A stretch of DNA of 64,000 nucleotides from Arthrobacter luteolus NBRC 107841 (GTDB lineage: Bacteria; Actinomycetota; Actinomycetes; Actinomycetales; Micrococcaceae), in the NCBI RefSeq assembly GCF_001552075.1, contig NZ_BCQM01000004.1:186001-250000 (forward strand), in the 5' to 3' direction. Both the position numbers and the translations under genes were made by a program. The notes below the pieces were generated by a model. The model searched no databases and was not told the DNA's origin. It worked only from the letters and a program-made list of their open reading frames with translations. Numbering within the stretch: the first letter of the stretch is position 1; each line of letters begins with the position of its first letter. This document shows positions 1 through 64,000 of the stretch, one piece after another.

Positions 1-148
1 GGGAGGGGCTGGAGGAGCTGGCGGAAGGGGACTCGGCAGCTTCGTTGCTGCTGCCGGAACAGCCGCTGAGCAATACCGAGCCAAGCACTGCCAGGCCAGC
101 CAGCCGGACGGTCAGGGCCGCCGGGGACTTCGAAACCGTAGTTCTCAT
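1..148 (-). CDS. Lipoprotein, N-terminal part only
   Basis: The gene runs off the left edge of the window, so only about 49 N-terminal residues are visible. They form a lipoprotein signal peptide: a basic start (MRTTVSK), a hydrophobic stretch and the lipobox LLSGC with Cys30, followed by a Ser-rich linker typical of actinobacterial lipoproteins. A GGGTGA-like ribosome site precedes the ATG. Such proteins are lipid-anchored on the outer face of the membrane and are often transport-binding proteins. The function cannot be read from this fragment. Four 11-bp direct repeats lie about 75 bases upstream. Confidence 0.7.
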   Translation of the reverse strand, partial: MRTTVSKSPAALTVRLAGLAVLGSVLLSGCSGSSNEAAESPSASSSSPS

Positions 149-224
149 GGATTCACCCTGAACCTGCGGCGGGGCCGGGTCAAACCGCACCGCGGGACGC
201 GTCAGAAGCACACCAGATTGTTAC

Positions 225-268
225 GCAGTGACTGGGCAGTGAATACGCAGTGACTAGGCAGCGAAGTG
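225..268 (-). promoter_or_regulatory. Four tandem 11-bp direct repeats upstream of the lipoprotein gene
   Basis: On the + strand the unit GCAGTGA plus four bases occurs four times head to tail (225-235, 236-246, 247-257, 258-268; the last reads GCAGCGA). Read toward the lipoprotein gene, the units are TCACTGC-type boxes in perfect 11-bp phase. That spacing is typical of binding sites for OmpR/PhoB-family response regulators. A TAACAAT-like -10 lies just downstream (about 217-223, minus strand). The repeats are seen directly; the regulator is inferred. Confidence 0.6.
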
Positions 269-344
269 GAAAGAAGCGCCACGGCATGGACCTCGCAGGG
301 CACGCACGGCCGCGGCCCGCCGGGAGCTGAGAAACCAGGCGGGA

Positions 345-800
345 TTATTCGTGATGATAGGGACGGCCGCCGGCGATTTCCTGGGCCCGGTAGACCTGTT
401 CCGCCAGAATCAGCCGCACCAGCTGATGCGGGAAAACCAATGGGGAGAGGGACCAGACGAAGTCCGCGCGGTCATGCACGCCCTGGTCGACGCCGTACGC
501 ACCGCCGATGATCAGCGTGACGTTGCGTGAGTTGTCCAGCGGTTTCTGCAGCGTTTTGGCCAGCTGCGGGGATGTGATGGCCTTGCCCCGCTCATCGAGC
601 AGGATCACGTAGTCGCTGCCCAGCTTCGCGAGGAGCCGTTCAGACTCCTCCTTACGCGCGGCGTCGTTCTCCCGGGCGGAGTGCGGAATGGACACCCAGG
701 ACAGGTCGAAGGGCTTTTTCAGCCGCTTCTCGTAGCGTCGGATGCCGTCAATCACCCAGTCCTCGTGCTTGCGGCCGACCATCAGAACGCGTAATGCCAT
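345..800 (-). CDS. rlmH: 23S rRNA pseudouridine-1915 N3-methyltransferase RlmH
   Basis: This 151-residue SPOUT-class methyltransferase methylates pseudouridine 1915 in helix 69 of 23S rRNA, using S-adenosylmethionine on assembled 70S ribosomes. The family signatures are present: LLDERGK at about 68-74, the knotted SAM-binding loop IIGGAYG at 97-103, and the C-terminal block LILAEQVYRAQEIAGG ending YHHE. Length matches the family (about 155). The ATG at 800 (MALRVLMVG) is the homologous start; the open frame extends further upstream but that part has no family similarity. The gene is divergent from the patatin-like gene. Confidence 0.97.
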   Translation of the reverse strand: MALRVLMVGRKHEDWVIDGIRRYEKRLKKPFDLSWVSIPHSARENDAARKEESERLLAKLGSDYVILLDERGKAITSPQLAKTLQKPLDNSRNVTLIIGGAYGVDQGVHDRADFVWSLSPLVFPHQLVRLILAEQVYRAQEIAGGRPYHHE

Positions 801-915
801 GACCCTATTCAATACCGGGCACGTCCTGTGCCGAAATGAACCCGGCGGCTGCCGCTCGGCGCTGCGCCGGTCTAGACTCCCGGCAGTGGTGCCGAGAGCT
901 GAAGGAGCGCGGAAC

Positions 916-1806
916 ATGAGCGAGACACGGGCCATCGTCCTTGGTGGCGGGGGAGTTGCCGGAATTGCCTGGGAGATGGGGGCGCTCGCGGCACTGCTGC
1001 AACAGGGGATCAACCTCAACGCCGCGGACCTGGTCATCGGCACGTCGGCGGGATCAACAGTGGGCGCGGCCCTGCGCATGGGCCAGCTCCCAGCCGTGCT
1101 CGCGGCCCAGCTGGCTGACGCCGAGCAGGCTCCGGACACCGGCCCGGCTCCGGCCGCGGAGGAGTCCTACAAGGAGCCCAGCGGGTTCAGCAGCGAGGCA
1201 TTCATTGAGCTGACGGCGACGGCGGGACGGGGCGACGGCGACGAGCGGGCTGCCCGCGCCCGGGTCGGCGAGCTGGCGCGCACCACGCCCGCGGTGATGA
1301 CGGAGGGAGAGTGGGTCGCCAGCATCCGGTCGTTGCTGCCGGGCAGGCAGTGGCCGGACAAACCGTTCGGCATCACCGTGGTGGACGCCGAAGACGGAAC
1401 CTTTACGGTGCTCGATTCAACGTCCGACGTCGAACTGGCCCGGGCGGTCGCCGCCAGCTGCGCTGTGCCCACGGTGTGGCCTCCGGTCACGATCCTCGGC
1501 CGGCAGTACATGGACGGCGGCATGCGCTCGGCCACGAACGCGGATGTGGCCGAGGGATACGGAAAAATCCTGGTGCTGGCGTGCGGTCCCGAAACGCCCG
1601 GAAGCCCGTTCGGGCCGAGCCTGCCCGAGGCCATCGCCAAACTGGACCAGCACAGCCGGACCTTCCTGCTCGAAGCCGACGAAGCGGCGCTCCGGGATTT
1701 CGGCGCCAACCCGCTGCTGCGCTCCACCCGCGGACCTGCGGCCCAGGCCGGGTGGCGCCAGGGAGACGACGTGGCGCAGGCGCTGCGGGAGTTCTGGGAA
1801 AACTAA
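916..1806 (+). CDS. Patatin-like phospholipase family protein
   Basis: This is a 296-residue cytosolic patatin-fold serine hydrolase, predicted to deacylate lipids with a Ser-Asp dyad. The oxyanion-hole glycine loop GGGGVAG (10-16) is followed by the nucleophile elbow GTSAG with Ser44, and the catalytic Asp lies in YMDGG (Asp200). The ATG at 916 directly precedes the conserved glycine loop and has a GGAGC-like site upstream; the open frame before it is non-homologous. No signal peptide is visible. The substrate cannot be predicted, since actinobacterial members are mostly uncharacterised. Confidence 0.9.
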   Translation: MSETRAIVLGGGGVAGIAWEMGALAALLQQGINLNAADLVIGTSAGSTVGAALRMGQLPAVLAAQLADAEQAPDTGPAPAAEESYKEPSGFSSEAFIELTATAGRGDGDERAARARVGELARTTPAVMTEGEWVASIRSLLPGRQWPDKPFGITVVDAEDGTFTVLDSTSDVELARAVAASCAVPTVWPPVTILGRQYMDGGMRSATNADVAEGYGKILVLACGPETPGSPFGPSLPEAIAKLDQHSRTFLLEADEAALRDFGANPLLRSTRGPAAQAGWRQGDDVAQALREFWEN

Positions 1807-1858
1807 GCCTGCAGGTCGGCAGAGCAGATGTGCCGCCGATATGACAGAGGGGGCCGGC

Positions 1859-2134
1859 TCAGGGCGGGGGCAGCTTCGTGGACTTGGGCCGCCCATCCGC
1901 CTTGCCGCCGTCGAGCCCTCCTATGCTCGCCACGTCGCCGATGAACCGGCGTCCGGAGACCTCGTTCCAGCGGGGCGCGGAGATTTCCTTGAGAACCAGC
2001 CATTTGCCGTCGTCGGGGCACTCCAACACCACCAGGACCCCGCCCGGAGTCACATGGTAGGCGTAGCGGGTGCCGGTCTCTTCGTCGTCGAGCTCTTCCA
2101 CCGGGCTGTCAGGCCGCAGGATCCGTACCGTCAC
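1859..2134 (-). CDS. Small hypothetical protein
   Basis: This is a 91-residue protein with no family I recognise. It starts at GTG with a good AGGAGA site six bases upstream. The sequence is mixed alpha/beta, with hydrophobic strands around YAYHVTPGGVLVVLE and a proline/lysine-rich tail. No signal peptide or membrane segment is present. It is convergent with the patatin-like gene. The 279 bases between it and the DUF808 gene show no recognisable feature. Coding is supported by the ribosome site and high third-position GC. Confidence 0.6.
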   Translation of the reverse strand: MTVRILRPDSPVEELDDEETGTRYAYHVTPGGVLVVLECPDDGKWLVLKEISAPRWNEVSGRRFIGDVASIGGLDGGKADGRPKSTKLPPP

Positions 2135-2413
2135 GGTGAATCTCCTGTCCGTGGGTGCGCCGGGAATCCCGGCGCAGTCGGGGTCTCACCGATAGGGTAG
2201 CCGCACAGCAGCCGCAAGCGAATGGGGACGCAATGGATCAGCGGCCGGGGCGGGGCGGGAGCCGGGAGAGGGCGCTGGCCGGAACCGTCCCAACTGATGC
2301 GCCCGGTGCGTGTCGACGGTCAGCCAGCCGCCATATAATCCGAAGATGCTAAACACGCGTTTCAACAGACGCTTCTCCGCCCAGCCGTCCATCTGCCTGC
2401 TGGGGCGCGGGCT

Positions 2414-3436
2414 GTGAGCGGCGGTCTCGTAGCCCTGCTGGATGACGTCGCTGCCCTTGCCCGGATAGCGGCGGCCTCGGTGGACGACATCGCGGCCGGA
2501 GCCGCCAAAGCGGGAGCCAAGGCCGCCGGTGTGGTGATCGACGATGCTGCGGTCACCCCGCAGTATGTGTCCGGAGCGGACCCGTCCCGCGAACTGCCGA
2601 TGATCAAGCGGATTTTCTGGGGTTCGCTGCGGAACAAGCTGCTGATCATCCTGCCGGCCCTGCTGCTGGTCAGCGCGTTCGTTCCGGCGGTTATTCCGTT
2701 CATCCTGATGCTGGGCGGTACCTACCTCTGCTATGAGGGTGCGGAAAAGGTATGGCACAAGTTCTTCGGCCACCACACCGCCGAAAAGACGCCGGCCGTC
2801 GACCGGGGTCCGGACGCGGAGGCCAAGGTTGTTAAGGGTGCCATCACCACGGACTTCATCCTGTCCTGCGAGATCATGGTCATCTCGATGAACGAGGTGG
2901 CTGGGGAATCCCTGTGGGTCCGCGCGATCATCCTGGTTGTTGTGGCGCTCGCGATTACGGTGCTCGTTTACGGTGCCGTCGCACTCATCGTCAAGATGGA
3001 CGATATTGGCCTGCACCTGACCACCAAGGACTCCGCGCGTTCGAAGCGCTTCGGCGAATTGCTGGTCAAGGGGATGCCCTCCGTGCTGGCAGCGATCACC
3101 CTTGTTGGCACGATCGCCATGCTCTGGGTTGGCGGCCACATCATGCTGCAGGGGGCCTACGACCTCGGCTGGCATCTGCCGTACGACCTGGTCCATATCC
3201 TCGAGTCACCTGTCGCCGGAATTCCGGTGGTGGGAGGGGCTCTGGCCTGGCTCGTGAACACCCTGTGCTCGGCCATCCTCGGACTGGCCTGGGGCCTGGT
3301 GGTGATGGCGGTCCTGCACCCGCTGCTCAAGGTTCTGCCGTTCGGCAAGAAGAAGGGCGGGCACGAGGCCGGCGACGTCCGCGCCGCCATCGCCGGCGCC
3401 CGGCCGGCGGATCGCCGGACCGAACCGGGCGAGTAA
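2414..3436 (+). CDS. DUF808 (YedI) family membrane protein
   Basis: This 340-residue inner-membrane protein belongs to the DUF808/YedI family, whose biochemical function is unknown. Family landmarks are the N-terminal LVALLDDVAALARIAA, the REL(P) block near residue 57, NKLLIILPALLL and YEGAEKVWHK. Hydrophobic segments lie at about 72-110, 165-195, 215-240 and 280-310. The start is GTG at 2414, giving the usual MSGGLVALLDD opening. It ends just before a shared hairpin with the converging CPBP gene. Confidence 0.9.
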   Translation: MSGGLVALLDDVAALARIAAASVDDIAAGAAKAGAKAAGVVIDDAAVTPQYVSGADPSRELPMIKRIFWGSLRNKLLIILPALLLVSAFVPAVIPFILMLGGTYLCYEGAEKVWHKFFGHHTAEKTPAVDRGPDAEAKVVKGAITTDFILSCEIMVISMNEVAGESLWVRAIILVVVALAITVLVYGAVALIVKMDDIGLHLTTKDSARSKRFGELLVKGMPSVLAAITLVGTIAMLWVGGHIMLQGAYDLGWHLPYDLVHILESPVAGIPVVGGALAWLVNTLCSAILGLAWGLVVMAVLHPLLKVLPFGKKKGGHEAGDVRAAIAGARPADRRTEPGE

Positions 3437-3459
3437 CCGGGGTCTAGCCCAAAGAGTCC

Positions 3460-3501
3460 GAAGGCCCCGTTTCCCTTGTAGCCAAGGGGAACGGGGCCTT
3501 C
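3460..3501. terminator. Bidirectional intrinsic terminator
   Basis: A 12-bp perfect GC-rich stem (GAAGGCCCCGTT / AACGGGGCCTTC), extended by a few more pairs, encloses a short loop. It lies between the convergent DUF808 and CPBP genes and could serve both. Confidence 0.8.
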
Positions 3502-3514
3502 GCAGTTGGCAGTG

Positions 3515-4360
3515 CTACCTCGGGATGGCCTTGGGACGCTCCGCAAACCGGCCTGAGACGGCCACCGCTGTGGCGGCGAGGGCCACCACTGCTGCGTTCG
3601 CCGCGATGGTGCCCGCCCAGGTTGCCGGTGGGATGCCGAAGGTGAAGCTGGCGGCGTTGAACATGGTGTGGCAGAGGATGCACAGGAACACTGCGTTCCT
3701 GGGCGAAACCGTGAAGATCGCGCCGTAGAGGAAGCGGAACGCCATGATCTGGACAGCGAACATCCAGAAGTTGATGAGGCCCGACTCGTGGTTTGTGCCG
3801 GGGATGAAGAACAGCGGGATGTGCCAGAGCAGCCAGATGAACCCGACCACCAGGGAGGACACCACAAAGCCCCACCGCCGTTCCAGCCCGGGCTGCAGTG
3901 CGGTCATCCAGCCGGCCTCTTCCATACCGCCGATGATGAGGTTGCCGGGCAGAGACAGTACGAACATGATGCAGGGAAGGGCGTGGACAGATGGCCCGGA
4001 GACCAGCAGGTGAAGCGAGAAGTACGTCACGAGTGCCGAGACGGCCAGCAGATAGCCCACCGGGCGGCCCCTGGCGAAGAACACGAGCTTCAGCCAGTCG
4101 CCAAGACCAGCGACCTTCCGGTTCCTTCTGAGGATGATGTAGGAAGCGATAGCCGGCGAGAGAATGTAGATCGCGAAGGGCACGTTCGCCAGGAACTCCG
4201 GCACCGTGGTGACGACATTGTTCACTTCATATCCGAACCGGGCCGCGATGATCAGCGCGCCGGAGCAGCCGTAGGCGATTCCGAACGTGAGGGCTGCGAA
4301 CTGCCAGGCGCTGCGTGTGTCCGTCACGCTGCAACGGTATAACACCTGCTCAGCAGCCAA
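3515..4360 (-). CDS. CPBP family intramembrane metalloprotease
   Basis: This integral membrane protein belongs to the CAAX-protease/bacteriocin-processing (Abi) family. Motif 1 EExxW appears as MEEAGW with Glu147-Glu148, motif 2 as WHIPLFF with His180, and motif 3 as CHTMFNA with His231. These residues form the intramembrane catalytic site in the family. About eight hydrophobic segments span the chain. Known members process prenylated or peptide substrates; the substrate here is unknown. The ATG at 4360 is used, but a GTG at 4327 (VTDTRSAW) is an equally good start. Confidence 0.88.
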   Translation of the reverse strand: MAAEQVLYRCSVTDTRSAWQFAALTFGIAYGCSGALIIAARFGYEVNNVVTTVPEFLANVPFAIYILSPAIASYIILRRNRKVAGLGDWLKLVFFARGRPVGYLLAVSALVTYFSLHLLVSGPSVHALPCIMFVLSLPGNLIIGGMEEAGWMTALQPGLERRWGFVVSSLVVGFIWLLWHIPLFFIPGTNHESGLINFWMFAVQIMAFRFLYGAIFTVSPRNAVFLCILCHTMFNAASFTFGIPPATWAGTIAANAAVVALAATAVAVSGRFAERPKAIPR

Positions 4361-4402
4361 TATCGGGCGCCTGCGGGGGTGGCAGGCCCGTTCAGTCCTG
4401 GT

Positions 4403-4849
4403 TCAGCCCTGTGCGTGCAGCGCTGCCCAGGCCTGAAAACCGCCGATCAGGTCGGTCGCCCTGGTGAGCCCCAGCCGCTGCAGGGTGTGGGCGGCGAGGC
4501 TGGAGCTGTAGCCCTCATTGCAGACGACGACGATCCGCCGGGTGTGGCCGCCTGCGATCGGAAGCCGGTGCGGGCTGGAGGGATCGAGCCGCCACTCGAG
4601 GACGTTTCGGTCAATAACGACGGCTCCGGGAAGGTCACCGTCGCGCTCCCGCTGATCGGCCGGCCGGGTATCCACAACGAGGGCGCCTGCTGCCATTTCC
4701 CGCTCAAGCTCGGAAGCAGGGACACGCTCGAGTCCGGCGCGGCTTTCCGCCAGCAGCTGGCCGATTGTCATAGCCCCCGGGGAACCGCTGGGATCTGCAC
4801 TGCTGCGGACGGCTGAGGGACCGCCGTCAGAGATAGGACGCTCGTTCAC
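4403..4849 (-). CDS. Rhodanese-like domain protein
   Basis: This is a 148-residue single-domain rhodanese (sulfurtransferase fold) with a roughly 40-residue N-terminal extension. The domain shows VVDTRP (58-63) and the active-site loop CNEGYSSS with Cys110, which would carry a persulfide. A GGFQAW motif closes the domain, as in typical single-domain rhodaneses. It starts at GTG with a GAGGA site. No metabolic partner is adjacent, so the sulfur acceptor is unknown. It is cytosolic by prediction. Confidence 0.9.
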   Translation of the reverse strand: MNERPISDGGPSAVRSSADPSGSPGAMTIGQLLAESRAGLERVPASELEREMAAGALVVDTRPADQRERDGDLPGAVVIDRNVLEWRLDPSSPHRLPIAGGHTRRIVVVCNEGYSSSLAAHTLQRLGLTRATDLIGGFQAWAALHAQG

Positions 4850-4972
4850 ATTTTCCTCGCTGCCTGGTCATCGGCCGGCCTTTCGCAGGGCCGGAGCTGC
4901 GGACACACCCACCCTAAAGACCCGGCGGGCATTTCGGGGCTTTGGGCCAACCGTGGGGGCCCCGGCAAAAGA

Positions 4973-5007
4973 AAAACCCCGTAGATCCAAGGGATCTACG
5001 GGGTTTT
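4973..5007 (-). terminator. Terminator of tRNA-Ser(CGA)
   Basis: A near-perfect 16-bp stem (AAAACCCCGTAGATCC and its complement) with a short AA loop, followed on the minus strand by a T-run, directly downstream of the tRNA. Confidence 0.85.
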
Positions 5008-5013
5008 CCATGG

Positions 5014-5100
5014 CGGTGACGGTGGGATTTGAACCCACGTTGGCTTTTACACCAAACAACATTTCGAGTGTTGCACCTTCGGCCGCTCGGACACGTCACC
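5014..5100 (-). tRNA. tRNA-Ser (anticodon CGA)
   Basis: The minus strand folds as a class II tRNA. The acceptor stem is GGTGACG/CGTCACC, the anticodon stem CAACA/TGTTG holds loop CTCGAAA (anticodon CGA), there is a long variable arm, and the T-loop is GTTCAAATC. The discriminator is G and the CCA end is encoded (5011-5013). It reads UCG codons. Confidence 0.95.
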
Positions 5101-5204
5101 AACGGGACAACCTTACCGGGTCATGGGCTCCAGCCCCAAAACGCCCCGGGCTGCGCCAGCAAACCGCCCACCATCAGCCGTTAGCCGCCCCGCCGCCAAA
5201 CGAA

Positions 5205-5693
5205 CTAAAGGTCGACGACGTCGTTCTTCCCGATGTCCGGAGTCTGCCCGGTCACCGCGCTCTTGCCGATCTTGAAGATGCTGGCGACCTTGGGCTCGTC
5301 CGAGATCCAGTACTCCGCGGTCTCACTGTTGACCTTGATCAGGGCGACCGTCGGGTCCTCGCGGCCCTGTTCAAACCAGGCGGCAGCCGAGGCCTTCCAA
5401 AGCTCCTGGATCCGCTCCTGGTCCTTGCTGATCTCCGCCCGGCCGCTGATCGAGAGGTAGCCCTTTTTATCCGCCACAGAAACGTTGACGTTCGGGTTGG
5501 CGCGGATCTCATCAGCCTTCGGTGACGGGTCCTGGGTGAAGAACCAGAGATTGCCGTCCGAATCCGTCTCCTGCAGCTCCAGTGGACGGCTGACAAGGTT
5601 GCCCTTGAGGTCCATGGTGGTGAGGTTGCCGATTTTCGCGTGCTCCAGAATGCTGACGACGCGGTCGACGCCTTCCTGATGCTCTGAACTCAT
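5205..5693 (-). CDS. Pyridoxamine 5'-phosphate oxidase family protein
   Basis: This 162-residue protein has the split-barrel flavin-binding fold of the general stress protein 26 type. Visible family features are the opening helix DRVVSILEHAKIGNLTTMD, the strand LWFFTQDPSPKADEI, NVNVSVADKKGYLSISGRAEI, and the C-terminal YWISDEP. Members bind FMN, FAD or F420; the ligand here is not decidable. The ATG at 5693 has an AGGAG site six bases upstream and gives the family start. It lies alone between tRNA-Ser and tadA. Confidence 0.88.
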   Translation of the reverse strand: MSSEHQEGVDRVVSILEHAKIGNLTTMDLKGNLVSRPLELQETDSDGNLWFFTQDPSPKADEIRANPNVNVSVADKKGYLSISGRAEISKDQERIQELWKASAAAWFEQGREDPTVALIKVNSETAEYWISDEPKVASIFKIGKSAVTGQTPDIGKNDVVDL

Positions 5694-5776
5694 GCCTGCT
5701 CCTAGCTGCTGTTGCTGCCATACGGACAAAAGCAAGCCTACTTATTAGTGGGCAGTCCGGCTAGTAAGCAGCCGGG

Positions 5777-6268
5777 CTAGTCAGCAGCCAGGGAACCGCC
5801 GGGCGTGCGCCGGGCACCGAAAAACTCCCGCAGCAGGGCGGCACACTCAGCCTCCCGCACGCCGGGAAACACCTCCACCCAATGGTTCAGGCGCGGCTCA
5901 CGCAGAATCTCGAACACCGAACCGGCGGCGCCGGCCTTCTCATCCCATGCACCAAAAACCACCCGGGGGATGCGGGCCAGCACAATGGCCCCGGCGCACA
6001 TGGCACAGGGTTCCAGCGTGACCACCAGGGTGCAGCCCGCCAGCCGCCACTCGCCGACGGCCGCCGCGGCCTGCCGGATGGCTACCACCTCAGCGTGCGC
6101 GGTGGGGTCGCCGGTGGCTTCACGCTCGTTGCGCCCGGTGCCCAGGATCCGGCCGTCCGGGCCCACAACGACGGCGCCAATCGGCACGTCCGACGTCGCC
6201 AGCGCCCCGCGTGCCTCGGCCAGCGCCAGCCCCATCCAGGCCTCGTGCTCAGTGGTGATGGATTCCAT
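5777..6268 (-). CDS. tadA: tRNA-specific adenosine deaminase TadA
   Basis: This enzyme deaminates adenosine-34 to inosine in the anticodon of tRNA-Arg(ACG), the very tRNA encoded at 10530-10602. The zinc deaminase signature is complete: HAE with His58 and catalytic Glu60, and PCAMC with Cys88 and Cys91. It is 163 residues, the normal length, and includes the RIPRVVFGAWDEKAGAAGS region and the C-terminal helix. The gene is divergent from upp with a short intergenic region. Confidence 0.96.
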   Translation of the reverse strand: MESITTEHEAWMGLALAEARGALATSDVPIGAVVVGPDGRILGTGRNEREATGDPTAHAEVVAIRQAAAAVGEWRLAGCTLVVTLEPCAMCAGAIVLARIPRVVFGAWDEKAGAAGSVFEILREPRLNHWVEVFPGVREAECAALLREFFGARRTPGGSLAAD

Positions 6269-6348
6269 ACAGTCATGGTCCCTTATTTCGTGCGGGGGCC
6301 CGCAATTTCCGGCCCGGGCGCCGGGAACCGCGATGGTAGTTTGTACTC

Positions 6349-6984
6349 ATGCGCGTACTAGTAGTGGATCATCCCCTCGTAGCCCACAAACTGACGGTTC
6401 TCCGGGACAAGGACACCCCTTCACCGGTCTTCCGACAGCTCACCGAAGAACTCGTGACGCTGCTGGCCTATGAGGCCACCCGCAACGTCCGGGTAGAGCC
6501 CGTCAACATCGAAACCCCGGTCACCGCCGCCGTCGGTACCGGGCTGGTGAAGCCCACCCCGCTGGTGGTGCCGATCCTGCGTGCCGGCCTCGGCATGCTC
6601 GAAGGTATGACCCGGCTGGTCCCCACCGCCGAGGTCGGGTTCCTGGGCATGGCCCGCAACGAGGAGACGCTGGAGGCGATTACCTACGCTGAACGCCTTC
6701 CCGATGACCTGACCGGCCGTCAGGTCTTCGTGCTCGATCCGATGCTGGCCACCGGCGGCACCCTGCGCGAAGCCATCAAGTTCCTGTTCAAGCGCGGCGC
6801 CGCGGAAATCGTGTGCATCTGCCTGCTGGGCGCACCGGAGGGCCTGAGCGTCCTCCAGGAAGAGCTGGCCGAAGCCAACGTCACGATCGTTCTGGCGTCC
6901 ATCGATGAGCGCCTCGATGAAAACGCCTATATCGTGCCCGGCTTGGGAGATGCTGGGGATCGGCTCTACGGGGTCGTCAACTAG
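6349..6984 (+). CDS. upp: Uracil phosphoribosyltransferase
   Basis: Upp converts uracil and PRPP to UMP in pyrimidine salvage. The 211-residue chain is full length. It shows [10 protein letters not shown] (74-83), the PRPP-binding motif DPMLATGGT (130-138) and the C-terminal uracil-binding region [11 protein letters not shown]. The ATG start at 6349 is conserved ([16 protein letters not shown]). The gene is monocistronic and ends before two tandem hairpins. Confidence 0.97.
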
Positions 6985-7006
6985 TCCTCAGAGGGGATCT
7001 GACGCC

Positions 7007-7083
7007 GCGATTTGTCTCACTATGCGGACAAATCGCTATCGCTTGACTTCCAGCGGTTCATAAGTGTGCTTATGAGCCGCTGG
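7007..7083 (+). terminator. Two tandem hairpins downstream of upp
   Basis: The first hairpin has 10-bp arms GCGATTTGTC (7007-7016) and GACAAATCGC (7027-7036). The second has 15-base arms (7050-7064 and 7069-7083) with one G-U pair and a TGTG loop, followed by TTTATTT. The second resembles an intrinsic terminator; the role of the first is open. Confidence 0.7.
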
Positions 7084-7496
7084 TTTATTTAAGCGGCTTT
7101 CCAGGCAAAAATCCCTTATGGGAGTACGAATTAGCCCCGCAGGTCCGGAGTGACGAATCCTTCGGCAAGAGGGCATAATCCGTGAGTTCGGTCACAAAAC
7201 ACCACTTAAGGTCCACTATCTGAGACATGCCCGACTTTGTTACTTGTGCGTATCTCTTTGTTACATGCAATAATCCGTAACGTGAACATCCACACGACAG
7301 CATGTGTCGCAGATCTTCTCATTGGCAGCCATGCCGGCGCGAAGAACTGCTGTCGTCGAATGCAGGCCTAGGGATACCACCCCCAATCCCCAGCCAACAC
7401 ACAAGCCCAACGAAGGGCACAACCCCTGCGCCATCTCGACCGGGCACACCCCCTGCATAGTGCCGTGATGACGGCAATTCATTATGAGGTCCCAAA
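7084..7496 (+). promoter_or_regulatory. Long low-GC leader of the winged-helix regulator gene
   Basis: This intergenic stretch has clearly lower GC than the surrounding genes. It contains two TTTGTTAC boxes (7236-7243 and 7257-7264, period 21) and two ATAATCCGTRA boxes (7175-7185 and 7270-7280). Between and after the TTTGTTAC boxes lie GTATC and TAATC, giving a GTTAC-n6-GTATC-n5-GTTAC-n6-TAATC series. No convincing protein or RNA gene is present. A binding site for an OmpR-type factor is plausible, possibly the downstream gene's own product. Confidence 0.5.
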
Positions 7497-8351
7497 ATGT
7501 CAGTAGCATCCGGGTACGTCCACATCTCCCTTCGCAATGCTCAGAACCGTTCTGCAGGAATGCCCCGCTCCTCGGCGGCTGGATTCCCCCGCCAGTTCGG
7601 TGCCCCGGGTGCCGCCCAGCAGTTTCCCGGCCAGGTCATTCCGACCGGTGCGCGCCCCTTCCGCCCAGCTCCTGAAGGGCTGCCCATGACTGCCCCCACT
7701 CCAGCCGCAGCACCTGCCGGCGCCGCTGGTCCGGCGTCCGCATCCAATGACAACGTTGCCCGCGGTTTCGTGATCTACGTCGGGCTCGACGAAGACACAG
7801 CCGCGGCCAACGGCACCACGCTGACCAAGCTGGCCCAGGAAATCCGGGCGCACGTCCAGACGCTCGTCCCTGGCGCACAGAGCCATGCCGCCGTCGCACT
7901 GGCTCCGACCGACGCGGCCGGCTCGGATATCGACGTCGTTCGCCAGGCGCTGGGCGACCCGACCGTGAACCGCCGCCTGCGCCAGGAGACTCCGGCCCCG
8001 GCACCCGTGCAGCCCAGTGCTCCGCGTCCCTCCGGAGTCCTGATCGACCTTTCCCGGCGCGAAGTCCACCTGGACGGCGAAACCCTGAACCTCACGTTCA
8101 AGGAATTTGAGCTGCTGAACTACCTGGTGGAGAACGCCTCCCGCACTGTGGGACGCGAAGAGCTGCTTTCCGGGCTGTGGCGCAACGCGGAGGAAATGCC
8201 CAACGAGCGCACCATCGACGTGCACATCCGGCGGCTGCGCTCCAAGCTGGGCCGCCTGGCTAACACGGTCCGGACCGTGCGCGGGCAGGGCTACCGTTTC
8301 TACGAACACCCCGAGGTCGTCGTCTGGGCGGCACCGGAGTACAGCATCTAG
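7497..8351 (+). CDS. Orphan OmpR-type winged-helix transcriptional regulator
   Basis: The 284-residue protein ends in a trans_reg_C winged helix (about 180-270) with LTFKEFELLNYLVENASRTV, the recognition helix ERTIDVHIRRLRSKLG and the wing VRTVRGQGYRF. There is no receiver domain. Residues 1-85 are low-complexity Ala/Pro-rich, and a small alpha/beta segment RGFVIYVGLDED (89-100) to about 160 stands where a receiver would be. No phosphorylatable Asp is recognisable. The ATG at 7497 has a GAGGT site. It is therefore probably not a two-component response regulator; how it senses is unknown. Confidence 0.85.
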   Translation: MSVASGYVHISLRNAQNRSAGMPRSSAAGFPRQFGAPGAAQQFPGQVIPTGARPFRPAPEGLPMTAPTPAAAPAGAAGPASASNDNVARGFVIYVGLDEDTAAANGTTLTKLAQEIRAHVQTLVPGAQSHAAVALAPTDAAGSDIDVVRQALGDPTVNRRLRQETPAPAPVQPSAPRPSGVLIDLSRREVHLDGETLNLTFKEFELLNYLVENASRTVGREELLSGLWRNAEEMPNERTIDVHIRRLRSKLGRLANTVRTVRGQGYRFYEHPEVVVWAAPEYSI

Positions 8352-8407
8352 TTTGCCGGGCGGGAGGCCGGCCGGGTGCCGGCCTCCCGCGCGGATAGAC
8401 TTGGCCC

Positions 8408-8935
8408 ATGAGCGGCCACCACGTAAAAAAACTGATGCTGCTGAGGCATGCCAAGGCAGACTGGCCGCGCGAGGTCACTTCGGACCACGAACGTCCGCTG
8501 TCCGGCCGCGGGCACCGCGATGCGCCGCAGGCCGGCATCTGGATGCGGGAGCACGACGCCGTTCCGGACTTCATTCTCTGCTCCTCCGCCCTGCGCACCC
8601 GGCAGACCTGCACCTGGGTGTGCGACGAGCTGGGGGAGAAGGCTCCGACCGCGAAACTTGAGGACCGGCTGTACGACGCCTCCGCCGGCTCCATCCTGAC
8701 CGTCATCAACCATGTGCCGGAGACCGTCACCAGCCTGTTGGTGATCGCCCACATGCCCGGAGTTCAGGATCTGGCCATGCGGCTGGCCTCGGTATCCTCC
8801 GACGAGGACTCGGTCATGGACATGGCCACCCGCTACCCGACCTCCGGGCTCACGGTGATGGATGTGGAGATTCCGTGGGCCGAACTGGACGGCAGGGACG
8901 CGAAGATCACCCACTTTGTGGTTCCCCGCGGCTGA
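8408..8935 (+). CDS. SixA-like histidine phosphatase family protein
   Basis: This 175-residue protein belongs to the histidine phosphatase (phosphoglycerate-mutase-like) superfamily, SixA branch. The phosphate-accepting motif is LLRHAKADW with His14, Arg63 lies in SSALRTRQT, and the second catalytic His is in IAHMPG (His115). SixA of Escherichia coli removes phosphate from histidine phosphotransfer domains, but many actinobacterial relatives have no known target. It follows the winged-helix gene by 56 bases on the same strand. Confidence 0.88.
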   Translation: MSGHHVKKLMLLRHAKADWPREVTSDHERPLSGRGHRDAPQAGIWMREHDAVPDFILCSSALRTRQTCTWVCDELGEKAPTAKLEDRLYDASAGSILTVINHVPETVTSLLVIAHMPGVQDLAMRLASVSSDEDSVMDMATRYPTSGLTVMDVEIPWAELDGRDAKITHFVVPRG

Positions 8936-8965
8936 CTGGCTGCCGGTGGCACGGGCCGCCGAAGG

Positions 8966-10390
8966 TTAGAGCCCGTATTTCTCCAGCAGGCGCAGCCAGA
9001 CCTCGCTGATGGTGGGATAGGCCGGAACCGCATGCCAGAGCCGGTTCAGCGGAACCTCCCCCGTCACCGCTATGGTGGCCGCGTGCAGCAGTTCGGCGAC
9101 TCCCGGACCGGCGAACGTGAACCCGACGGAAATCGACCGGTCCTCATCCACCACCATCTGGGCCCACCCTTCATAACCGTCAGCGAACAGCGATGACCCC
9201 GCCACGCTGATCGGCAGGGAGGTCTCTGAGATCCGGATTCCCCGCTCCCTGGCCTGTTCCGGAGTCAGACCCACCATCGCGATTTCGGGGTCCGTGAAAA
9301 TCACCTGCGGCACGGCTGCGTGGTCCGCTGTGGCCGCGTAGGGGCTCCACGGCGGAGGGGCATCAAAGCCGATCTCGCCCTTGGCCCGGGCCGCAATCGC
9401 GGCGCCCGTCGCCCGGGCCTCGTACTTGCCCTGGTGCGTCAGCAGGACCTTCCCTGCGGCGTCGCCGACGGCGTAGAGCCAGTTGCCGGCGCCGGTGACC
9501 AGGCCGCTGTCATCGGTCGCCAGCCCCTTGGGGTCCAGTCCCAGGTCCTCCAGCCCCAGTCCGCGGAGCGATGGACGCCGTCCGGTGGCGACCAGCAGCC
9601 TGTCACCGTACAGAAACTCGCCGCCGGGCAGCGCCATCACAATGGACCCGGAGTCATCCCGGAAGACCCGTTCAGCGGACGTGCCGGTGTGGATCTTCAC
9701 ACCGTCGGCCCGCAGACCGGCGGCGACCAGCTCGGCGGCGGGACGCGGGAACAGTTCCAGCAGGCCGTGCCGCGCCACCAGAGACACCTCCGAGCCCAGC
9801 CGGGCATAGGCCTGGGCCAGTTCGGTTCCGGCGACGCCGCCGCCCAGGACCAGCAGGCGCCCGGGTACTTCCCCGGCGGAGGTCGCATCCCTGGTGGTCC
9901 AAAAGCCGGTCTCTTCCAGGCCATCGAGCGGTGGAGTGACCGGCGTGGAACCGGTGGCCAGGACGACGGCGTGCCGGGCCGTGAGGTGCGCACCGGCACC
10001 GGTGTCGCCGGTTATCTCCACGGCACGTTCGCCGCTGATCCGGGCGCGGCCGCGGACCAGTCCGATGCCTGTTCTTTCCACCCACCTGACCTGCCCGGCG
10101 TCGTCCCAGCCGGAGGTGAAGGAGTTCCGGCGCTTGAACACGGCGGACGCGTCGAGGGGGCCCGCCACCGCTTCGCGGGAACCGTCCACCGCCTTCGCCT
10201 CCGCCAGGGCGGTGCCGGGACGGAGAAGAGCCTTCGACGGCATGCAGGCCCAGTAGGAGCATTCACCGCCGACCAGGGCCGACTCCACCAGGATGGCCTC
10301 AAGTCCCGCCTGCACCACACGGGCCGCGGCGTTCTCACCCGCAGCTCCGGCTCCAATGACTACAACGTCTGTCTCCAAGGATTCAGCCAT
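8966..10390 (-). CDS. FAD-dependent pyridine nucleotide-disulfide oxidoreductase
   Basis: The 474-residue flavoprotein has the lipoamide dehydrogenase/mercuric reductase architecture: FAD-binding GAGAAGENAA (13-22), redox cysteine pair GGECSYWACMPSK (Cys44, Cys49), NAD(P)-binding VLGGGVAGTELA (about 175), a second FAD segment and the C-terminal dimerisation domain ending near HAVPAYPTISEVW. The active-site spacing C-x4-C is standard. No lipoate-dependent complex gene is adjacent, so it is an orphan reductase; the substrate could be a quinone or disulfide. The ATG at 10390 is chosen because it precedes the FAD motif by the usual distance. Confidence 0.88.
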   Translation of the reverse strand: MAESLETDVVVIGAGAAGENAAARVVQAGLEAILVESALVGGECSYWACMPSKALLRPGTALAEAKAVDGSREAVAGPLDASAVFKRRNSFTSGWDDAGQVRWVERTGIGLVRGRARISGERAVEITGDTGAGAHLTARHAVVLATGSTPVTPPLDGLEETGFWTTRDATSAGEVPGRLLVLGGGVAGTELAQAYARLGSEVSLVARHGLLELFPRPAAELVAAGLRADGVKIHTGTSAERVFRDDSGSIVMALPGGEFLYGDRLLVATGRRPSLRGLGLEDLGLDPKGLATDDSGLVTGAGNWLYAVGDAAGKVLLTHQGKYEARATGAAIAARAKGEIGFDAPPPWSPYAATADHAAVPQVIFTDPEIAMVGLTPEQARERGIRISETSLPISVAGSSLFADGYEGWAQMVVDEDRSISVGFTFAGPGVAELLHAATIAVTGEVPLNRLWHAVPAYPTISEVWLRLLEKYGL

Positions 10391-10480
10391 GGAGACGAGC
10401 CTTCCATCTAGGGCAGCTGGGAACAAGGTGCGGGGAAGGAGTCCGGCCGTGGCCCTCCGGTTCCAGCAGCTGAACAAGAA

Positions 10481-10523
10481 AAAACCCGGTCCGACCGCAT
10501 TTCTGCTGGTCGAACCGGGTTTT
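10481..10523 (-). terminator. Terminator of tRNA-Arg(ACG)
   Basis: A 16-bp stem (AAAACCCGGTCCGACC and complement, one mismatch) with an 11-base loop, ending in a T-run on the minus strand, lies just after the tRNA. Confidence 0.85.
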
Positions 10524-10529
10524 CAGTGG

Positions 10530-10602
10530 TGCGCGCGAAGGGATTCGAACCCCCAACCTTCTGATCCGTAGTCAGATGCTCTATCCGTTGAGCTACGCAC
10601 GC
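10530..10602 (-). tRNA. tRNA-Arg (anticodon ACG)
   Basis: The 73-base cloverleaf on the minus strand has acceptor stem GCGTGCG/CGCGCGC, anticodon stem-loop TCTGA-CTACGGA-TCAGA with anticodon ACG, and T-loop GGTTCGAATC. CCA is encoded at 10527-10529. A34 is the known substrate of TadA, which allows CGU/CGC/CGA reading. Confidence 0.96.
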
Positions 10603-10731
10603 ATTCTGGAATATCCTTGGATTCTTCGCTTTTCAGCGCTTCTTTCAAGTTCTTCCGTGGCTGTTTGGCCGTAGATAACTATAGCGGGGTTCCTGGGAGA
10701 ACGCCAATCGAGTTCCGTTACGCCCAAACAC

Positions 10732-10759
10732 TAGACCGGTCTATATGACCTTCGTCACA
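10732..10759 (+). promoter_or_regulatory. Palindrome and CRP-like site upstream of pckG
   Basis: A perfect 12-bp palindrome TAGACCGGTCTA (10732-10743) abuts TATGACCTTCGTCACA (10744-10759). The second matches the CRP/GlxR consensus TGTGA-N6-TCACA at nine of ten conserved positions. They lie about 150 bases before the pckG start, in the 304-base gap after tRNA-Arg. Carbon-source control of gluconeogenesis would fit, but binding is inferred. Confidence 0.5.
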
Positions 10760-10906
10760 CCAAAGCCCTCCGAAAGGTGAATTTGCCCTGAAATCTAGGG
10801 AGACAGGGGAGGTGTAGGACACATAGGTAGTATCTTTCCGCACCGGAATCACAGGGATGGCCAAATAGCATCAAAAAACACCACTGACCCAACGAAGGGA
10901 AGAGTC

Positions 10907-12802
10907 ATGGGCGATGACGCGCGTCAGCTAGTTCTCGATGAGAGCGGCAACGCTGCTCCTGGCCAATTGCAGGACAGCAAGATCAAGGGAGCCTCCAATG
11001 AGGCGCCCACAACCCACCGTGCCCTGCTTGCCTGGGTGCAGCAGGTGGCCGAGCTGACGCAGCCCTCCGCGGTCTATTGGGTCACCGGTTCGGAAGCAGA
11101 AAACAAGGCGCTGACGGATGAACTGGTCGACGCCGGCACCCTGACCCGCCTGAACCCGGAAACCTTCCCGAATTCCTTCGCGGCCTTCTCCGATCCCAAG
11201 GATGTTGCCCGCGTCGAGGAGCAGACCTTCATCTGCTCCGAGAAGAAGGAAGACGCCGGCTTCACCAACAACTGGATGGACCCGGCCCAGATGCGGACCA
11301 AGCTGGACGGCCTCTTTGCCGGCTCCATGCGCGGCCGCACCATGTACGTCATTCCGTTCGTGATGGGACACCTCGACGCCGAGGACCCCAAGTTCGGTGT
11401 GGAAATCACCGACAGCGCCTACGTGGTCGCCTCCATGCGGATCATGGCCCGCATCGGCACCGACGTGCTGCGGAAGATGGAAGAACTGGATGCCTTCTTT
11501 GTTCCGGCGCTGCACTCCGTCGGCGCTCCGCTGGCCGAGGGCGAAGCCGATGTGGCCTGGCCGTGCAACGAGGAGAAGTGGATTGTCCATTTCCCCGAAG
11601 ACCGCTCCATCTGGTCCTACGGCTCCGGCTACGGCGGCAACGCGCTGCTCGGCAAGAAGTGCTACGCCCTGCGGATCGCCTCCGTGATGGCCCGGGACGA
11701 AGGCTGGCTCGCCGAGCACATGCTCATCCTGAAGCTCACCAGCCCGGAAAAGAAGGACTACTACGTCTCCGCGGCGTTCCCCTCTGCCTGCGGCAAGACC
11801 AACCTGGCCCTGCTTGACCCCACGGTCGAAGGCTGGAAGGTCGAGACCCTGGGCGACGACATCACCTGGCTGCGCTTCGGGCACGACGGCGAACTGCGCG
11901 CCACCAACCCGGAGGCCGGCCTGTTCGGCGTCGCTCCGGGCACCGGCTGGAGCACGAACCCGAACGCGATGCGCGCCATTGCCAAGGGCAACTCCATCTT
12001 CACCAACGTCGCGCTGACCGACGACGGCGGTGTCTGGTGGGAGGGAATGACCGATGACGTTCCCGCGCACCTGACCGACTGGCTGGGCAACGAGTGGACC
12101 CCGGAGACGGAGACCCCGGCAGCCCACCCGAACTCCCGGTTCTGCACTCCGATCGACCAGATCGACATGCTGGCCGAGGAATACCATTCCCCGGAGGGTG
12201 TGCCGGTTTCCGCCATCCTGTTCGGCGGACGCCGCAAGACCACGGTGCCCCTGGTAACCCAGGCACGCGACTGGGCCAGCGGTATCTTCATGGGCTCCAC
12301 CCTGTCCTCGGAGACCACGGCCGCTGCCGCCGGTGCCGTGGGTGTTGTCCGCCGCGACCCGATGGCCATGCTGCCGTTCATGGGCTACGACGCCGGTGAC
12401 TACCTCAAGCATTGGATCACCCTCAGCGGCAAAGCCGACCAGGACAAGCTGCCGGGGATCTTCCTGGTCAACTGGTTCCGCCGCACGGCCGACGGCGGCT
12501 TCGCCTGGCCCGGCTTCGGCGAGAACTCGCGTGTGCTCAAGTGGGTCATCGAGCGCCTCGAAGGCAAGGCAGACGCCGTCGAGACTCCGATCGGCTTTGT
12601 GCCGACCGGGAACTCGATCGATCTCGCGGGCCTGGACATGACTCCGGCCGAGGTTGAGGCCGCGGTGAACGTGGACCCCGCCGAATGGGAAACCGAGCTG
12701 GCCGGCATCGACGAGTGGTACGCCCGCTTCGGTGAGTCGCTGCCGGAGGAGCTCTCCGCGAAGCTGGCCGAGGTCAAGGAGCGCTTCGCTGCGGCCAAAT
12801 AG
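10907..12802 (+). CDS. pckG: Phosphoenolpyruvate carboxykinase (GTP)
   Basis: PckG converts oxaloacetate and GTP to phosphoenolpyruvate, CO2 and GDP, the committed step from the TCA cycle into gluconeogenesis. The 631-residue length fits the GTP-dependent class (about 600-630). The kinase-1a loop [11 protein letters not shown] (near 290-300, with the class-specific reactive Cys) and the downstream GDDITWLRF block are present. The ATG at 10907 has a GAAGGGAAG ribosome site. It is monocistronic, bounded by a strong terminator. The upstream CRP-like site suggests carbon control. Confidence 0.97.
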
Positions 12803-12814
12803 CAGCTGACACAC

Positions 12815-12859
12815 GCAAAAGGGAGGATCCCGCACCGGGTGCGGGATCCTCCCTTTTGC
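12815..12859 (+). terminator. Strong terminator downstream of pckG
   Basis: A perfect stem of about 20 bp (GCAAAAGGGAGGATCCCGCA with its complement) closes a very small loop and ends in CCCTTTTGC. It lies between the convergent pckG and the hypothetical gene and may act both ways. Confidence 0.9.
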
Positions 12860-12908
12860 TTAGTGCTGTTTCCGCCGGGCACATCCGCCCCGCGGGAACT
12901 GAGGCAGG

Positions 12909-13394
12909 TTAGGCCTCGGCGTCGTCCGCTGAGTTTTCCGCAGCGTCCTCAGCTGCCCAGACGATCGGCTCGCCGGACTCCCAGATCGGGTCGCTGAAGG
13001 TCCACTGACCATCCTGCTCGGAGTAGGTCTGGATCGCGGAGATGCACACACCTTCGGAGTGCTCGGCCACCACATGGATGGCGTCGGTGCCCTCATCCGG
13101 CAGGGTGATGTCGGAGAAGACAGCCACGGCGCGGTTCTGGTCCTTCTGATCCGCCAGCACGGTGTAGAGGTCGTCGATCATCGCCTCTGCATCCAGTTCT
13201 TCGTCGCTCTCCTCGGGAGAGACGGCAACCATCCGCAGCTCGCCGTCGTTCTGCACCACGAGGGCAGCGGGCAGGAAAGCCCCCTGCGCTTCGAGCTGTT
13301 CCTGCGTGACACCGAGGGCGGTGCCCAGCAGCGAGTTCAGGTCATCCTGTACCTGGGCGGAGGGTTCTCCGCCGGCCAGTTCTACATCAGCCAT
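12909..13394 (-). CDS. Acidic hypothetical protein downstream of phosphomannomutase
   Basis: This 161-residue, strongly acidic cytosolic protein matches no family I recognise. Its middle (about 40-120) looks like alternating strands and helices (AALVVQNDGELRMVAVSP, RAVAVFSDITLP), and the C terminus is Glu/Asp/Ala-rich. It starts four bases after the stop of the phosphomannomutase gene with an AGGAAA site, so the two are almost certainly cotranscribed. That suggests, but does not show, a link to sugar-phosphate metabolism. Confidence 0.75.
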   Translation of the reverse strand: MADVELAGGEPSAQVQDDLNSLLGTALGVTQEQLEAQGAFLPAALVVQNDGELRMVAVSPEESDEELDAEAMIDDLYTVLADQKDQNRAVAVFSDITLPDEGTDAIHVVAEHSEGVCISAIQTYSEQDGQWTFSDPIWESGEPIVWAAEDAAENSADDAEA

Positions 13395-13398
13395 GAGC

Positions 13399-14805
13399 TC
13401 ATTTCCTAACTAGTTCAAGGACACGGTCGCGGACCTGCTCCATGGTGGAGAGGTCCTCTGCCTCGGCGTTCAGCCGGAGGAAGGGTTCGGTGTTGGACGC
13501 GCGGAGGTTGAACCACCAGGCGCCGTCATCTGAGGTGAAAGTCAATCCGTCCAGGAGATCGACGGTGACGCCCGGCCGTTCGAACTCCGCGCGGACACGG
13601 GCCACCGCGGCGGGAACGTCGTCGAGCTTTGAATTGATCTCGCCCGAGGAGAAGTACGGCTCGTACTCCCGCGCCAGGTCGGAGAGCGGCAGTCCCTGTT
13701 CCCCGAGGGCGGCCAGCACGTGCATGGCGGCCAGCATGCCGGTGTCTGCGTTGTAGAAGTCGCGGAAGTAGTAGTGCGCCGAGTGCTCGCCGCCAAAGAC
13801 CGCGCCTTCGGAGGCCATCAGGGCCTTGATGAAGGAGTGCCCGACGCGGGTGCGGACCGCACGGCCGCCGGAGGCTTCGACCAGTTCCGGCACGGCACGC
13901 GAAGTGATCAGGTTATGGATGATGACCGGAACGTCCTCACCGGCAGCCATCGCCCGGGCGATCTCGCGGCGGGCCACGAGGGCGGTGATCGCCGACGGGC
14001 TGACCGGCGCGCCGAGCTCGTCAATCACGAAGCAGCGGTCCGCGTCGCCGTCGAACGCCAGGCCCAGGTCCGCGCCGTGCTCGACGACGGCGGCCTGCAG
14101 GTCGCGGAGGTTTTCCGGTTCCAGCGGGTTGGCCGGGTGGTTCGGGAAGGACCCGTCCAGTTCGAAATACAGGGGGACGATGTCCAGGGGCAGGCCGGGC
14201 AGGAGGGAATCTCCCAGCACGGCGGGCGTGGTGAGGCCGGCCATACCGTTGCCGGCGTCCACCACAACCTTCAGCGGGCGGATGCCGCGCAGGTCCACCA
14301 GGTTGCGCAGGTACGCGGCGTAGTCGCCGAGGACATCCTTGACGCTGACCTGGCCCGGGTTTTCCACGGACGGAATGACGCCGTCGTTGAGGTAGCGTTC
14401 CGCGGCCTCCTGGATTTCCTTCAGCCCGGTCTCGGAGGAGATGGGAACGGCACCGGCCTTGGCCATCTTGATGCCGTTGTACTGCGCGGGGTTGTGGCTG
14501 GCGGTGAAGGTGACACCGGCTGCATTCAGGGAACCGCAGGCGTAGTAGAGCTCGTCCGTGGAGATCAGGTCCAGGAGCAGCACAAACGCACCGCGCGCCG
14601 TGGCACCGGAGGCGAAGTCCTTAATGAACTCGGGGGAGGACTGGCGCATGTCGCCGCCAACCACGATGGTTTCCCCGGCCAGCTCCAGCACGTCCACGAA
14701 GGCAGCGCCGACGGCTTTCACGATCTGGGGGGTGATGGTCTCGCCGACGACACCCCGGACATCGTAGGCCTTGAAGGACGCAGAGAGATCAAATGCAGTA
14801 GTCAC
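13399..14805 (-). CDS. manB: Phosphomannomutase/phosphoglucomutase
   Basis: This alpha-D-phosphohexomutase interconverts 6- and 1-phosphates of mannose or glucose, supplying precursors for GDP-mannose and glycan synthesis. The 468-residue chain has the four-domain family layout. The opening AYDVRG, the phosphoserine loop TASHNP (about 98-103), the metal loop DGDADR (about 246-251) and the C-terminal phosphate-binding RASNTEP are all present. The start is GTG at 14805 with an AAGG site; the much longer open frame upstream is a shadow of recQ. It is divergent from recQ. Confidence 0.93.
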   Translation of the reverse strand: MTTAFDLSASFKAYDVRGVVGETITPQIVKAVGAAFVDVLELAGETIVVGGDMRQSSPEFIKDFASGATARGAFVLLLDLISTDELYYACGSLNAAGVTFTASHNPAQYNGIKMAKAGAVPISSETGLKEIQEAAERYLNDGVIPSVENPGQVSVKDVLGDYAAYLRNLVDLRGIRPLKVVVDAGNGMAGLTTPAVLGDSLLPGLPLDIVPLYFELDGSFPNHPANPLEPENLRDLQAAVVEHGADLGLAFDGDADRCFVIDELGAPVSPSAITALVARREIARAMAAGEDVPVIIHNLITSRAVPELVEASGGRAVRTRVGHSFIKALMASEGAVFGGEHSAHYYFRDFYNADTGMLAAMHVLAALGEQGLPLSDLAREYEPYFSSGEINSKLDDVPAAVARVRAEFERPGVTVDLLDGLTFTSDDGAWWFNLRASNTEPFLRLNAEAEDLSTMEQVRDRVLELVRK

Positions 14806-14928
14806 GCCTTGAAGTCTATAGGGGAGCGCAGGCCAGCCCGGCAAGCAGGCCGCCGCCGGCTGTGCACAGGCGGCTTTTTCCACAGGTCTCCGGCGGAACG
14901 CGGCCCGGTGTCGGCGGAGGCTGGAATA

Positions 14929-17124
14929 GTGGAAGGTATGGAATCCGCATCCGTCTCCGCGCAGAACGTCCAGTCTTCCTCCGCATCCAACCCCGGCCAG
15001 GCCGGCGGCCCAGGCGAGGCCGCAGCCCTGCGGGCAGAGGCAACTGCCTTGCTGCGGGCCCTGGTGGGCCGGGAGGATGCCGAGTTCCACGAAGGCCAGT
15101 ACGAGGCGATTGAGGCCCTGGTCCGCGGCGGGCGGCGGGCCCTGGTGGTCCAGCGCACCGGCTGGGGCAAGTCCGCGGTCTACTTCGTGGCCAGCCTGCT
15201 GCTGCGGGCGCGCGGAGCCGGCCCCACCTTGATCGTCTCGCCGCTGCTGGCACTGATGCGGGACCAGGTCTCCGCCGCAGCCCGCGCCGGAGTCCGCGCC
15301 GCGGCGATCAACTCCGCCAACCAGCTCGAATGGCAGGACATCTCCGCCCGGCTGGAAGCAGACGACGTCGACGTCCTCCTGGTCTCCCCGGAGCGGCTGA
15401 ACAACCCCGGGTTCCGTGAGAATCATCTCCCGGAACTCATCCGCCGCTCGGGCCTGCTGGTGATTGACGAGGCCCACTGCATCTCCGACTGGGGACACGA
15501 CTTCCGGCCCGACTACCGGCGGATCCGGCACCTGATCGAACAACTGCCGGCCGCGGTGCCCGTGCTGGCCACCACGGCCACAGCCAACTCCCGCGTTGTG
15601 AAGGATGTGGAGGAACAGTTGGCTTCCGGCGGCGAGGAGGTCTTCACCATCCGCGGCGCCCTCGCCCGGGATTCCCTGCGCCTGGGAGTGCTCCGGCTGC
15701 CCAGCCCGCGCAGCCGGCTCGCTTGGCTCCTCACCCACCTGGCGGACCTGCCCGGCAGCGGCATCATCTACGCCCTGACCGTCTCCGCCGCCGAGGACAC
15801 CGCGCGGCTGCTGCAGAAGGCCGGGCACCAGGTGCTGGCCTACACCGGCCGCACCGATCCGGCGGACCGCGAACAGGCCGAAGCGGCGCTGAAGAACAAC
15901 GAAGTGAAGGCGCTGGTGGCGACAAGTGCGCTCGGCATGGGGTTCGACAAACCGGACCTCGGCTTTGTGGTGCATCTGGGCGCACCCTCGTCCCCGGTGG
16001 CGTATTACCAGCAGGTCGGACGTGCCGGCCGCGGCACCCCCAACGCCGATGTGCTGCTGCTGCCCGGCTCCGAAGACCGGGACATCTGGGAGTACTTCGC
16101 AACCTCTTCCATGCCTGCCGAAGGCCCGGCCAACGCCGTGCTGCGGGAACTGGCCGACGGTTCGGTGCTTTCAACGGCGGCGCTGGAAACCCTGGTGAAC
16201 CTGAAACGTTCACCGCTGGAACTGCTCTTGAAAGTCCTGGCCGTGGACGGCGCCGTGGAACGGGTCACCGGCGGCTGGCGGGGGACGGGACGGCCGTGGA
16301 CCTACGACCGCGAGCGGTATGAGCGGATCGCCGCGGCCCGGGTCAAGGAACAGCAGGCCATGCTGGACTACGAAAACACCAGCAGCTGCCGGATGGAGTT
16401 CCTCTCCCGGCAGCTGGATGATCCCGCGGCGGCTCCCTGCGGGCGGTGCGACAACTGCGCGGGGCGCTGGTATCCGGACGACGTCGCCGCCGAGGCAACG
16501 GACAGCGCCGGGCAGGCGCTCAGCAGGGTGGGTGTGGACATCGATCCGCGCGGGATGTACCCCACCGGCATGGAACGTCTGGGGGTGCCGGTGAAGGGCA
16601 AGATCAAGCCCGACACCGCCATCTCCACAGGGCGGGCACTGGCCCGCCTCACCGACCTCGGCTGGGGCGGCCGGCTGCGCGAGATCTTCGCGTCCGGAGC
16701 TGAAGACACACCCGTGGACCAGGCGCTGCTGCAGGGCTGCGTCCAGGTGCTGGCCCAGTGGGGCTGGCAGGAACGGCCCGTCGCGATTGTCAGTGTGCCG
16801 AGCCGAACGCGTCCACAGCTGGTCGGTTCCCTGGCGCAGGGACTCTCCGAGCTCGGCCGGATTCCGTATCTGGGTGCCCTGCAGCTTCCCCACGGCGGAC
16901 CGTCAGGCGGCTCCGGGGGTAACAGTGCCTTCCGGCTGGCCTCGGTCTGGGAGCAGTTCGCGGTGCCGGACGGCGGCGCTGACTGGTTCGCCGCCAACCC
17001 CGGCCCGGTGCTGCTGGTGGACGACTTCGCCGACAGCCGCTGGACCCTGACCGAAGCCGGACGCACGCTCCGGCTGGCCGGCGCGGAATCCGTGCTGCCG
17101 TTTGTGCTGGCGCTGAAGGCTTAG
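14929..17124 (+). CDS. recQ: RecQ-family DNA helicase fused to a phosphoribosyltransferase-like domain
   Basis: This ATP-dependent 3'-5' DNA helicase is about 731 residues. Motif I is TGWGKS (about 76-81), motif II DEAH in VIDEAHCISDWGHDFRPDY, motif III ATTATAN, and motif VI QQVGRAGRG. The RecQ zinc site is partly visible (SCRMEF and PCGRCDNC). No HRDC domain is seen. Instead the C-terminal part contains VLLVDDFADSRWT (about 694-706), the PRPP-loop signature of ComF/PRTase-type proteins. The GTG at 14929 sits eight bases after GGAGG; ATG 14938 is the alternative start. It acts in DNA repair or recombination by family. Confidence 0.9.
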   Translation: MEGMESASVSAQNVQSSSASNPGQAGGPGEAAALRAEATALLRALVGREDAEFHEGQYEAIEALVRGGRRALVVQRTGWGKSAVYFVASLLLRARGAGPTLIVSPLLALMRDQVSAAARAGVRAAAINSANQLEWQDISARLEADDVDVLLVSPERLNNPGFRENHLPELIRRSGLLVIDEAHCISDWGHDFRPDYRRIRHLIEQLPAAVPVLATTATANSRVVKDVEEQLASGGEEVFTIRGALARDSLRLGVLRLPSPRSRLAWLLTHLADLPGSGIIYALTVSAAEDTARLLQKAGHQVLAYTGRTDPADREQAEAALKNNEVKALVATSALGMGFDKPDLGFVVHLGAPSSPVAYYQQVGRAGRGTPNADVLLLPGSEDRDIWEYFATSSMPAEGPANAVLRELADGSVLSTAALETLVNLKRSPLELLLKVLAVDGAVERVTGGWRGTGRPWTYDRERYERIAAARVKEQQAMLDYENTSSCRMEFLSRQLDDPAAAPCGRCDNCAGRWYPDDVAAEATDSAGQALSRVGVDIDPRGMYPTGMERLGVPVKGKIKPDTAISTGRALARLTDLGWGGRLREIFASGAEDTPVDQALLQGCVQVLAQWGWQERPVAIVSVPSRTRPQLVGSLAQGLSELGRIPYLGALQLPHGGPSGGSGGNSAFRLASVWEQFAVPDGGADWFAANPGPVLLVDDFADSRWTLTEAGRTLRLAGAESVLPFVLALKA

Positions 17125-17241
17125 CTGGTTCGGGCCGGGTGAGGCACCATACCGGGGAGCGGAACCCAGCCGCCGGGCAATGCCGGGTCATGCCGGACAA
17201 TTAGCCCAGCAGCCCAGCAGAACCCGTGCCGACGGTGCGGA

Positions 17242-18993
17242 CTAAATCGCAGGCACAGCGCCGGCGGCGTCCTCGTAGGCCGTGACCCCGGCTGCGTCGC
17301 GCGCCGCCACATAGCCGAAGGTCAGAGCCGGGCCCAGGTTGATTCCGCCGGCCGGGTAATGGCCGCCCATCACGCTGGCCTGGTCATTGCCCACGGCATA
17401 CAGCCCTCCGATGGGTGTGCCGGCGGCGTTGAGGACCCGGGCGCGGGAATCAACGTCAATCCCGGCAAAGGTTCCGAAGCTGCCGGGAACTACCTTGACG
17501 GCGTAGAACGGGCCCTTCTCGAGCGGGGCCAGTGACGGGTTGGGGGAGGTTTTCGGATCGCCGCCGTAGCGGTTGAAGCTGGTCTCCCCGCGGTCGAAGT
17601 CCGGATCGGCGCCGCGCCGTGCATGCTCGTTGAACCGGGCAACGGTGTCCTTGAGGCCCTGCGGATCGATTCCGCAGTTCCGGGCCAGTTCCTCCAGGGT
17701 CCGGCCCTTCTTCAGGTAGCCGGAGCGCAGGTAGGGGAACAGCGGCACGGGCAGCGGCTTGGCCATGCCGAGCGGATACCGGCGGACAAACCGGGCGTCC
17801 GCGATCTGCCAGGAGGCAACCTCTTCACCTTCGGGGGTGGCTTCGAAGAGCGCGGCAACGTAGTCGTAGTACCCGTTCGCCTCATTGACGAACCGCTTGC
17901 CGTCCCGCCGTACGCCGATGCTGCCGGGTTTCGCCCGGTCCATGATGTGCGGGAAAACCCCCTCGCGGCCGCTGGCGTAGGGGACCAGGGACACCGGGCA
18001 CCAGGCAGCGGGTGAAGCCAGATCGGTTTTGAACTGCGCTCCCGCCGCCTCGGCCAGGGTGAGGCCGTCGCCGGTTACCTCCTTCGGGGCCAGCGTCCAA
18101 TGCTCGGTGCCGGTGGGAGTTTTGGGGAACAGCTTTCGACGCCGCTCGACGTCCTGCGGGAACCCGCCGGTGGCTAGCACGACTCCGCGCCTGGCCGTGA
18201 TCACATACCGGCCGTCCGGGCCTTCCACTTCGGCTCCGGTCACGGCTCCCGCGGCGTCGGTGAGCAGCCGCCGCGCCGGGGTCGAGATCCGGATCTCGAC
18301 CCCCAGATCGTCTGCGGATTTCATCAGCCGGCCGGTCAGTGCGGTGCCGTTGACCAGCTGCATGTTCCGGCGGTGGACCAGCAGGTCGAAGACATGCGGG
18401 ACAAACCGCTTGGCTGCGTGCAGCAAACCGCTGATGCTGCCCTGGGACGCGCCGAGGAACTTCGTCAGGTCCGGTCCGGCCATGATGCCCATGCCCAGGA
18501 AGGACGTTTCGTACAGCTGGTGGCGCATCTTGGCCCGCACCTCGGGCCGGATGCGGCGCGCGTTGATCGGGGCGGGGCCCACGGAACGGTGCCCGGTGCC
18601 GGCGCCCGGCGTTTTCCCGTAGATGTCGTTGATTTTGGCGCCGGGAGTGAACTGCAGGCTGGTTTTCTGTTCGAAGAAGCCCACCATGTGCGGCACGGCC
18701 TCCAGGAACGCGTCCACGCGGCCGGCGTCGTAGTTGCCACCCAGCCGGTGGCGCAGATAGGTGCGGAACTGTTCGCGGTCCTCGTCCACGCCATCAGCCT
18801 TGGCCAGCGGGTTGCCGGGCGTCCAGGCCCACCCTCCGGACCAGGAGGTGGCCCCGCCGCAGACCGCGGCTTTTTCCACCACGGCGACTTTCAGCCCGTG
18901 GTAGGCGGCGGTGACAGCGGCGGAGAGGCCGCCGGCACCGGAACCGATCACAAGGACGTCGACGTCGAGGGGCTGGGCGGTGGTGGTGCTCAT
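17242..18993 (-). CDS. FAD-binding dehydrogenase (fumarate reductase/ketosteroid dehydrogenase type)
   Basis: The 583-residue flavoprotein belongs to the fumarate reductase/3-ketosteroid-1-dehydrogenase superfamily. The Rossmann FAD motif is GSGAGGLSAA (17-26), with GGATSWSGG following and ATGGFPQD mid-chain. The C-terminal FAD segment is GLYAVGNDQASVMGGHYPAGGINLGPALTFGY. The family inserts or removes a C=C bond next to a carbonyl. It lacks a heme or signal sequence, so it is cytosolic. It is the last gene of the operon running from the MHS transporter at 25491. The substrate is unknown. Confidence 0.85.
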   Translation of the reverse strand: MSTTTAQPLDVDVLVIGSGAGGLSAAVTAAYHGLKVAVVEKAAVCGGATSWSGGWAWTPGNPLAKADGVDEDREQFRTYLRHRLGGNYDAGRVDAFLEAVPHMVGFFEQKTSLQFTPGAKINDIYGKTPGAGTGHRSVGPAPINARRIRPEVRAKMRHQLYETSFLGMGIMAGPDLTKFLGASQGSISGLLHAAKRFVPHVFDLLVHRRNMQLVNGTALTGRLMKSADDLGVEIRISTPARRLLTDAAGAVTGAEVEGPDGRYVITARRGVVLATGGFPQDVERRRKLFPKTPTGTEHWTLAPKEVTGDGLTLAEAAGAQFKTDLASPAAWCPVSLVPYASGREGVFPHIMDRAKPGSIGVRRDGKRFVNEANGYYDYVAALFEATPEGEEVASWQIADARFVRRYPLGMAKPLPVPLFPYLRSGYLKKGRTLEELARNCGIDPQGLKDTVARFNEHARRGADPDFDRGETSFNRYGGDPKTSPNPSLAPLEKGPFYAVKVVPGSFGTFAGIDVDSRARVLNAAGTPIGGLYAVGNDQASVMGGHYPAGGINLGPALTFGYVAARDAAGVTAYEDAAGAVPAI

Positions 18994-19052
18994 GGGTGTG
19001 GATCCATTTCGGTGGTTCGGTAGTTCGGTGTGGATGGGGTGCAGCGGCGGGG

Positions 19053-19895
19053 TTAGTGGCCGTACTCGTCGGCGTCCAGGCGCGGGCCCGCCCCGGTGTC
19101 CAGGGCGTCGATGGCGGCACGCTCGCTGTCAGTGAGGACAAAGTCGAAGATGTCCAGGTTTTCGCGCTGGCGGGCGTCGCTGGCTGATTTCGGGACTGCA
19201 ATGCGGCCGGAGTCAAGATGCCAGCGAAGGACCACCTGGGCGGGCGTCTTGCCGTAGCCGGCAGCGGGTCCCGTGACGGCCGGGTGGTCGAGGAAGGCAC
19301 CGGCCCGGCCCAGCGGGCTGTACGCCCCGGTGGCGATACCGAGGGCGTTATGGTGCTCCAGCTGGCCCCGCTGCAGGTGGTGGGGATCCACCTGGATCTG
19401 GTTAACCGCCGGCTTCAGCCCCTCGGCGGCGACACGGTCCAGGTGTGCGGGCTTGAAGTTGGAGACTCCCCAGGCGCGCAGGAGCCCTTCGTCCACCAGA
19501 TCCTGCAGGCCAGCGCAGGTTTCGAGGTAGCGGTCCAGCGCGGGATTGGGCCAGTGAATAAGGAAAAGGTCCAGATAGACAAGCCCCAGCCGCTTCAGCG
19601 CTTCGCCGTACACGGTTCGGACGGCGGTGCGGGAGTGGCCGGCGAGGCTGAGTTTGCTGGTGACCCAGAGCTCGGCCCGGTCAATCCCTGCGCGGCGGAT
19701 TCCTTCGCCGACCGCTTCCTCGTTGCCGTATTTCTCCGCGGTGTCCACATGGCGGTACCCGTTGGAGATACTGCGGGCGACGGCGTCTGCGGCCTCCCGG
19801 CCCACCAGCGGCCACGTACCCAGGCCAATCAGCGGGATCACTGCTCCCGGTGCGATTTCGAGCTGCTTTTTCGGGGCGGTGCTGGAGTATGTCAT
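19053..19895 (-). CDS. Aldo/keto reductase
   Basis: This is a 280-residue (alpha/beta)8 NADPH-dependent reductase of the 2,5-diketo-gluconate reductase/AKR5-like branch. The catalytic tetrad is visible: Asp51, Tyr56 (AEKYGNE), Lys81 (TSKLSL) and His114 (LIHWPNP). The C-terminal NADPH site is IAVPKSASDARQRENLDIFDF. A GTG at 19913 overlaps the upstream stop as GTGA and is an alternative start; ATG 19895 is used because it gives the standard N-terminus. It lies within the unassigned catabolic operon. Confidence 0.9.
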   Translation of the reverse strand: MTYSSTAPKKQLEIAPGAVIPLIGLGTWPLVGREAADAVARSISNGYRHVDTAEKYGNEEAVGEGIRRAGIDRAELWVTSKLSLAGHSRTAVRTVYGEALKRLGLVYLDLFLIHWPNPALDRYLETCAGLQDLVDEGLLRAWGVSNFKPAHLDRVAAEGLKPAVNQIQVDPHHLQRGQLEHHNALGIATGAYSPLGRAGAFLDHPAVTGPAAGYGKTPAQVVLRWHLDSGRIAVPKSASDARQRENLDIFDFVLTDSERAAIDALDTGAGPRLDADEYGH

Positions 19896-19909
19896 GTCTG
19901 AGCCGGCTC

Positions 19910-20743
19910 TCACAGTTCGGGCGCCGCGGGCAGGGCAGCGGCTTTTTCGAGTACATCTACGGCGGCGGCCCGCAGCTGTTGTGCCCAGGCCAGTTCGCCG
20001 ATCCGGGCCACGGTGCTGTCAGAGGGGGTCTCCACGCTCACCGGCACGCCGGCCGGCAGCGAAGCCACGAGCTCGGCCAGGCGAAAGCCGCCGCTGCCGG
20101 GCACTGCGCGTTCGGACCGGGATTCGGTGACCAGGCCAGGCCTGTCCGCCGGCCGCTGCACCGGTCCGTCGCACAGCTGAAGCAGCGGAACCAGATCCGC
20201 ATTCTGCGAAATTTGCTCCGGAGTTCCGTCGAAACGCCGCACATGCAGGGCGTCCACGACGATCCGGCAGCCGGCGTACCGGGCAAGTCCGGCCGCCGCC
20301 GGGATGGAGTTCACCGCCTGGTAGGAGATGGGCTCCAAAGTCGGCATGATGCCGTACGCCCGGCCGTCCGCGGTCATCTGCGCCAGCGTGTCGGCGAGCC
20401 GGGACCGGTCAGGATCGCTGGCCGCGACGGTGAGCGACGAGGCACCCAGTGCCTGTCCCGCTTCCATCATGGCCAGCCAGGCGGCGCGCTGATCGCTGCC
20501 GTCCAGCAGCAGGAACTCGATGTCGTGGACCCGGACACCGGTGTCCGCCATCCGGGCGAGTGTCTCGGCCAGCAGGGGGGATCCGGGCTGGACGTTGAAG
20601 GGCTGCTCGGCGGCGGTCACCGGGCGTACCCGGGCGCCGATGAAATCAAATCCTGCCGCTGCGGCCAGGGACACCAGCTCCGGCGGGGAGGACTGCAGCA
20701 GGGACAGCTGGGCAATGCCGAGCTGGCGGCGTGCGGCGCTCAT
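19910..20743 (-). CDS. TIM-barrel sugar isomerase/epimerase family protein
   Basis: The 277-residue protein has the AP-endonuclease-2-like TIM-barrel fold of xylose isomerase-type epimerases. Strand ends resemble metal ligands of that family: Glu in PTLEPISY, Asp/His in VVDALHVRR, and Glu in VSVETPSD near the C terminus. Related enzymes include inosose dehydratases, hexulose epimerases and 3-dehydroshikimate dehydratases, so an isomerase or lyase role is possible. Its ATG overlaps the stop of the reductase gene upstream (ATGA), indicating translational coupling. Confidence 0.8.
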   Translation of the reverse strand: MSAARRQLGIAQLSLLQSSPPELVSLAAAAGFDFIGARVRPVTAAEQPFNVQPGSPLLAETLARMADTGVRVHDIEFLLLDGSDQRAAWLAMMEAGQALGASSLTVAASDPDRSRLADTLAQMTADGRAYGIMPTLEPISYQAVNSIPAAAGLARYAGCRIVVDALHVRRFDGTPEQISQNADLVPLLQLCDGPVQRPADRPGLVTESRSERAVPGSGGFRLAELVASLPAGVPVSVETPSDSTVARIGELAWAQQLRAAAVDVLEKAAALPAAPEL

Positions 20744-22839
20744 CGGGCAGCCTCCAGCGGAACCACGGCGGCCGGCGCTGAGGCAGGGCCGCCGAGCGCG
20801 GGCGTGGCACCGGAAGCTGGATCGGCACCGGCGAGGTAGGCAGCGGCCCGCTGGCCGGCGTCAAAGCCGCTCTTGATGGCGTTGGAAGCGATGGCCGGCA
20901 ACTGGTCCACCACTGTGCCGGCCAGGGTGACCGGCACTCCGGCGGCCTGGCTGAGCGCGGCCTCGCGTCCCTCGGGGCTGATAGCCGGGCTGAGCGGGAG
21001 CACGGAGCGGGAGACCAGAAGCTCGCCCGGGGCGTCCAGCCACTCCTCACCGTGGGGACCAACAATCCGGAGCCGTCCATCGGCAAATTCGGCGATCCGG
21101 GAATCCAGCCGGATCCGCACCGCCGGATTGGCCTGGAGCCGCGGGGCCGCGAGGATCTTGGCCCGGCGTCCCGCCTCAGGTGCAATCACCTCCTGCGGAC
21201 CAACCAGCAGCACCGCGGTGCCGCGGTCCGCCAGGCTGTCAGCGACACTCATGGCCACCGAGTCCGTGCCCCAGATCGTGAGGGCCGCGGGGGCGGGTTC
21301 GGTGCCGTCGAGGATGCCCTGGTGGGCCTGCAGCCAGGCACGGACGTCGGAGACCAGGGGGCCGCCGGCTCCGGCGAAACTCTGCTCCGGCCGGATCCCG
21401 CCGGTGGCGAGGACAATGGTGTCCGCTTGATGTTCGACGGCGAGCCGGTCCAGACGGGCCGTGTCCACGGCGGTGCCGAGCTGAATCTGGATACCGAGGC
21501 GCTGATTCTCCTCGGCGGCCCAGCTGGTGAAGCGGTGGAAGTCCGGCGTGGATTTCATGAGCTCGGCCTGGGCAAAGTCGCCGCCCAGCCGGGTGCCGGC
21601 GTCGAGCACCGTGACCCGGGCACCGGCGCAGGCAAGTTCGCGGGCCGCCGTCAGGCCGGCAGGGCCGGCGCCAACGACGACGGCGCGGGAACCGGGCCGC
21701 ACCACGGGCGTCGGAACGGGAGTCCGGGACCGGCCGACGGCCGGGTTGACGGTGCAGGTGACCTGCCCGATGCCGAGATTGTCGATGCAGACGTTGCAGG
21801 CGATGCAGGGGCGGTAGCGGCTGCCGTGCAGGACGGCGGGAACAAAGTCCGGGTCGGCGTGTACGGCCCGGCCGAGCGAGACGAAGTCGCACAAGCCGTC
21901 CCGCAGCACGGCGTCGATGATTTCCGGGGAGTTCAACCGGCCAGCCAGGCCCAGCGGGAGGCCGTAGCGGCGGTACTCCCGGGCGTAGCTGCCCAGGACC
22001 CCGGGCGCCCATTCGCCGGACTGCACAATCCATTCCCCGGCCTCGTAGCTGCCGGCGGAGAGGTCGATGAAGTCCAGGGCGTCAGTGTTGACCCGGTCCA
22101 GAACGGAGAGCTGGCCAGCGGCATCAAGTCCGCCCTCGACGCCTTCCACGACGGAAATACGGATCCCGACGACGGCCTGCGGAACCCGGGCGCGGATTTC
22201 GTCGATGACCAGGTTCACGAACGCCTCACCGGCACCGAACTCGTCCCGGCGCCAATTGGTGCGGGGAGACATGAACTGGTGGACCAGGTAGCCGTGGCCG
22301 CCGTGGATATTGATGATGTCGAAACCGGCCTCAACGGCCCGGCGCGCTGCCTCCCCGTACGCGGCGGCCAGTTCACGGACCTCCTCCGTGGTCAGCTCGC
22401 GGGGCAGTTCGCCGCCGGCAACGCCGCAGGCAGACGGTGACGGCGCCACGTTCTTGAATCCCGTGACTTCGGCCTGTGCGGTGCGGCCGCCATGGTTGAT
22501 TTCGACGGCGGCCAGGGCGCCCTCCGCATGGACGGCGTCGGTGAAGATCTTCATACCGGGAACGGTGCGGTCGGTGTGCAGGCCCAGCTGATGGGTGCGC
22601 CCCTTGCCGTCAGCGCGGACGTACGTTGCTTCGGTCGTCACGATTCCGAGCCCCGCCCTGGCCCGGGTGACCAGGTAGTCCAGGTACTGTTCGGTCATCC
22701 GGCCGTCGGTGGTTCCGTAGTTGCGCTCCATCGGCGAGGAGGCGAGCCGGTTCCGCAGCACCACCGGGGTGCGTCCGCTGCGGCCGAGTTCGAGCGGTTG
22801 CCGGGCATGGGCTGAGCCGCCTTGGGGTGTGTGGTTCAC
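20740..22839 (-). CDS. NADH:flavin oxidoreductase of the dienoyl-CoA reductase/trimethylamine dehydrogenase type
   Basis: This 699-residue protein joins an N-terminal old-yellow-enzyme FMN barrel to a C-terminal FAD/NAD(P)-binding half. The barrel shows RNRLASSPMERNYG, INHGGR and HGGHGYLVHQFMSP. The cluster motif CIACNVC with a further Cys eleven positions on (QVTCTVNP) provides four 4Fe-4S ligands in the trimethylamine-dehydrogenase spacing. The second half starts at VVVGAGPAGLTAA. Such enzymes reduce C=C bonds of enals, dienoyl-CoAs or cyclic enones, or demethylate amines. It starts at GTG with an AGGAGA site. Confidence 0.88.
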   Translation of the reverse strand: MNHTPQGGSAHARQPLELGRSGRTPVVLRNRLASSPMERNYGTTDGRMTEQYLDYLVTRARAGLGIVTTEATYVRADGKGRTHQLGLHTDRTVPGMKIFTDAVHAEGALAAVEINHGGRTAQAEVTGFKNVAPSPSACGVAGGELPRELTTEEVRELAAAYGEAARRAVEAGFDIINIHGGHGYLVHQFMSPRTNWRRDEFGAGEAFVNLVIDEIRARVPQAVVGIRISVVEGVEGGLDAAGQLSVLDRVNTDALDFIDLSAGSYEAGEWIVQSGEWAPGVLGSYAREYRRYGLPLGLAGRLNSPEIIDAVLRDGLCDFVSLGRAVHADPDFVPAVLHGSRYRPCIACNVCIDNLGIGQVTCTVNPAVGRSRTPVPTPVVRPGSRAVVVGAGPAGLTAARELACAGARVTVLDAGTRLGGDFAQAELMKSTPDFHRFTSWAAEENQRLGIQIQLGTAVDTARLDRLAVEHQADTIVLATGGIRPEQSFAGAGGPLVSDVRAWLQAHQGILDGTEPAPAALTIWGTDSVAMSVADSLADRGTAVLLVGPQEVIAPEAGRRAKILAAPRLQANPAVRIRLDSRIAEFADGRLRIVGPHGEEWLDAPGELLVSRSVLPLSPAISPEGREAALSQAAGVPVTLAGTVVDQLPAIASNAIKSGFDAGQRAAAYLAGADPASGATPALGGPASAPAAVVPLEAAR

Positions 22840-22864
22840 GTGGTTCTCCTTGGAAGAGGCGCGG

Positions 22865-24031
22865 CTAGCCGGCCGCCGCGGCGGAGGCGGCCAGAGCTGC
22901 GGCGCGGGCGACGACGGTTCCGGGGGCCGTGGGACCATCCGCCGGGAACGGTGCGAAGCGGACCGGCAGGCCGGTGCGCGCTGATTCATAGACCGCGAGC
23001 AGGATCCGGAGGGCATTGTTGGCGTCCCGGCCGGTGATTGCCGGGTCGTTGCCGCCAGCCAGGGCCTCGACAAAATCGCGGATCTGGCTGGTGTGGTGCG
23101 GAATGAGCTGGGCATTGATGGAGGTCAGGTCAACGTTTGCCTCGGCATCGCTGGGGTGCACGGGGGTGGTCTCCACGGTGCCGCCGGCGGCCATGAGGGT
23201 GACCCTGCCGTCGGTTCCCTCGGGGAACTCACTGAGCTCGGCGGTGGCCCCGGTGGAGCCGGTGATGCGGATCTGGACGCCCAGTGAGGGAGAGGCAGCC
23301 GTGGAGGCCGACAGGGTGGCGATGGCACCGGAGGTGAACTTCAGGACGGCGGTGGCGGAGTCTTCCACTTCAATATGCTCGCCGTGTTTGAAGGTATTGA
23401 TCGCGCCGTAAACCTCGGCGACGCCGCCCATGTACCACTGGAGGAGGTCGATGTAGTGGATTGCCTGGGTCATCAGCACACCGCCGCCGTCGGTCTGCCA
23501 GGTACCCCGCCAGGCATCCGCCGAATAGTAGCTGGGATCGCGGTGCAGCAGCACGGAAACGTGTCCGATCACGGGCGTTCCCAGGGTTCCGTCGTCGATC
23601 ATGGTGCGGACGCGCTGCGCCGCCGGCCAGAAGCGGCGCTGGAAGAGGACACCGAGCTTGACGCCCGCGGCGCTGCACGCAGCCACCATGCGTTCAGCGG
23701 AGGCGAGGTCAACTGCGATGGGTTTCTCGCACAGGACATGCACGCCGGCTTCGGCCGCCTCGAGGACCACGGCTTCGTGGGTGGGATGCGGGGTGCAGAC
23801 CGAGACGATGTCGAGTCCGAGGGCCAGCAGCGCCGCGACGGAGTCGACGGCGTTCGGTACCGCCCAGGCGGCAGCCGTCGCCTGGGCGCGGCCAAGGTCC
23901 GTGTCACAGACGCCGACGACTTCTGCCGCGTCCAGTGCCGCGAAGGCCTCGAGATGGTTGCGGCTGATCATGCCGCAGCCAACGATGCCGACGCGCAGCC
24001 GGCGCTGGGGGACAGGGAGCTGGTGGTTCAC
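22865..24031 (-). CDS. Gfo/Idh/MocA family oxidoreductase
   Basis: The 388-residue NAD(P)-dependent dehydrogenase has a Rossmann N-terminal domain with VGIVGCGMISRNH (14-26) and the family motif CEKPIAVD (Lys103 as catalytic base), then the C-terminal sheet domain with GGGVLMTQAIHYIDLLQW. Family members oxidise polyols, inositols and glycosides at a ring carbon. It starts at GTG 24031 and lies 25 bases before the flavin oxidoreductase gene in the same operon. The substrate is unknown. Confidence 0.9.
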   Translation of the reverse strand: MNHQLPVPQRRLRVGIVGCGMISRNHLEAFAALDAAEVVGVCDTDLGRAQATAAAWAVPNAVDSVAALLALGLDIVSVCTPHPTHEAVVLEAAEAGVHVLCEKPIAVDLASAERMVAACSAAGVKLGVLFQRRFWPAAQRVRTMIDDGTLGTPVIGHVSVLLHRDPSYYSADAWRGTWQTDGGGVLMTQAIHYIDLLQWYMGGVAEVYGAINTFKHGEHIEVEDSATAVLKFTSGAIATLSASTAASPSLGVQIRITGSTGATAELSEFPEGTDGRVTLMAAGGTVETTPVHPSDAEANVDLTSINAQLIPHHTSQIRDFVEALAGGNDPAITGRDANNALRILLAVYESARTGLPVRFAPFPADGPTAPGTVVARAAALAASAAAAG

Positions 24032-24108
24032 GGGGAAATGCCTTTCGCAAAGGAGCGTGGGGTGGCTTGGGAGGGGGAAGCTGGCGGGGCCAGGGGAGGG
24101 GGGCGCGG

Positions 24109-25491
24109 CTAGGAATTTCCAGCCGGCTGGGGGTTGCCCAGTTCCTTGAGCGGAGTGAAGGCGGTCTCCCGGGCCGTGGCGATGGCGATGCTGGAGATCG
24201 CCACGCAGGTTACGGCGAACACGGCCACCGGCACCCAGCCGTTGACGCCGTCGCCGGCCAGAAGGGTGGCAATAGCCGGGGCGAACCCGGTGAGGACCAG
24301 GCCGAACTGGTTGCCGATCGCCATGCCCGAGTAGCGGACCGGCGCGGCGAACATTTCGGGGAAGAAGACCGTCCAGACGCCGTTCCAGCAGGAATAGAAC
24401 AGGGACATGTTCAGGAAGCCGAACAGGAAGATCAAGCCAACGTTCTGGTCGCTGATGGCCCAGAAGTATCCGAAGATGGTGATCGAACAGCCCACGGCGC
24501 CGGTCAGCAGAACGGGTTTGCGGCCAAAGCGGTCAGAGAGCATACCGGCCAGGGGGATGGTGAACATGGAGAGTCCTACGGTCACCGCATTAATGGTCAG
24601 CATCACCGCACGGTCCAGGCCAACCTGGGGGCCGGTCGCGTACGCCAGGGCATAGACCGTGAAGATCGTCTGCATCACGGAGTAGAGGCTGATGACAACG
24701 ATCCGCAGGACGTCCCGCCACTGGGTGCGGAGCACAATCGCGGCGGGCGTGCTGGGTTTGGAGGCCTTCTCCTTCGCCGCCTCTTCCTTGACCTCTTCAA
24801 AGGCCGGGGTTTCATCGAGATGGGTCCGGACCCAGTACGCAACGGCCAGGACGACCACGGAAAGCCAGAACGGAATGCGCCAGCCCCAGCTCATCAGGGC
24901 CTCTTCGGGAAGGGATGCGATGGGAATGAAAACGATGGTGGACAGCACCATGCCGGAGGCGTAGCCGGTCATCACGAAGGAGGTGAAGAAGCCGCGGCGG
25001 CCTTCGGGCGAGTGCTCAACTGTCAGGGTTGAGGCACCGGCGGCTTCAGCCCCGGCGGAGAATCCCTGGGCGAGACGGCCGATGACCAGCAGGATGGTGG
25101 CCCACCAGCCAACCTGTTCGTAGGTCGGGAGGAAACCAATCATGAGCGAGGCGACCCCCATGATGACCAGGGTGATCATGAGGGCCTTCTTGCGGCCGAC
25201 CCGGTCGCCGACGTGGCTCATCACGATGCCGCCCAGCGGGCGGGCGAGGTATCCGACGCCGAACGTTGCCATCGAGCCCAGCAGGGCGATAACAGGATCG
25301 CTTCCGGGGAAAAACAGCTTGTTGAAGACCAGCGCGGCGGCGGTGCCGTAGATGAAGAAGTCGTAGTACTCGAGTGTGGAACCGAGGAATGAGGCCAGCG
25401 CAGCCTTGCGGGGTGTCTGGCGCCCCGCGGAATCCGCCGGGCTCTCCGACGGCGGCGTTGCCGTTGCGGTGCTGGGGCCGTTGTGGGCCAT
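24109..25491 (-). CDS. MFS transporter, metabolite:H+ symporter (MHS) family
   Basis: This 460-residue, 12-helix proton symporter is of the MHS type (KgtP, ShiA and ProP relatives). The family signatures are FLGSTLEYYDFFIYG at the first helix, GDRVGRKKAL between helices 2 and 3, and the repeated SDRFGRKPVLL in the second half. The ATG at 25491 follows an AGGAGA site. MHS members carry organic acids such as shikimate, ketoglutarate and dicarboxylates, so the operon substrate is probably acidic. It is the first gene of the operon, preceded by a tandem repeat. Confidence 0.9.
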   Translation of the reverse strand: MAHNGPSTATATPPSESPADSAGRQTPRKAALASFLGSTLEYYDFFIYGTAAALVFNKLFFPGSDPVIALLGSMATFGVGYLARPLGGIVMSHVGDRVGRKKALMITLVIMGVASLMIGFLPTYEQVGWWATILLVIGRLAQGFSAGAEAAGASTLTVEHSPEGRRGFFTSFVMTGYASGMVLSTIVFIPIASLPEEALMSWGWRIPFWLSVVVLAVAYWVRTHLDETPAFEEVKEEAAKEKASKPSTPAAIVLRTQWRDVLRIVVISLYSVMQTIFTVYALAYATGPQVGLDRAVMLTINAVTVGLSMFTIPLAGMLSDRFGRKPVLLTGAVGCSITIFGYFWAISDQNVGLIFLFGFLNMSLFYSCWNGVWTVFFPEMFAAPVRYSGMAIGNQFGLVLTGFAPAIATLLAGDGVNGWVPVAVFAVTCVAISSIAIATARETAFTPLKELGNPQPAGNS

Positions 25492-25573
25492 GGTGTCTCC
25501 TGTCGGGCAGGGCAGGCCAAGGGCATGCCGTGCTAAGCGGGGGGCCGCAGCCGATGGCTGCGGAATTGAAAGG

Positions 25574-25615
25574 GGGACCTGGATCACAACGCTATGGGAC
25601 CTGGGTCACAACGCT
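25574..25615 (-). promoter_or_regulatory. Tandem 20-bp direct repeat upstream of the MHS operon
   Basis: GGGACCTGGATCACAACGCT (25574-25593) recurs at 25596-25615 with one change (A to G). The period is 22 bp, so both copies lie on the same DNA face. They sit about 85-125 bases before the transporter start and 50 bases after the IclR gene stop. The repeat is seen directly; a role as IclR operator is an inference. Confidence 0.65.
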
Positions 25616-25665
25616 TAAATCTTGCCCGTTCAATGGGAACGGGGCTGGCGGGCCGCGCTGCTGGG

Positions 25666-26469
25666 CTAGGCCCGGGCCGTCCGCAGCCAGGGCCGGGAAC
25701 CATAGGGGCGGCGTTCTGCGCCCATGGTGCGGGAGAGTGTTCGCCCGGCGGCGACCAGCACCGGAATGATGAGCTCCGGGGCGTCTTCGGACAGCGGCGT
25801 GACGACGCTGACTGCCCCGATGACCTTATTGGCGGGCCCCAGGACCGGCACGGCATAGGAAACATTGTCTGCGACCAGGACCCCGGCCAGCCGGGCGAAG
25901 CCGCGTTCCCGGATCAGCGCGAGATGCGCCCGGATCCTGGCAGGGTCGGTCTCTGTGGCGGCGGTGGTCTGTTCCAGCTCAGTGGAGAGCATCCGGTTCT
26001 GGACGTCGAGGGGCGCGTGGGCCATCATGGCCAGGCCCGGCGACGTGTTGTGCGCGTCCAGCCGGCCCGCGACCTCGGAGAGGATGACGGCGCTGCCGTG
26101 CTGGTCCAGGCGCTCAACGTAGAGCACCGTGAAGTTCTCGAAGCGGGGAACGGCCAGGGAGACATGCTGGCGCACAGCGGCATGGATGCCTTCCAGGACC
26201 GGCAGCCCCCGCCGGCGGAATTCCTCGACGGGGTTGGACCGGGCTGCCAGTTCCCACATCTTGGCACCGACGCCGAAACGTCCGTCCTTGTCCCGTTCCA
26301 GCAGGCCGGCGGCCAGCAGATCGCTGGCCAGCCTGTGGGCAGTACTGCCGGGAAGACCGGTGGAGCGGGAAAGCTCACTCATGGTCAGCAGCGGAGCGTC
26401 CTTGCTGAACGCACTGAGGATCTTGACGACACGGTCGATCACCGATTCGCCCGACTCTGAGTTCGCCAC
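25666..26469 (-). CDS. IclR family transcriptional regulator
   Basis: This 267-residue regulator has an N-terminal winged helix (VIDRVVKILSAF, then LLTMSELSRSTGLPGSTAHRLASDLLAAGLLERD) and a C-terminal GAF-like effector domain (about 80-250) with VLYVERLDQHGSAVILS and APLDVQNRML. It starts at GTG 26469 with an AAAGGGA site. It precedes the MHS operon on the same strand and is its likely regulator; IclR effectors are usually small organic acids or aromatics. It is separated from the fucose-pathway SDR gene by 46 bases. Confidence 0.92.
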   Translation of the reverse strand: MANSESGESVIDRVVKILSAFSKDAPLLTMSELSRSTGLPGSTAHRLASDLLAAGLLERDKDGRFGVGAKMWELAARSNPVEEFRRRGLPVLEGIHAAVRQHVSLAVPRFENFTVLYVERLDQHGSAVILSEVAGRLDAHNTSPGLAMMAHAPLDVQNRMLSTELEQTTAATETDPARIRAHLALIRERGFARLAGVLVADNVSYAVPVLGPANKVIGAVSVVTPLSEDAPELIIPVLVAAGRTLSRTMGAERRPYGSRPWLRTARA

Positions 26470-26515
26470 GGTGCCGGTCCCTTTCCCTCCGTACGCCAGG
26501 GACCAGCCTAGCGGT

Positions 26516-27301
26516 TCAGGCCGGGGCGGCCGCCGGATCCGGGGTGGCCGCCGGGCGCAGCCGCAGCCCCTGCATCCCGCCGTCGACCGCCAGGGACGTT
26601 CCCGCCGTCGAGCCGGACAATGGGCTGGCCAGATAGGCGACGGCGCCGGCCACCTCATCGGCAGAGACCAGCCGGCCGTGCGGCTGGCGGGCGTCCAGTG
26701 CTGCCCGTTCCGCCGCTGGATCGGCGGCGGCATCCAGCAGCCGGCCGACCCACGGAGTGTCGGCGGTACCCGGATTGACCGCGTTGACGCGGATGCCTTC
26801 GCGCAGGTGGTCGGCCGCCATGGCCAGCGTCAGTGACAGCACTGCGCCTTTGGTCGCGCTGTAGAGGGCCCGCTCCGGCAGCCCTGCCGTTGCGGCGATC
26901 GAGGACGTATTGACGATCACCGCCGCGGAGGAACGCCGCAGCCAGGGCAGTGCGGCCCGGGACACCCGCACCATGCCCAGCACATTCACGTCCCAGACCC
27001 GGTTCCATTCCTCATCGGTGTTGGCCTCGACCGTGCCCTGTGCACCGATTCCCGCGTTGTTGATCACCACGTCCAGCCCGCCGAGCGCCTCCGCGGCCTG
27101 CGCGACGGCGGCGCGCACCGAGGCGTCATCGCTGACATCACAGCGGATCCCCAGATGCGGGCTGCTTCCCGGCGCCGGCGGGTTGAGGTCCAGGACGGCG
27201 ACCTTGGCCCCGAGGCCGGCCAGCCGGCCGGCGACCGCTGCTCCGAGCCCGGAGGCTCCTCCCGTGACGATGGCGGCCAGGCCGGTCATTTCCCCGCTCA
27301 T
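26516..27301 (-). CDS. SDR oxidoreductase, probable 2-keto-3-deoxy-L-fuconate dehydrogenase
   Basis: This is a 261-residue short-chain dehydrogenase with TGGASGLG (13-20), NNAG (81-84), Ser in NTSS and YSATK (Tyr147, Lys151). By context it would oxidise 2-keto-3-deoxy-L-fuconate at C4 with NAD+, the fifth step of the non-phosphorylative L-fucose route. Its ATG overlaps the stop of the fumarylacetoacetase-family gene (ATGA), so the two are translationally coupled. Family membership is certain; the substrate is inferred from neighbours. Confidence 0.88.
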   Translation of the reverse strand: MSGEMTGLAAIVTGGASGLGAAVAGRLAGLGAKVAVLDLNPPAPGSSPHLGIRCDVSDDASVRAAVAQAAEALGGLDVVINNAGIGAQGTVEANTDEEWNRVWDVNVLGMVRVSRAALPWLRRSSAAVIVNTSSIAATAGLPERALYSATKGAVLSLTLAMAADHLREGIRVNAVNPGTADTPWVGRLLDAAADPAAERAALDARQPHGRLVSADEVAGAVAYLASPLSGSTAGTSLAVDGGMQGLRLRPAATPDPAAAPA

Positions 27302-28197
27302 TGGGTATCTCCTGTCTGTGGGTGGTGGCCCGGGACGGCAGCGAAGAACTCCTGCCGCTGGGTTCCCAGGCCGTCGATTTCCAGTTCTGCCAGGTCCCCG
27401 GCCGCCAGGTAGGGAAACCGTCCGGACAGCGCCACACCCTCCGGGGTGCCGGTCAGGATCAGGTCGCCCGGCTCCAGCAGCATGTACTGGCTTACGTGGT
27501 GGACCAGGACGGCAGGGTCGAAGAGCATGTCCGACGTTTTGGAATCCTGCCGCACCTGGCCGTTGATCCGGCTGCGGATGCCCAGTGCCGACGGGTCCAG
27601 CTCATCGGCGGGTACCAGCCACGGGCCCACCGGGGTTGAGGCCGGCAGGGATTTTCCCTTGGTCCACTGGCCGGCGTCGCCGGGAATCTGATAGGCGCGC
27701 TCTGAGAGGTCGTTGGCCACCGTGTACCCGGCGATGACCCCGGCGGCGTCCTGCGGCGAGGCGAGGTAAACGGTCGGGCGGCCGATCACGATTCCCAGTT
27801 CCACCTCCCAGTCGTATTTCCGGGCGCCCGGGGGGATGGGGGCGGGATCGTAGGGCCCGGCGATGGTGTTGGCCGGTTTGAGGAACACCACCGGGATGCG
27901 CGGTGGTTCGGCACCGGACTCGGCAGCATGGGCGGCGTAGTTCATGCCGATGCAGATGATGGAGCCGGGCCGGGCGATCGGTGCCCCGATCCGCAGGTTT
28001 CCGGGATCCGCAAGCTCCGGGAGGGTGCCGGCAGCCAGGGCGCGGCGGGTGGCTTCGATTCCGCCCGCGGCGAGGAATGCGCCGTCGACGTCCGCAGTCA
28101 GCGGGTCCAGGTCATAGGTTCGCTCGATGCCGCCGGAGTCGGCCGCCAGGACGGCCGGGCGCTCACTGCCAGCGGGACCTAACCGTACAAACTTCAT
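27298..28197 (-). CDS. Fumarylacetoacetate hydrolase family protein, probable 2,4-diketo-3-deoxy-L-fuconate hydrolase
   Basis: The 299-residue enzyme has an N-terminal extension (1-70) and the FAH catalytic domain: CIGMNYAAHAAE, metal ligands Glu131/Glu133 in DWEVELGIVIG, Asp163 in ANDLSER, and the closing GDLILTGTPEG. By analogy with the Xanthomonas-type pathway it would cleave 2,4-diketo-3-deoxy-L-fuconate to pyruvate and L-lactate. The ATG at 28197 has an AAGGA site. It is divergent from the fuconate dehydratase gene across a shared regulatory region. Confidence 0.9.
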   Translation of the reverse strand: MKFVRLGPAGSERPAVLAADSGGIERTYDLDPLTADVDGAFLAAGGIEATRRALAAGTLPELADPGNLRIGAPIARPGSIICIGMNYAAHAAESGAEPPRIPVVFLKPANTIAGPYDPAPIPPGARKYDWEVELGIVIGRPTVYLASPQDAAGVIAGYTVANDLSERAYQIPGDAGQWTKGKSLPASTPVGPWLVPADELDPSALGIRSRINGQVRQDSKTSDMLFDPAVLVHHVSQYMLLEPGDLILTGTPEGVALSGRFPYLAAGDLAELEIDGLGTQRQEFFAAVPGHHPQTGDTQ

Positions 28198-28267
28198 TGC
28201 TGTGTCCTTGCCTCGTTGCCGTTACGGAGCCCCGCAGGCAACCGAGCTCAACGGCACCATACGGAGT

Positions 28268-28350
28268 GAACATCCGAACTATCTGGGGTTCTGGGTCCAG
28301 AGTCTACGGGAAAATCAATGATTGACAACATAGACATCCGATGTTTAGGG
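28268..28350. promoter_or_regulatory. Divergent fucose promoter with ACATCCGA operators
   Basis: The perfect palindrome ACATC-C-GATGT (28334-28344) lies inside the 17-base spacer between TTGACA (28322-28327) and a weak TTAGGG -10 (28345-28350) reading toward the dehydratase gene. A second copy, AACATCCGAAC, is at 28269-28279 nearer the divergent hydrolase gene. The same core occurs before the FadR-type regulator gene at about 36361. Placement within the promoter predicts repression by steric block. Confidence 0.6.
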
Positions 28351-28396
28351 TCGGTGAAGCGTCAACCAGTTACCACCGAACACGGGAGAGCCGAAC

Positions 28397-29719
28397 GTGA
28401 GCACCATTACCGCCGTCGAGACCAGCGACGTCCGCTTTCCGACCTCCGTGGAGCTGGACGGATCGGACGCCATGAACCCCGATCCCGACTATTCCGCTGC
28501 CTATCTGGTGATCCGGACTGACAGCTCCGACGGACTGGAGGGGCACGGCTTTGTGTTCACCATCGGGCGCGGCAACGAGGTGGAGGCGGCCGCAATCCAG
28601 GCCCTCGCCGGCCACCTGCTGGGGCAGAACTGCGAGGAACTGCTCGCGGATATGGGCGGCACCTGGAAGATGATGGTCCACGATTCGCAGCTGCGCTGGC
28701 TGGGACCTGAAAAGGGCGTGATGCACATGGCCATCGGCGCTGTGGTGAATGCTCTCTGGGACCTCAAGGCCAAGCGGGCAGGCCTTCCCCTGTGGCAGCT
28801 CCTGGCGCGGATGAGCCCGGAGGAAATTGTTGCCCTGGTGGATTTCCGCTATCTCAGCGACGCACTCACCCCGGAGGAAGCGCTGGCCATCCTGCACCGG
28901 GCGGCACCCGGCCGGCAGGAGCGGGAAACCACGCTCCTGGCCGAGGGATACCCCGGTTACACCACCACGCCGGGTTGGCTGGGCTACTCGGACGAACGGT
29001 TGATCCGGCTTTCCGGTGAGGCCGTCCAGGACGGCTTCGGGCAGATCAAGCTCAAGGTCGGTGCGGACCTCGACGACGACATCCGCCGGCTCCGCGCTGC
29101 CCGGGCCGCCGTGGGGCCCGATGTCCGGATCGCAGTGGACGCGAACCAGCGCTGGGACGTGGACACCGCCGTCGACTGGATCCGGCAGCTGGCCCCCTTC
29201 GATTTGGCCTGGGTGGAAGAACCCACCAGCCCGGACGACGTCCTGGGCCACGCAGCCATCGCCCGGGCCATCGCCCCGGTCCGGGTGGCCACCGGCGAGC
29301 ACGTGGCCAACCGGGTGGTCTTCAAGCAGATGCTGCAGGCCGGATCGCTGCAGGTCCTGCAGATCGACGCCGCCCGCGTGGCCGGGGTCAATGAGAACGT
29401 TGCCATCCTGCTCCTGGCCGCTAAATTCGGGGTCCCGGTCTGCCCGCATGCCGGCGGGGTCGGGCTCTGCGAAGCGGTGCAGCACCTGTCCATGTTCGAC
29501 TTCGTGGCCGTCTCCGGAGAGAAGGAAGACCGGGTCATTGAGTATGTGGACCACCTCCACGAGCACTTTGTGACGCCCGTCGATGTCCGCGAAGGCCGGT
29601 ACTGGGCCCCGCTTGCTCCCGGCGGCGGGTCCCAGATGCTCGCAGCGACGCTGCAAACGTACGCTTTTCCGGACGGACCGGCCTGGACCGCCGGAATCGA
29701 ACAGGAGATGGCGCACTGA
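28397..29719 (+). CDS. L-fuconate dehydratase (enolase superfamily)
   Basis: This 440-residue enzyme would dehydrate L-fuconate to 2-keto-3-deoxy-L-fuconate. The mandelate-racemase-type features are present: the KxK base motif IKLKVG (about 216-221), metal ligands in [20 protein letters not shown] and ATGEHV, and the general-acid loop [11 protein letters not shown]. The segment [16 protein letters not shown] is characteristic of the fuconate dehydratase subgroup rather than rhamnonate dehydratases. It starts at GTG with a GGGAGAG site. It heads a seven- to eight-gene operon. Confidence 0.92.
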
Positions 29720-29720
29720 C

Positions 29721-30032
29721 ATGGAACGCATCGCACTGCACACCCGGCTAAAGCCGGGACGGGAAGCGGAGTACGACGCCGTGCACGCCCGGATCCCGGC
29801 GAACCTGGACGCCGCCCTGCGCGAGGCAGGGGTTTCCAGCTGGCGGATCTGGCGCAGCGGACTGGACCTCTTCCATGTAGTGGAAGCCGATGACTACGCC
29901 GCCATGCGCCGGTTCCTCGCCTCCCACCCGGCCAACCTGCCCTGGCAGGCCCAGATGGCGGAACTGCTGGACGTGCAGGACGACTACTCCGGAACCGGCC
30001 GGGGCATCAACCAGGTGTGGGAGCTGCCATGA
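29721..30032 (+). CDS. L-rhamnose mutarotase family protein, probable L-fucose mutarotase
   Basis: The 103-residue protein matches the RhaM/DUF718 dimeric alpha/beta-barrel mutarotases. It opens with RIALHTRLKPGREAEYDAVH, has WRIWRSGLDLFHVVEADDY in the middle, and ends with the C-terminal MAELLD and W residues. It would equilibrate alpha and beta anomers of L-fucose before dehydrogenation. It starts one base after the dehydratase stop, and its stop overlaps the next start as ATGA. Confidence 0.9.
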   Translation: MERIALHTRLKPGREAEYDAVHARIPANLDAALREAGVSSWRIWRSGLDLFHVVEADDYAAMRRFLASHPANLPWQAQMAELLDVQDDYSGTGRGINQVWELP

Positions 30033-30991
30033 CCACCGCAGAGGTGGGGCCGCTCGGGTTCGGGTGCGCCAGCATCGGCAATCTCTACCGGGAAATGTCC
30101 GACGCCGACGCCGCCGAAACGCTGCAGGCAGCCTGGGACGGCGGCAGCCGGTACTTCGACACTGCGCCGCACTATGGGCTGGGCCTGTCCGAGGAGCGGC
30201 TGGGCCGGTTCCTGGCGGACCGCCCGCGGGACGGTTTCCTGGTCTCCACCAAGGTGGGCCGCCTGCTGGTGGAGAACCCGGAGTTTTCCGCCGGCCAGAA
30301 GGACGACGAGGGCTTCGCCGTGCCGGCCACGCTCAAGCGGCAGTGGGATCCCAGCGAAGCGGGCATCCGCCGGTCGCTGGAAGACTCCCTGACCCGGCTG
30401 GGCCTGGCGCGGGCGGACATTGTCTTCCTGCACGACCCCGATGCCTACGATCTGGCGGCCGGGATCGAACAGGGGCTGCCGGTACTGGAAAAGCTGCGCG
30501 CCGAAGGAACCGTGGACGCGGTCGGCGTCGGCGCGAACTCCGCCGAGACCCTGCTGGCCTGCATCGAAGCTGCCGAGCTGGACTACATCATGCTTTCCGG
30601 CTGCTATACGCTGCTGGATCAGCCCGCCGCGCGCGAACTGCTGCCCAAATGCCTGGCAAAGGGCGTGAAGGTCATCAACGTAGGCGTCTACAGCACCGGC
30701 ATCCTCGCCCAGCCGCAGGTCCCGGCGCAGGCACACTACAAGTACGCCCCGGCGTCCGCGGAGGTGCGGGCCAAGGCCGCGCAGATCGCCGCTGTCTGCG
30801 GGCGTTTCGGCACCGATCTGCCCACCGCCGCACTGCACTTCAGCCTGCGGCATCCGGCCGTGGCGGCCGTCGTCACCGGAGCCTCCAGCGCAGCCCAGGC
30901 CGCACAGAACGCGGCCCGCCTCCAGGCCGGGGTTCCCGAAGAGCTGTGGACGGCGCTCGCCGCAGAGGAGCTGATTCCGTATGACTCGTGA
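30029..30991 (+). CDS. Aldo/keto reductase, probable L-fucose dehydrogenase
   Basis: The 320-residue reductase resembles the D-threo-aldose 1-dehydrogenase/L-fucose dehydrogenase branch. The opening is LGFGCASIGNLYREMSD, with Asp and Tyr in YFDTAPHYGLGLSEE, Lys in VSTKVGRLL and His in FLHDPDAYD. It would oxidise the anomeric carbon of L-fucose to the lactone using NAD(P)+. The ATG overlaps the mutarotase stop by four bases, and the gene end overlaps the lactonase start by eleven. Confidence 0.87.
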   Translation: MTTAEVGPLGFGCASIGNLYREMSDADAAETLQAAWDGGSRYFDTAPHYGLGLSEERLGRFLADRPRDGFLVSTKVGRLLVENPEFSAGQKDDEGFAVPATLKRQWDPSEAGIRRSLEDSLTRLGLARADIVFLHDPDAYDLAAGIEQGLPVLEKLRAEGTVDAVGVGANSAETLLACIEAAELDYIMLSGCYTLLDQPAARELLPKCLAKGVKVINVGVYSTGILAQPQVPAQAHYKYAPASAEVRAKAAQIAAVCGRFGTDLPTAALHFSLRHPAVAAVVTGASSAAQAAQNAARLQAGVPEELWTALAAEELIPYDS

Positions 30992-31925
30992 GAACGGAAC
31001 CGGGGCCGTCACCCACCGCCTCGACGCGCATCCCGCCCCGCGCCTCGACGCGCACCTTCACCTGTGGGACCTTTCCGCCGGTGGATACCGCTGGCTGGAA
31101 CAGGCCGAGCCGGAACTTCGCCGCAGTTTCCTCCCCGGCGAAGCGGGGCAGCTGCTGGACGCCGCCGGAATCGACGGAGCCGTGCTGGTGCAGGCCGAAG
31201 ACAGCCTCCGGGACACCGCCTACCTGCTCTCGGTGGCTGCCCGGCACAGCTTCGTGCGGGGCGTCGTCGGCTGGATCCAGCTGGACACTCCCGCTGCCGC
31301 AGCCGAACAGCTGGGCGACTGGAGCCAGGACTCCGCATTTGTGGGTATCCGGCACCTGGTCCATGATGATCCGCGCCCGGACTTCCTGCAGCTGCCCGCC
31401 GTCCGGGCTTCACTCTGCCTTGTGGCCGAGGCCGGGTTTTCCTTCGACATTCCGGATGCCTTTCCCGGGCACCTGGACCAGGCTTCGCAGCTGGCAGCCG
31501 CGCTGCCCGGGCTGCGAATCGTCGTCGACCATCTGGGTAAACCGCCCCGCGGAGCCGGGGCCGAGCGGGAGGACCGCTGGGAGCGGCAGCTGAGGCAGGC
31601 CGCGGAGCTGCCCAACATCACCGCCAAGGTTTCGGGACTGCGTACCTCCGGCGCCGGCTACACCATCGAGGAGCTGCGCCGGACGTGGGAGATTGCCCTG
31701 GACGCTTTTGGCCCCGAACGGCTGCTTTATGGCGGGGACTGGCCGGTCAGCGGTCCGGACCGGTACGGCGAAACACTGAACGTGATCGAGGCACTGGCCG
31801 CAGAGCTGTCCCCGGCCGAACATGCAGCCCTCATGGGCGGCAACGCCGCCCGGATCTACCGGCTGCCGGCGGCGGAAACCCGGCGTGAATCAGGGCATGA
31901 GATGAAAGCAGGCAGCCATGAGTGA
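30981..31925 (+). CDS. Amidohydrolase family protein, probable L-fuconolactonase
   Basis: This 314-residue enzyme belongs to the COG3618 amidohydrolases that hydrolyse sugar lactones. It shows RLDAHLHLWD with metal-binding His25 and His27, GVVGWIQLD, VGIRHLVHDDP, VVDHLGKPP and the C-terminal Asp in LLYGGDWPVS. Its product would be L-fuconate, the substrate of the dehydratase three genes earlier. Overlaps with both neighbours (11 and 8 bases) support one tightly coupled transcript. Confidence 0.9.
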   Translation: MTRENGTGAVTHRLDAHPAPRLDAHLHLWDLSAGGYRWLEQAEPELRRSFLPGEAGQLLDAAGIDGAVLVQAEDSLRDTAYLLSVAARHSFVRGVVGWIQLDTPAAAAEQLGDWSQDSAFVGIRHLVHDDPRPDFLQLPAVRASLCLVAEAGFSFDIPDAFPGHLDQASQLAAALPGLRIVVDHLGKPPRGAGAEREDRWERQLRQAAELPNITAKVSGLRTSGAGYTIEELRRTWEIALDAFGPERLLYGGDWPVSGPDRYGETLNVIEALAAELSPAEHAALMGGNAARIYRLPAAETRRESGHEMKAGSHE

Positions 31926-33426
31926 ATACCTCCTGGAAGTGCAGGGGATCAGCAAGGCCTTTCCGGGCGTCCAGGCCCTGGACGGGATGCATCTCAACCT
32001 GCGCCACAACGAGGTCCTGGCGCTGGTGGGGGAGAACGGCGCGGGAAAGTCCACGCTCATGAAGCTGCTCTCCGGCATCGAAACCCCGGACGCGGGCAGC
32101 TTCACGCTGAACGGGGAGCAGATCTCCGTGGCCAGCCCCCGCCATGCGCAGCAGCTGGGCATCAGCATCATCCACCAGGAATTCCACCTGATGCGGGACC
32201 TGACCGTGGCCCAGAACATCTTCATCGGACGGGAGCCGCGCACCGGCCCGTTCCTGAACGAGCGTGCGCTGAACCGCAAGGCGCAGGAGCTTTTTGACCG
32301 GATCGGCATTGACCTCGACCCGCGGCAGCCCGTAGCGGGGCTGACCGTCGCCCGGCAGCAGATGGTGGAAATCGCCAAAGCCCTCTCCTGGGATTCGGTC
32401 CGGGTCCTGATTATGGATGAGCCGACGGCGGCCCTGAACGATGCGGAGGTGGCCGCCCTGCACGGACTCATCCGCCAGTTCACCACCGCGGAAACCGGCG
32501 TTATCTACATCTCCCACCGGATGGACGAGCTCAAGGCGATTTCCGGGCGGATCACGGTTATCCGCGACGGGGAATACGTGGACACCGTGGACACCGCCGC
32601 CACCACCATGCGGGAAGTCATCTCCCTGATGGTGGGGCGGCAGGTGAAAACCGACCAGCGTCCTGCAGAAACCCGGGTCAGCGGAGAGCCGCTGCTCAGC
32701 GTCCGCGGTCTCAGCACCAAGACCCTGCTGGACGACGTCAGCTTCGACCTGCATCCCGGCGAAATCCTGGGGTTCGCCGGACTGATGGGGGCCGGGCGCA
32801 CCGAAGTTGCCCGGGCCGTCGTCGGCGCCGACCGGATCACCGCCGGAACCATCCACCTCCGCGGGCGTGCGGTGAGAATCCCGACGCCGGCAGCAGCCGC
32901 GGCGCTGGGCATCGGCTATCTGTCCGAAGACCGCAAGCATTTGGGCCTGATGCTCGAACGCAGCGTCGCCGAGAACATTGTGCTGACGTCGCTGCCCAAA
33001 CTCAGCACGGCCGGGTTCGTGAAGCCGAAGGCCATCCGGGACCAGGCCGTGGCGTCCGTGCAGCAGCTGCGGATCAAAACACCGGGAATCCGGCAGAGCG
33101 CCAAGAACCTCTCCGGCGGAAACCAGCAGAAAGTGGTGATCGCCAAGTGGCTCTTCCGCGACTGCGACATCCTCATTTTCGACGAACCGACCCGGGGGAT
33201 CGACGTCGGCGCGAAGGACGAAATCTACGCCCTCCTGAACGAGCTCGCCGCGGCGGGGAAATCGATCATCATGATCTCCTCTGAACTGCCCGAGGTCCTG
33301 CGCATGTCCCACCGGATAGCGGTCATGAGCGAAGGCCGGATCACCGGTGTCCTCGAAAACTCCGCGGCAACGCAGGAAAACATCATGGAACTGGCTACAC
33401 AAGGCAAAGGAGCCCCAGCAGCATGA
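31918..33426 (+). CDS. Sugar ABC transporter ATP-binding protein (double ATPase)
   Basis: This 502-residue protein of the RbsA/AraG type carries two ATPase halves. The first has Walker A GENGAGKS (38-45), QQMVEIAKAL and DEPTAAL. The second begins near residue 260 and has degenerate GLMGAGRTE plus LSGGNQQKV and DEPTRGIDVGAKDE. It energises uptake by the permease encoded next, whose ATG overlaps its stop (ATGA). With the fucose enzymes upstream, the cargo is probably L-fucose. Confidence 0.95.
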   Translation: MSEYLLEVQGISKAFPGVQALDGMHLNLRHNEVLALVGENGAGKSTLMKLLSGIETPDAGSFTLNGEQISVASPRHAQQLGISIIHQEFHLMRDLTVAQNIFIGREPRTGPFLNERALNRKAQELFDRIGIDLDPRQPVAGLTVARQQMVEIAKALSWDSVRVLIMDEPTAALNDAEVAALHGLIRQFTTAETGVIYISHRMDELKAISGRITVIRDGEYVDTVDTAATTMREVISLMVGRQVKTDQRPAETRVSGEPLLSVRGLSTKTLLDDVSFDLHPGEILGFAGLMGAGRTEVARAVVGADRITAGTIHLRGRAVRIPTPAAAAALGIGYLSEDRKHLGLMLERSVAENIVLTSLPKLSTAGFVKPKAIRDQAVASVQQLRIKTPGIRQSAKNLSGGNQQKVVIAKWLFRDCDILIFDEPTRGIDVGAKDEIYALLNELAAAGKSIIMISSELPEVLRMSHRIAVMSEGRITGVLENSAATQENIMELATQGKGAPAA

Positions 33427-34487
33427 GCACGGTAAATAAAGCACCAGCGGCTCCTGCGGGAAGCCCGCAGCCGCAGCCGGGAGGCCCCGGAAGAATCCGC
33501 AGCGCCCTGGCCGTCACCAGCCCGGGCCTGCGCGTCCGGTTCCAGACCTCGCTGCAGCAGCTGATGGCGTTCGGCTCCCTGATCGTCCTGGTCATCCTCT
33601 TCGGCATCCTGAACCCCCGGTTCCTGCAGCCCACGAACCTCTCCGACATCCTGCTCTCCACCGTGGTCATCGGGCTCCTGGCCCTCGGCGCCACCTTCGT
33701 GATCGTTACCGGCGGTATCGATCTCTCCGTCGGCACGGGCATGAGCCTGTGCTCGGTGATGACCGGTGTGGTGCTGACCAACCTTGGGATGCCGCTGATC
33801 TTCGGAGTGCTCGGCGGGATCCTGGCCGGCGCCCTGATGGGAGCCGTCAACGGGTTCTTCGTCTCCTACCTGAAAATTCCGCCCTTCATTGCCACTCTGG
33901 CCATGATGATGGTGGCCCAGGGACTGGCCCTGGTGATTTCCGGAACAAAGCCGATCTACTTCAACGACACCCCCGGGTTCAGTGCCCTGGCGCTGGGAAA
34001 ACCGATTGCCGGACTGGTGATTCCGAATGCCGTCTTCATCTTCTTCGCAGCCGCCGTCGTCGCCGGAATCCTGCTCAGCCGCACCCTGATCGGCCGGTAC
34101 ACGTTCTCCATCGGCAGCAATGAGGAAGCCACGGCGCTCTCCGGGATCAACGTGCGCAAGTGGAAGCTGCTCATCTACACGCTCGCCGGATCCTTCACCG
34201 GCCTCGCCGGTGTCATCATCGCAGCCAGGCTCAACTCGGCGCAGCCCGGACAGGGCATGGGGTACGAACTGCAGGCCATCGCGGCCGTCGTCATCGGCGG
34301 CACGTCCCTGGCCGGCGGCAAGGGCTCGATTATCGGCACCGTCATCGGTGCGCTGATCATGTCGGTGATGACCAACGGGCTGCGGGTGATCTCGGTTCCG
34401 CAGGAATGGCAGAACGTGGCGATCGGCGTCGTCATCCTGATTGCCGTCTACCTGGACATGCTGCGCCGGAAGGAGAACAGCACGTAG
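33423..34487 (+). CDS. Sugar ABC transporter permease
   Basis: The 354-residue membrane protein is of the RbsC/BPD_transp_2 family. A Pro/Ala-rich cytosolic leader of about 45 residues precedes eight to ten helices, from FGSLIVLVILFGILNPRF onward. The signature TGGIDLSVGTGMSLCSVMTGV and the EAA-like region GSNEEATALSGINVRKWKL are present. It would form the channel of the fucose importer. Confidence 0.94.
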   Translation: MSTVNKAPAAPAGSPQPQPGGPGRIRSALAVTSPGLRVRFQTSLQQLMAFGSLIVLVILFGILNPRFLQPTNLSDILLSTVVIGLLALGATFVIVTGGIDLSVGTGMSLCSVMTGVVLTNLGMPLIFGVLGGILAGALMGAVNGFFVSYLKIPPFIATLAMMMVAQGLALVISGTKPIYFNDTPGFSALALGKPIAGLVIPNAVFIFFAAAVVAGILLSRTLIGRYTFSIGSNEEATALSGINVRKWKLLIYTLAGSFTGLAGVIIAARLNSAQPGQGMGYELQAIAAVVIGGTSLAGGKGSIIGTVIGALIMSVMTNGLRVISVPQEWQNVAIGVVILIAVYLDMLRRKENST

Positions 34488-34583
34488 CCCCACGCTCCCG
34501 GGGTGTTCCCGTCCCCCAAACCTCCGAGGCAGTACAACGCTCTTCAACCACTCAACGGTTCTTCCAACAAAGGAGTTTGAGAA

Positions 34584-35555
34584 ATGATCCGGAAAAAGCT
34601 TGCGGCAGTCACCGCCGCGGCAGCGCTGATGCTCACCATGACGGCATGTGAAAGTACCGAAAGCAGTGCGGATTCCGACGGCGGAACCCCGTACATCGCG
34701 ATTGTGTCCAAGGGCTTCCAGCACCAGTTCTGGCAGGCCGTCAAGCAGGGCGCGGACCAGGCCGCGGAGGAATTCGGCGTCGAAATCACCTTCGAAGGAC
34801 CGGACAAGGAAACCAACGTGGACCAGCAGATCCAGATGCTGACCACCGCGCTGGGCAAGAATCCCTCCGCCATCGGCTTCGCGGCCCTGGACAGCCAGGC
34901 GGCCACCCCGCTGCTGGAGGAGGCCAAGTCCAAGGACATTCCCGTGGTGGCCTTCGACTCCGGTGTGGACAGCGACATCCCGGTGGCCACCGCCACCACC
35001 GACAACAAGGCAGCCGCCGCCGAGGCCGCCAAACAGCTGGCGGACCTGATCGGCGGCAAGGGAAAGATCGCCGTGATCGCCCACGATCAGACCTCGAAGT
35101 CCGGCACGGACCGCCGGGACGGTTTCCTGGAATGGATCGAGGAGAACGCTCCGGACATTGAAGTGGTGGACGTCCAGTACGGCGACGGGGACCAGCTGAA
35201 GTCCACCGACGCCGCCAAGGCGATCATTGCGGCCCATCCCGACCTGGCCGGTATGTACGGAACCAACGAAGGCTCGGCCATCGGCGTCGTCAATGCCGTC
35301 AAGGAACTGAATCTCAAGGGCAAGCTGACCATTGTCGGCTTCGACTCCGGCAAGGCTCAGATCGATGCGATCAAGGATGGCACCATGGCTGGTGCCGTCA
35401 CGCAGAACCCGGTGGGAATCGGCTATGAGACGGTCAAGGCCGCCGTCGCCGCTTCCAAGGGTGAAAGCGTGGAGAAGGTGATCGACACCGGCTTCTTCTG
35501 GTACGACGCTGAGAACATCGATTCAGACGAAATCAAGCCGAACCTCTACGAATAG
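34584..35555 (+). CDS. Sugar ABC transporter substrate-binding lipoprotein
   Basis: This 323-residue periplasmic-binding-protein type I lipoprotein has a signal peptide with lipobox LTMTAC (Cys22). The mature part follows the ribose-binding fold: IAIVSKGFQHQFWQAVKQGA, IGFAALDSQAATPLLEEAK, VVAFDSGVD and GMYGTNEGSAIGVVNA. It starts at ATG 34584 with an AAGGAG site, 96 bases after the permease. It delivers sugar to the importer; L-fucose is inferred from the operon. Confidence 0.94.
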   Translation: MIRKKLAAVTAAAALMLTMTACESTESSADSDGGTPYIAIVSKGFQHQFWQAVKQGADQAAEEFGVEITFEGPDKETNVDQQIQMLTTALGKNPSAIGFAALDSQAATPLLEEAKSKDIPVVAFDSGVDSDIPVATATTDNKAAAAEAAKQLADLIGGKGKIAVIAHDQTSKSGTDRRDGFLEWIEENAPDIEVVDVQYGDGDQLKSTDAAKAIIAAHPDLAGMYGTNEGSAIGVVNAVKELNLKGKLTIVGFDSGKAQIDAIKDGTMAGAVTQNPVGIGYETVKAAVAASKGESVEKVIDTGFFWYDAENIDSDEIKPNLYE

Positions 35556-35567
35556 AGGCTCCTGCTT

Positions 35568-35615
35568 TAAAGGGGAATGCCCCGCCGGCCGCAGCCGGCG
35601 GGACATTCCCCTTTT
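35568..35615. terminator. Terminator at the end of the fucose operon
   Basis: A stem of about 20 bp (AAAGGGGAATG.CCCGCCGGC and complement, one mismatch) with a CGCA-type loop and a closing CCCCTTTT lies between the convergent binding-protein and GntR genes. Confidence 0.9.
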
Positions 35616-35671
35616 ACCCTGCTTTGATGCCAGTTCGTCCTCGCCCGGTTGGCCCGTGAGGTGGGCCAGTG

Positions 35672-36343
35672 TCAGAGGGCCTGGCGCAGCCAGTTCTCCA
35701 CGCCGCTGACATGCACCGTCATCAGGGCCCGGGCCAGATCCGCGTCCTTCCGTGCCAGGGCAGCGGCAATGGCGGTGTGTTCGGCGAGGGTGGCGGACAC
35801 CGCTTTGTCCTGCGTCAGGCCGCGCCAGACCCGGGCCCGGACGGTGCTGCTGGAGAGCCCGTCGAGCAGGCTCTCCAGGTAGGAATTCCCGGACGCCTTG
35901 GCGATCAGGCTGTGGAAGGCGAGGTCATGGGCCACCAGGTCCTCCACCGAGGTGTCCTCGTGCACGGTGTCCAGGGTGGCGGTCAGCTCGGTGAGCTGTT
36001 CCCCGGTGATCCGCTGGGCAGCCAGGGAGGCGGACCCGGGTTCCAGGATGCGGCGGACCTCAAAGAGTTCCAGGACCGACGTGTCCTGGTGGAGGTCGAC
36101 GACGAAAGCCATGGCTTCGGTCAGCAGCTGCGGCTCGAGGCTGGTCACGTAGGTGCCGTCACCGCGGCGGACGTCCAGGACGCGGATCAGTTCCAGTGCC
36201 TTGACCGCTTCCCGCATGGAGCTGCGGGACAGGCCGAGGCGCTCGCTGAGGTCCTTCTCAGGGGGGAGCCGGTCACCCGCCTTCAGCTCACCGCTGATGA
36301 GCATGTCCTTGATTTTGGTGATCGCTTCATCCGTAACAGCCAT
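35672..36343 (-). CDS. GntR-family (FadR/FCD) transcriptional regulator
   Basis: The 223-residue regulator has an N-terminal winged helix (AGDRLPPEKDLSERLGLSRSSMREAVKALE) and an all-helical FCD effector domain (about 75-215). The usual metal-binding Asp/His pattern is visible in DLAFHSLIAKASGN and EHTAIAAAL. It converges on the fucose operon end and probably controls it. The core GGATGTTTC just upstream of its own start matches the motif at the divergent fucose promoter, implying autoregulation. Confidence 0.9.
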   Translation of the reverse strand: MAVTDEAITKIKDMLISGELKAGDRLPPEKDLSERLGLSRSSMREAVKALELIRVLDVRRGDGTYVTSLEPQLLTEAMAFVVDLHQDTSVLELFEVRRILEPGSASLAAQRITGEQLTELTATLDTVHEDTSVEDLVAHDLAFHSLIAKASGNSYLESLLDGLSSSTVRARVWRGLTQDKAVSATLAEHTAIAAALARKDADLARALMTVHVSGVENWLRQAL

Positions 36344-36354
36344 AGACCCATCCT

Positions 36355-36371
36355 AATGGTCGGATGTTTCG
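36355..36371 (-). promoter_or_regulatory. Putative operator before the FadR-type regulator gene
   Basis: On the minus strand AAACATCCGACC (about 36358-36369) repeats the ACATCCGA core seen at 28270-28277 and 28334-28341. The right half-site is degenerate. It lies about 15-25 bases before the regulator's ATG, suited to autorepression. Confidence 0.45.
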
Positions 36372-36381
36372 CGGGCGTTGC

Positions 36382-37572
36382 CTAGCTGCTGAGCGCGGCG
36401 GTGGGCGAGGTGCGCGCCGCCCGCATGGCAGGCAGCACGCCGGCAACCGCGCCCACGGCCACTGTGACCACAACGCCGGCGGCAAGCACTTCGGGCGGGA
36501 TAGCCATGGCCCAGCCATTGCTGTACGCGGCGATGGCGGTGATCACCCACCCCAGGAAGGTGCCGGCGAGTCCGCCATAGACGGACAGCAGCATGGCCTC
36601 GAAGAGGAATTGCAGACGGATGTGCCGGCGCGTGGCGCCCAGGGAACGCCGAAGCCCTATTTCACGCTGCCGCTCCAGCACCGAAATGACCATAGTGTTG
36701 GCCACTCCGATTCCTCCGACCAGAAGAGCGATGGAGCCCACCCCGACCAGCAGTCCGGTGAACGCCTGGTCCACAGTGTTCTTCGCGGCGAGAGCATCAG
36801 ATGGTCGGCTGACTTTCACCTCGCTAGGCGACTCAGGGTTGATGGTTGGCGGCAGCATGCTGCGCACATCCGCGACCAGGGCCTCTTCTGAGCGTTCGTA
36901 GAGGGTGGTGGGGTTGCCGCCATGGCCGAACAGCTGTGCTGCGATGGGCTCACCGATCAGCGCCGACGCGTCCAGTTCCGGGGCCAGCGGGGAGCTGTCG
37001 AGGATGCCGGCCACAGTGAAGTGCTGGTTGCCGAGCCAGACGCTGGAACCCGGGCTTTGAATGCCCAGGCGTTCAGCCGTGCCGCGGCCGAGTACGACTA
37101 CGGGGTACTGGGCGGTGGCTTCGTTGAGCCAGTTTCCGTGCAGGAGCTCAGCCCCCGTGGCCGCCAGGAGATCCAGATCGGTGGCAGCCACGCTGAGGCC
37201 GCCGGTGCGGGAGGGAGAGATTTCTGAGTTTCGGTAAATGTGGACGTTTTCAAGCACACTGGTGGAGCTCGCGTGCAGCACCCCGGGGATACGGCGCACT
37301 TGGGCCACAGACTCCGGAGGGAGCTGGGCTTCCTTCCCGAACAAGTCGTCCCCGGCGGTGACGGTGAGCAGGTTGGTGCCCAGCTCGGAGAGCTTCTCCT
37401 TCACCAGCGCCTGGCTGGAAGTGGAGATTCCAATAACCGAGATCATTGCGGCAATGCCGATGGCAATGCCAAGGGCGGACAGGATGGCACGACCCGGCCG
37501 GGCACGGGATCCGTGAAACCCCAGGGCCAGGAGATCGCCGGGGCGCAGCCGGGAACGCTTGATGGAACTCAT
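36382..37572 (-). CDS. MacB-like ABC transporter permease (FtsX domain)
   Basis: The 396-residue membrane protein has the MacB topology. Helix 1 (RAILSALGIAIGIAAMISVIG) is followed by a large extracytoplasmic domain (about 55-265), then three C-terminal helices with the FtsX signature VANTMVISVLERQREIGLRRSLGATRRHIRLQFL. Such pumps use ATP to drive export or lipid-linked extrusion without transporting through the membrane itself. The ATG overlaps the ATPase stop (ATGA). It acts with the ATPase and adaptor encoded upstream. Confidence 0.93.
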   Translation of the reverse strand: MSSIKRSRLRPGDLLALGFHGSRARPGRAILSALGIAIGIAAMISVIGISTSSQALVKEKLSELGTNLLTVTAGDDLFGKEAQLPPESVAQVRRIPGVLHASSTSVLENVHIYRNSEISPSRTGGLSVAATDLDLLAATGAELLHGNWLNEATAQYPVVVLGRGTAERLGIQSPGSSVWLGNQHFTVAGILDSSPLAPELDASALIGEPIAAQLFGHGGNPTTLYERSEEALVADVRSMLPPTINPESPSEVKVSRPSDALAAKNTVDQAFTGLLVGVGSIALLVGGIGVANTMVISVLERQREIGLRRSLGATRRHIRLQFLFEAMLLSVYGGLAGTFLGWVITAIAAYSNGWAMAIPPEVLAAGVVVTVAVGAVAGVLPAMRAARTSPTAALSS

Positions 37573-38258
37573 GAAAAAACCTTTGCCGTATCTGAGATGA
37601 TCTGCCCGTCACGAAGGCGCACCTGACGCGGCAGGCCGTCTGCGAGTTCCTGATCGTGGGTAATGACCACAACGGTTGTGCCGCCGGCGTTCAGCTCCTG
37701 CAGAATCTCCATAACTCCCTGGCCGGACTTGGTGTCGAGGCTGCCGGTGGGCTCATCGGCGAGGAGCAGCGCCGGTTCACCCACCACCGCGCGCGCTATG
37801 GCGACCCGTTGACGCTCACCGCCGGAGAGCTGGCGGGGATGGTGCCTGAGCCTGTGGCCCAGGCCGACCTTCTCCAGGGCAATGACGGCCCGGCGCCGGC
37901 GTTCCCGGGCGGGAACGCCGGTATACAACAGGCCTGCGGCTACGTTATCGATGGTTGCCACACCGTCCGAGAGGTGGAACTGCTGGAAAATAAAGCCAAT
38001 GGTGTAGGCACGCAGCGCGGACAGCTCGGTATCGCTGAGCTGCGCAATGTCATTGCCGGCGATCCGGGTACTACCCGCCGAAGCGCGGTCAAGGGAGCCA
38101 ATAATATTCAGCATGGTTGACTTGCCCGAGCCGCTGGGGCCGACGATGGCCAGCATCTCGCCTTCGACGATGCGCAGGTCCACTCCGTCCAGTGCGACCG
38201 TTGGCGGGGACCCGTACTCCCGCCTCACTCCGCTGAGCTCAACAATCGCGGAGTTCAT
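37569..38258 (-). CDS. MacB/LolD-like ABC transporter ATP-binding protein
   Basis: This 229-residue ATPase has Walker A GPSGSGKS (40-47), FIFQQFHL as Q-loop, signature LSGGERQRVAIARA, Walker B LLLADEPTGSLD and the H-loop VITHDQELA. It belongs to the MacB/LolD class that powers mechanotransmission-type exporters. Its start overlaps the adaptor stop by four bases, and its stop overlaps the permease start, so the three are translationally coupled. Confidence 0.95.
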   Translation of the reverse strand: MNSAIVELSGVRREYGSPPTVALDGVDLRIVEGEMLAIVGPSGSGKSTMLNIIGSLDRASAGSTRIAGNDIAQLSDTELSALRAYTIGFIFQQFHLSDGVATIDNVAAGLLYTGVPARERRRRAVIALEKVGLGHRLRHHPRQLSGGERQRVAIARAVVGEPALLLADEPTGSLDTKSGQGVMEILQELNAGGTTVVVITHDQELADGLPRQVRLRDGQIISDTAKVFS

Positions 38259-39373
38259 TTGGCAACCACCACTTTGTCGCCCTCAGCCAGCCCGCCGCCC
38301 GTGACTATGACCTGGCCATCGGCGAAGGTTCCGAGTTCCACCTCCACACGTTCCGTCGTCGAACCGCTGAGGCGTTCGACGGCGAAGCCGCCCCCGGGCT
38401 GTGCCAGCAAGGCCACAACTGGAACCAGCAGCGAGTCTGTGCCCAGGACCCGGCTGAACACCGTAGTCACTGCAACATTGTCCAGGTTTTCGCCGGCGGC
38501 GGGGTCATCCAAGGACAGGACCACAGGAACCTTGAGACTGGTACCCGTGGCTCCCTCCACCTCCGTGGGAGCATCAAGCCGGGTGACCGTTCCGGCGGTT
38601 TCCGAGCCGCCCGGGAGCACGACGGTCACTTTCGTGCCCGGTGCGGCCAGGGACTGCTGGGAAGTTTCAACGTTGACCTGCACAACCTTGTTGGTGTCGG
38701 TGACGGAGACGATCTCCGTGCCGGCCGCATCCCCAACCTGTGCCTTGTGGTCCTGGACCCGCAGGTCTGTGGGAGAGAAGAAGATCCTGCCCAGCTCGAC
38801 CTTGCCCGTTACTTCCAGGCCTGCGGTTTTCTGCCAGTATCGAATGGCATATCCGGTATTTGCATCAAAGTTCTCATCCGGCGCAAACCCGAAGAACCCC
38901 AGGGCGGAAAGGTTTTCTTCAAGCTGGAGCACGTCGCCGCCTGGAACCATGCCCTGCTCAAAGCCCCGCCACGCCGGAATTTCGCCCGACATCAGGATCA
39001 CTGGACTCTCATTGACGCGGAAGAGTTCCTCACCGGCCGTGACCACGGTGCCGGCGTCGGGCAACTCGGTGAGCGTGCCTTCCAGAACGGTCCCCACGGC
39101 GCGTGGCTTGGAGTAGCCCAGGGTGCCCTGGAGCCTCAGCTGTTCCGTGAGATCCCCCCGGGCAACGGTCTGGGTTTCGAGGTTGAGATGGTTTTCTCCG
39201 GCGGCGTCATTGTCGGCGTTGCTGGGGGATGTGGGCAGGATGGCTACCGCTGTCACGACGGCGGCCACGGCGGCGATGCCCACAGCCGACACGACCAGTG
39301 CGCGGCGGGACGGGCGGCGCGTGGTCCGCTTTGCGCTGCGGACATCGGTGTGGAGCTGGTCCTCATTCGCCAT
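38255..39373 (-). CDS. Efflux adaptor (HlyD-like) with peptidoglycan-binding domain
   Basis: The 372-residue protein has a basic cytosolic tail and one N-terminal membrane helix (about 25-47), followed by extracytoplasmic domains. A lipoyl/barrel-sandwich region surrounds a peptidoglycan-binding type-1 fold (LQLEENLSALGFFGFAPDENFDANTGYAIRYWQK; about 130-170). A beta-barrel and C-terminal LAEGDKVVVAK complete the adaptor. This layout is common in actinobacterial MacA substitutes. ATG 39373 starts two bases after the lipoprotein stop. Its role would be to link the pump to the cell wall or to substrate. Confidence 0.88.
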   Translation of the reverse strand: MANEDQLHTDVRSAKRTTRRPSRRALVVSAVGIAAVAAVVTAVAILPTSPSNADNDAAGENHLNLETQTVARGDLTEQLRLQGTLGYSKPRAVGTVLEGTLTELPDAGTVVTAGEELFRVNESPVILMSGEIPAWRGFEQGMVPGGDVLQLEENLSALGFFGFAPDENFDANTGYAIRYWQKTAGLEVTGKVELGRIFFSPTDLRVQDHKAQVGDAAGTEIVSVTDTNKVVQVNVETSQQSLAAPGTKVTVVLPGGSETAGTVTRLDAPTEVEGATGTSLKVPVVLSLDDPAAGENLDNVAVTTVFSRVLGTDSLLVPVVALLAQPGGGFAVERLSGSTTERVEVELGTFADGQVIVTGGGLAEGDKVVVAK

Positions 39374-39375
39374 CG

Positions 39376-39891
39376 CTAGTTGACCTGCTCCATGGACTGC
39401 TCTGAGCACTTGTCCACAACGTCGGGGTCGGTTTCGGGCCCGAGAGCCGAGGTCATTCCGCCCTTGACCGGGTCGGGGAAGTCGAAGCCGGCATCACGCA
39501 TGCACTTAGCGAAAATGAGCTGGGATTCAAAGATCTCATCATCTGTGGGCTGGCTTTCATCCACTGGAGGTTCCCCGACCTCCTTGCTGCATGCCTGTGC
39601 CACCCGGTCGAAGGCCTCCATGTCGAACTGGGTCGTGTCGACGCTTCCGCTTCCACCCTCCGGGCCGCCCTCGCCGCCACTGATGTCAAAACCGGCGTCC
39701 AGGAAGCAGTCGTCCATGTCCTGCCGCCAATCCGCCATGGACATCTCATAGGAATCGGTCTTTAGCTGCCCGTCTTCGGGCTGGGCGGGGGAACAGGCAG
39801 AAACAGTGAGGAGCAAAGCGGAGGCCGCTATCAAGGCTGCTGATTTCCGGAGGCTAAGGTTGGCTTTCCTGAAGGTGGCGTTGGCTTGCAA
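39376..39891 (-). CDS. Small Cys-rich lipoprotein linked to the MacB system
   Basis: This 171-residue lipoprotein starts at TTG 39891, preceded by AAAAAGGA at the right distance. The signal peptide ends in lipobox LTVSAC. The mature part contains two similar units, DDCFLDAGFDISGG and AKCMRDAGFDFPDPVKGG, suggesting internal duplication, plus further cysteines in QACSKEVGEP and DKCSEQ. Lipoproteins carrying a CMR-x2-G-x-x-x-PDP motif recur beside actinobacterial MacB-type pumps; their function is undescribed to my knowledge. The long upstream open frame is not coding. Confidence 0.8.
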   Translation of the reverse strand: MQANATFRKANLSLRKSAALIAASALLLTVSACSPAQPEDGQLKTDSYEMSMADWRQDMDDCFLDAGFDISGGEGGPEGGSGSVDTTQFDMEAFDRVAQACSKEVGEPPVDESQPTDDEIFESQLIFAKCMRDAGFDFPDPVKGGMTSALGPETDPDVVDKCSEQSMEQVN

Positions 39892-39955
39892 TCTACAGTC
39901 CTTTTTCGGGGTTCCCCGGGCGGTTGTCCGGGCAACTACCACTTCACCAGCGCAG

Positions 39956-39999
39956 GGGTTACGGGAAGGTAAAGCGCTGGCCTTACCTTTCCGTAACCC
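39956..39999. promoter_or_regulatory. Long inverted repeat between export operon and two-component genes
   Basis: Arms of 17 bases (39956-39972 GGGTTACGGGAAGGTAA; 39983-39999) match with one mismatch across a 10-base spacer. A third half-site-like TTAAGGTAGGG follows at 40014-40024, next to a TTGACT -35. It is midway between the divergent starts at 39891 and 40055 and is a candidate binding site for the response regulator. Confidence 0.6.
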
Positions 40000-40054
40000 T
40001 CCATCTGATTGACTTAAGGTAGGGCCGAACGGGTATGCGCAAGGAGAGGGGCAC

Positions 40055-40717
40055 ATGAGGGTACTGATTGTCGAGGACGAGGAGTTCCTGGCCGAAGCCA
40101 TCCGATCCCGGCTGGAAATGGACGCCATCGCAGCGGACATCGCCGGGGACGGCACCAACGCGCTGCTGGCTGTTGAAGACAATGATTACGACGTCGTCCT
40201 GCTGGACCGGGACATCCCCGGTGTCCACGGCGACGACGTCTGCCGCCAGTTGTCCGAAGACCCGGCCAGTCCGGCCATCTTGATGCTCACCGCCTCGGGC
40301 AGCCTCAACGACAAAGTGGGCGGGCTTGGGCTGGGCGCCGACGATTACCTGGCCAAGCCTTTTGAATTCCCCGAGCTGATCGCCCGCCTGCGGGCGCTGA
40401 ACCGGCGGAAGTTCACATCCCACCCGCCTGCGCTTGAATGTGGAGCGCTACGGCTGGATCCTTTTCGACGCGAAGTGTCTTTGGAGAGCCGGTACGTGCA
40501 ACTGACGAAGAAGGAATTCTCCGTCCTGGAACTGCTCATGAAGGCTGGCGGCGGCCCTGTCAGCGCTGAAACCATCCTGGAGAAGGCCTGGGACGAGAAC
40601 GCCAATCCGTTTACCAATACCGTGAAGGTGACGATCAGCAACCTCCGCCGCAAGCTCGGCAATCCGGCCATCATCACCACCCTTCCGGGAGTCGGCTATG
40701 CCGTCAGCAGAGACTGA
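40055..40717 (+). CDS. OmpR-family response regulator
   Basis: The 220-residue regulator has a receiver domain with the acidic pair Glu7/Asp8, phospho-acceptor Asp51 (VVLLDRDIPG) and Lys101 (YLAKPF). The C-terminal winged helix contains LTKKEFSVLELLMKAGG and the recognition helix NTVKVTISNLRRKLG. It overlaps the histidine kinase gene by 20 bases, so the pair forms one unit. Its divergent position suggests it controls the MacB-like export operon. Confidence 0.95.
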   Translation: MRVLIVEDEEFLAEAIRSRLEMDAIAADIAGDGTNALLAVEDNDYDVVLLDRDIPGVHGDDVCRQLSEDPASPAILMLTASGSLNDKVGGLGLGADDYLAKPFEFPELIARLRALNRRKFTSHPPALECGALRLDPFRREVSLESRYVQLTKKEFSVLELLMKAGGGPVSAETILEKAWDENANPFTNTVKVTISNLRRKLGNPAIITTLPGVGYAVSRD

Positions 40718-41993
40718 CCCGGCCGCAGCGGAGCCCGTTCTGCGCCGGTACCGCCTGACGGTGCGGGCCCGGCTGGCCCTGACGTATTCGGCGCTGCTGA
40801 CCGGTGCTGGAATCGTGATGCTTGCCCTCGTCTACGTGTTTATGCGTTTTGTGCCCACCTACGAATTCGCGCAGTCCGCGAGTACTCCGGCCATGACCGG
40901 GGAAAGCACCGAAGCCATACCCGCGATGCCTGTTCCACCGGGTGCTGCTGACAGCAGCCCTGCACAGGTGACTACTCCGGCAACGACCCTGCACATCGAC
41001 TCGCCCGAACAGATGCTCAACGTCCTGCTCATTGCCTCAGCCGTGGTCCTGCTCCTGCTCGCAGTGACGGGTGTCGCCGCAGGCTGGATCGTTGCCGGGC
41101 GGATGCTCAAGCCCCTGCAGTACATCAACACTGCGGTGCGGAGCGCGGCGGCCGGGGACCTGGGGCATCGGATCGGCCTTGTCGGTCCGCGCGATGAAAT
41201 ATCCGATCTGGCCATGAGCTTTGACGACATGCTCAGCCAATTGGAGCGGTCCTTCACCGCGTCACGCCGTTTTGCCCAGAACGCCTCCCATGAGCTCCGC
41301 ACACCCCTGGCTACCACCCGGGCCATGCTCGACGTCGCTATCGCCCGGCAGGAAGTGCCCGACGCGGAAATTCTGGCCAAGCTGCGGATCATGAATGAAC
41401 GCAGCATCGAAACAGTCACGGCCTTGCTGGATCTGGCCAGCATCGAATCATCCACCACCCAGCCTGAAGTGATCGACCTGGCCGCGAAGGCCCGGGATGC
41501 GCTGCAGAGTTTCAGCGTGGAAGCTTCAGTGCGGGGAACGATAATCCAGCAGAACCTCGACACGGCAGAAGTGGCCGGCGACCCTGTGCTGATCCGACAG
41601 CTGGCGGGCAACCTCGTCCAGAACGCGATCCGGCATAACAACGACGACGGATTCCTCTCCGTGGCGACGCGGACCTCGGCCAGGGGAACCGCCATCATCG
41701 AGGTGGCCAACAGCGGCGCCCAGCTGGACGGGGCCACGCTCGCCCAGCTTACGGAGCCCTTCCGCAAAGGTGCCGGACGAACGGCCGGACAGGCTGCGAA
41801 GGGCCACGGGCTGGGCCTGTCCATCGTGGCCGCCATTACCGAACGGCATCGCGGTACGTTGGAGCTTGAGGCCAGGAAGGGCGGGGGACTGGTGGCCAGA
41901 ATTGAGTTCCCTCCAGTGGAGGCCGCAAATCCACGGAATCACAGGCCCAACGCCATGGCCGGGGAATCCGCAGCCGGTGTCAGTCCCCGGTGA
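40698..41993 (+). CDS. Sensor histidine kinase
   Basis: This 431-residue membrane kinase has two helices (about 27-50 and 107-134) bracketing a short Thr/Pro/Ala-rich extracytoplasmic loop. A HAMP domain (135-187), the phospho-acceptor box FAQNASHELRTPLA with His198, and a HATPase domain with N-box NLVQNAIRHNND and G-box GHGLGLSIV follow. The sensor loop is too small for a folded ligand domain, so it may sense membrane stress or a partner protein. Its 3' end overlaps the convergent crotonase gene by 14 bases. Confidence 0.94.
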   Translation: MPSAETDPAAAEPVLRRYRLTVRARLALTYSALLTGAGIVMLALVYVFMRFVPTYEFAQSASTPAMTGESTEAIPAMPVPPGAADSSPAQVTTPATTLHIDSPEQMLNVLLIASAVVLLLLAVTGVAAGWIVAGRMLKPLQYINTAVRSAAAGDLGHRIGLVGPRDEISDLAMSFDDMLSQLERSFTASRRFAQNASHELRTPLATTRAMLDVAIARQEVPDAEILAKLRIMNERSIETVTALLDLASIESSTTQPEVIDLAAKARDALQSFSVEASVRGTIIQQNLDTAEVAGDPVLIRQLAGNLVQNAIRHNNDDGFLSVATRTSARGTAIIEVANSGAQLDGATLAQLTEPFRKGAGRTAGQAAKGHGLGLSIVAAITERHRGTLELEARKGGGLVARIEFPPVEAANPRNHRPNAMAGESAAGVSPR

Positions 41994-42804
41994 AGGACGC
42001 TGGCCGCCGCTCCGCGAACGCCTGCGCCGCCTCCGCAAAGTCACGGCTGGGCAGGAAAGCCGTGTTCCACACCTGGACGTAATCGAGGCCCGCCTGCACT
42101 GATGCCTCGGCCCCCTGGTCCAGGACCCGCTTCACTCCCTGGACCACCAGCGGTGGATTCCCGGCAATTAGGGCGGCCAGCCCGCGGCCCCGAGCGACGA
42201 CGTCGTCCGCCAGTTCGGTGACCAGGCCCAGCTCCAGGGCACGCGGGGCGGAGAAGTCCTCGCCCGTCAGGGCCAGATGCCGGGTGGCTCCGGAGCCAAT
42301 AATCCCGGGCAGGCGCTGTAATGATCCGAGGTCCGCCACGATTCCAACCCGAACCTCCCGGATACTGAACTTCGCGTCCGGCGAGGCGATCCGTAGATCT
42401 GCCGCCGCGATCAGGTCCACACCACCGCCAATGCACCAGCCGTCCACTGCGGCGATAACCGGTTTGCCGCAGCGGGCAACAGAACTGACAGCATCCTGCA
42501 GATCTTTGATCTTCAGCCGGAATCCGTTCCGCAGCCGGGCATCGGTGCCACTGGATTCCAGCAGCGGACGGAAAACCGGCTCCATGGCGGGCAGATCCAG
42601 TCCGTAGCTGAAATTACCACCGGACCCGTAGAGCAGGATGGCACGGACCTCATCGTTGGCGCCCAGCTCCGCGAAGACGCCGGGCAGTTCAGCCCAGAAG
42701 TCCGGCCCCATGGCATTGCCCTTGGACGGCCCGAGCAGCTGCACCTCGGCCACCGGGCCGCTGATCTTGACATGAAGGGACCGCAGGGCGGAATCGGGTG
42801 TCAT
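41980..42804 (-). CDS. Crotonase family protein, dienoyl-CoA isomerase type
   Basis: The 274-residue crotonase resembles the delta(3,5)-delta(2,4)-dienoyl-CoA isomerase subgroup. The three acidic residues of that active site are present in context: Asp130 in GGGVDLI, Glu150 in SIREVRVG and Asp158 in IVADLGSLQRLP. It would shift double bonds of unsaturated acyl-CoAs during beta-oxidation. The ATG at 42804 has an AAGGA site; a GTG twelve bases upstream does not. No other beta-oxidation gene is adjacent. Confidence 0.85.
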   Translation of the reverse strand: MTPDSALRSLHVKISGPVAEVQLLGPSKGNAMGPDFWAELPGVFAELGANDEVRAILLYGSGGNFSYGLDLPAMEPVFRPLLESSGTDARLRNGFRLKIKDLQDAVSSVARCGKPVIAAVDGWCIGGGVDLIAAADLRIASPDAKFSIREVRVGIVADLGSLQRLPGIIGSGATRHLALTGEDFSAPRALELGLVTELADDVVARGRGLAALIAGNPPLVVQGVKRVLDQGAEASVQAGLDYVQVWNTAFLPSRDFAEAAQAFAERRPASFTGD

Positions 42805-42908
42805 GGCATCCTTCACTGACGGGCCGGGAAATCCGGCGTGGCTGGACCTTGGGCGTCAATATACAGCGGCCGGGCGAACCACGGCGCTGGAAAAGCTAGG
42901 ATCAAGGT

Positions 42909-43577
42909 ATGGAGTTTGTGGTCATTATCCTGTTCGTTGCCGCGATCGTGCTCGTAAACTTCCTGGTGGGCCGCGCCCAGCGCCGCCGGGCGGGACGTCC
43001 GGCTGCACCGAAGGCGGCACCAAACCAGGCCCAGGGGACCAGGTCCCCCGGGCGCGCCCCGGCAGGCGCATCGCCGGAAGCCTCCCGCGAAGCAGTTTCC
43101 CGCCTTGATGAAGCCGGGCATCGGCAGGTCTATGCAGCAATCGCCCAAGGGCAGCCCATCCGTGCCATCCAGGTCTATGCGCAGCTGACCGGCTGCGGCC
43201 TCCGAGCAGCAAGTGCCGCCGTGGCGTCGCTGGCCTCGCACCCGGTCCCGTACACAAAACCGGCACCGAAGCCGGCAGCTGAGACGCCCTCCGGTGAAAC
43301 TCCCTCCGGTGAAACCGGCAGGCCGGAGGGCAACGGCACTGAAGACACGAGGCCCGCCGGCGCTGAAGACACCAAGGCTGCACCGCCGTTGAAGGATGCC
43401 GGGGAAACGGGCAAAGACCCGGGGACCGCAGCGGCAGCCCCGCCGGAAAAGGCCGGAACAGACGCGCCCGCCCCTGGCACACCCAAGGACGCGGGCAAGC
43501 GGAACAATCCCCAGACACTTCCCGACGAGGCGGAGATCAGCAAATGGGCGCAGAACCTGCGCCCCGAAGACTTCTAG
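42909..43577 (+). CDS. Membrane-anchored protein with an L7/L12-like segment
   Basis: This 222-residue protein has one N-terminal helix (FVVIILFVAAIVLVNFLVG) and a basic cytosolic side. A segment at about 74-108 (AAIAQGQPIRAIQVYAQLTGCGLRAASAAV) resembles the ribosomal L7/L12 C-terminal core (pattern G-x-I-x-A-I-x-x-Y-x-x-x-T-G-x-G-L). The rest is a Pro/Ala/Glu/Thr-rich disordered tail with a repeated PSGET. The function is unknown. It ends overlapping the convergent aldo/keto reductase by four bases. Confidence 0.75.
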   Translation: MEFVVIILFVAAIVLVNFLVGRAQRRRAGRPAAPKAAPNQAQGTRSPGRAPAGASPEASREAVSRLDEAGHRQVYAAIAQGQPIRAIQVYAQLTGCGLRAASAAVASLASHPVPYTKPAPKPAAETPSGETPSGETGRPEGNGTEDTRPAGAEDTKAAPPLKDAGETGKDPGTAAAAPPEKAGTDAPAPGTPKDAGKRNNPQTLPDEAEISKWAQNLRPEDF

Positions 43578-44596
43578 CCCAGCCGGCGTGAGCGCTGGGT
43601 GAGTCCGTCCCGGCCATAGGGGTAGTTCCCCACTGCTGGGGTGCTGACCTCGTCCAGTTCCTGCCGTTCCGCCGCCGTCAGCTCCAGATCCGCCGCCTGC
43701 AGGTTTCCTTCGAGCTGTTCCGGGGTCCGGGCGCCCAGAATGACCGAGGTAACCCCCGGGCGTCCGGCGAGCCACGCCAGTGCGACCTGCGCCGGAGCTG
43801 CGCCGTGTGCGGAGGCGATCCGGTGCAGGGCATCGAGGACGTGCCAGGTCTGCGGGTTGCTGCTGCGCAGGTCCCAGCCCTGGAACTGGCGGGCCGGATT
43901 TTCACCCACCCTGGTATTGCCGGCCGGGACGGTTTCCCGGTGGTATTTACCCGTCAGCCAGCCGCCCGCCAGCGGCGACCAGGGAAGCAGGCCCAGGCCG
44001 GCGTCGAGCGCTGCCGGCACGATTTCCGATTCGATTTCCCGTTCCAGCAGGTTGTACTGCGGCTGCAGCGTCACCGGCGGCTGCCAGTTGTGCAGCCGGG
44101 CCAGCCAGGCGGCTTTGGTGAGCTGCCAGCCGGTGAAGTTGGAAAACCCGTAGTAGCTGATCAGGCCGGAGGACACGGCGTCATTCAGGAAGCCCAGGGT
44201 CTCTTCCAGCGGTGTCAGGGGGTCCCAGGAATGCAGCTGATACAGGTCGAGGTGCTCCACGCCCAGCCGCCGGAGCGAGCCTTCGAGGGCGCGGCGCAGG
44301 TGGCGGCGGGAGTTGCCGAGGTCGTTCGGACCGTCCCCGGTGGCAAACCGGCCTTTGGTGGCCAGGACCACCGAGTCCCGGGCGGCCTGGTTGGAGTGCA
44401 GCCATTTACCCACAATTTCCTCGGATGCGCCGGAATTGTAGATATCCGCCGTGTCAATGAAGTTGCCGCCGGAGTCCAGATAGTCCTCCAGGATGCGGTG
44501 CGAGGTCCGCTCATCCGTTTCGTTGCCGAACGTCATCGTGCCAAGGGCGTATTTGCTGACAACGGCTCCGCTGTTGCCCAGCAGACGCATTTCCAT
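43574..44596 (-). CDS. Aldo/keto reductase (AKR11/12-like)
   Basis: The 340-residue NADPH-dependent reductase has Asp/Tyr in FIDTADIYNSGASEEIVG, Lys in VVLATKGRF and His in YQLHSWDPLTPLEE. The NADPH-binding motif is VTSVILGARTPEQLEGNL, and YNLLEREIESEIVPAAL is typical of the YhdN/AKR11 group. The ATG at 44596 follows a GGGAGG site. The substrate is unknown. The divergent/convergent neighbours do not suggest a pathway. Confidence 0.9.
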   Translation of the reverse strand: MEMRLLGNSGAVVSKYALGTMTFGNETDERTSHRILEDYLDSGGNFIDTADIYNSGASEEIVGKWLHSNQAARDSVVLATKGRFATGDGPNDLGNSRRHLRRALEGSLRRLGVEHLDLYQLHSWDPLTPLEETLGFLNDAVSSGLISYYGFSNFTGWQLTKAAWLARLHNWQPPVTLQPQYNLLEREIESEIVPAALDAGLGLLPWSPLAGGWLTGKYHRETVPAGNTRVGENPARQFQGWDLRSSNPQTWHVLDALHRIASAHGAAPAQVALAWLAGRPGVTSVILGARTPEQLEGNLQAADLELTAAERQELDEVSTPAVGNYPYGRDGLTQRSRRLG

Positions 44597-44700
44597 GAGT
44601 TCCCTCCCAGCCGGTACCTGTGCTCCGCTCCACCCTATGCCCGTGTCCCGGGCCGGAACAGGGGCCGCCGGGAGGAGAGCGGGAGCGGGCCGGACGGCGG

Positions 44701-45903
44701 CTAGGCCTGCAGGTATTTCTCCAGCAGGAAGTCGGCGATGGCCATGGAGGACGTCGCCGCTGGCGAGGGCGCATTGCGCAGCAGGGTCACCGGTCCCGCC
44801 TGGTCCACCGCGAAGTCGTCCACCAGGGATCCGTCGCGGCCCCAGGCCTGGGCGCGCACGCCGGCGGCCGTCTTGGCAGTGAGGTCGGCCATCCGCAGCT
44901 CGGGGATGAAGCGCCTGGCCCGGCTGAAGTACACAGGTTTAATCAGAGACTCACCGACCGTGTCGATTCCCATCTTCCAATACCGCCGGGCCAGTGGCAG
45001 GGCGCCCGGCCAGCGCAGCGACTCGAAGGTGTCCCGCGCTGATATCCGGGACCAGCTGTAGCCCTCGCGGGCCAGGGCGGGAACCGCGTTCGGGCCCACA
45101 TGGACGTCGTTGTAGACCCCGCGGGTGAAGTGCACGCCCAGGAACGGGAAGGCCGGGTCCGGGACCGGATAGATCATGCCCTTCACCAGGTGGCTGCGTT
45201 CGGGGTCCAGCGCCCAGTATTCGCCCCGGAATGGCAGGATCCTGGGCGAAGGATCGGCCCCGGCCAGCCGGGCCACAATGTCCGACTGCAGGCCCGGGCA
45301 GGCCACAACCCGGTCGAAGACCTGCTCGGACACAGGGGTGCGGACACGGACCTTCGGACCCTCAACCGTCAGGGCGTTCACTTCCTGTCCCAGCAGAATG
45401 GTTCCCCCGGCCTGCCGCACCTCCTGGGCCATGGCTTCGGTGACAGCGGCGTAGTCGACGACGGCGGTGCGCGGGGAATGCACGGCGGCGATGCCTGCCA
45501 CGTGCGGTTCGATTTCGCGCAGCTTTGCCGGATCGTCAATCCGCGCCAGATCCGGGACACCGCCGGCAAGGGAGCGCCGCTCGATGTCCGCCAGGGCCGG
45601 CAGGTCATTCTCGTCGACGGCGACCACCAGTTTGCCTGCCTCACGGTAGGGAAGGGATTTCTCCTGGCAGTACTCCTGGAGGGCAATCCGCCCGGCGGCG
45701 CACAGCTTTGCCTTCAGGGAGCCAGGTTGGTAGTACAGGCCGGCATGAACCACCCCGGAGTTGTGCCCGGTCTGATGCGCGGCAAGGCGGGCCTCCTTTT
45801 CAAAGACCGTCACCTCGCCCAAGCCCCTGAGCATGAGGGCGCGGGCCACGGCGATGCCCACGATCCCCCCGCCGATGACGGCAATGCGGTGGTCATTCAC
45901 CAT
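44701..45903 (-). CDS. lhgO: L-2-hydroxyglutarate oxidase/dehydrogenase
   Basis: LhgO oxidises L-2-hydroxyglutarate to 2-oxoglutarate with FAD, passing electrons to the quinone pool or oxygen. The 400-residue chain has the DAO-fold FAD motif IGGGIVGIAVARAL (10-23), the subgroup signature HQTGHNSGVVHAGLYY (43-58) and the C-terminal GPVTLLRNAPSPAATSSMAIAD. ATG 45903 is used, nine bases after GGGAG; GTG 45909 is possible. It removes a metabolic by-product and may link to lysine/glutarate catabolism. Confidence 0.92.
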   Translation of the reverse strand: MVNDHRIAVIGGGIVGIAVARALMLRGLGEVTVFEKEARLAAHQTGHNSGVVHAGLYYQPGSLKAKLCAAGRIALQEYCQEKSLPYREAGKLVVAVDENDLPALADIERRSLAGGVPDLARIDDPAKLREIEPHVAGIAAVHSPRTAVVDYAAVTEAMAQEVRQAGGTILLGQEVNALTVEGPKVRVRTPVSEQVFDRVVACPGLQSDIVARLAGADPSPRILPFRGEYWALDPERSHLVKGMIYPVPDPAFPFLGVHFTRGVYNDVHVGPNAVPALAREGYSWSRISARDTFESLRWPGALPLARRYWKMGIDTVGESLIKPVYFSRARRFIPELRMADLTAKTAAGVRAQAWGRDGSLVDDFAVDQAGPVTLLRNAPSPAATSSMAIADFLLEKYLQA

Positions 45904-45956
45904 GTTCACTCACTCCCGTGCCCTTCACCTGGTCCTGAAGAGAGTGTAGAGGGCAG

Positions 45957-47315
45957 CTAAAGACCCAGGACGGCCGACGCGATCAGGAAGTAGATGATCA
46001 ACCCCGTGGCGTCCACGAAGGTGGAGATAAAGGGATTGGAAAACACCGCAGGATCCACTTTGAGGGCCTTCCCCAGCAGCGGCATCAACCCGCCGACGGT
46101 GGCGGCCATGGTGCAGACCCCCAGCAGGGTCAGGCCGATCACCAGGCCGAGGGGCACGGTGAAAATGACCGCCGCCACGGCAAAGCCCAGCCCGCCGAGC
46201 AACAAGCCCAGCCAGGCGCCGACCCGGACCTCCCGGGCAACGACCTTGAGGACGTCCCTGGGCCGCACATCTCCCAGCGCCAGGGCGCGGGTGATGGTGG
46301 TGGCGGCCTGGTTCCCGGTGTTCCCCCCGGTGCCGATGAGCAGCGGGATAAAGAGGGAGAGCACCACCTGCTCGGCCAGGGTGGCTTCAAACGTGTCCAT
46401 CACCTGCACCGTCAGGGTTGCGCCCAGCGCCAGGACCAGCAGCCAGACAACGCGGGCCCGGACAATGCTGCGCACCGGAGTCGCCAGGTACGGGCGGCGC
46501 AGGGGCTCGGAGCCTCCGGCCCGGGCTGCGTCCTCGCTTTCCGCGTCCTCGAGGATCCGGAGCGCATCGTCCACGGTCAGGATTCCCACCAGCCGGTTCT
46601 CCGCATCAACGATCGGCAGGACCAGAACCTTCGCGTCAGCGCAGTAGCGTGCCGCTTCCTCGGCGTCCAGGGTGGCCGGAGCGGAAATCGGGTCCTTCAT
46701 CAGTTCCGAGACCAGGTCTGTTTCCTCGGCGCGCAGTACGTCCCGCAGTGACACCACGCCGACCAGGTGGCGGCTGTCATCGGTGACCGGGATCGTGTAG
46801 ATGCTCTCGGCGTCGTCAAGCTGTGCCCGCACCCGGGCCAGCGCCTGGCCCGCCGTCGTCCCGGGGTGCGTGGTGACGAACTGCGGGCTCATGTAACGTC
46901 CCACGGCGCCCTGCGGGTAGCCGAGCACCATGGTGGTGAGCGCGCGGTCCTTCTCGCTGAGCCCCAGGATCAGGCGGTTGGCGACCGACGCCGGCAGCTC
47001 ATCCAGCAGTGCCACCCGGTCATCCGGGCTCAGTGCGGCAAAAACCTCGGCCACCTGTGCATCCTGCAGCCCGGACACGAGATCCGCCTGCAGCCGTGCG
47101 TCGAGCCGCTCGAAGACCTCCAGCGCCCGGCCCTTTGGGAGCGTGCGGTAAGCCAGGGCCCGGTCGATGGTGTTCAGCCGTTCGAGCTGTTCCAGCGTTT
47201 CCGCCACGTCCAGCGGCTGCAGGGCACGGGCCACCTGGGGCAGGCTGTTGTTGCTGAGGGCATCGGCCAGCAGTTCGGCGCTGGCATCGAATGAAAGAGT
47301 GGGTGATTTGATCAT
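45957..47315 (-). CDS. mgtE: Magnesium transporter MgtE
   Basis: This 452-residue magnesium channel has an N-terminal superhelical domain (about 10-130), tandem CBS domains (about 135-260) that close the pore when Mg is abundant, a connecting helix, and five C-terminal membrane helices. The pore-associated signature LLIGTGGNTGNQAATTITRALALGD is present. The ATG at 47315 is preceded by GGGAAG. A nested hairpin lies within 60 bases upstream in the leader. The gene is last before the convergent-free lhgO region. Confidence 0.94.
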   Translation of the reverse strand: MIKSPTLSFDASAELLADALSNNSLPQVARALQPLDVAETLEQLERLNTIDRALAYRTLPKGRALEVFERLDARLQADLVSGLQDAQVAEVFAALSPDDRVALLDELPASVANRLILGLSEKDRALTTMVLGYPQGAVGRYMSPQFVTTHPGTTAGQALARVRAQLDDAESIYTIPVTDDSRHLVGVVSLRDVLRAEETDLVSELMKDPISAPATLDAEEAARYCADAKVLVLPIVDAENRLVGILTVDDALRILEDAESEDAARAGGSEPLRRPYLATPVRSIVRARVVWLLVLALGATLTVQVMDTFEATLAEQVVLSLFIPLLIGTGGNTGNQAATTITRALALGDVRPRDVLKVVAREVRVGAWLGLLLGGLGFAVAAVIFTVPLGLVIGLTLLGVCTMAATVGGLMPLLGKALKVDPAVFSNPFISTFVDATGLIIYFLIASAVLGL

Positions 47316-47633
47316 GATCCGCTTCCCTACGGTGGGGCGCACATAAAGAGCCGCGGCAGGACCGCGGTATGTGCAAAAAATGGGTGAGGCGTGCCGGGGT
47401 GCAGTACCGCAGCCGCGCAGGCTCAGGCCGGGAAGGGGAATCGAGGGGTTCGGCTGGAAAGGGCGGAACCGGCTCGGAAGCTGCCGCTAACGGCAGGAAT
47501 CGTCAGACACCTGGATGGTGTGTGGAACGGCTTCCCCGGGGCGAAGGCGAGGCCCGCGCGGTGCGGTAGATCGACTATGTCCGTCGTCCATGCGTGCGGT
47601 TCACCTCCAGACTTTCGAGGAATGATCGGATAT
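47316..47633 (-). promoter_or_regulatory. mgtE leader region with nested hairpin
   Basis: This gap between mgtE and the tRNA terminator holds no supported gene. It contains a nested hairpin (47339-47374): outer GCACATA/TATGTGC, inner CCGCGG/CCGCGG, with an asymmetric bulge and a T-run on its 5' side in the mgtE direction. An M-box riboswitch was looked for and its conserved core was not recognised. Confidence 0.4.
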
Positions 47634-47666
47634 GGAAACACCCCGGTCCAAAGGCCGGGGTGTTTC
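47634..47666 (-). terminator. Terminator of tRNA-Ser(GCT)
   Basis: A perfect 13-bp stem (GGAAACACCCCGG and complement) with a 7-base loop lies just downstream of the tRNA on the minus strand. Confidence 0.85.
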
Positions 47667-47672
47667 CGTTGG

Positions 47673-47760
47673 CGGAGACGGGGGGATTTGAACCCCCGGT
47701 GGGCTTTAGGCCCACACTTCATTAGCAGTGAAGCCCATTCGGCCGCTCTGGCACGTCTCC
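47673..47760 (-). tRNA. tRNA-Ser (anticodon GCT)
   Basis: A class II tRNA on the minus strand: acceptor GGAGACG/CGTCTCC, anticodon stem TTCA-CTGCTAA-TGAA region giving anticodon GCT, long variable arm, T-loop GTTCAAATC, and encoded CCA (47670-47672). It reads AGC/AGU codons. Confidence 0.95.
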
Positions 47761-47832
47761 AGTTACCCTGGCGATTTCACTCTGCCAGCCTGTCAAGACT
47801 ACCCACAACGGGGGGCTTTCGGCAAAACAGGT

Positions 47833-49959
47833 TCAGGACAACCGGCCGGTGAGCGCTTCCCAGAGGAACTCATAGGACATGGCGTGCATCCGCGCGGACT
47901 GCCGGTTGTCCGCAGCCCCTGCATGCCCGCCTTCCAGCGCCTCGTGGAACCAGACCCGGTCCACCCCGAGTGCCTGCATCCGGGCCGCCATCTTCCGGGC
48001 CTGGACAGGGCCAACCCGGTCATCGCTGGTAGCCGTCCAAATCAGTGACGGCGGGTACTGAACGTCCTCGCGCAGCAGGTGGTACGGGGAAAACGTCTTG
48101 ATGAACTCCCATTGCTCCGGATCGTCCGGGTCGCCGTATTCGGCAATCCAGGAATGGCCGGCGGAGAGCTTGGTGTAGCGGCGCATGTCCAGCAGCGGTA
48201 CTCCGCAGGACACCGCTCCGAAAAGCTCCGGGTAGAGGGTAAGCATGTTGCCCACCAGCAGGCCGCCGTTGCTGCGGCCGGTGCAGCCCAGATGGTCGCG
48301 GGAAGTTACTCCGCGGGCAGTGAGGTCCCGGGCGACGGCGGCAAAATCCTCGTAGGCCCGGTGCCGGTTCTGCTGCAGGGCGGCGCGGTGCCAGTCGGGG
48401 CCGTATTCTCCGCCGCCGCGGATGTTCGCCAGGACGTAGACGCCGCGCCGGAGCGTCCCGCCGTCGTCGGTGTAGCTGCGCTCCAGCCAGCCGCGCCCGA
48501 CCACGCCGCTGTAGGCGGGGGTGAGGGCCTGTTCGAACCCGCCGTAACCGGACAGCACAGTGGGGTTGCCGCCGTCGAGCGCCATTCCCTGGTGCGCCAC
48601 CTGGAAGTACGGGACCCGGGTGCCGTCGGCGGAGACGGCGAAGTGCTGCTCCACCGTGCAGTCGGAGGAATCAAAGAACGACGGCGAGGACTTCACCGCC
48701 GCGGCGGTCCCCTCGTCCGTTCCCGGGGCGGCGCCAAGCGTGCCGCGGGAGAGCGTGGACGGTGTGGTGAAACCGGTGCTGATCAGCCAGTAGTCGTTGC
48801 CTGCGGTCTCGTCCTCGTCGTCGACCGCGTACGCATCCACTGTGTGCAGCGGCGGGCAGGCATCCAGTGCGGTGGCCTGCCAGCCCGCGGCGGGCTCCAA
48901 AACCTGGATTTCGGAGGAGACGTCCCGCAGCAGGTTCAGCAGCAGATAGTCCCGCGTCCAGCTCCAGGACTGCAGGGAGACGGTGGGTTCCGGAGTGAAG
49001 AGGGTGTGAAGGCTGCGTTCCCCGGCGAGAAATTCCTCCAGGTCCGCTGCCAGCAGCGATCCTGCCTTGTGCAGCGTTTCGCCGACCAGCCAGTCGGTGC
49101 GCGGGCGCATCAGCAGCCACTGGCGGTGCAGGTCAACAGTGACGTCCAGCGGCACCTCGACGCGCTGCCAAGCATCATCGCGGCGCAGGTAGGTGATGCT
49201 GTCGTAGAAGTCGATGATGTCCAGCGCCACGTCCCGTTCAAACCCGGGCGTCTGGTCATGGTGGACGTAGCCCATCATGTGGTCCTGCGGAACGTCGAAG
49301 TACAGTTCGGCGTCGGCGGGGTCCTGGCCGCGGTGCACGGTCCGCACCATCCGGGGATAGGAGGAGGCGGTCATGCTGCCGGGCCCAAAATCGGTGGCCA
49401 CGTACAGGGCATCCGGAGCTGCCCAGGACACCTGCGTTTTGGCCACGGGCAGGTCGAAACCACCCGGGACGAAGGCGCGGTCGACGACGTCGTACTCGCG
49501 ATAGCGGGCGGCGTCACCGCCGTCGGGGGAGAGGATCACCAGCGCGCGGCGGTAGGACACTCCGTCCTCCGGCCGCAGGAACCGGGCTCCGCCCCAGACC
49601 CATTCGGTGTCTTCCGCAGCGCTCAGGGCATCCAGGTCCAGCAGGGTTTCCCACTGCGTCTCCGCGGCGGCGTAGCTGTCCCAGGTGGAGCGGCGCCACA
49701 GGCCTTTCGGATGCTCGGCGTCCCGCCAGAAGTTGTAGTACCAGTCGCCGCGCTTGACCACCATGGGAATCCGGTCGGTGGAGTCCAGGACTTCCAGCAG
49801 CCGTTCCTCGGTGCGTTCAAAGTCCGTGGCGGAGAGCAGCGCCTCCGTCTTGGAATTCTGCTCCCGTACCCAGTCCAGCTGCCTGTCGCCGTAGATGTCC
49901 TCCAGCCAGAGGAATTCATCTGCTGTGTCCTGCGGGGTTTCTGCGCTCGCGGATGTCAT
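47833..49959 (-). CDS. Prolyl oligopeptidase family serine peptidase
   Basis: The 708-residue S9A peptidase has an N-terminal beta-propeller (about 60-420) and a C-terminal alpha/beta-hydrolase domain. The opening FLWLEDIYGDRQLDWVREQN is typical. The nucleophile is in GCTGRSNGG (Ser near 563), Asp in TATSDDRVGP and His in LEGGHAG. It would cut short peptides after proline in the cytosol; no signal peptide is visible. The ATG at 49959 has an AGGA site eight bases upstream; the longer frame upstream is not homologous. Confidence 0.92.
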   Translation of the reverse strand: MTSASAETPQDTADEFLWLEDIYGDRQLDWVREQNSKTEALLSATDFERTEERLLEVLDSTDRIPMVVKRGDWYYNFWRDAEHPKGLWRRSTWDSYAAAETQWETLLDLDALSAAEDTEWVWGGARFLRPEDGVSYRRALVILSPDGGDAARYREYDVVDRAFVPGGFDLPVAKTQVSWAAPDALYVATDFGPGSMTASSYPRMVRTVHRGQDPADAELYFDVPQDHMMGYVHHDQTPGFERDVALDIIDFYDSITYLRRDDAWQRVEVPLDVTVDLHRQWLLMRPRTDWLVGETLHKAGSLLAADLEEFLAGERSLHTLFTPEPTVSLQSWSWTRDYLLLNLLRDVSSEIQVLEPAAGWQATALDACPPLHTVDAYAVDDEDETAGNDYWLISTGFTTPSTLSRGTLGAAPGTDEGTAAAVKSSPSFFDSSDCTVEQHFAVSADGTRVPYFQVAHQGMALDGGNPTVLSGYGGFEQALTPAYSGVVGRGWLERSYTDDGGTLRRGVYVLANIRGGGEYGPDWHRAALQQNRHRAYEDFAAVARDLTARGVTSRDHLGCTGRSNGGLLVGNMLTLYPELFGAVSCGVPLLDMRRYTKLSAGHSWIAEYGDPDDPEQWEFIKTFSPYHLLREDVQYPPSLIWTATSDDRVGPVQARKMAARMQALGVDRVWFHEALEGGHAGAADNRQSARMHAMSYEFLWEALTGRLS

Positions 49960-50171
49960 GTAGCCCATCCTAGGGGCGGATCGGGACAGTCCTGCCGGGA
50001 GAGCCGCTGTCCGGGCTGCCGCTCCCGGCAGCTTGGGAGGGAATCCGGCAGAAATACGGTGCCCTTCCGCTTGTCCCGGTACGCCTGGACCCACGGTGCT
50101 GACCATTCATGGGCTAAATTGGGGCACGCCCTGAGGGGGCACAGTCCCAGCAGGGGCGCGGGAGGGGCATC

Positions 50172-50810
50172 ATGGCACAGTTGATCGTCGATCTGGCAGG
50201 CACGTTCTTTTTTGCCGTTTCCGGGTCGCTGCTGGCCGCCCGGCGGAATTTCGACGTCGTGGGGTCGCTGCTGCTGGGATCCCTGGCCGGGCTGGGCGGC
50301 GGTGTGCTGCGGGACGTGATTATCGGCAGGGGTGTTCCGCAGGCATTTGCCGATCCGGTGTATCTGCTGCCCCCGGTACTGGCAGTCCTGCTGGTCTATG
50401 TTCATCCGCTGGGCGTGCTGCGTTTCCGCAGGACGCTCCTGACCTTTGACGCAGCCGGGCTGGCCCTGTTCTGCGTCTCGGGTACGATCACCGCCCTGGA
50501 TTCCGGGATGCACCCGGCGACTTCTGCCGTACTCGGCGCCATGACTGCCGTGGGCGGCGGCCTGCTGCGCGACGTCGTCGCAAACGAAATCCCGCAGCTG
50601 TTCAATCCCCGCGGCGTATACGCGGTTCCGGCCATGTTCGGTGCCGGCCTGGTATCCCTGCTTTCCGTCGCGGACATCTACAACCCATTCATCGGGCTGG
50701 GGGTGATGCTTCTGGTTTTCTCGCTGCGGATGCTGTCGCTGCGCTACGGCTGGCGGATTCCCCTGGCGAAGGGCCGCGCAACGGATCTGGAGGGTCCCGC
50801 TGGTGCCTAA
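50172..50810 (+). CDS. TRIC-type cation channel family protein (YadS/UPF0126)
   Basis: The 212-residue protein has about seven membrane helices formed from two repeats. Each repeat carries the glycine-rich motif GGxxRD: GLGGGVLRDVIIG and AVGGGLLRDVVANEIP. This is the bacterial TRIC family, whose structurally studied members form trimeric cation channels. The gene is divergent from the oligopeptidase gene. Its physiological ion and regulation are not evident. Confidence 0.9.
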   Translation: MAQLIVDLAGTFFFAVSGSLLAARRNFDVVGSLLLGSLAGLGGGVLRDVIIGRGVPQAFADPVYLLPPVLAVLLVYVHPLGVLRFRRTLLTFDAAGLALFCVSGTITALDSGMHPATSAVLGAMTAVGGGLLRDVVANEIPQLFNPRGVYAVPAMFGAGLVSLLSVADIYNPFIGLGVMLLVFSLRMLSLRYGWRIPLAKGRATDLEGPAGA

Positions 50811-50855
50811 ACCGGTGGGTACGGCCCCCTTGGCCCCGGGCACCGGCGTCGAGGG

Positions 50856-51527
50856 CTAGAAGACCAGGTCGCGGGCGGCGGCACCTGGCTCCCGCGGAGC
50901 AGAAGGCCGGTAGCGCGCGTGCAGGGTGCCGCGCCAGTGCCGGACGTTGTGCAGCTGCAGCAGGAGGGACCGTTCCGGAAAGGCACGCAGGCCCTCTCCG
51001 AGCATGATCGGAGCGATGAAGAGGTCCAGCTCGTCGACTTCCCCGGCTTCCAGCAGGGCGTGGACAACGCTCACCGAACCCCAGATGAGGAACTTTCCAC
51101 CCTGGCTGCGGCGTTCCCGGACGTAGCTGACGGCATCCGGAACCACGGCGGCCTCCGGGTAGGCGCCCCACGGGGCTGAGGAGAGGGACCGGGAAGCAAC
51201 TGTTTTCCGGGCCGTATTCAGCGCGCCGGCAATCGGCTCGTCCGCCGTGGGCCAGTAGGCGGCAAAAAGCTCATAGGTAGTCCGGCCCATCAGGATTTCA
51301 TCGACGTGCGGCAGGAGCCGCATGTTCCAGTCCTGGCCGGCTGCGCTGGTTTCCGGAGCCACGGCGGCGAAGAGGTCGGATTCGCCGCGGGGCCCGGCCG
51401 CAAACCCATCGAGCGAGATCCATTCCTGCACGATCACCTGGACTCCTGGCTCCGGCACGGCCGGTGCTGTCTTATCCGGTTCTTTGTCGGGGATGGTCTC
51501 CGGCGCGTCATCTGTCATGCCCGCCAT
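50856..51527 (-). CDS. RibD C-terminal/dihydrofolate reductase family protein
   Basis: This 223-residue protein has a disordered N terminus and the DHFR-like fold: VQEWISLDGFAAGP (the SLDG motif), ILMGRTTYELFAAYWP, and KFLIWGSVSVVHALLEAGEVDELDLFIAPIMLGEG. Many actinobacterial members are NADPH- or F420-type reductases of unknown substrate; it is not the folate enzyme or RibD itself. ATG 51527 and ATG 51518 are both possible starts. It converges with the channel gene. Confidence 0.85.
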   Translation of the reverse strand: MAGMTDDAPETIPDKEPDKTAPAVPEPGVQVIVQEWISLDGFAAGPRGESDLFAAVAPETSAAGQDWNMRLLPHVDEILMGRTTYELFAAYWPTADEPIAGALNTARKTVASRSLSSAPWGAYPEAAVVPDAVSYVRERRSQGGKFLIWGSVSVVHALLEAGEVDELDLFIAPIMLGEGLRAFPERSLLLQLHNVRHWRGTLHARYRPSAPREPGAAARDLVF

Positions 51528-51682
51528 TGTCCCCGCGCAGCGCGGTGACGGCCAGAGCCAGCAGCCCGCCGATGGCTCCAATGGCCGCACCGGTCATTAG
51601 ACTGCCCGGCACGGCTGCCAAGCGCAGGGCCGGCCCGGCTGGGCGGCCGGCCCGCTGTCACAGCCGGCCGCCTGCGTGGAGG

Positions 51683-53299
51683 CTACTCGCCGGCTTCGTA
51701 CACGCAGCGTCCGCCGACGACGGTGCGCACGATCCGGGCGTCCAGGAGCGCAGCCGGGTCATCTGCCGCGAGGACGTCGGTATCCAGAACGATGAAGTCT
51801 GCGTAGAGGCCGGCGGCGAGCCGGCCGATTTCCTGCTCGGCGCCGGCCGTCCAGGCGGAATCGCGGGTGGCATGCTCGATCGACTCGGCCAGTGGCAGCG
51901 CGAATTCCGGAACGTTGGTGCCAGCTGATGCGTCCAGCGCTGAGGCGCGGGTTGCAGCGACGTACATGTTCGGCAGCGGGGTGTGCGGCGAGGTTGGGGA
52001 ATCGGTGCCGAACGCGAGGCAGCCCCCGGCATCCGTGATCCAGGGCCACGGGAACCCGCGGTCCACGCGCTCGTCGTCGAGCTTGGCGCGCCAGTTGCTG
52101 CCAATCGCGGGATCGGCGTGCACCGGCTGCATGCTGGCAGTGATGCCCAGTGCGGCGAGGCGGTCGACGTCGGCCCGGTCCACGAGCTCCAGGTGCTCGA
52201 TCCGGTGCCGCCGGCTGCGGGGACCGTTCTGCGCCACCGCCTGCTCAACCGCGGCGATCGCAATCCGTACGGACTCATCCCCGATGGCATGCATCGCCAC
52301 CTTCAGTCCGGCGGCATCTGCGGCCGCGACCACCGGCGCGAGCTCTGCCAGGCTCCAGATGGGCTCTGCATTCGATCCGTCGGCGTAGGGGGTGCCGAGC
52401 ACAGCCGTGCAGCCGTCAATGGTGCCGTCGATGATGACCTTGACGCCAACCACCCGCAGGAACGGTGACTGGTGTTCGGCGGCCAGGGCGGCCGCCCGTT
52501 CGACCTGCGCCAGGTTCTGTTCGAGGGATCCGGTGTTGTTCAGCCGCCAGTAGGCAATGAGCCTGCTGGTCAGCGTTCCGTCCTCCGCCGCCCGTGTGAA
52601 GGCCTGCAGGTCAGTCTCGTTGAACCCCATATCGCAGGCGGTGGTCACTCCCGACTCCCGGTAGGCCTGCTGGACAGCTGCGATGCTCGCGGCGTGTTCG
52701 TTCTCGCTGACCTGGGCATCGAGGAACGGAAGCACGATGTTGTAGAACGCGTTCTCGTCGAGGTAGCCGGTGGCGTGCCCGTCGGCACCGCGTCGGATGG
52801 TGCCTCCCAGCGGGTTCTCCGTCTCATCGGTGATCCCCAGTTCCGCCAGTGCTGCGGAGTTCACCCACACCGAGTGAAAGTCGTAGGCGATGGCGTACAC
52901 CGGTACGCCGGGGAGGGCGGCGTCGATCATCCCGGCGTCCGGCACGCCGCCGGGAATCGCGCCGTGCAGCCAGCCGGTGGCCAGCACCCGGGCGGAACCG
53001 GGGCGTTCGGCGTCCCAGGCCTTGATGCGCTGCTGGATTTCCTCCACGGATCCCGCGCCCCAGAGGCTGACCTGGCCCAGGGCTTCGCCGGTGCCGACCA
53101 CGTGGGCATGGCCGTCAACGAAGCCGGGAAGCAGCAGCCTGCCCTGGAGATCAATCGTTTCGGCTGCCGGGGCCAGCCGTTCCGCCGTGACGGTGTCGCC
53201 GACGTAGAGGATCCGTTCGTCCTGGACCACCAGGGCCTCGGCCCACCGCCGGGTATCGGCGGTGAAGATGCGGGCGTTGGTGTAGAGCTGCGTAGTCAC
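51683..53299 (-). CDS. YtcJ-type amidohydrolase
   Basis: The 538-residue metal-dependent hydrolase belongs to the amidohydrolase-3/YtcJ family. The metal motif GFVDGHAHV lies at about 57-65, with HRIEHLELVDRADVDRLAALGI and MQPVHADP in the barrel and a C-terminal beta-sandwich (GRLAAGLYADFIVLD). Family substrates include N-acyl amino acids and other amides. It follows the NCS1 transporter gene by 37 bases, so the pair probably imports and hydrolyses one nitrogen compound. Confidence 0.9.
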   Translation of the reverse strand: MTTQLYTNARIFTADTRRWAEALVVQDERILYVGDTVTAERLAPAAETIDLQGRLLLPGFVDGHAHVVGTGEALGQVSLWGAGSVEEIQQRIKAWDAERPGSARVLATGWLHGAIPGGVPDAGMIDAALPGVPVYAIAYDFHSVWVNSAALAELGITDETENPLGGTIRRGADGHATGYLDENAFYNIVLPFLDAQVSENEHAASIAAVQQAYRESGVTTACDMGFNETDLQAFTRAAEDGTLTSRLIAYWRLNNTGSLEQNLAQVERAAALAAEHQSPFLRVVGVKVIIDGTIDGCTAVLGTPYADGSNAEPIWSLAELAPVVAAADAAGLKVAMHAIGDESVRIAIAAVEQAVAQNGPRSRRHRIEHLELVDRADVDRLAALGITASMQPVHADPAIGSNWRAKLDDERVDRGFPWPWITDAGGCLAFGTDSPTSPHTPLPNMYVAATRASALDASAGTNVPEFALPLAESIEHATRDSAWTAGAEQEIGRLAAGLYADFIVLDTDVLAADDPAALLDARIVRTVVGGRCVYEAGE

Positions 53300-53336
53300 G
53301 CGGTAACTTCCTTTGGTTTGGAACAGGCAGGGGTGG

Positions 53337-54797
53337 TTAGGCCGGGACGTCTTCGGCGGTGCGGACCGGCGGGCTCAGCGGGGCCGGGGCCAGACGCGAC
53401 CAGAGGACGTACACGCCCGAGGTGACGGCGAGGGCGACCGGAACCGACAGGTCGATGTTGCCCATGGCCGCGGAGAGAGGGCCAACATAGAGGCTGGTGT
53501 TGAGGAACAGGGAAGCTGCGCCGGCGCCGAGTACCGCAGCCAGGAGCCCGGGAATGTTCCAGCCGCCGGTGTACCAGAAGGCCCCGCCCGGACGTTCTTG
53601 GAAGAGGTCCGCGCCGTTGTAGCGGTTGCGGCGGAGGATCACATCCGTGGCGAAGATTGCCATGGTGGGTGCGGAGATGAGGATCAGCAGCTGCAGCAGC
53701 AGGTTGACCGCCTCAAGGAGGCTGGTCGACGTCACCAGGTAGACGGTCAGCGCGGCACCGATCACGCCCACCACCACCGCTGAGGGGATGCGCCGGATCG
53801 GGATACCGATGGATTGGAATGCCATGCTGGCGGTGTAGGTGGTCATTCCGTTGAGCGAGATCGTATTAATGATGACGCCGGCCACGAAGATCGGCCCGAG
53901 CCATGCGGGGAGGAGTGCCAAGAGCGCTGCTTCGATGCCGAGTTCCATGGCCGCTGCGCCGATTCCGGTGGCGAGCAGGGCACCTACAGCGGTGAAGAAG
54001 ATGCCGGGCAGTGCACCGCCGAGAGCCGTGGCCGCGATGATGTGTGAGGGTTTGGTGGACCGCGGCAGGTACCGTGCCATGTCCGGGCTGTTGGAGAAGG
54101 AAAGGGGGCCTGACGCCAGAATGGCAAATCCGATGGTTACCGCGGACCACAGCGGCAGACCCTGCAGGGACTCCGCCGGCGCATAGTTCCAGTTCACGTG
54201 GGGCAGGATGAACGCCGTAACCAGCAGGAAGATCACCAGCAGCACCGAGGCCACGACGGGGTAGATGCGCAGAATCAGGCCGTGGCCGTAGACGGCCACC
54301 AGGACGGTGATTGCCGCAACGACGACCGTGATGAGTACCGGGCCGAGCACGGGATCGGTGAAACCGGTTCCGGCCAGCAGCTCGGCGCCCATGAACGACG
54401 CCGCGAGCCAGTTGAGTGCCAGGAAGACGGCGGAGATGAACCAGCCGTAGAAGGCGACAATGACCTTGTTGCCGCGTATTCCATAGATGGCCCGGGTAAT
54501 CACAGACCCGGAGGTTCCGGCTGCCGGGCCGCTGATGGCCACGAGGCCGGTCAGGATCCAGAGCAGGTTGGCCGCGATGATCACAGCGAACACCTGCCAC
54601 AGCTCCAGTCCGAGCAGGATCAGGGAGGCCCCGATGGTAAAGCTCAGGACGCTGACGCTCGGTGCCGCCCAGACCGAGAAGAGGTCGCGGGCACGTCCGT
54701 GCCGTTCGGAGTCCTCGACCAGTTCGATGCCGCGCTTTTCGGGCTGGGTCAGTGTTTCAGGGATGCTGACGGTGTCAGTGACACGGGGCTCGGGCAA
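53337..54797 (-). CDS. NCS1 family (purine-cytosine permease type) transporter
   Basis: This 486-residue, 12-helix symporter has the NCS1/CodB-like layout. Helix 1 is APSVSVLSFTIGASLILLGL, GPAAGTSGSVITRAIYGIRG follows helix 2, and the region SFSNSPDMARYLPRSTKPSHI is typical of cytosine/purine permeases. The start is TTG 54797 (PEPRVTD), six bases after AGAGGA. NCS1 proteins import nucleobases, hydantoins or thiamine-like heterocycles. It is divergent from a TetR gene across a strong palindrome. Confidence 0.92.
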   Translation of the reverse strand: MPEPRVTDTVSIPETLTQPEKRGIELVEDSERHGRARDLFSVWAAPSVSVLSFTIGASLILLGLELWQVFAVIIAANLLWILTGLVAISGPAAGTSGSVITRAIYGIRGNKVIVAFYGWFISAVFLALNWLAASFMGAELLAGTGFTDPVLGPVLITVVVAAITVLVAVYGHGLILRIYPVVASVLLVIFLLVTAFILPHVNWNYAPAESLQGLPLWSAVTIGFAILASGPLSFSNSPDMARYLPRSTKPSHIIAATALGGALPGIFFTAVGALLATGIGAAAMELGIEAALLALLPAWLGPIFVAGVIINTISLNGMTTYTASMAFQSIGIPIRRIPSAVVVGVIGAALTVYLVTSTSLLEAVNLLLQLLILISAPTMAIFATDVILRRNRYNGADLFQERPGGAFWYTGGWNIPGLLAAVLGAGAASLFLNTSLYVGPLSAAMGNIDLSVPVALAVTSGVYVLWSRLAPAPLSPPVRTAEDVPA

Positions 54798-54851
54798 CGC
54801 TGTTCCTCTCGGGACGGTTCGGCACAAACGCTGGGAGACGAACCCGGTTGT

Positions 54852-54896
54852 CTGTTGGTCGAGCGACCAACAGTGATATTGGTCACTAATCCAATA
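54852..54896. promoter_or_regulatory. TetR operator region between NCS1 and TetR genes
   Basis: CTGTTGGTCG-AG-CGACCAACAG (54852-54873) is a perfect inverted repeat with 10-bp arms. Next to it, TATTGG-N8-CCAATA (54877-54896) forms a second weaker one, also containing GTGATATTGGTCAC. Both lie in the 110-base divergent gap. Confidence 0.75.
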
Positions 54897-54907
54897 GACT
54901 GCGGGGC

Positions 54908-55540
54908 ATGATGTCAAGCCCTGCCCCGCGGGTCCGGAAACATCCGGAAGAACGCCGGGCTGAAATCGTTTCCGAGGCGGCTTCCATAGCGCTCGCCGAA
55001 GGGCTGGAGCGGGTCACGCTGCGCGCCGTTGCCGACGCTCTGGGGGTCCGCCCCGGGCTCATCAGCCACTACTTTCCAGCTGCGGAGGACCTGGTGGCTG
55101 CGGCTTTCGTTCGTGCCGTTTCGGATGAACGGGAGGATCTTTTTCCGGATCTGGAGGATCCCATCGAGCGAATGGCCTGCTTGATCTCGCGGATAGAGGG
55201 GGCACCTGAACTGACGCAGCTGTGGCTCAACGCCCGGCATCTCTGCCGCTTCAGCCCGGCCCTGCGGGAGGCTCTGCGGCACCAGGAACAGTTGGGCCAC
55301 CTCCGGCTTACCTCGCTGATTGAGGAGGGCACTGCCCGGGGTGCCTTCAAAGCGGGCGAGCCTGGCGCTGCTGGAACGCGGATCCTGGTTGCCATTGACG
55401 GCGCCGGCACCTACATCAACTATGTTGGCGCCGCGGAAAGCGAAATGCTGACATCTTTCGTCACGGAAGTCGCTGAGTGGACACTGGGTCTGCCGCCCGG
55501 CGAATTGCGGGTCGCCGTGGAGCGGTACCGGAGCGGCTGA
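54908..55540 (+). CDS. TetR family transcriptional regulator
   Basis: The 210-residue regulator has an N-terminal helix-turn-helix (RRAEIVSEAASIALAEGLERVTLRAVADALGVRPGLISHYFP, about 16-57) and a helical ligand domain. The HYF element and the C-terminal pattern resemble BetI-type TetR proteins. Two ATGs (54908, 54911) are adjacent and no ribosome site is seen, so the mRNA may be leaderless. It probably represses the divergent transporter-amidohydrolase genes and itself through the palindrome between them. Confidence 0.92.
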   Translation: MMSSPAPRVRKHPEERRAEIVSEAASIALAEGLERVTLRAVADALGVRPGLISHYFPAAEDLVAAAFVRAVSDEREDLFPDLEDPIERMACLISRIEGAPELTQLWLNARHLCRFSPALREALRHQEQLGHLRLTSLIEEGTARGAFKAGEPGAAGTRILVAIDGAGTYINYVGAAESEMLTSFVTEVAEWTLGLPPGELRVAVERYRSG

Positions 55541-55602
55541 GCCAGAGGCCAGTCCTGTTCGTTTTTTTGATCGAAGGCGCTTGTTTCCGAGGTACTCAGC
55601 GT

Positions 55603-55632
55603 TACTATGTACTGGTAGTCAACGATACTAGG
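55603..55632 (+). promoter_or_regulatory. Repeated TACT boxes upstream of padR-like gene
   Basis: TACTATG (55603-55609), TACTGGTAGT (55610-55619) and TACTAGG (55626-55632) lie within 45 bases of the PadR start. Part of this forms an imperfect inverted repeat. PadR proteins usually bind dyads at their own promoters, so this is a candidate autoregulatory site. Confidence 0.45.
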
Positions 55633-55648
55633 TAGCAAGGGGTGTCCG

Positions 55649-55978
55649 ATGGGCAAGCAGGCGACAGAGATGCTCAAGGGCGTCCTGGAAGGCATCGTCC
55701 TCGCGATCCTCTCCGGACGGTCAGCCCACGGCTATGAGATCACTGGGTGGCTGCGGGACCAGGGGTTCACCGACATTGCCGAAGGAACCATCTACGCGCT
55801 GCTCATCAGGATCGAACAGCGCGGCCTCGTCGACGTCGAAAAGGTTCCGTCCGAAAAGGGCCCGCCGCGGAAGGTGTATTCCCTGAATGCGGCGGGGAAG
55901 GACTATCTCAGCGAGTTCTGGAGGACCTGGAGCTTCCTCTCAGAACGTCTGGAACAGCTCCATAAGGGAGAAAAGTGA
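55649..55978 (+). CDS. PadR family transcriptional regulator
   Basis: The 109-residue winged-helix repressor shows LEGIVLAILSGRSAHGYEITGWL, the EGTIYALLIRIEQRGLVD recognition region and the wing GPPRKVYSLNAAGKDYL. Small PadR-s2-type proteins commonly repress linked multidrug exporters and release on drug binding. It is the first gene of a four-gene operon ending in an ABC exporter; the next start overlaps or abuts its stop. Confidence 0.94.
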   Translation: MGKQATEMLKGVLEGIVLAILSGRSAHGYEITGWLRDQGFTDIAEGTIYALLIRIEQRGLVDVEKVPSEKGPPRKVYSLNAAGKDYLSEFWRTWSFLSERLEQLHKGEK

Positions 55979-55980
55979 CC

Positions 55981-56364
55981 ATGTTGATTGAAAAGATAGT
56001 TGGCGACTTCGGCGACAAGCGCCGGTGGCGGGAGTACAAGGCGCGGGTCAAGGCGCTTCCGGCTCCCTACCGCACGTCCGTTGAGGCAATCGAGCGTTAC
56101 CTGACCTACTTCGGTGCCATCACCAACGGCAGCACCATGATGACGATGGTTGAGGACCTGGCCGATCTGTTCGAACGCGCGGCCGTTGACGGAACCTCCA
56201 TCCGGTCCGTGGTTGGAGAGGATCCGGTGGAATTCGCAGAGACCTTCCTTCGGAATTACTCGGACGGCCAGTGGATTAACAAGGAGCGCCAGCGCCTGAT
56301 CCAGGCAATCGACGGCGCCGAGGAAGAGGACGGCGGTGAGAACCGTGACCGCCCGCCTGAGTGA
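55981..56364 (+). CDS. DUF1048 family protein
   Basis: The 127-residue helical protein matches the DUF1048 family found in PadR operons. Landmarks are DKRRWREYKARVKALPAPYRTSVEAIERYLTYFG and DLADLFERAAVDGTSIRSVVGEDPVEFAETFL. Its function is unknown; it may modulate the regulator or exporter. ATG 55981 has GGGAG ten bases upstream; GTG 55975 overlaps the padR-like stop and is an alternative. Its end overlaps the ATPase gene by 29 bases. Confidence 0.88.
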   Translation: MLIEKIVGDFGDKRRWREYKARVKALPAPYRTSVEAIERYLTYFGAITNGSTMMTMVEDLADLFERAAVDGTSIRSVVGEDPVEFAETFLRNYSDGQWINKERQRLIQAIDGAEEEDGGENRDRPPE

Positions 56365-57133
56365 CCGGCCGGCGATCCGGGTGGCCGGGCTCGAAAAGTC
56401 CTTCAAGCAGCTGGGCGTGCTGCGGGGCGTGAACTTCGACGTCGCACCCGGGAGCATCTTCGCCCTCCTTGGCTCCAACGGAGCGGGTAAAACGACGGTG
56501 GTGCGGATACTGGCGACACTGCTGAAGGCGGATGCCGGAAGTGCAGTGGTCAATGGTTTCGACGTCGCCGCCGATGCGGCGGAGGTGCGGGAATCGATCA
56601 GCCTTACCGGACAGTTCGCCGCCGTCGACGAGGTACTCAGCGGCCGGGAAAACCTGATCCTGGTGGCGCAGCTGCGGCGCGTCCCAAAGCCTGGTGTGAT
56701 GGCGGACGAACTTCTGAAGCGGTTTGCGCTGGCCGATGCCGGCGGGCGGAAAGCCGGGACCTACTCCGGCGGGATGCGCCGCCGCCTGGACATTGCGATG
56801 AGCCTCATCGGCAATCCGTCCGTCATCTTCCTCGACGAACCCACGACCGGCCTGGACCCGCAGGGGCGCCTCGAAGTGTGGGAAACGGTGCGGAAGCTGG
56901 CCGCCCAGGGCGCCACGGTACTGCTCACCACACAGGACCTGGACGAGGCCGAGCAGCTCGCTGACCGCATCGCCGTCCTCCATCAGGGCCGGATCATCGC
57001 CAACGGAACGCTCGCCGAACTCAAGCAGCTCATTCCACCGTCGACGGTCGAGTACGTGGAGAAACAGCCGACCCTCGAGGAAGTCTTCCTCGCCATTGTC
57101 GGCAGCGATGAGAACCAGGGGCAAGGACGATGA
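56336..57133 (+). CDS. ABC transporter ATP-binding protein (DrrA-like)
   Basis: The 265-residue ATPase has Walker A LGSNGAGKTT, a Q-loop in LTGQFAAVDEVLSGREN, signature YSGGMRRRLDIAM and Walker B VIFLDEPTTGLDP. The C-terminal extension is typical of the DrrA daunorubicin-exporter group. The GTG at 56336 follows GAGGA. It pairs with the permease whose ATG overlaps its stop. Confidence 0.94.
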   Translation: MRTVTARLSDRPAIRVAGLEKSFKQLGVLRGVNFDVAPGSIFALLGSNGAGKTTVVRILATLLKADAGSAVVNGFDVAADAAEVRESISLTGQFAAVDEVLSGRENLILVAQLRRVPKPGVMADELLKRFALADAGGRKAGTYSGGMRRRLDIAMSLIGNPSVIFLDEPTTGLDPQGRLEVWETVRKLAAQGATVLLTTQDLDEAEQLADRIAVLHQGRIIANGTLAELKQLIPPSTVEYVEKQPTLEEVFLAIVGSDENQGQGR

Positions 57134-57894
57134 CCGCAACCCATTTCTACGGCAACACCACTGTGCTCACCCGGCGTTCGCTGCGGCATATCCTGCGCAG
57201 CCCGGACACCATCATCACCACGGCCATCATGCCGATCGCCATCATGGTGATGTTTGTGTACGTGCTCGGCGGAGCGATCAACACCGGTGCCTTTCAGTAC
57301 ATCGACTACATGCTGCCCGGGATCCTGCTGATCACAGTTGCATCGGGCATCGCGTACACAGCCTTCCGGCTCTTTACCGATCTGCAGGGCGGTATCTTCG
57401 AACGTTTCCAGTCCATGCCCATCGCCCGGTCCAGCACCCTCTGGGCGCATGTCATGACGTCGCTGGCAGCCAATCTGATCTCGCTGGCCATTGTGGTGGG
57501 CGTTGCCCTGCTGATGGGTTTCCGCACGGGAGCAGGCCTGGGGGAGTGGCTTGCGGTTGCCGGAATCCTGTTCCTGTTTACCCTGGCGCTGACCTGGGTT
57601 GCCGTGTTCGCAGGCCTGTCGGCAAAAACGGTGGAGGGGGCCAGCGCCTTCTCCTATCCGCTGATTTTCCTGCCGTTCATCAGCTCGGCCTTCGTGCCGA
57701 CGGAAACAATGCCTGGTCCGGTGCGCTGGTTCGCTGAGAACCAGCCGGTGACCTCGATCGTTAACACGATCCGCGCCCTGTTCGCCCAGCAGCCGGTGGG
57801 GACCGGGATCTGGATTGCCCTCGCCTGGTGTGCCGGAATCCTGGTTGTGGCGTACGCGCTTTCGATGGCTGCGTACTGGCGCCGGATCGGCTAG
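57130..57894 (+). CDS. ABC-2 type transporter permease (DrrB-like)
   Basis: This 254-residue membrane protein has six helices (about 30-52, 60-80, 105-130, 140-165, 172-190, 225-250) and the ABC-2 pattern with GGIFERFQSMPIARSSTLWAH between helices 2 and 3. With the DrrA-like ATPase it would export drugs or lipids. Coupled start (ATGA) and the upstream PadR gene suggest drug-inducible expression. Confidence 0.93.
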   Translation: MTATHFYGNTTVLTRRSLRHILRSPDTIITTAIMPIAIMVMFVYVLGGAINTGAFQYIDYMLPGILLITVASGIAYTAFRLFTDLQGGIFERFQSMPIARSSTLWAHVMTSLAANLISLAIVVGVALLMGFRTGAGLGEWLAVAGILFLFTLALTWVAVFAGLSAKTVEGASAFSYPLIFLPFISSAFVPTETMPGPVRWFAENQPVTSIVNTIRALFAQQPVGTGIWIALAWCAGILVVAYALSMAAYWRRIG

Positions 57895-58037
57895 GACACC
57901 CAGGCAGCTGCGGGCCTGCGGGCCGCAGGCGGTACAGGAGACGGTGGTTGAGCAGGAAGCCTCCCGGGATACCCCGGCGGCTCCGGACTGATAGGGCACG
58001 GCTATGGCACGGCGCGAATCAGGGCCCGGGGGCTTCT

Positions 58038-58080
58038 CGCAGGTGTGGCCGACCCGGATACCGGGCCGGTCACACCTGCG
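58038..58080. terminator. Nested hairpin between convergent genes
   Basis: CGCAGGTGTGGCCG pairs with CGGTCACACCTGCG (one G-U), and an inner CCCGG-ATA-CCGGG stem fills the loop. It lies between the permease and the NTF2-like gene ends. The T-tract is poor, so termination may rely on the stem. Confidence 0.65.
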
Positions 58081-58086
58081 CTGTGA

Positions 58087-58749
58087 CTATGCAGGAAGCT
58101 CGTACTTGTCGATGATCGGTGCCAGCAGTTCAGCGGCACGGACACCGGTGATTACTTCACTGGTTTCAACTTTGGTAACGGATTTCGACTCGGTGTCCTC
58201 GTACACGTGTTCGCCGATCATTTTCCCTGTTTCGTCGTAGGGCCAGAAGAAAGCCAAGGTTCTCCGTACAAGGTAGAAGGAGTCAGGGTCGTAGCCGGAT
58301 TCCCGTGTCTCCGGAGCGCTTTCACCGATTGCCGCGAAGACGTTGTCCCCAAGCATCTTGCCCGGGACGAACTGGCTGAATTCGGCTTCACCGGCGAAAC
58401 CCCAGTCCGAAACTGCCATTTTCTGCTTGCCGGTCCACATAACGAGCATGTCTATGTCCGCGAGGAGCCGGTAGAAATTCCGTACTTCATCCATGCCGTC
58501 AAGAATCGTTGCAGCACCGCCTTCAAATAGCCGGTAATGGGGATGCCTGACGGTCATCTCGGGCTGGAGGAGTTCGTCGTAGCGTCCGGAGACTTCCAAA
58601 AGTCCATGCCTGCGGTAATTGATCAGGATTTTCCGGTGCAGGGGGATGGTTGTCGAATCGATGACCTTGTCGATGTCGTCCATCATGTGGACGAATTCGT
58701 GCTCATACTGAGTCTTCGGTTCGGCGGCGGTTTGTTCTTCTGTGGTCAC
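58087..58749 (-). CDS. Hypothetical protein, possibly NTF2/SnoaL-like fold
   Basis: This roughly 220-residue cytosolic protein is not one I can name. The segment around MMDDIDKVIDSTTIPLHRKILINYRRHGLLEVSGRYDELLQPEMTVRHPHYRL and GMDEVRNFYRLLADIDMLVMW resembles cone-shaped NTF2-like enzymes, with His in VRHPHY as a possible catalytic or ligand residue. GTG 58749 is nine bases after AGGAG; TTG 58755 is an alternative. It follows an SDR gene by 18 bases and has less extreme GC than the surroundings. A small-molecule enzyme role is a guess. Confidence 0.7.
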   Translation of the reverse strand: MTTEEQTAAEPKTQYEHEFVHMMDDIDKVIDSTTIPLHRKILINYRRHGLLEVSGRYDELLQPEMTVRHPHYRLFEGGAATILDGMDEVRNFYRLLADIDMLVMWTGKQKMAVSDWGFAGEAEFSQFVPGKMLGDNVFAAIGESAPETRESGYDPDSFYLVRRTLAFFWPYDETGKMIGEHVYEDTESKSVTKVETSEVITGVRAAELLAPIIDKYELPA

Positions 58750-58767
58750 GGTCAAGCTCTCCTTCGG

Positions 58768-59541
58768 TTAGTACTTGCTCAGGTCGGGGTAGCTGCCGAC
58801 TTCATATCCGCCGTCGACGGCGAGACTGGTGCCGGTGATGTAGCTGGCCGCGTCACTTGCCAGAAAAATTGCAGGAGCGGCGAGTTCTGCGGGAAGGGCG
58901 GGCCGTTTGAGGACCGCGTTTTCCCTGAATTCGTTCATGATGCCCTCACTGGCCGTGATGAATCCGGCCATGGGTGTATCCACGAGGCCAGGGAGGACGG
59001 TGTTAACCCGGATGCCATGCCTGCCCAATTCCAAAGCGGCGTTTTTTCCGAACATCTCGACACCTGACTTGCCGGCGGCATAGGCGCTTCCCCCGTAAAG
59101 CGGAATATGCGCGTTCAAGGAAGAGATATTGACGATGGATCCGCCCGCACCCGCCGCGATCATCGACCGCGCTACTGCGCGGGTGCAGAGAAAGACGCCT
59201 TTGAGGACCAGGTCCACGGTGAAGTCCCAGTCCTCTTCACTGAGCTCATGCAGCGGAGCAGCACGCAGGCCTCCTGCCACGTTATATAGGCTGCGGATGT
59301 GCCCGCCATGGACCTCGGCGGCTTTCACCGCTCGGTCAACATCGGCGGCATCGGTGACGCTGCCTGCGCAGGGCCGGAATCCCTCACCCAGACGCGATGC
59401 TGCCTTTTCCAGGCCTTCGCTGTTTAGATCGAACCCAACGACAGGGGTTCCCTCGGCCACGAGACTCTCGGCAATTGCCAGTCCGATCCCGGATGCGGCT
59501 CCGGTCACGAGGGCAGCTCCGTTGCTGCGGGGAGCATTCAT
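58768..59541 (-). CDS. SDR family oxidoreductase
   Basis: The 257-residue classical short-chain dehydrogenase has TGAASGIG (13-20), NVAGG, Ser in VNISSLNAH and YAAGK as the catalytic Tyr/Lys motif, ending in the family GTSLAVDGGY. NAD(H) preference is suggested by Asp at the end of the second strand (GFDLNSEG). It is cotranscribed with the NTF2-like gene and divergent from a LysR gene. The substrate is unknown. Confidence 0.92.
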   Translation of the reverse strand: MNAPRSNGAALVTGAASGIGLAIAESLVAEGTPVVGFDLNSEGLEKAASRLGEGFRPCAGSVTDAADVDRAVKAAEVHGGHIRSLYNVAGGLRAAPLHELSEEDWDFTVDLVLKGVFLCTRAVARSMIAAGAGGSIVNISSLNAHIPLYGGSAYAAGKSGVEMFGKNAALELGRHGIRVNTVLPGLVDTPMAGFITASEGIMNEFRENAVLKRPALPAELAAPAIFLASDAASYITGTSLAVDGGYEVGSYPDLSKY

Positions 59542-59650
59542 AGTGGATCTCCATTTCTCCTGCTGTGTATACGGATACCGGGCTCCCGCCGGGTAGATGC
59601 CCAGCTTGACAAGACCCCGAAGGACAGTAAATTGAGATCCAAGTCACACT

Positions 59651-59668
59651 ATTAACCGAATGATTAAT
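59651..59668. promoter_or_regulatory. Putative LysR operator
   Basis: ATTAACCGAATGATTAAT is an inverted repeat with seven-base arms (one mismatch) and contains the T-N11-A signature of LysR-type boxes. It lies between the divergent SDR and LysR genes, 19 bases before the LysR start. Confidence 0.55.
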
Positions 59669-59686
59669 ATGCTGCGAGGGGGATGC

Positions 59687-60571
59687 ATGACTGGGCATCT
59701 CAATCTCGCTCACGTCAGATCATTGGAGATCCTGATCGAGGAGGGCAGCTTCAGCAAGGCCGCGGCCCGGCTCCATGTGACCGCCCCCGCCATGACACAG
59801 CAGATTAAGCGGCTCGAGGGCTTTGTGGGCTATGGGCTGGTCGAGCGCGGCCAGCCGGTCCGTTTAACGGTCCGGGGACAGAGATTCATGCTGCACGCAA
59901 AGGAAGCTTTGGACGCCTCGGGGCGGGCTTTGGGTTCGCACATCCAAGCGACCCTGCGCATTGGCTTTATTAACGGTTACCCGCGGGGAATGGACGAGGA
60001 ATTCCTGGTGGAATTACGCCGTTCAAACCCTGAGCTGCTCGTGGATTTTGTTGAGCTTGGCTGGGGAGACCAGACTAAACGCCTGCTAACCGGAGATATT
60101 GACGCATCGCTGGGCCGGCCGCCGTTCGATCATGAGGAAGCGATTGAACGTATTACGGTCTACCGGGAACCCCGCGTCGTCGCGGTCCCTGCGGGCTCCA
60201 ACCTTGCGGTGCGCGGTTCGCTGATACTCGCGGATATCGAAGGCTGCGCCGTCGTCCGTGCGCGGGGTGCGGCCGAGGTGTGGACCAAATACTGGGTCGT
60301 GGATCCGCGTCCCAGCGGGGTGCCTGTCAACTACGGCTCCTGGGCGAGGACCATGGAAGAAGCACTCACAGCGGTAGCCATGTCAAACAACATCATGATC
60401 ACCGCCGAGTCGGTTGCCGAGCGCTACAAGCATCCCGGAGTCACCTACCTTCCCCTTGACGATGCCTCCTACTGCCAGGTCGACCTCTGTACAAGGAAAT
60501 CGGATCGCCGCGCTGTGGTGCGTGCCCTGCGTTTGTCAGCCGAAGGGGCGGCCAGCTGGCGGGAAAATTGA
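59687..60571 (+). CDS. LysR family transcriptional regulator
   Basis: The 294-residue regulator has an N-terminal winged helix (LAHVRSLEILIEEGSFSKAAARLHVTAPAMTQQIKRLEGFVG) and a periplasmic-binding-like effector domain beginning near TLRIGFINGYPRG. ATG 59687 is preceded by GAGGGGGA; an earlier ATG (59660) lacks such a site. It probably activates the divergent SDR and NTF2-like genes in response to their substrate. Confidence 0.93.
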   Translation: MTGHLNLAHVRSLEILIEEGSFSKAAARLHVTAPAMTQQIKRLEGFVGYGLVERGQPVRLTVRGQRFMLHAKEALDASGRALGSHIQATLRIGFINGYPRGMDEEFLVELRRSNPELLVDFVELGWGDQTKRLLTGDIDASLGRPPFDHEEAIERITVYREPRVVAVPAGSNLAVRGSLILADIEGCAVVRARGAAEVWTKYWVVDPRPSGVPVNYGSWARTMEEALTAVAMSNNIMITAESVAERYKHPGVTYLPLDDASYCQVDLCTRKSDRRAVVRALRLSAEGAASWREN

Positions 60572-60619
60572 CCGGGTTCGGGCCTGCCGGGACTCCAGTC
60601 TTGAACCGACGGACGCCGT

Positions 60620-61135
60620 CTACCGGGCCACGCTGTACTTGGCACCGAGCTGGTCAGCCAGGTCCTCCAGATCGAGTTTTCGCTCCGGAACCGCGCCAAC
60701 CGCAACTTCGGAGACATCGGCGACGAACCAGTTGGCGCCCTCCACCAGGTAGACGGACGTGCCTCCGGCGGCACTGCTGGCCGCACCCTGGACAACCTGT
60801 TCCATGGGCTCGCCGTCGTCGAACCACATCACCATCACTGTGTTGGTGCACATCTGCGCTTCGCCGGGGGTGTCCCCGGGCGGAATCATGACCGTCGGCG
60901 GTTCCGGTGCGCCGGGCGAACAGTCCGCAACACCGTCGACAGCGGCAAAGGTCTCCGCCAGCGAAGGATAAGCGGGAAGCGCGCCCGGACTCCCACCGCT
61001 GCTCCCGCGTTCATTCCCACCGTCACCCTCAGCTGCGCTGCCGCAGGCGCTTGCCAGCGGTGCCAAGCTGAGGACCGCGGCCAGGGCCAGCAGCCTCATC
61101 GTCCGCGGTCCTGCTGTCTTCGAGCGCATAACCAT
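60620..61135 (-). CDS. Hypothetical lipoprotein
   Basis: This roughly 171-residue lipoprotein has a signal peptide with lipobox LASAC and a Gly/Ser-rich linker. The mature domain contains CSPGAPEPPTVMIPPGD, CTNTVMVMWFDDGEPMEQVVQGAA and SVYLVEGANWFVADVS. The two cysteines could form a disulfide. I do not recognise the family. ATG 61129 is an alternative start with better spacing to GGGGGAAA. It lies just downstream of the thiamine operon on the same strand but with a gap, so a link is uncertain. Confidence 0.7.
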   Translation of the reverse strand: MVMRSKTAGPRTMRLLALAAVLSLAPLASACGSAAEGDGGNERGSSGGSPGALPAYPSLAETFAAVDGVADCSPGAPEPPTVMIPPGDTPGEAQMCTNTVMVMWFDDGEPMEQVVQGAASSAAGGTSVYLVEGANWFVADVSEVAVGAVPERKLDLEDLADQLGAKYSVAR

Positions 61136-61194
61136 TTCCCCCTAGAAATGCCGGACGGGCCACGGTTCCGGCAGATCCCAGGAACGGCGGCAGG

Positions 61195-62799
61195 TTAGGG
61201 CAGCATACCTGCCGCGAAGAAGTCGTGTTCCCACTGCACCGAGCCGGTGAACGCCGCTTGTGCGGCCTGCCGTTCGGCGGCGTCCCCGGCCAAAACGGAT
61301 TCCAGGATCCCAATGGCCTGTTCGGTGGCGGCGGCAAAGCCCGGATCCGCGTAGGTGTCCAGCCATTCGCGGTAGGGGTGGGTGGCATGGTTCAACTCCA
61401 GCAGCCGGGCTCCCACATCCGCATAGACCCAGAAACAGGGGAGCACGGCTCCCACCAGGCGGGCGTACTCAACGCTGTCCTCCGCATCCCGGTCCCTGCC
61501 GAGCAGATGGTTCAGATACCCGCGTGTGACCGGCCCTGCGGCCGCGAGGTCAGTGCCCGCGGGAGCGGAGAGGACCTGTTCTACGCCGGTGCCGCCCGCA
61601 GGCCCAAGCCAGTTCCGGTGCAGATCGAGCTCGGCTTCGAGGGCATTGCGGGCCCCCGCCGCCCAGAAAACCTGCTCCTGGAGCTGGGGTGCCAGCTCGC
61701 TTGCCCGGGCCATCGCGCGGGCGTACCCGCGCAGATAAACCGCGTCCTGGGCCAGATAGAAGCCAAAGGACCCGTGATCCAGTGACCCGTCGCCGAGGCC
61801 GCGGACGAAGTCCAGTTCATCGATCCGGGTCCGCAGCCCGGCGGTCGCTTCCCAGAGGCCGGCGGTCAAGCTGCCGGCAGGAGCCGGCAGGACGCGTTCG
61901 GGCACTGCAACCTGCCCGGGCAACGGGTCCAGCCCGCGCTCCCAGACTCCGTGGAAATGGTTCACCGGGCCGTGGCCGGTGCCGACGTCCAGAAGGTCGG
62001 CCGTTTCGAGGGCTTCCTGCAGCCAGGTTTTGGCCACCGTCAGCGTCTGGCCCCAGTTCCCGGTGCGGGCATACAGCGTGGCCATGGCAGCGGAGAGCGA
62101 GCAGCCGGTCCCATGGGTGTTTTTTGTGGCAACCCGCCCCGAACTGACTTCAGTGACCGCAAACCCGCCGGCGCCGTCGGGCACCACCAGGGCATCCGGG
62201 GCCGCGTCCCCCATCAGGTGGCCGCCCTTGACCAGCACGGCGGTCGAGTAGGCAGCGGCCAACCGGCGTCCCTGGTCCAGCGCCTGGGGCCAGGTCTGCG
62301 CCGGGTCCTCCCGCAGCAGCGCCGCAAGCTCGGGCAGGTTGGGGGTCACCAGATCCACCCGGTGCAGCAAGTCCCGCAGGGCATCCTCGGCACCTTCGCT
62401 GAGCAGGCGGTCGCCGCTCGTAGCCACCATCACCGGGTCCAGCACCACCGCCGGGGGCCGGGCCTCCGCGAGCCAGCTGCCCACCGTCTGCGTCACCTCG
62501 GCGGTGCCCAGCATGCCGATCTTCACGGCGTCGATCACGACGTCGTCACTCACCGCTTCCAGCTGTTCGCGCAGAAAGTCCGGCGGCGGCGTGTGGACGG
62601 ACCGGACGCCGTGTGTGTTCTGCGCGACCAGCGCCGTCACGGCAGCCATGCCGTACCCGCCGGTGGCGGCAATGGACTTCAGATCGGCCTGGATACCCGC
62701 GCCGCCGCTGGGGTCGGTGCCGGCGATGCTCAGCACCCGGGGAATGCTGCGGCCGGCGTCCGCGGGTTTTGCGGTCTCCGCGCTGGGCAGGGGGCTCAT
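61195..62799 (-). CDS. thiD: HMP(-P) kinase ThiD fused to TenA
   Basis: This 534-residue bifunctional enzyme acts in thiamine synthesis and salvage. Residues about 22-275 form ThiD, which phosphorylates hydroxymethylpyrimidine and its phosphate: AGTDPSGGAGIQADLK, VKIGMLGT, LDPVMVATSG and the anion hole HGTGCSLSAA. Residues about 315-534 form TenA, an aminopyrimidine hydrolase, with FYLAQDAVYL and the reactive Cys in VLPCFWVYADVG (near 453). The ATG at 62799 overlaps the thiE stop (ATGA); an in-frame GTG nine bases upstream is less likely. Confidence 0.95.
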   Translation of the reverse strand: MSPLPSAETAKPADAGRSIPRVLSIAGTDPSGGAGIQADLKSIAATGGYGMAAVTALVAQNTHGVRSVHTPPPDFLREQLEAVSDDVVIDAVKIGMLGTAEVTQTVGSWLAEARPPAVVLDPVMVATSGDRLLSEGAEDALRDLLHRVDLVTPNLPELAALLREDPAQTWPQALDQGRRLAAAYSTAVLVKGGHLMGDAAPDALVVPDGAGGFAVTEVSSGRVATKNTHGTGCSLSAAMATLYARTGNWGQTLTVAKTWLQEALETADLLDVGTGHGPVNHFHGVWERGLDPLPGQVAVPERVLPAPAGSLTAGLWEATAGLRTRIDELDFVRGLGDGSLDHGSFGFYLAQDAVYLRGYARAMARASELAPQLQEQVFWAAGARNALEAELDLHRNWLGPAGGTGVEQVLSAPAGTDLAAAGPVTRGYLNHLLGRDRDAEDSVEYARLVGAVLPCFWVYADVGARLLELNHATHPYREWLDTYADPGFAAATEQAIGILESVLAGDAAERQAAQAAFTGSVQWEHDFFAAGMLP

Positions 62800-63518
62800 G
62801 CGTTCCACGCTGCCACCAGCTCCCGGGCACTGCGCAGCGGATCCGTTGCCGTGCAGATGGCCGAAACGACGGCGGCGCCGGAGGCCCCGGCGGCCCGGAG
62901 GGCAGGGATGTCCGCCAGTTCAATGCCGCCGATCGCCACGCAGGGGACCGGTGACGCGGCAGCGAAGGCCTGGAAACCGGCAACGCCGAGTGGCTCCGGA
63001 TGGTCCGGTTTGGTGCTGGTGGGACGGATGACGCCGGCACCGAGATGATCCACGGTCCCCGGCGTGAGTGCCCGTACGGCATCTAGGTGTGCCGCCGTGT
63101 TTGCGGTCAGGCCCACGACGGCGTCCGGGCCCACGACGGCCCTGACGGCGGCGGCGGGAAGGTCGCTCTGGCCCACATGTACACCGTGGACCCGGGCACC
63201 GGCAGCCCGTGCGGCCAGATAAATGTCCACCCGGTCATCCACCAGCACCAGCGTCTGGTCCCCACCGGCCTGGTCGCTCGCTGCCTGGTCTCTCACTGCC
63301 TGCGCGACGGCGAGGACCAGAGCGTAAAAGTCTGCGGCTGAGGCGTGCTTTTCCCGGATCTGCACGGTCCGGATCCCGCCGGCGACGGCGGCGCGCACCG
63401 TGTCCACGACGCCGCGGGCACCGCACTGGGCAGTGTCGGTCACCAGGTAGATGCCCGTGTTCAGGGCCAGGTCCCGGGGCCGGAGGACGGGGGAAAGGCT
63501 GCCGGCTGCGGGAATCAT
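62796..63518 (-). CDS. thiE: Thiamine-phosphate synthase
   Basis: ThiE joins HMP-diphosphate and thiazole phosphate to make thiamine monophosphate. The 240-residue TIM barrel shows [44 protein letters not shown] and the phosphate-binding C-terminal [29 protein letters not shown]. Its ATG overlaps the thiM stop and its stop overlaps the thiD/tenA start, so the three enzymes are translationally coupled. Confidence 0.95.
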
Positions 63519-64000
63519 GCCGCCACCAGCCTTGCGTTGATGCTTTCGCCGGCAAGGTCCGCAAGGGAATCCAGGAACGCCGGGACGAAGCTGCCCGGCC
63601 CGGCTGCCTGGGCGGCGGCCAGCTCGGCGGCCAGCGTGTACACGGCGGTGGCCGCGGCCACCGCGGCGAGTCGTCCGCTGATGTCCGCTCCGCCGTCGTC
63701 CGCCACTGAGAGGAAGGCCGCGGTGACCGCACCGAGGGCGCAGCCGCCTCCGGTGACCCGGGTGAGCAGCGCGTCTCCGTTGCTGATCCGCAGCGTGGAG
63801 GTGCCGTCCGTGACGACATCGGTGGGGCCGGAAACGGCCACGACAGTGCCGTATTTCTGCGCCAGGAGCGTCGCGGCGGGAAGGGCGTCCTCGGCGTTGT
63901 CCGTGGCGTCCACCCCGCGTCCGCCCGCCCCCAGCCCGGCCAGGGCCATGATTTCCGAGGCGTTGGCGCGGATGGCGGTGGGGCGCAGTTCCAGCAGATC
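63515..64000 (-). CDS. thiM: Hydroxyethylthiazole kinase, C-terminal part
   Basis: ThiM phosphorylates the thiazole alcohol for thiamine salvage. The gene enters from beyond the right edge; about 161 C-terminal residues are visible. They begin in the conserved [15 protein letters not shown] region. Downstream come the ATP-binding [12 protein letters not shown] and the catalytic [10 protein letters not shown] with its Cys. The ATG at 63949 is internal, not the start. With thiE and thiD/tenA it forms a salvage-and-assembly operon; any TPP riboswitch would lie outside the window. Confidence 0.93.

Follow-up and report, generated by a model that had tools for sequence, protein, structure and literature searches.

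A six-gene operon of Arthrobacter luteolus proposed to convert a hydroxylated cyclohexanecarboxylate to protocatechuate

Genes and regulatory features of the operon

The window, that is, the whole stretch of 64,000 nucleotides of A. luteolus NBRC 107841 that was analysed, contains six complete and unbroken open reading frames on the minus strand, in the order given by an earlier sequence-only reading (Table 1). They are tightly packed: from the coordinates, the spacings along the series symporter, Gfo/Idh/MocA dehydrogenase, ene-reductase, TIM barrel, aldo/keto reductase (AKR) and flavoprotein are 77, 25, -4, -4 and 59 bp, taking the GTG start of the AKR gene, for which an ATG 18 bases further in is a possible alternative. 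The ene-reductase gene also starts with GTG and has AAGGAG ahead of it. The Pfam match of the TIM barrel reached 37 bits (cut-off 31.1). The reading frames, their strand, the Pfam domains and the spacing bear out the six-gene operon that the earlier reading had described. The extent given there holds for these six genes and leaves out the IclR gene and a palindrome next to it.

Table 1. Features of the operon and its upstream region (positions in the window)
Feature	Position	Strand	Domain or proposed role
KSTD-like flavoprotein, FAD-dependent ring desaturase nearest ChcC2	17242-18993	-	Pfam FAD_binding_2
Aldo/keto reductase (AKR), accessory	19053-19913	-	Pfam Aldo_ket_red
Xylose-isomerase-like TIM barrel, proposed dehydroshikimate-dehydratase-type lyase	19910-20743	-	Pfam AP_endonuc_2
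FMN/Fe-S/FAD ene-reductase (mycofactocin-OYE / BaiCD / dienoyl-CoA reductase type)	20740-22839	-	Pfam Oxidored_FMN + Pyr_redox_2
Gfo/Idh/MocA dehydrogenase, proposed ring-hydroxyl oxidase	22865-24031	-	Pfam GFO_IDH_MocA
MHS-type metabolite/H+ symporter	24109-25491	-	Pfam Sugar_tr/MFS_1
Pair of 20-bp direct repeats separated by 22 bp	25574-25615	.	Possible second regulatory element, weak
Palindrome close to TTCCCGTTsAACGGGAA, 2 mismatches	25623-25639	.	Candidate IclR operator
IclR-family regulator, likely operon controller	25666-26469	-	Pfam IclR_C + HTH_IclR

The IclR gene likely belongs with the operon as its controller. Among NCBIfam models PcaR/PcaU/PobR fits it best, with 89 bits against a cut-off of 284.75. 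The adjoining SDR, FAH and enolase genes, candidates for a fucose/rhamnose pathway, were set aside because FAH occurs in 2 and enolase in 1 of 80 loci around relatives of the TIM-barrel gene, while IclR and symporter genes remain neighbours in relatives that lack these fucose-type genes. At up to 2 mismatches the palindrome was found at 20 sites in 19 of the 80 related loci; a single Markov resample of these loci gave 0 sites. It lies in the gap between the IclR and symporter genes, upstream of the transporter, in the 18 of these 19 loci that were examined; one locus (L085) has an additional site outside that gap. The pattern of the direct repeats was picked from the data, and at least 2 matches at up to 3 mismatches also arose when the window was shuffled, in 9 of 100 trials; the nearest relative has only one copy intact.

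The operon has to be seen next to other genes of the same host. One contig carries ChcC1 and ChcC2 genes, both above their cut-offs (ChcC2 at 1002 bits), and another carries a QsuB-like protein (583 bits with the QuiC model, under the cut-off of 1200) and an AroE-type, QsuD-like protein (PRK12549, 354 bits, above 235). The host also has pobA and pca genes outside the operon. The symporter is 63% identical to the transporter of the ChcC1/ChcC2 cluster and 44% to the one beside the QsuB-like gene, and for the IclR protein these values are 43% and 26%. Among NCBIfam models the symporter matched TIGR00883 (384.5 bits) and the shikimate transporter PRK09952 (342 bits), both under cut-off.

The lyase and the redox enzymes

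The structure model of the TIM barrel (pLDDT 94.8) retrieved Lmo2234 of Listeria (2g0w; Foldseek E 3.6e-15, 23% identity) and QuiC1 (5hmq) as the first-ranked structures. An excerpt of PMC7442255 sets out ten active-site residues of QuiC1. Seven of these are identical in the TIM barrel (E137, D164, H167, Q189, S208, R212 and E238); among the others, I139 stands for Leu136 and a His is aligned with Arg64; Leu97 completes the list. On the basis of fold and residues the protein is proposed to be a dehydroshikimate-dehydratase-type lyase. It gave no NCBIfam match at E 1e-3, the QuiC model NF042435 included, and a distant relative (L050) matched that model at 2.4e-9 (36 bits; cut-off 1200). Besides, R38 and R170 are invariant in 21 rows of TIM sequences and were not found in 4 QsuB rows. 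For these reasons its substrate is probably a different one.

The nearest solved chains to the Gfo/Idh/MocA dehydrogenase are 3q2k (181.8 bits) and 3q2i (146.4 bits). It also matches DgpA (101 bits) and glucuronide-3-dehydrogenase (85.5 bits), and the TIM profile has a weak match to the 3-keto-glucoside 4-epimerase 6wn6 (E 0.0075), as would suit a route in which the dehydrogenase oxidises a sugar acid at C3, the TIM barrel frees the aglycone and the flavin enzymes alter it. In the DgpABC C-glycoside system a small DgpB-type partner stands beside the TIM barrel; in the packed operon, to which the inspection extended, no gap holds an additional gene. The TIM barrel has a Gln where IolI and 3u0h align a His, together with the Ser/Arg pair of QuiC1, and the relatives are linked to AroE and protocatechuate (see below). 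The glycoside route, C-glycosides included, is therefore not preferred and appears quite improbable. The earlier proposal of a glycoside with a reducible aglycone is thus disfavoured by the dehydroshikimate-dehydratase residue set and by the ChcC2-like character of the flavoprotein.

That flavoprotein passes the model PRK12839 (NF009476; 1043 bits, cut-off 940). The top-scoring named enzyme among the models listed is ChcC2 (NF053677), at 519 bits below its cut-off of 900; ChcC1 scored 310 bits. Its best solved relatives are ketosteroid dehydrogenases (7p18, 302 bits), which would fit the breakdown of steroids or terpenoids by a 3-ketosteroid dehydrogenase. However, the ketosteroid dehydrogenase models listed all remained under cut-off (PRK12844, 449 of 789 bits; PRK07843, 425 of 788; PRK12845, 334 of 793), whereas PRK12839 was passed and the score of ChcC2 exceeds each of them. 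In a quick-search tree made from sequences of 26 of the 80 loci and 4 plasmid loci, with short or weak reading frames left out, 27 rows from Actinomycetota and Pseudomonadota, the window flavoprotein among them, form one set (SH-aLRT 96) adjoining the ChcC2 of the host. The ChcC1 and ChcC2 rows are long-branched in this tree, which includes no ketosteroid dehydrogenase of known function. Two further rows, second copies from Halomonas, group with ChcC2 outside the TIM-linked set. The steroid route was rejected on the model scores and is highly improbable.

According to the name of its NCBIfam model, ChcC2 acts on 4-oxocyclohex-2-ene-1-carboxylate. The product of the ChcC2 reaction is 4-hydroxybenzoate. 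With pobA in the host, the operon might therefore produce some other hydroxybenzoate (4-hydroxybenzoate, 3-hydroxybenzoate or gallate), starting from a different alicyclic acid, with protocatechuate formed later or never. This is improbable: a lyase with dehydroshikimate-dehydratase residues suits a 3,4-dioxygenated ring, and homogentisate dioxygenase was found in 0 of 245 family genomes at E 1e-30.

The AKR is DkgA-like (232 bits, under the NCBIfam cut-off of 425). The ene-reductase scored 295.9 bits with TIGR03997 (cut-off 793), has 6qkg and 1ps9 as solved relatives and carries a four-cysteine motif, C-x2-C-x2-C-x10-C, with identical spacing in the 8 relatives examined.

Conservation and linkage to protocatechuate catabolism

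Of 245 genomes of the family, 44 gave a match to the TIM-barrel gene. Clusters related to the operon were also seen in Corynebacterium, Mycobacterium, Rhodococcus, Caballeronia, Halomonas and Klebsiella, and Paenarthrobacter aurescens TC1 (L072) and Arthrobacter globiformis NBRC 12137 (L067) are among the strains that carry one. Among 80 loci around TIM relatives, 12 of which are under 19 kb long, the flavoprotein type was present at 150 bits or more in 66, with a copy at most 3 kb away in 60, and absent at 150 bits from 14; the Gfo type was present at 80 bits or more in 57. The neighbourhood thus recurs across these loci, as shown by the comparison of cluster conservation that the sequence-only reading had suggested. 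A 39% identical TIM relative on an Arthrobacter plasmid lies among sugar/inositol-type genes with the flavoprotein absent.

An AroE-type family was found in 18 of 32 related loci, chosen by us from 50 listed TIM places, and an AroE relative at 80 bits in 38 of the 80. The only AroE-type member scanned (from L022) is a shikimate dehydrogenase (387 bits, cut-off 235), and QsuB neighbours are sometimes present. In the set of 32, two of the genomes are represented by two loci apiece, three loci (L048-L050) were taken around weaker TIM matches, and the flavoprotein family (DES) as counted also includes a second type (DESb). Its reading frames came from a codon-usage script that missed some genes, so that TIM was clustered in 23 of the 32 though all were fetched by it; the set shares organisms with the other fetched loci and is not independent of them.

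These neighbours might indicate a second, isofunctional quinate/shikimate operon, in which the Gfo enzyme or the AKR would serve as quinate/shikimate dehydrogenase and the TIM barrel as a conventional dehydroshikimate dehydratase, with accessory roles for the flavoprotein and the ene-reductase; the QuiC1-type residues and the resemblance of the symporter to shikimate transporters, under cut-off, would also fit. Yet the host, which already has QsuB-like and QsuD-like genes, would have no need of a further dehydroshikimate dehydratase. Furthermore, such a route needs no desaturase, whereas the flavoprotein type at 150 bits is found in more of the loci than AroE at 80 bits, and R38 and R170 are unlike QsuB. 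We consider this explanation unlikely, though the least so of the alternatives. The earlier statement that this is not the standard quinate route agrees with the Pfam search, in which no AroE-type dehydrogenase or two-domain QsuB was seen in the operon; likewise, no dehydroquinate dehydratase or ring-cleavage gene was found within it.

The occurrence of protocatechuate dioxygenases was compared between family genomes with and without a TIM orthologue. The first test, on pcaH alone, gave 36 of 41 genomes with a TIM orthologue (best E below 1e-60) against 124 of 204 others (p 6e-4). LigB joined the test, and its threshold was fixed, after the genomes without pcaH had been seen; pcaH or a strong LigB was then present in 41/41 against 128/204 (Fisher p 5e-8). 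This excess is much weaker when stratified by genus (CMH p 0.039; 258 of 20000 within-genus shuffles). The orthologue criterion dropped three of the 44 TIM-positive genomes, two with pcaH (G011, G176) and one with strong LigB only (G037); counting all 44, the dioxygenase was present in 44/44 against 125/201 and pcaH alone in 38/44 against 122/201. Strong LigB occurred in all 5 orthologue genomes without pcaH against 4 of 80 other pcaH-less genomes, and the 3 of those 5 that were scanned are all protocatechuate 4,5-dioxygenases above cut-off. In seven orthologue genomes with strong LigB, the gene is near the cluster in two, on another contig in one (G187) and about 100 kb or more away in four; lig genes adjoin the cluster in G096 and G123. 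The control HpaD was near its ceiling and uninformative (40/41 against 185/204, p 0.21), and homogentisate dioxygenase, a further control, was absent from all 245 genomes.

Proposed pathway and relation to known systems

What was observed is the gene content and its conservation, the matching residues, the linkage and the co-occurrence; from this we infer a substrate, reactions and a reaction order as follows. Probably (at about 0.6) a hydroxylated cyclohexanecarboxylate close to shikimate or quinate is the substrate and protocatechuate the end point of its aromatisation. The earlier suggestion of a quinate/shikimate-like polyhydroxylated ring acid is backed by the QuiC1 residues, the ChcC2-like flavoprotein and the AroE and protocatechuate links. 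The acid would be imported by the symporter, and the Gfo/Idh/MocA enzyme would turn a ring hydroxyl into a ketone, with the AKR, or an AroE-type enzyme in relatives, assisting or substituting. The TIM barrel would then dehydrate the beta-hydroxyketone in the manner of dehydroshikimate dehydratase, and the flavoprotein would take off two hydrogens to finish the aromatic ring; these two steps could be swapped. Protocatechuate would pass to pcaGH, or in some relatives to ligAB. The ene-reductase has no place in this scheme. One ketone, one dehydration and one desaturation are just what a saturated ring lacking a 1-hydroxyl needs to become aromatic, and the substrate should therefore be 2 H more reduced than shikimate. 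Dihydroshikimate is a first guess, offered at rather low odds. Dihydroshikimate and 3,4-dihydroxycyclohexanecarboxylate are products of lactic fermentation.

Searches of open-access PubMed Central gave, among the matches listed, no paper that seems to describe a characterised cluster made up of the six genes. The earlier reading had called the operon the best candidate for an undescribed pathway in the window. Tentatively, and at somewhat less than even odds, the operon could represent a third aerobic route to protocatechuate, in which a dehydroshikimate-dehydratase-like lyase and a ChcC2-like desaturase aromatise reduced shikimate-family acids such as dihydroshikimate or 3,4-dihydroxycyclohexanecarboxylate; it would be undescribed, widespread in Actinomycetota and Pseudomonadota and IclR-controlled in the group of the window. 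If so, two known reactions, dehydroshikimate dehydration and cyclohexanecarboxylate desaturation, would be united in a single gene set of wide distribution. FAD and TIM-barrel proteins that bear generic names would then gain a likely function, and many bacteria would be predicted to consume such acids. The desaturases and lyases might be useful for the production of aromatics from alicyclic acids.

With qsuABCD and the qui genes (QsuB, QuiC1) the operon shares an acid importer, a ring-hydroxyl dehydrogenase, a TIM lyase with matching residues and protocatechuate as the likely product. It differs in that the lyase is single-domain and distant from QsuB, that a desaturase and an ene-reductase are added, and that an AroE-type or dehydroquinate dehydratase gene is lacking. 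The aerobic aromatisation of cyclohexanecarboxylate by ChcC1/ChcC2 (NF053676, NF053677) likewise involves an MHS importer, an IclR protein, a KSTD-like ring desaturase and an AKR, whereas the window adds the dehydratase-like TIM barrel and the Gfo enzyme and has one desaturase, which is below the ChcC2 cut-off. Of the solved structures, Lmo2234 is nearest to the TIM barrel, and the two have the aligned metal-site Gln in common. The gene of Lmo2234 lies in a QuiR-controlled operon, and the protein may be the enzyme known as QuiC2.

Gene content, control region and conservation

Open reading frames and Pfam matches bore out the six-gene content proposed in the sequence-only reading. The pairing of the preceding IclR gene with the MHS gene was kept in relatives without the fucose-type genes found upstream of IclR in the window. 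The candidate operator palindrome in the IclR-MHS gap is close to TTCCCGTTsAACGGGAA (two mismatches in the window), and at two mismatches or fewer it occurred in 19/80 related loci and not at all in one Markov resample. A palindrome four mismatches from the proposed operator, TTCTCATTCAATGAGAA, adjoins another IclR gene, next to pobA, on host contig C1. The genes beside the operon probably encode an oxidative sugar pathway of the L-fucose/L-rhamnose type, for which the specific NCBIfam models all scored below cut-off.

Positions of the features discussed (L-numbers are fetched loci)
Feature	Position	Strand	Content
Six-gene operon	25491-17242	minus	In order: MHS symporter, Gfo/Idh/MocA dehydrogenase, FMN/Fe-S/FAD ene-reductase, xylose-isomerase-like TIM barrel (TIM), aldo/keto reductase (AKR), KSTD-like flavoprotein (DES)
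Candidate operator	25623-25639		IclR-MHS gap
IclR gene	25666-26469		Ahead of the operon
Probable sugar-pathway genes	26516-35555		SDR, FAH-family hydrolase, enolase-superfamily dehydratase, RhaM mutarotase, AKR, fuconolactonase-like amidohydrolase, sugar-binding transport protein
Second palindrome	L157:9323		Host contig C1
Chc cluster	L156:5445-13320		Host contig C20
Split flavoprotein genes	L058:6063-9855		Record labelled Klebsiella pneumoniae
YciI/NIPSNAP/Dabb-family small proteins	L023:1575-1865, L054:9264-9875, L058:7847-8167, L156:8041-8370
DES-related flavoprotein and transport genes	L158:5020-6501, 6680-9893

Matches to TIM were present in 44 of the 245 genomes of the host's family, in 16/32 genera (E <= 1e-15). 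From 50 listed match places 32 loci of about 20 kb each were picked, and their genes were clustered with our own script. With the window row left out, DES (including relatives of the second type, DESb) was found in 31 of these loci, Gfo in 26, MHS in 25, an AroE-type gene in 18, and the ene-reductase, AKR and IclR in 11 each; the one AroE-type member scanned (L022) was a shikimate dehydrogenase above cut-off. A genome scan, of which the best 80 of 198 loci were kept, extended to Arthrobacter, Kocuria, Brevibacterium, Corynebacterium, Mycobacterium, Caballeronia, Halomonas, Gilliamella and others. Among these 80, DES was found at 150 bits in 66, with a copy less than 3 kb from TIM in 60, and at 80 bits Gfo was found in 57, MHS in 53, AroE in 38, the ene-reductase in 35 and AKR in 34. 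Overlapping gene sets also occurred in Rhodococcus, Paraburkholderia and Klebsiella loci from plasmid-collection records. TIM and DES are the core of the gene set, and the ene-reductase and AKR are optional. Misfits exist among the TIM relatives: around a 39% relative on an Arthrobacter plasmid no DES was found, and its neighbours are sugar/inositol-type genes. At one locus (L058) two flavoprotein genes of a related cluster are split over several frames, which may reflect decay or an assembly error.

The TIM barrel and the flavoprotein

The predicted structure of TIM was confident (pLDDT 94.8), and its top Foldseek matches were Listeria Lmo2234 (2g0w), which may be the enzyme called QuiC2, and the 3-dehydroshikimate dehydratase QuiC1 (5hmq). 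A sequence profile of TIM also ranked these two first. In the list of QuiC1 active-site residues given in PMC7442255, E134, D165, H168, Q191, S206, R210 and E239 correspond to TIM E137, D164, H167, Q189, S208, R212 and E238. Six of the seven were invariant across 21 TIM rows, the exception being the serine (17/21). Since R38 and R170 were invariant in the TIM rows and absent from four rows of the dehydratase QsuB, the alignment points to QuiC1/QsuB-like chemistry, but on another substrate.

DES scored 1043 bits on the generic PRK12839 model (cut-off 940). Among the models shown, its closest named enzyme was ChcC2 of cyclohexanecarboxylate aromatisation (519 bits, below the cut-off of 900), and it lay under the cut-off of every ketosteroid model among them. 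In a tree of 44 proteins, a quick search with long branches on both Chc rows, 27 rows including DES and spanning two phyla clustered beside host ChcC2, and the second flavoprotein of the relatives (FAD2) beside host ChcC1; two more DES-labelled Halomonas copies fell with ChcC2. In four loci, KSTD-like flavoproteins are clustered with a small YciI-, NIPSNAP- or Dabb-family protein. At another (L158) a DES-related flavoprotein (34% over part) adjoins apparent tripartite-tricarboxylate-type transport genes, as judged from protein starts only.

Co-occurrence with protocatechuate cleavage

The beta subunit of protocatechuate 3,4-dioxygenase was present in 160/245 genomes: 36/41 with a TIM orthologue versus 124/204 without (p 6e-4). 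All five TIM-orthologue genomes without it had a LigB match near 300 bits, a strength reached in only 11/245 genomes, and the three of these five proteins that were scanned were protocatechuate 4,5-dioxygenases above cut-off. With LigB added after the exceptions had been seen, either enzyme was present in 41/41 TIM-orthologue genomes versus 128/204 others (Fisher p 5e-8). Within genera the excess was weaker (CMH p 0.039; 258/20000 shuffles). In two genomes (G096, G123) ligJ-K-I-AB-C genes lie about 2.4 kb beyond the DESb gene of the cluster; in the remaining five TIM-orthologue genomes with a strong LigB match, the lig genes are far away or on another contig.

Proposed route and its relation to known pathways

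A saturated cyclohexanecarboxylate that bears hydroxyls, but none at position 1, would become aromatic through the combination of a ketone, a single dehydration and a single desaturation. Because a desaturase would be unnecessary for shikimate or quinate, the substrate we favour is more reduced than shikimate by two hydrogens, as dihydroshikimate is. No description of this gene set was found in the open-access papers searched.

The host genome holds related genes elsewhere. On contig C2, in the vicinity of MHS and IclR genes, are genes for a protein resembling QsuB, which shares 59% identity with QsuB of relatives and scores 583 bits on the QuiC model (below cut-off), and for a dehydrogenase of the AroE type, which at 354 bits exceeds its cut-off of 235. 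Contig C20 encodes ChcC1 (1017 bits) and ChcC2 (1002 bits), both above cut-off, in a cluster with MHS, IclR, SDR, AKR and Dabb genes, and contig C1 carries pobA and protocatechuate 3,4-dioxygenase genes. The MHS and IclR proteins of the window are 63% and 43% identical to their counterparts in the Chc cluster, versus 44% and 26% for those on C2. Every enzyme is a member of a known superfamily, and the pathway logic blends two known pathways.
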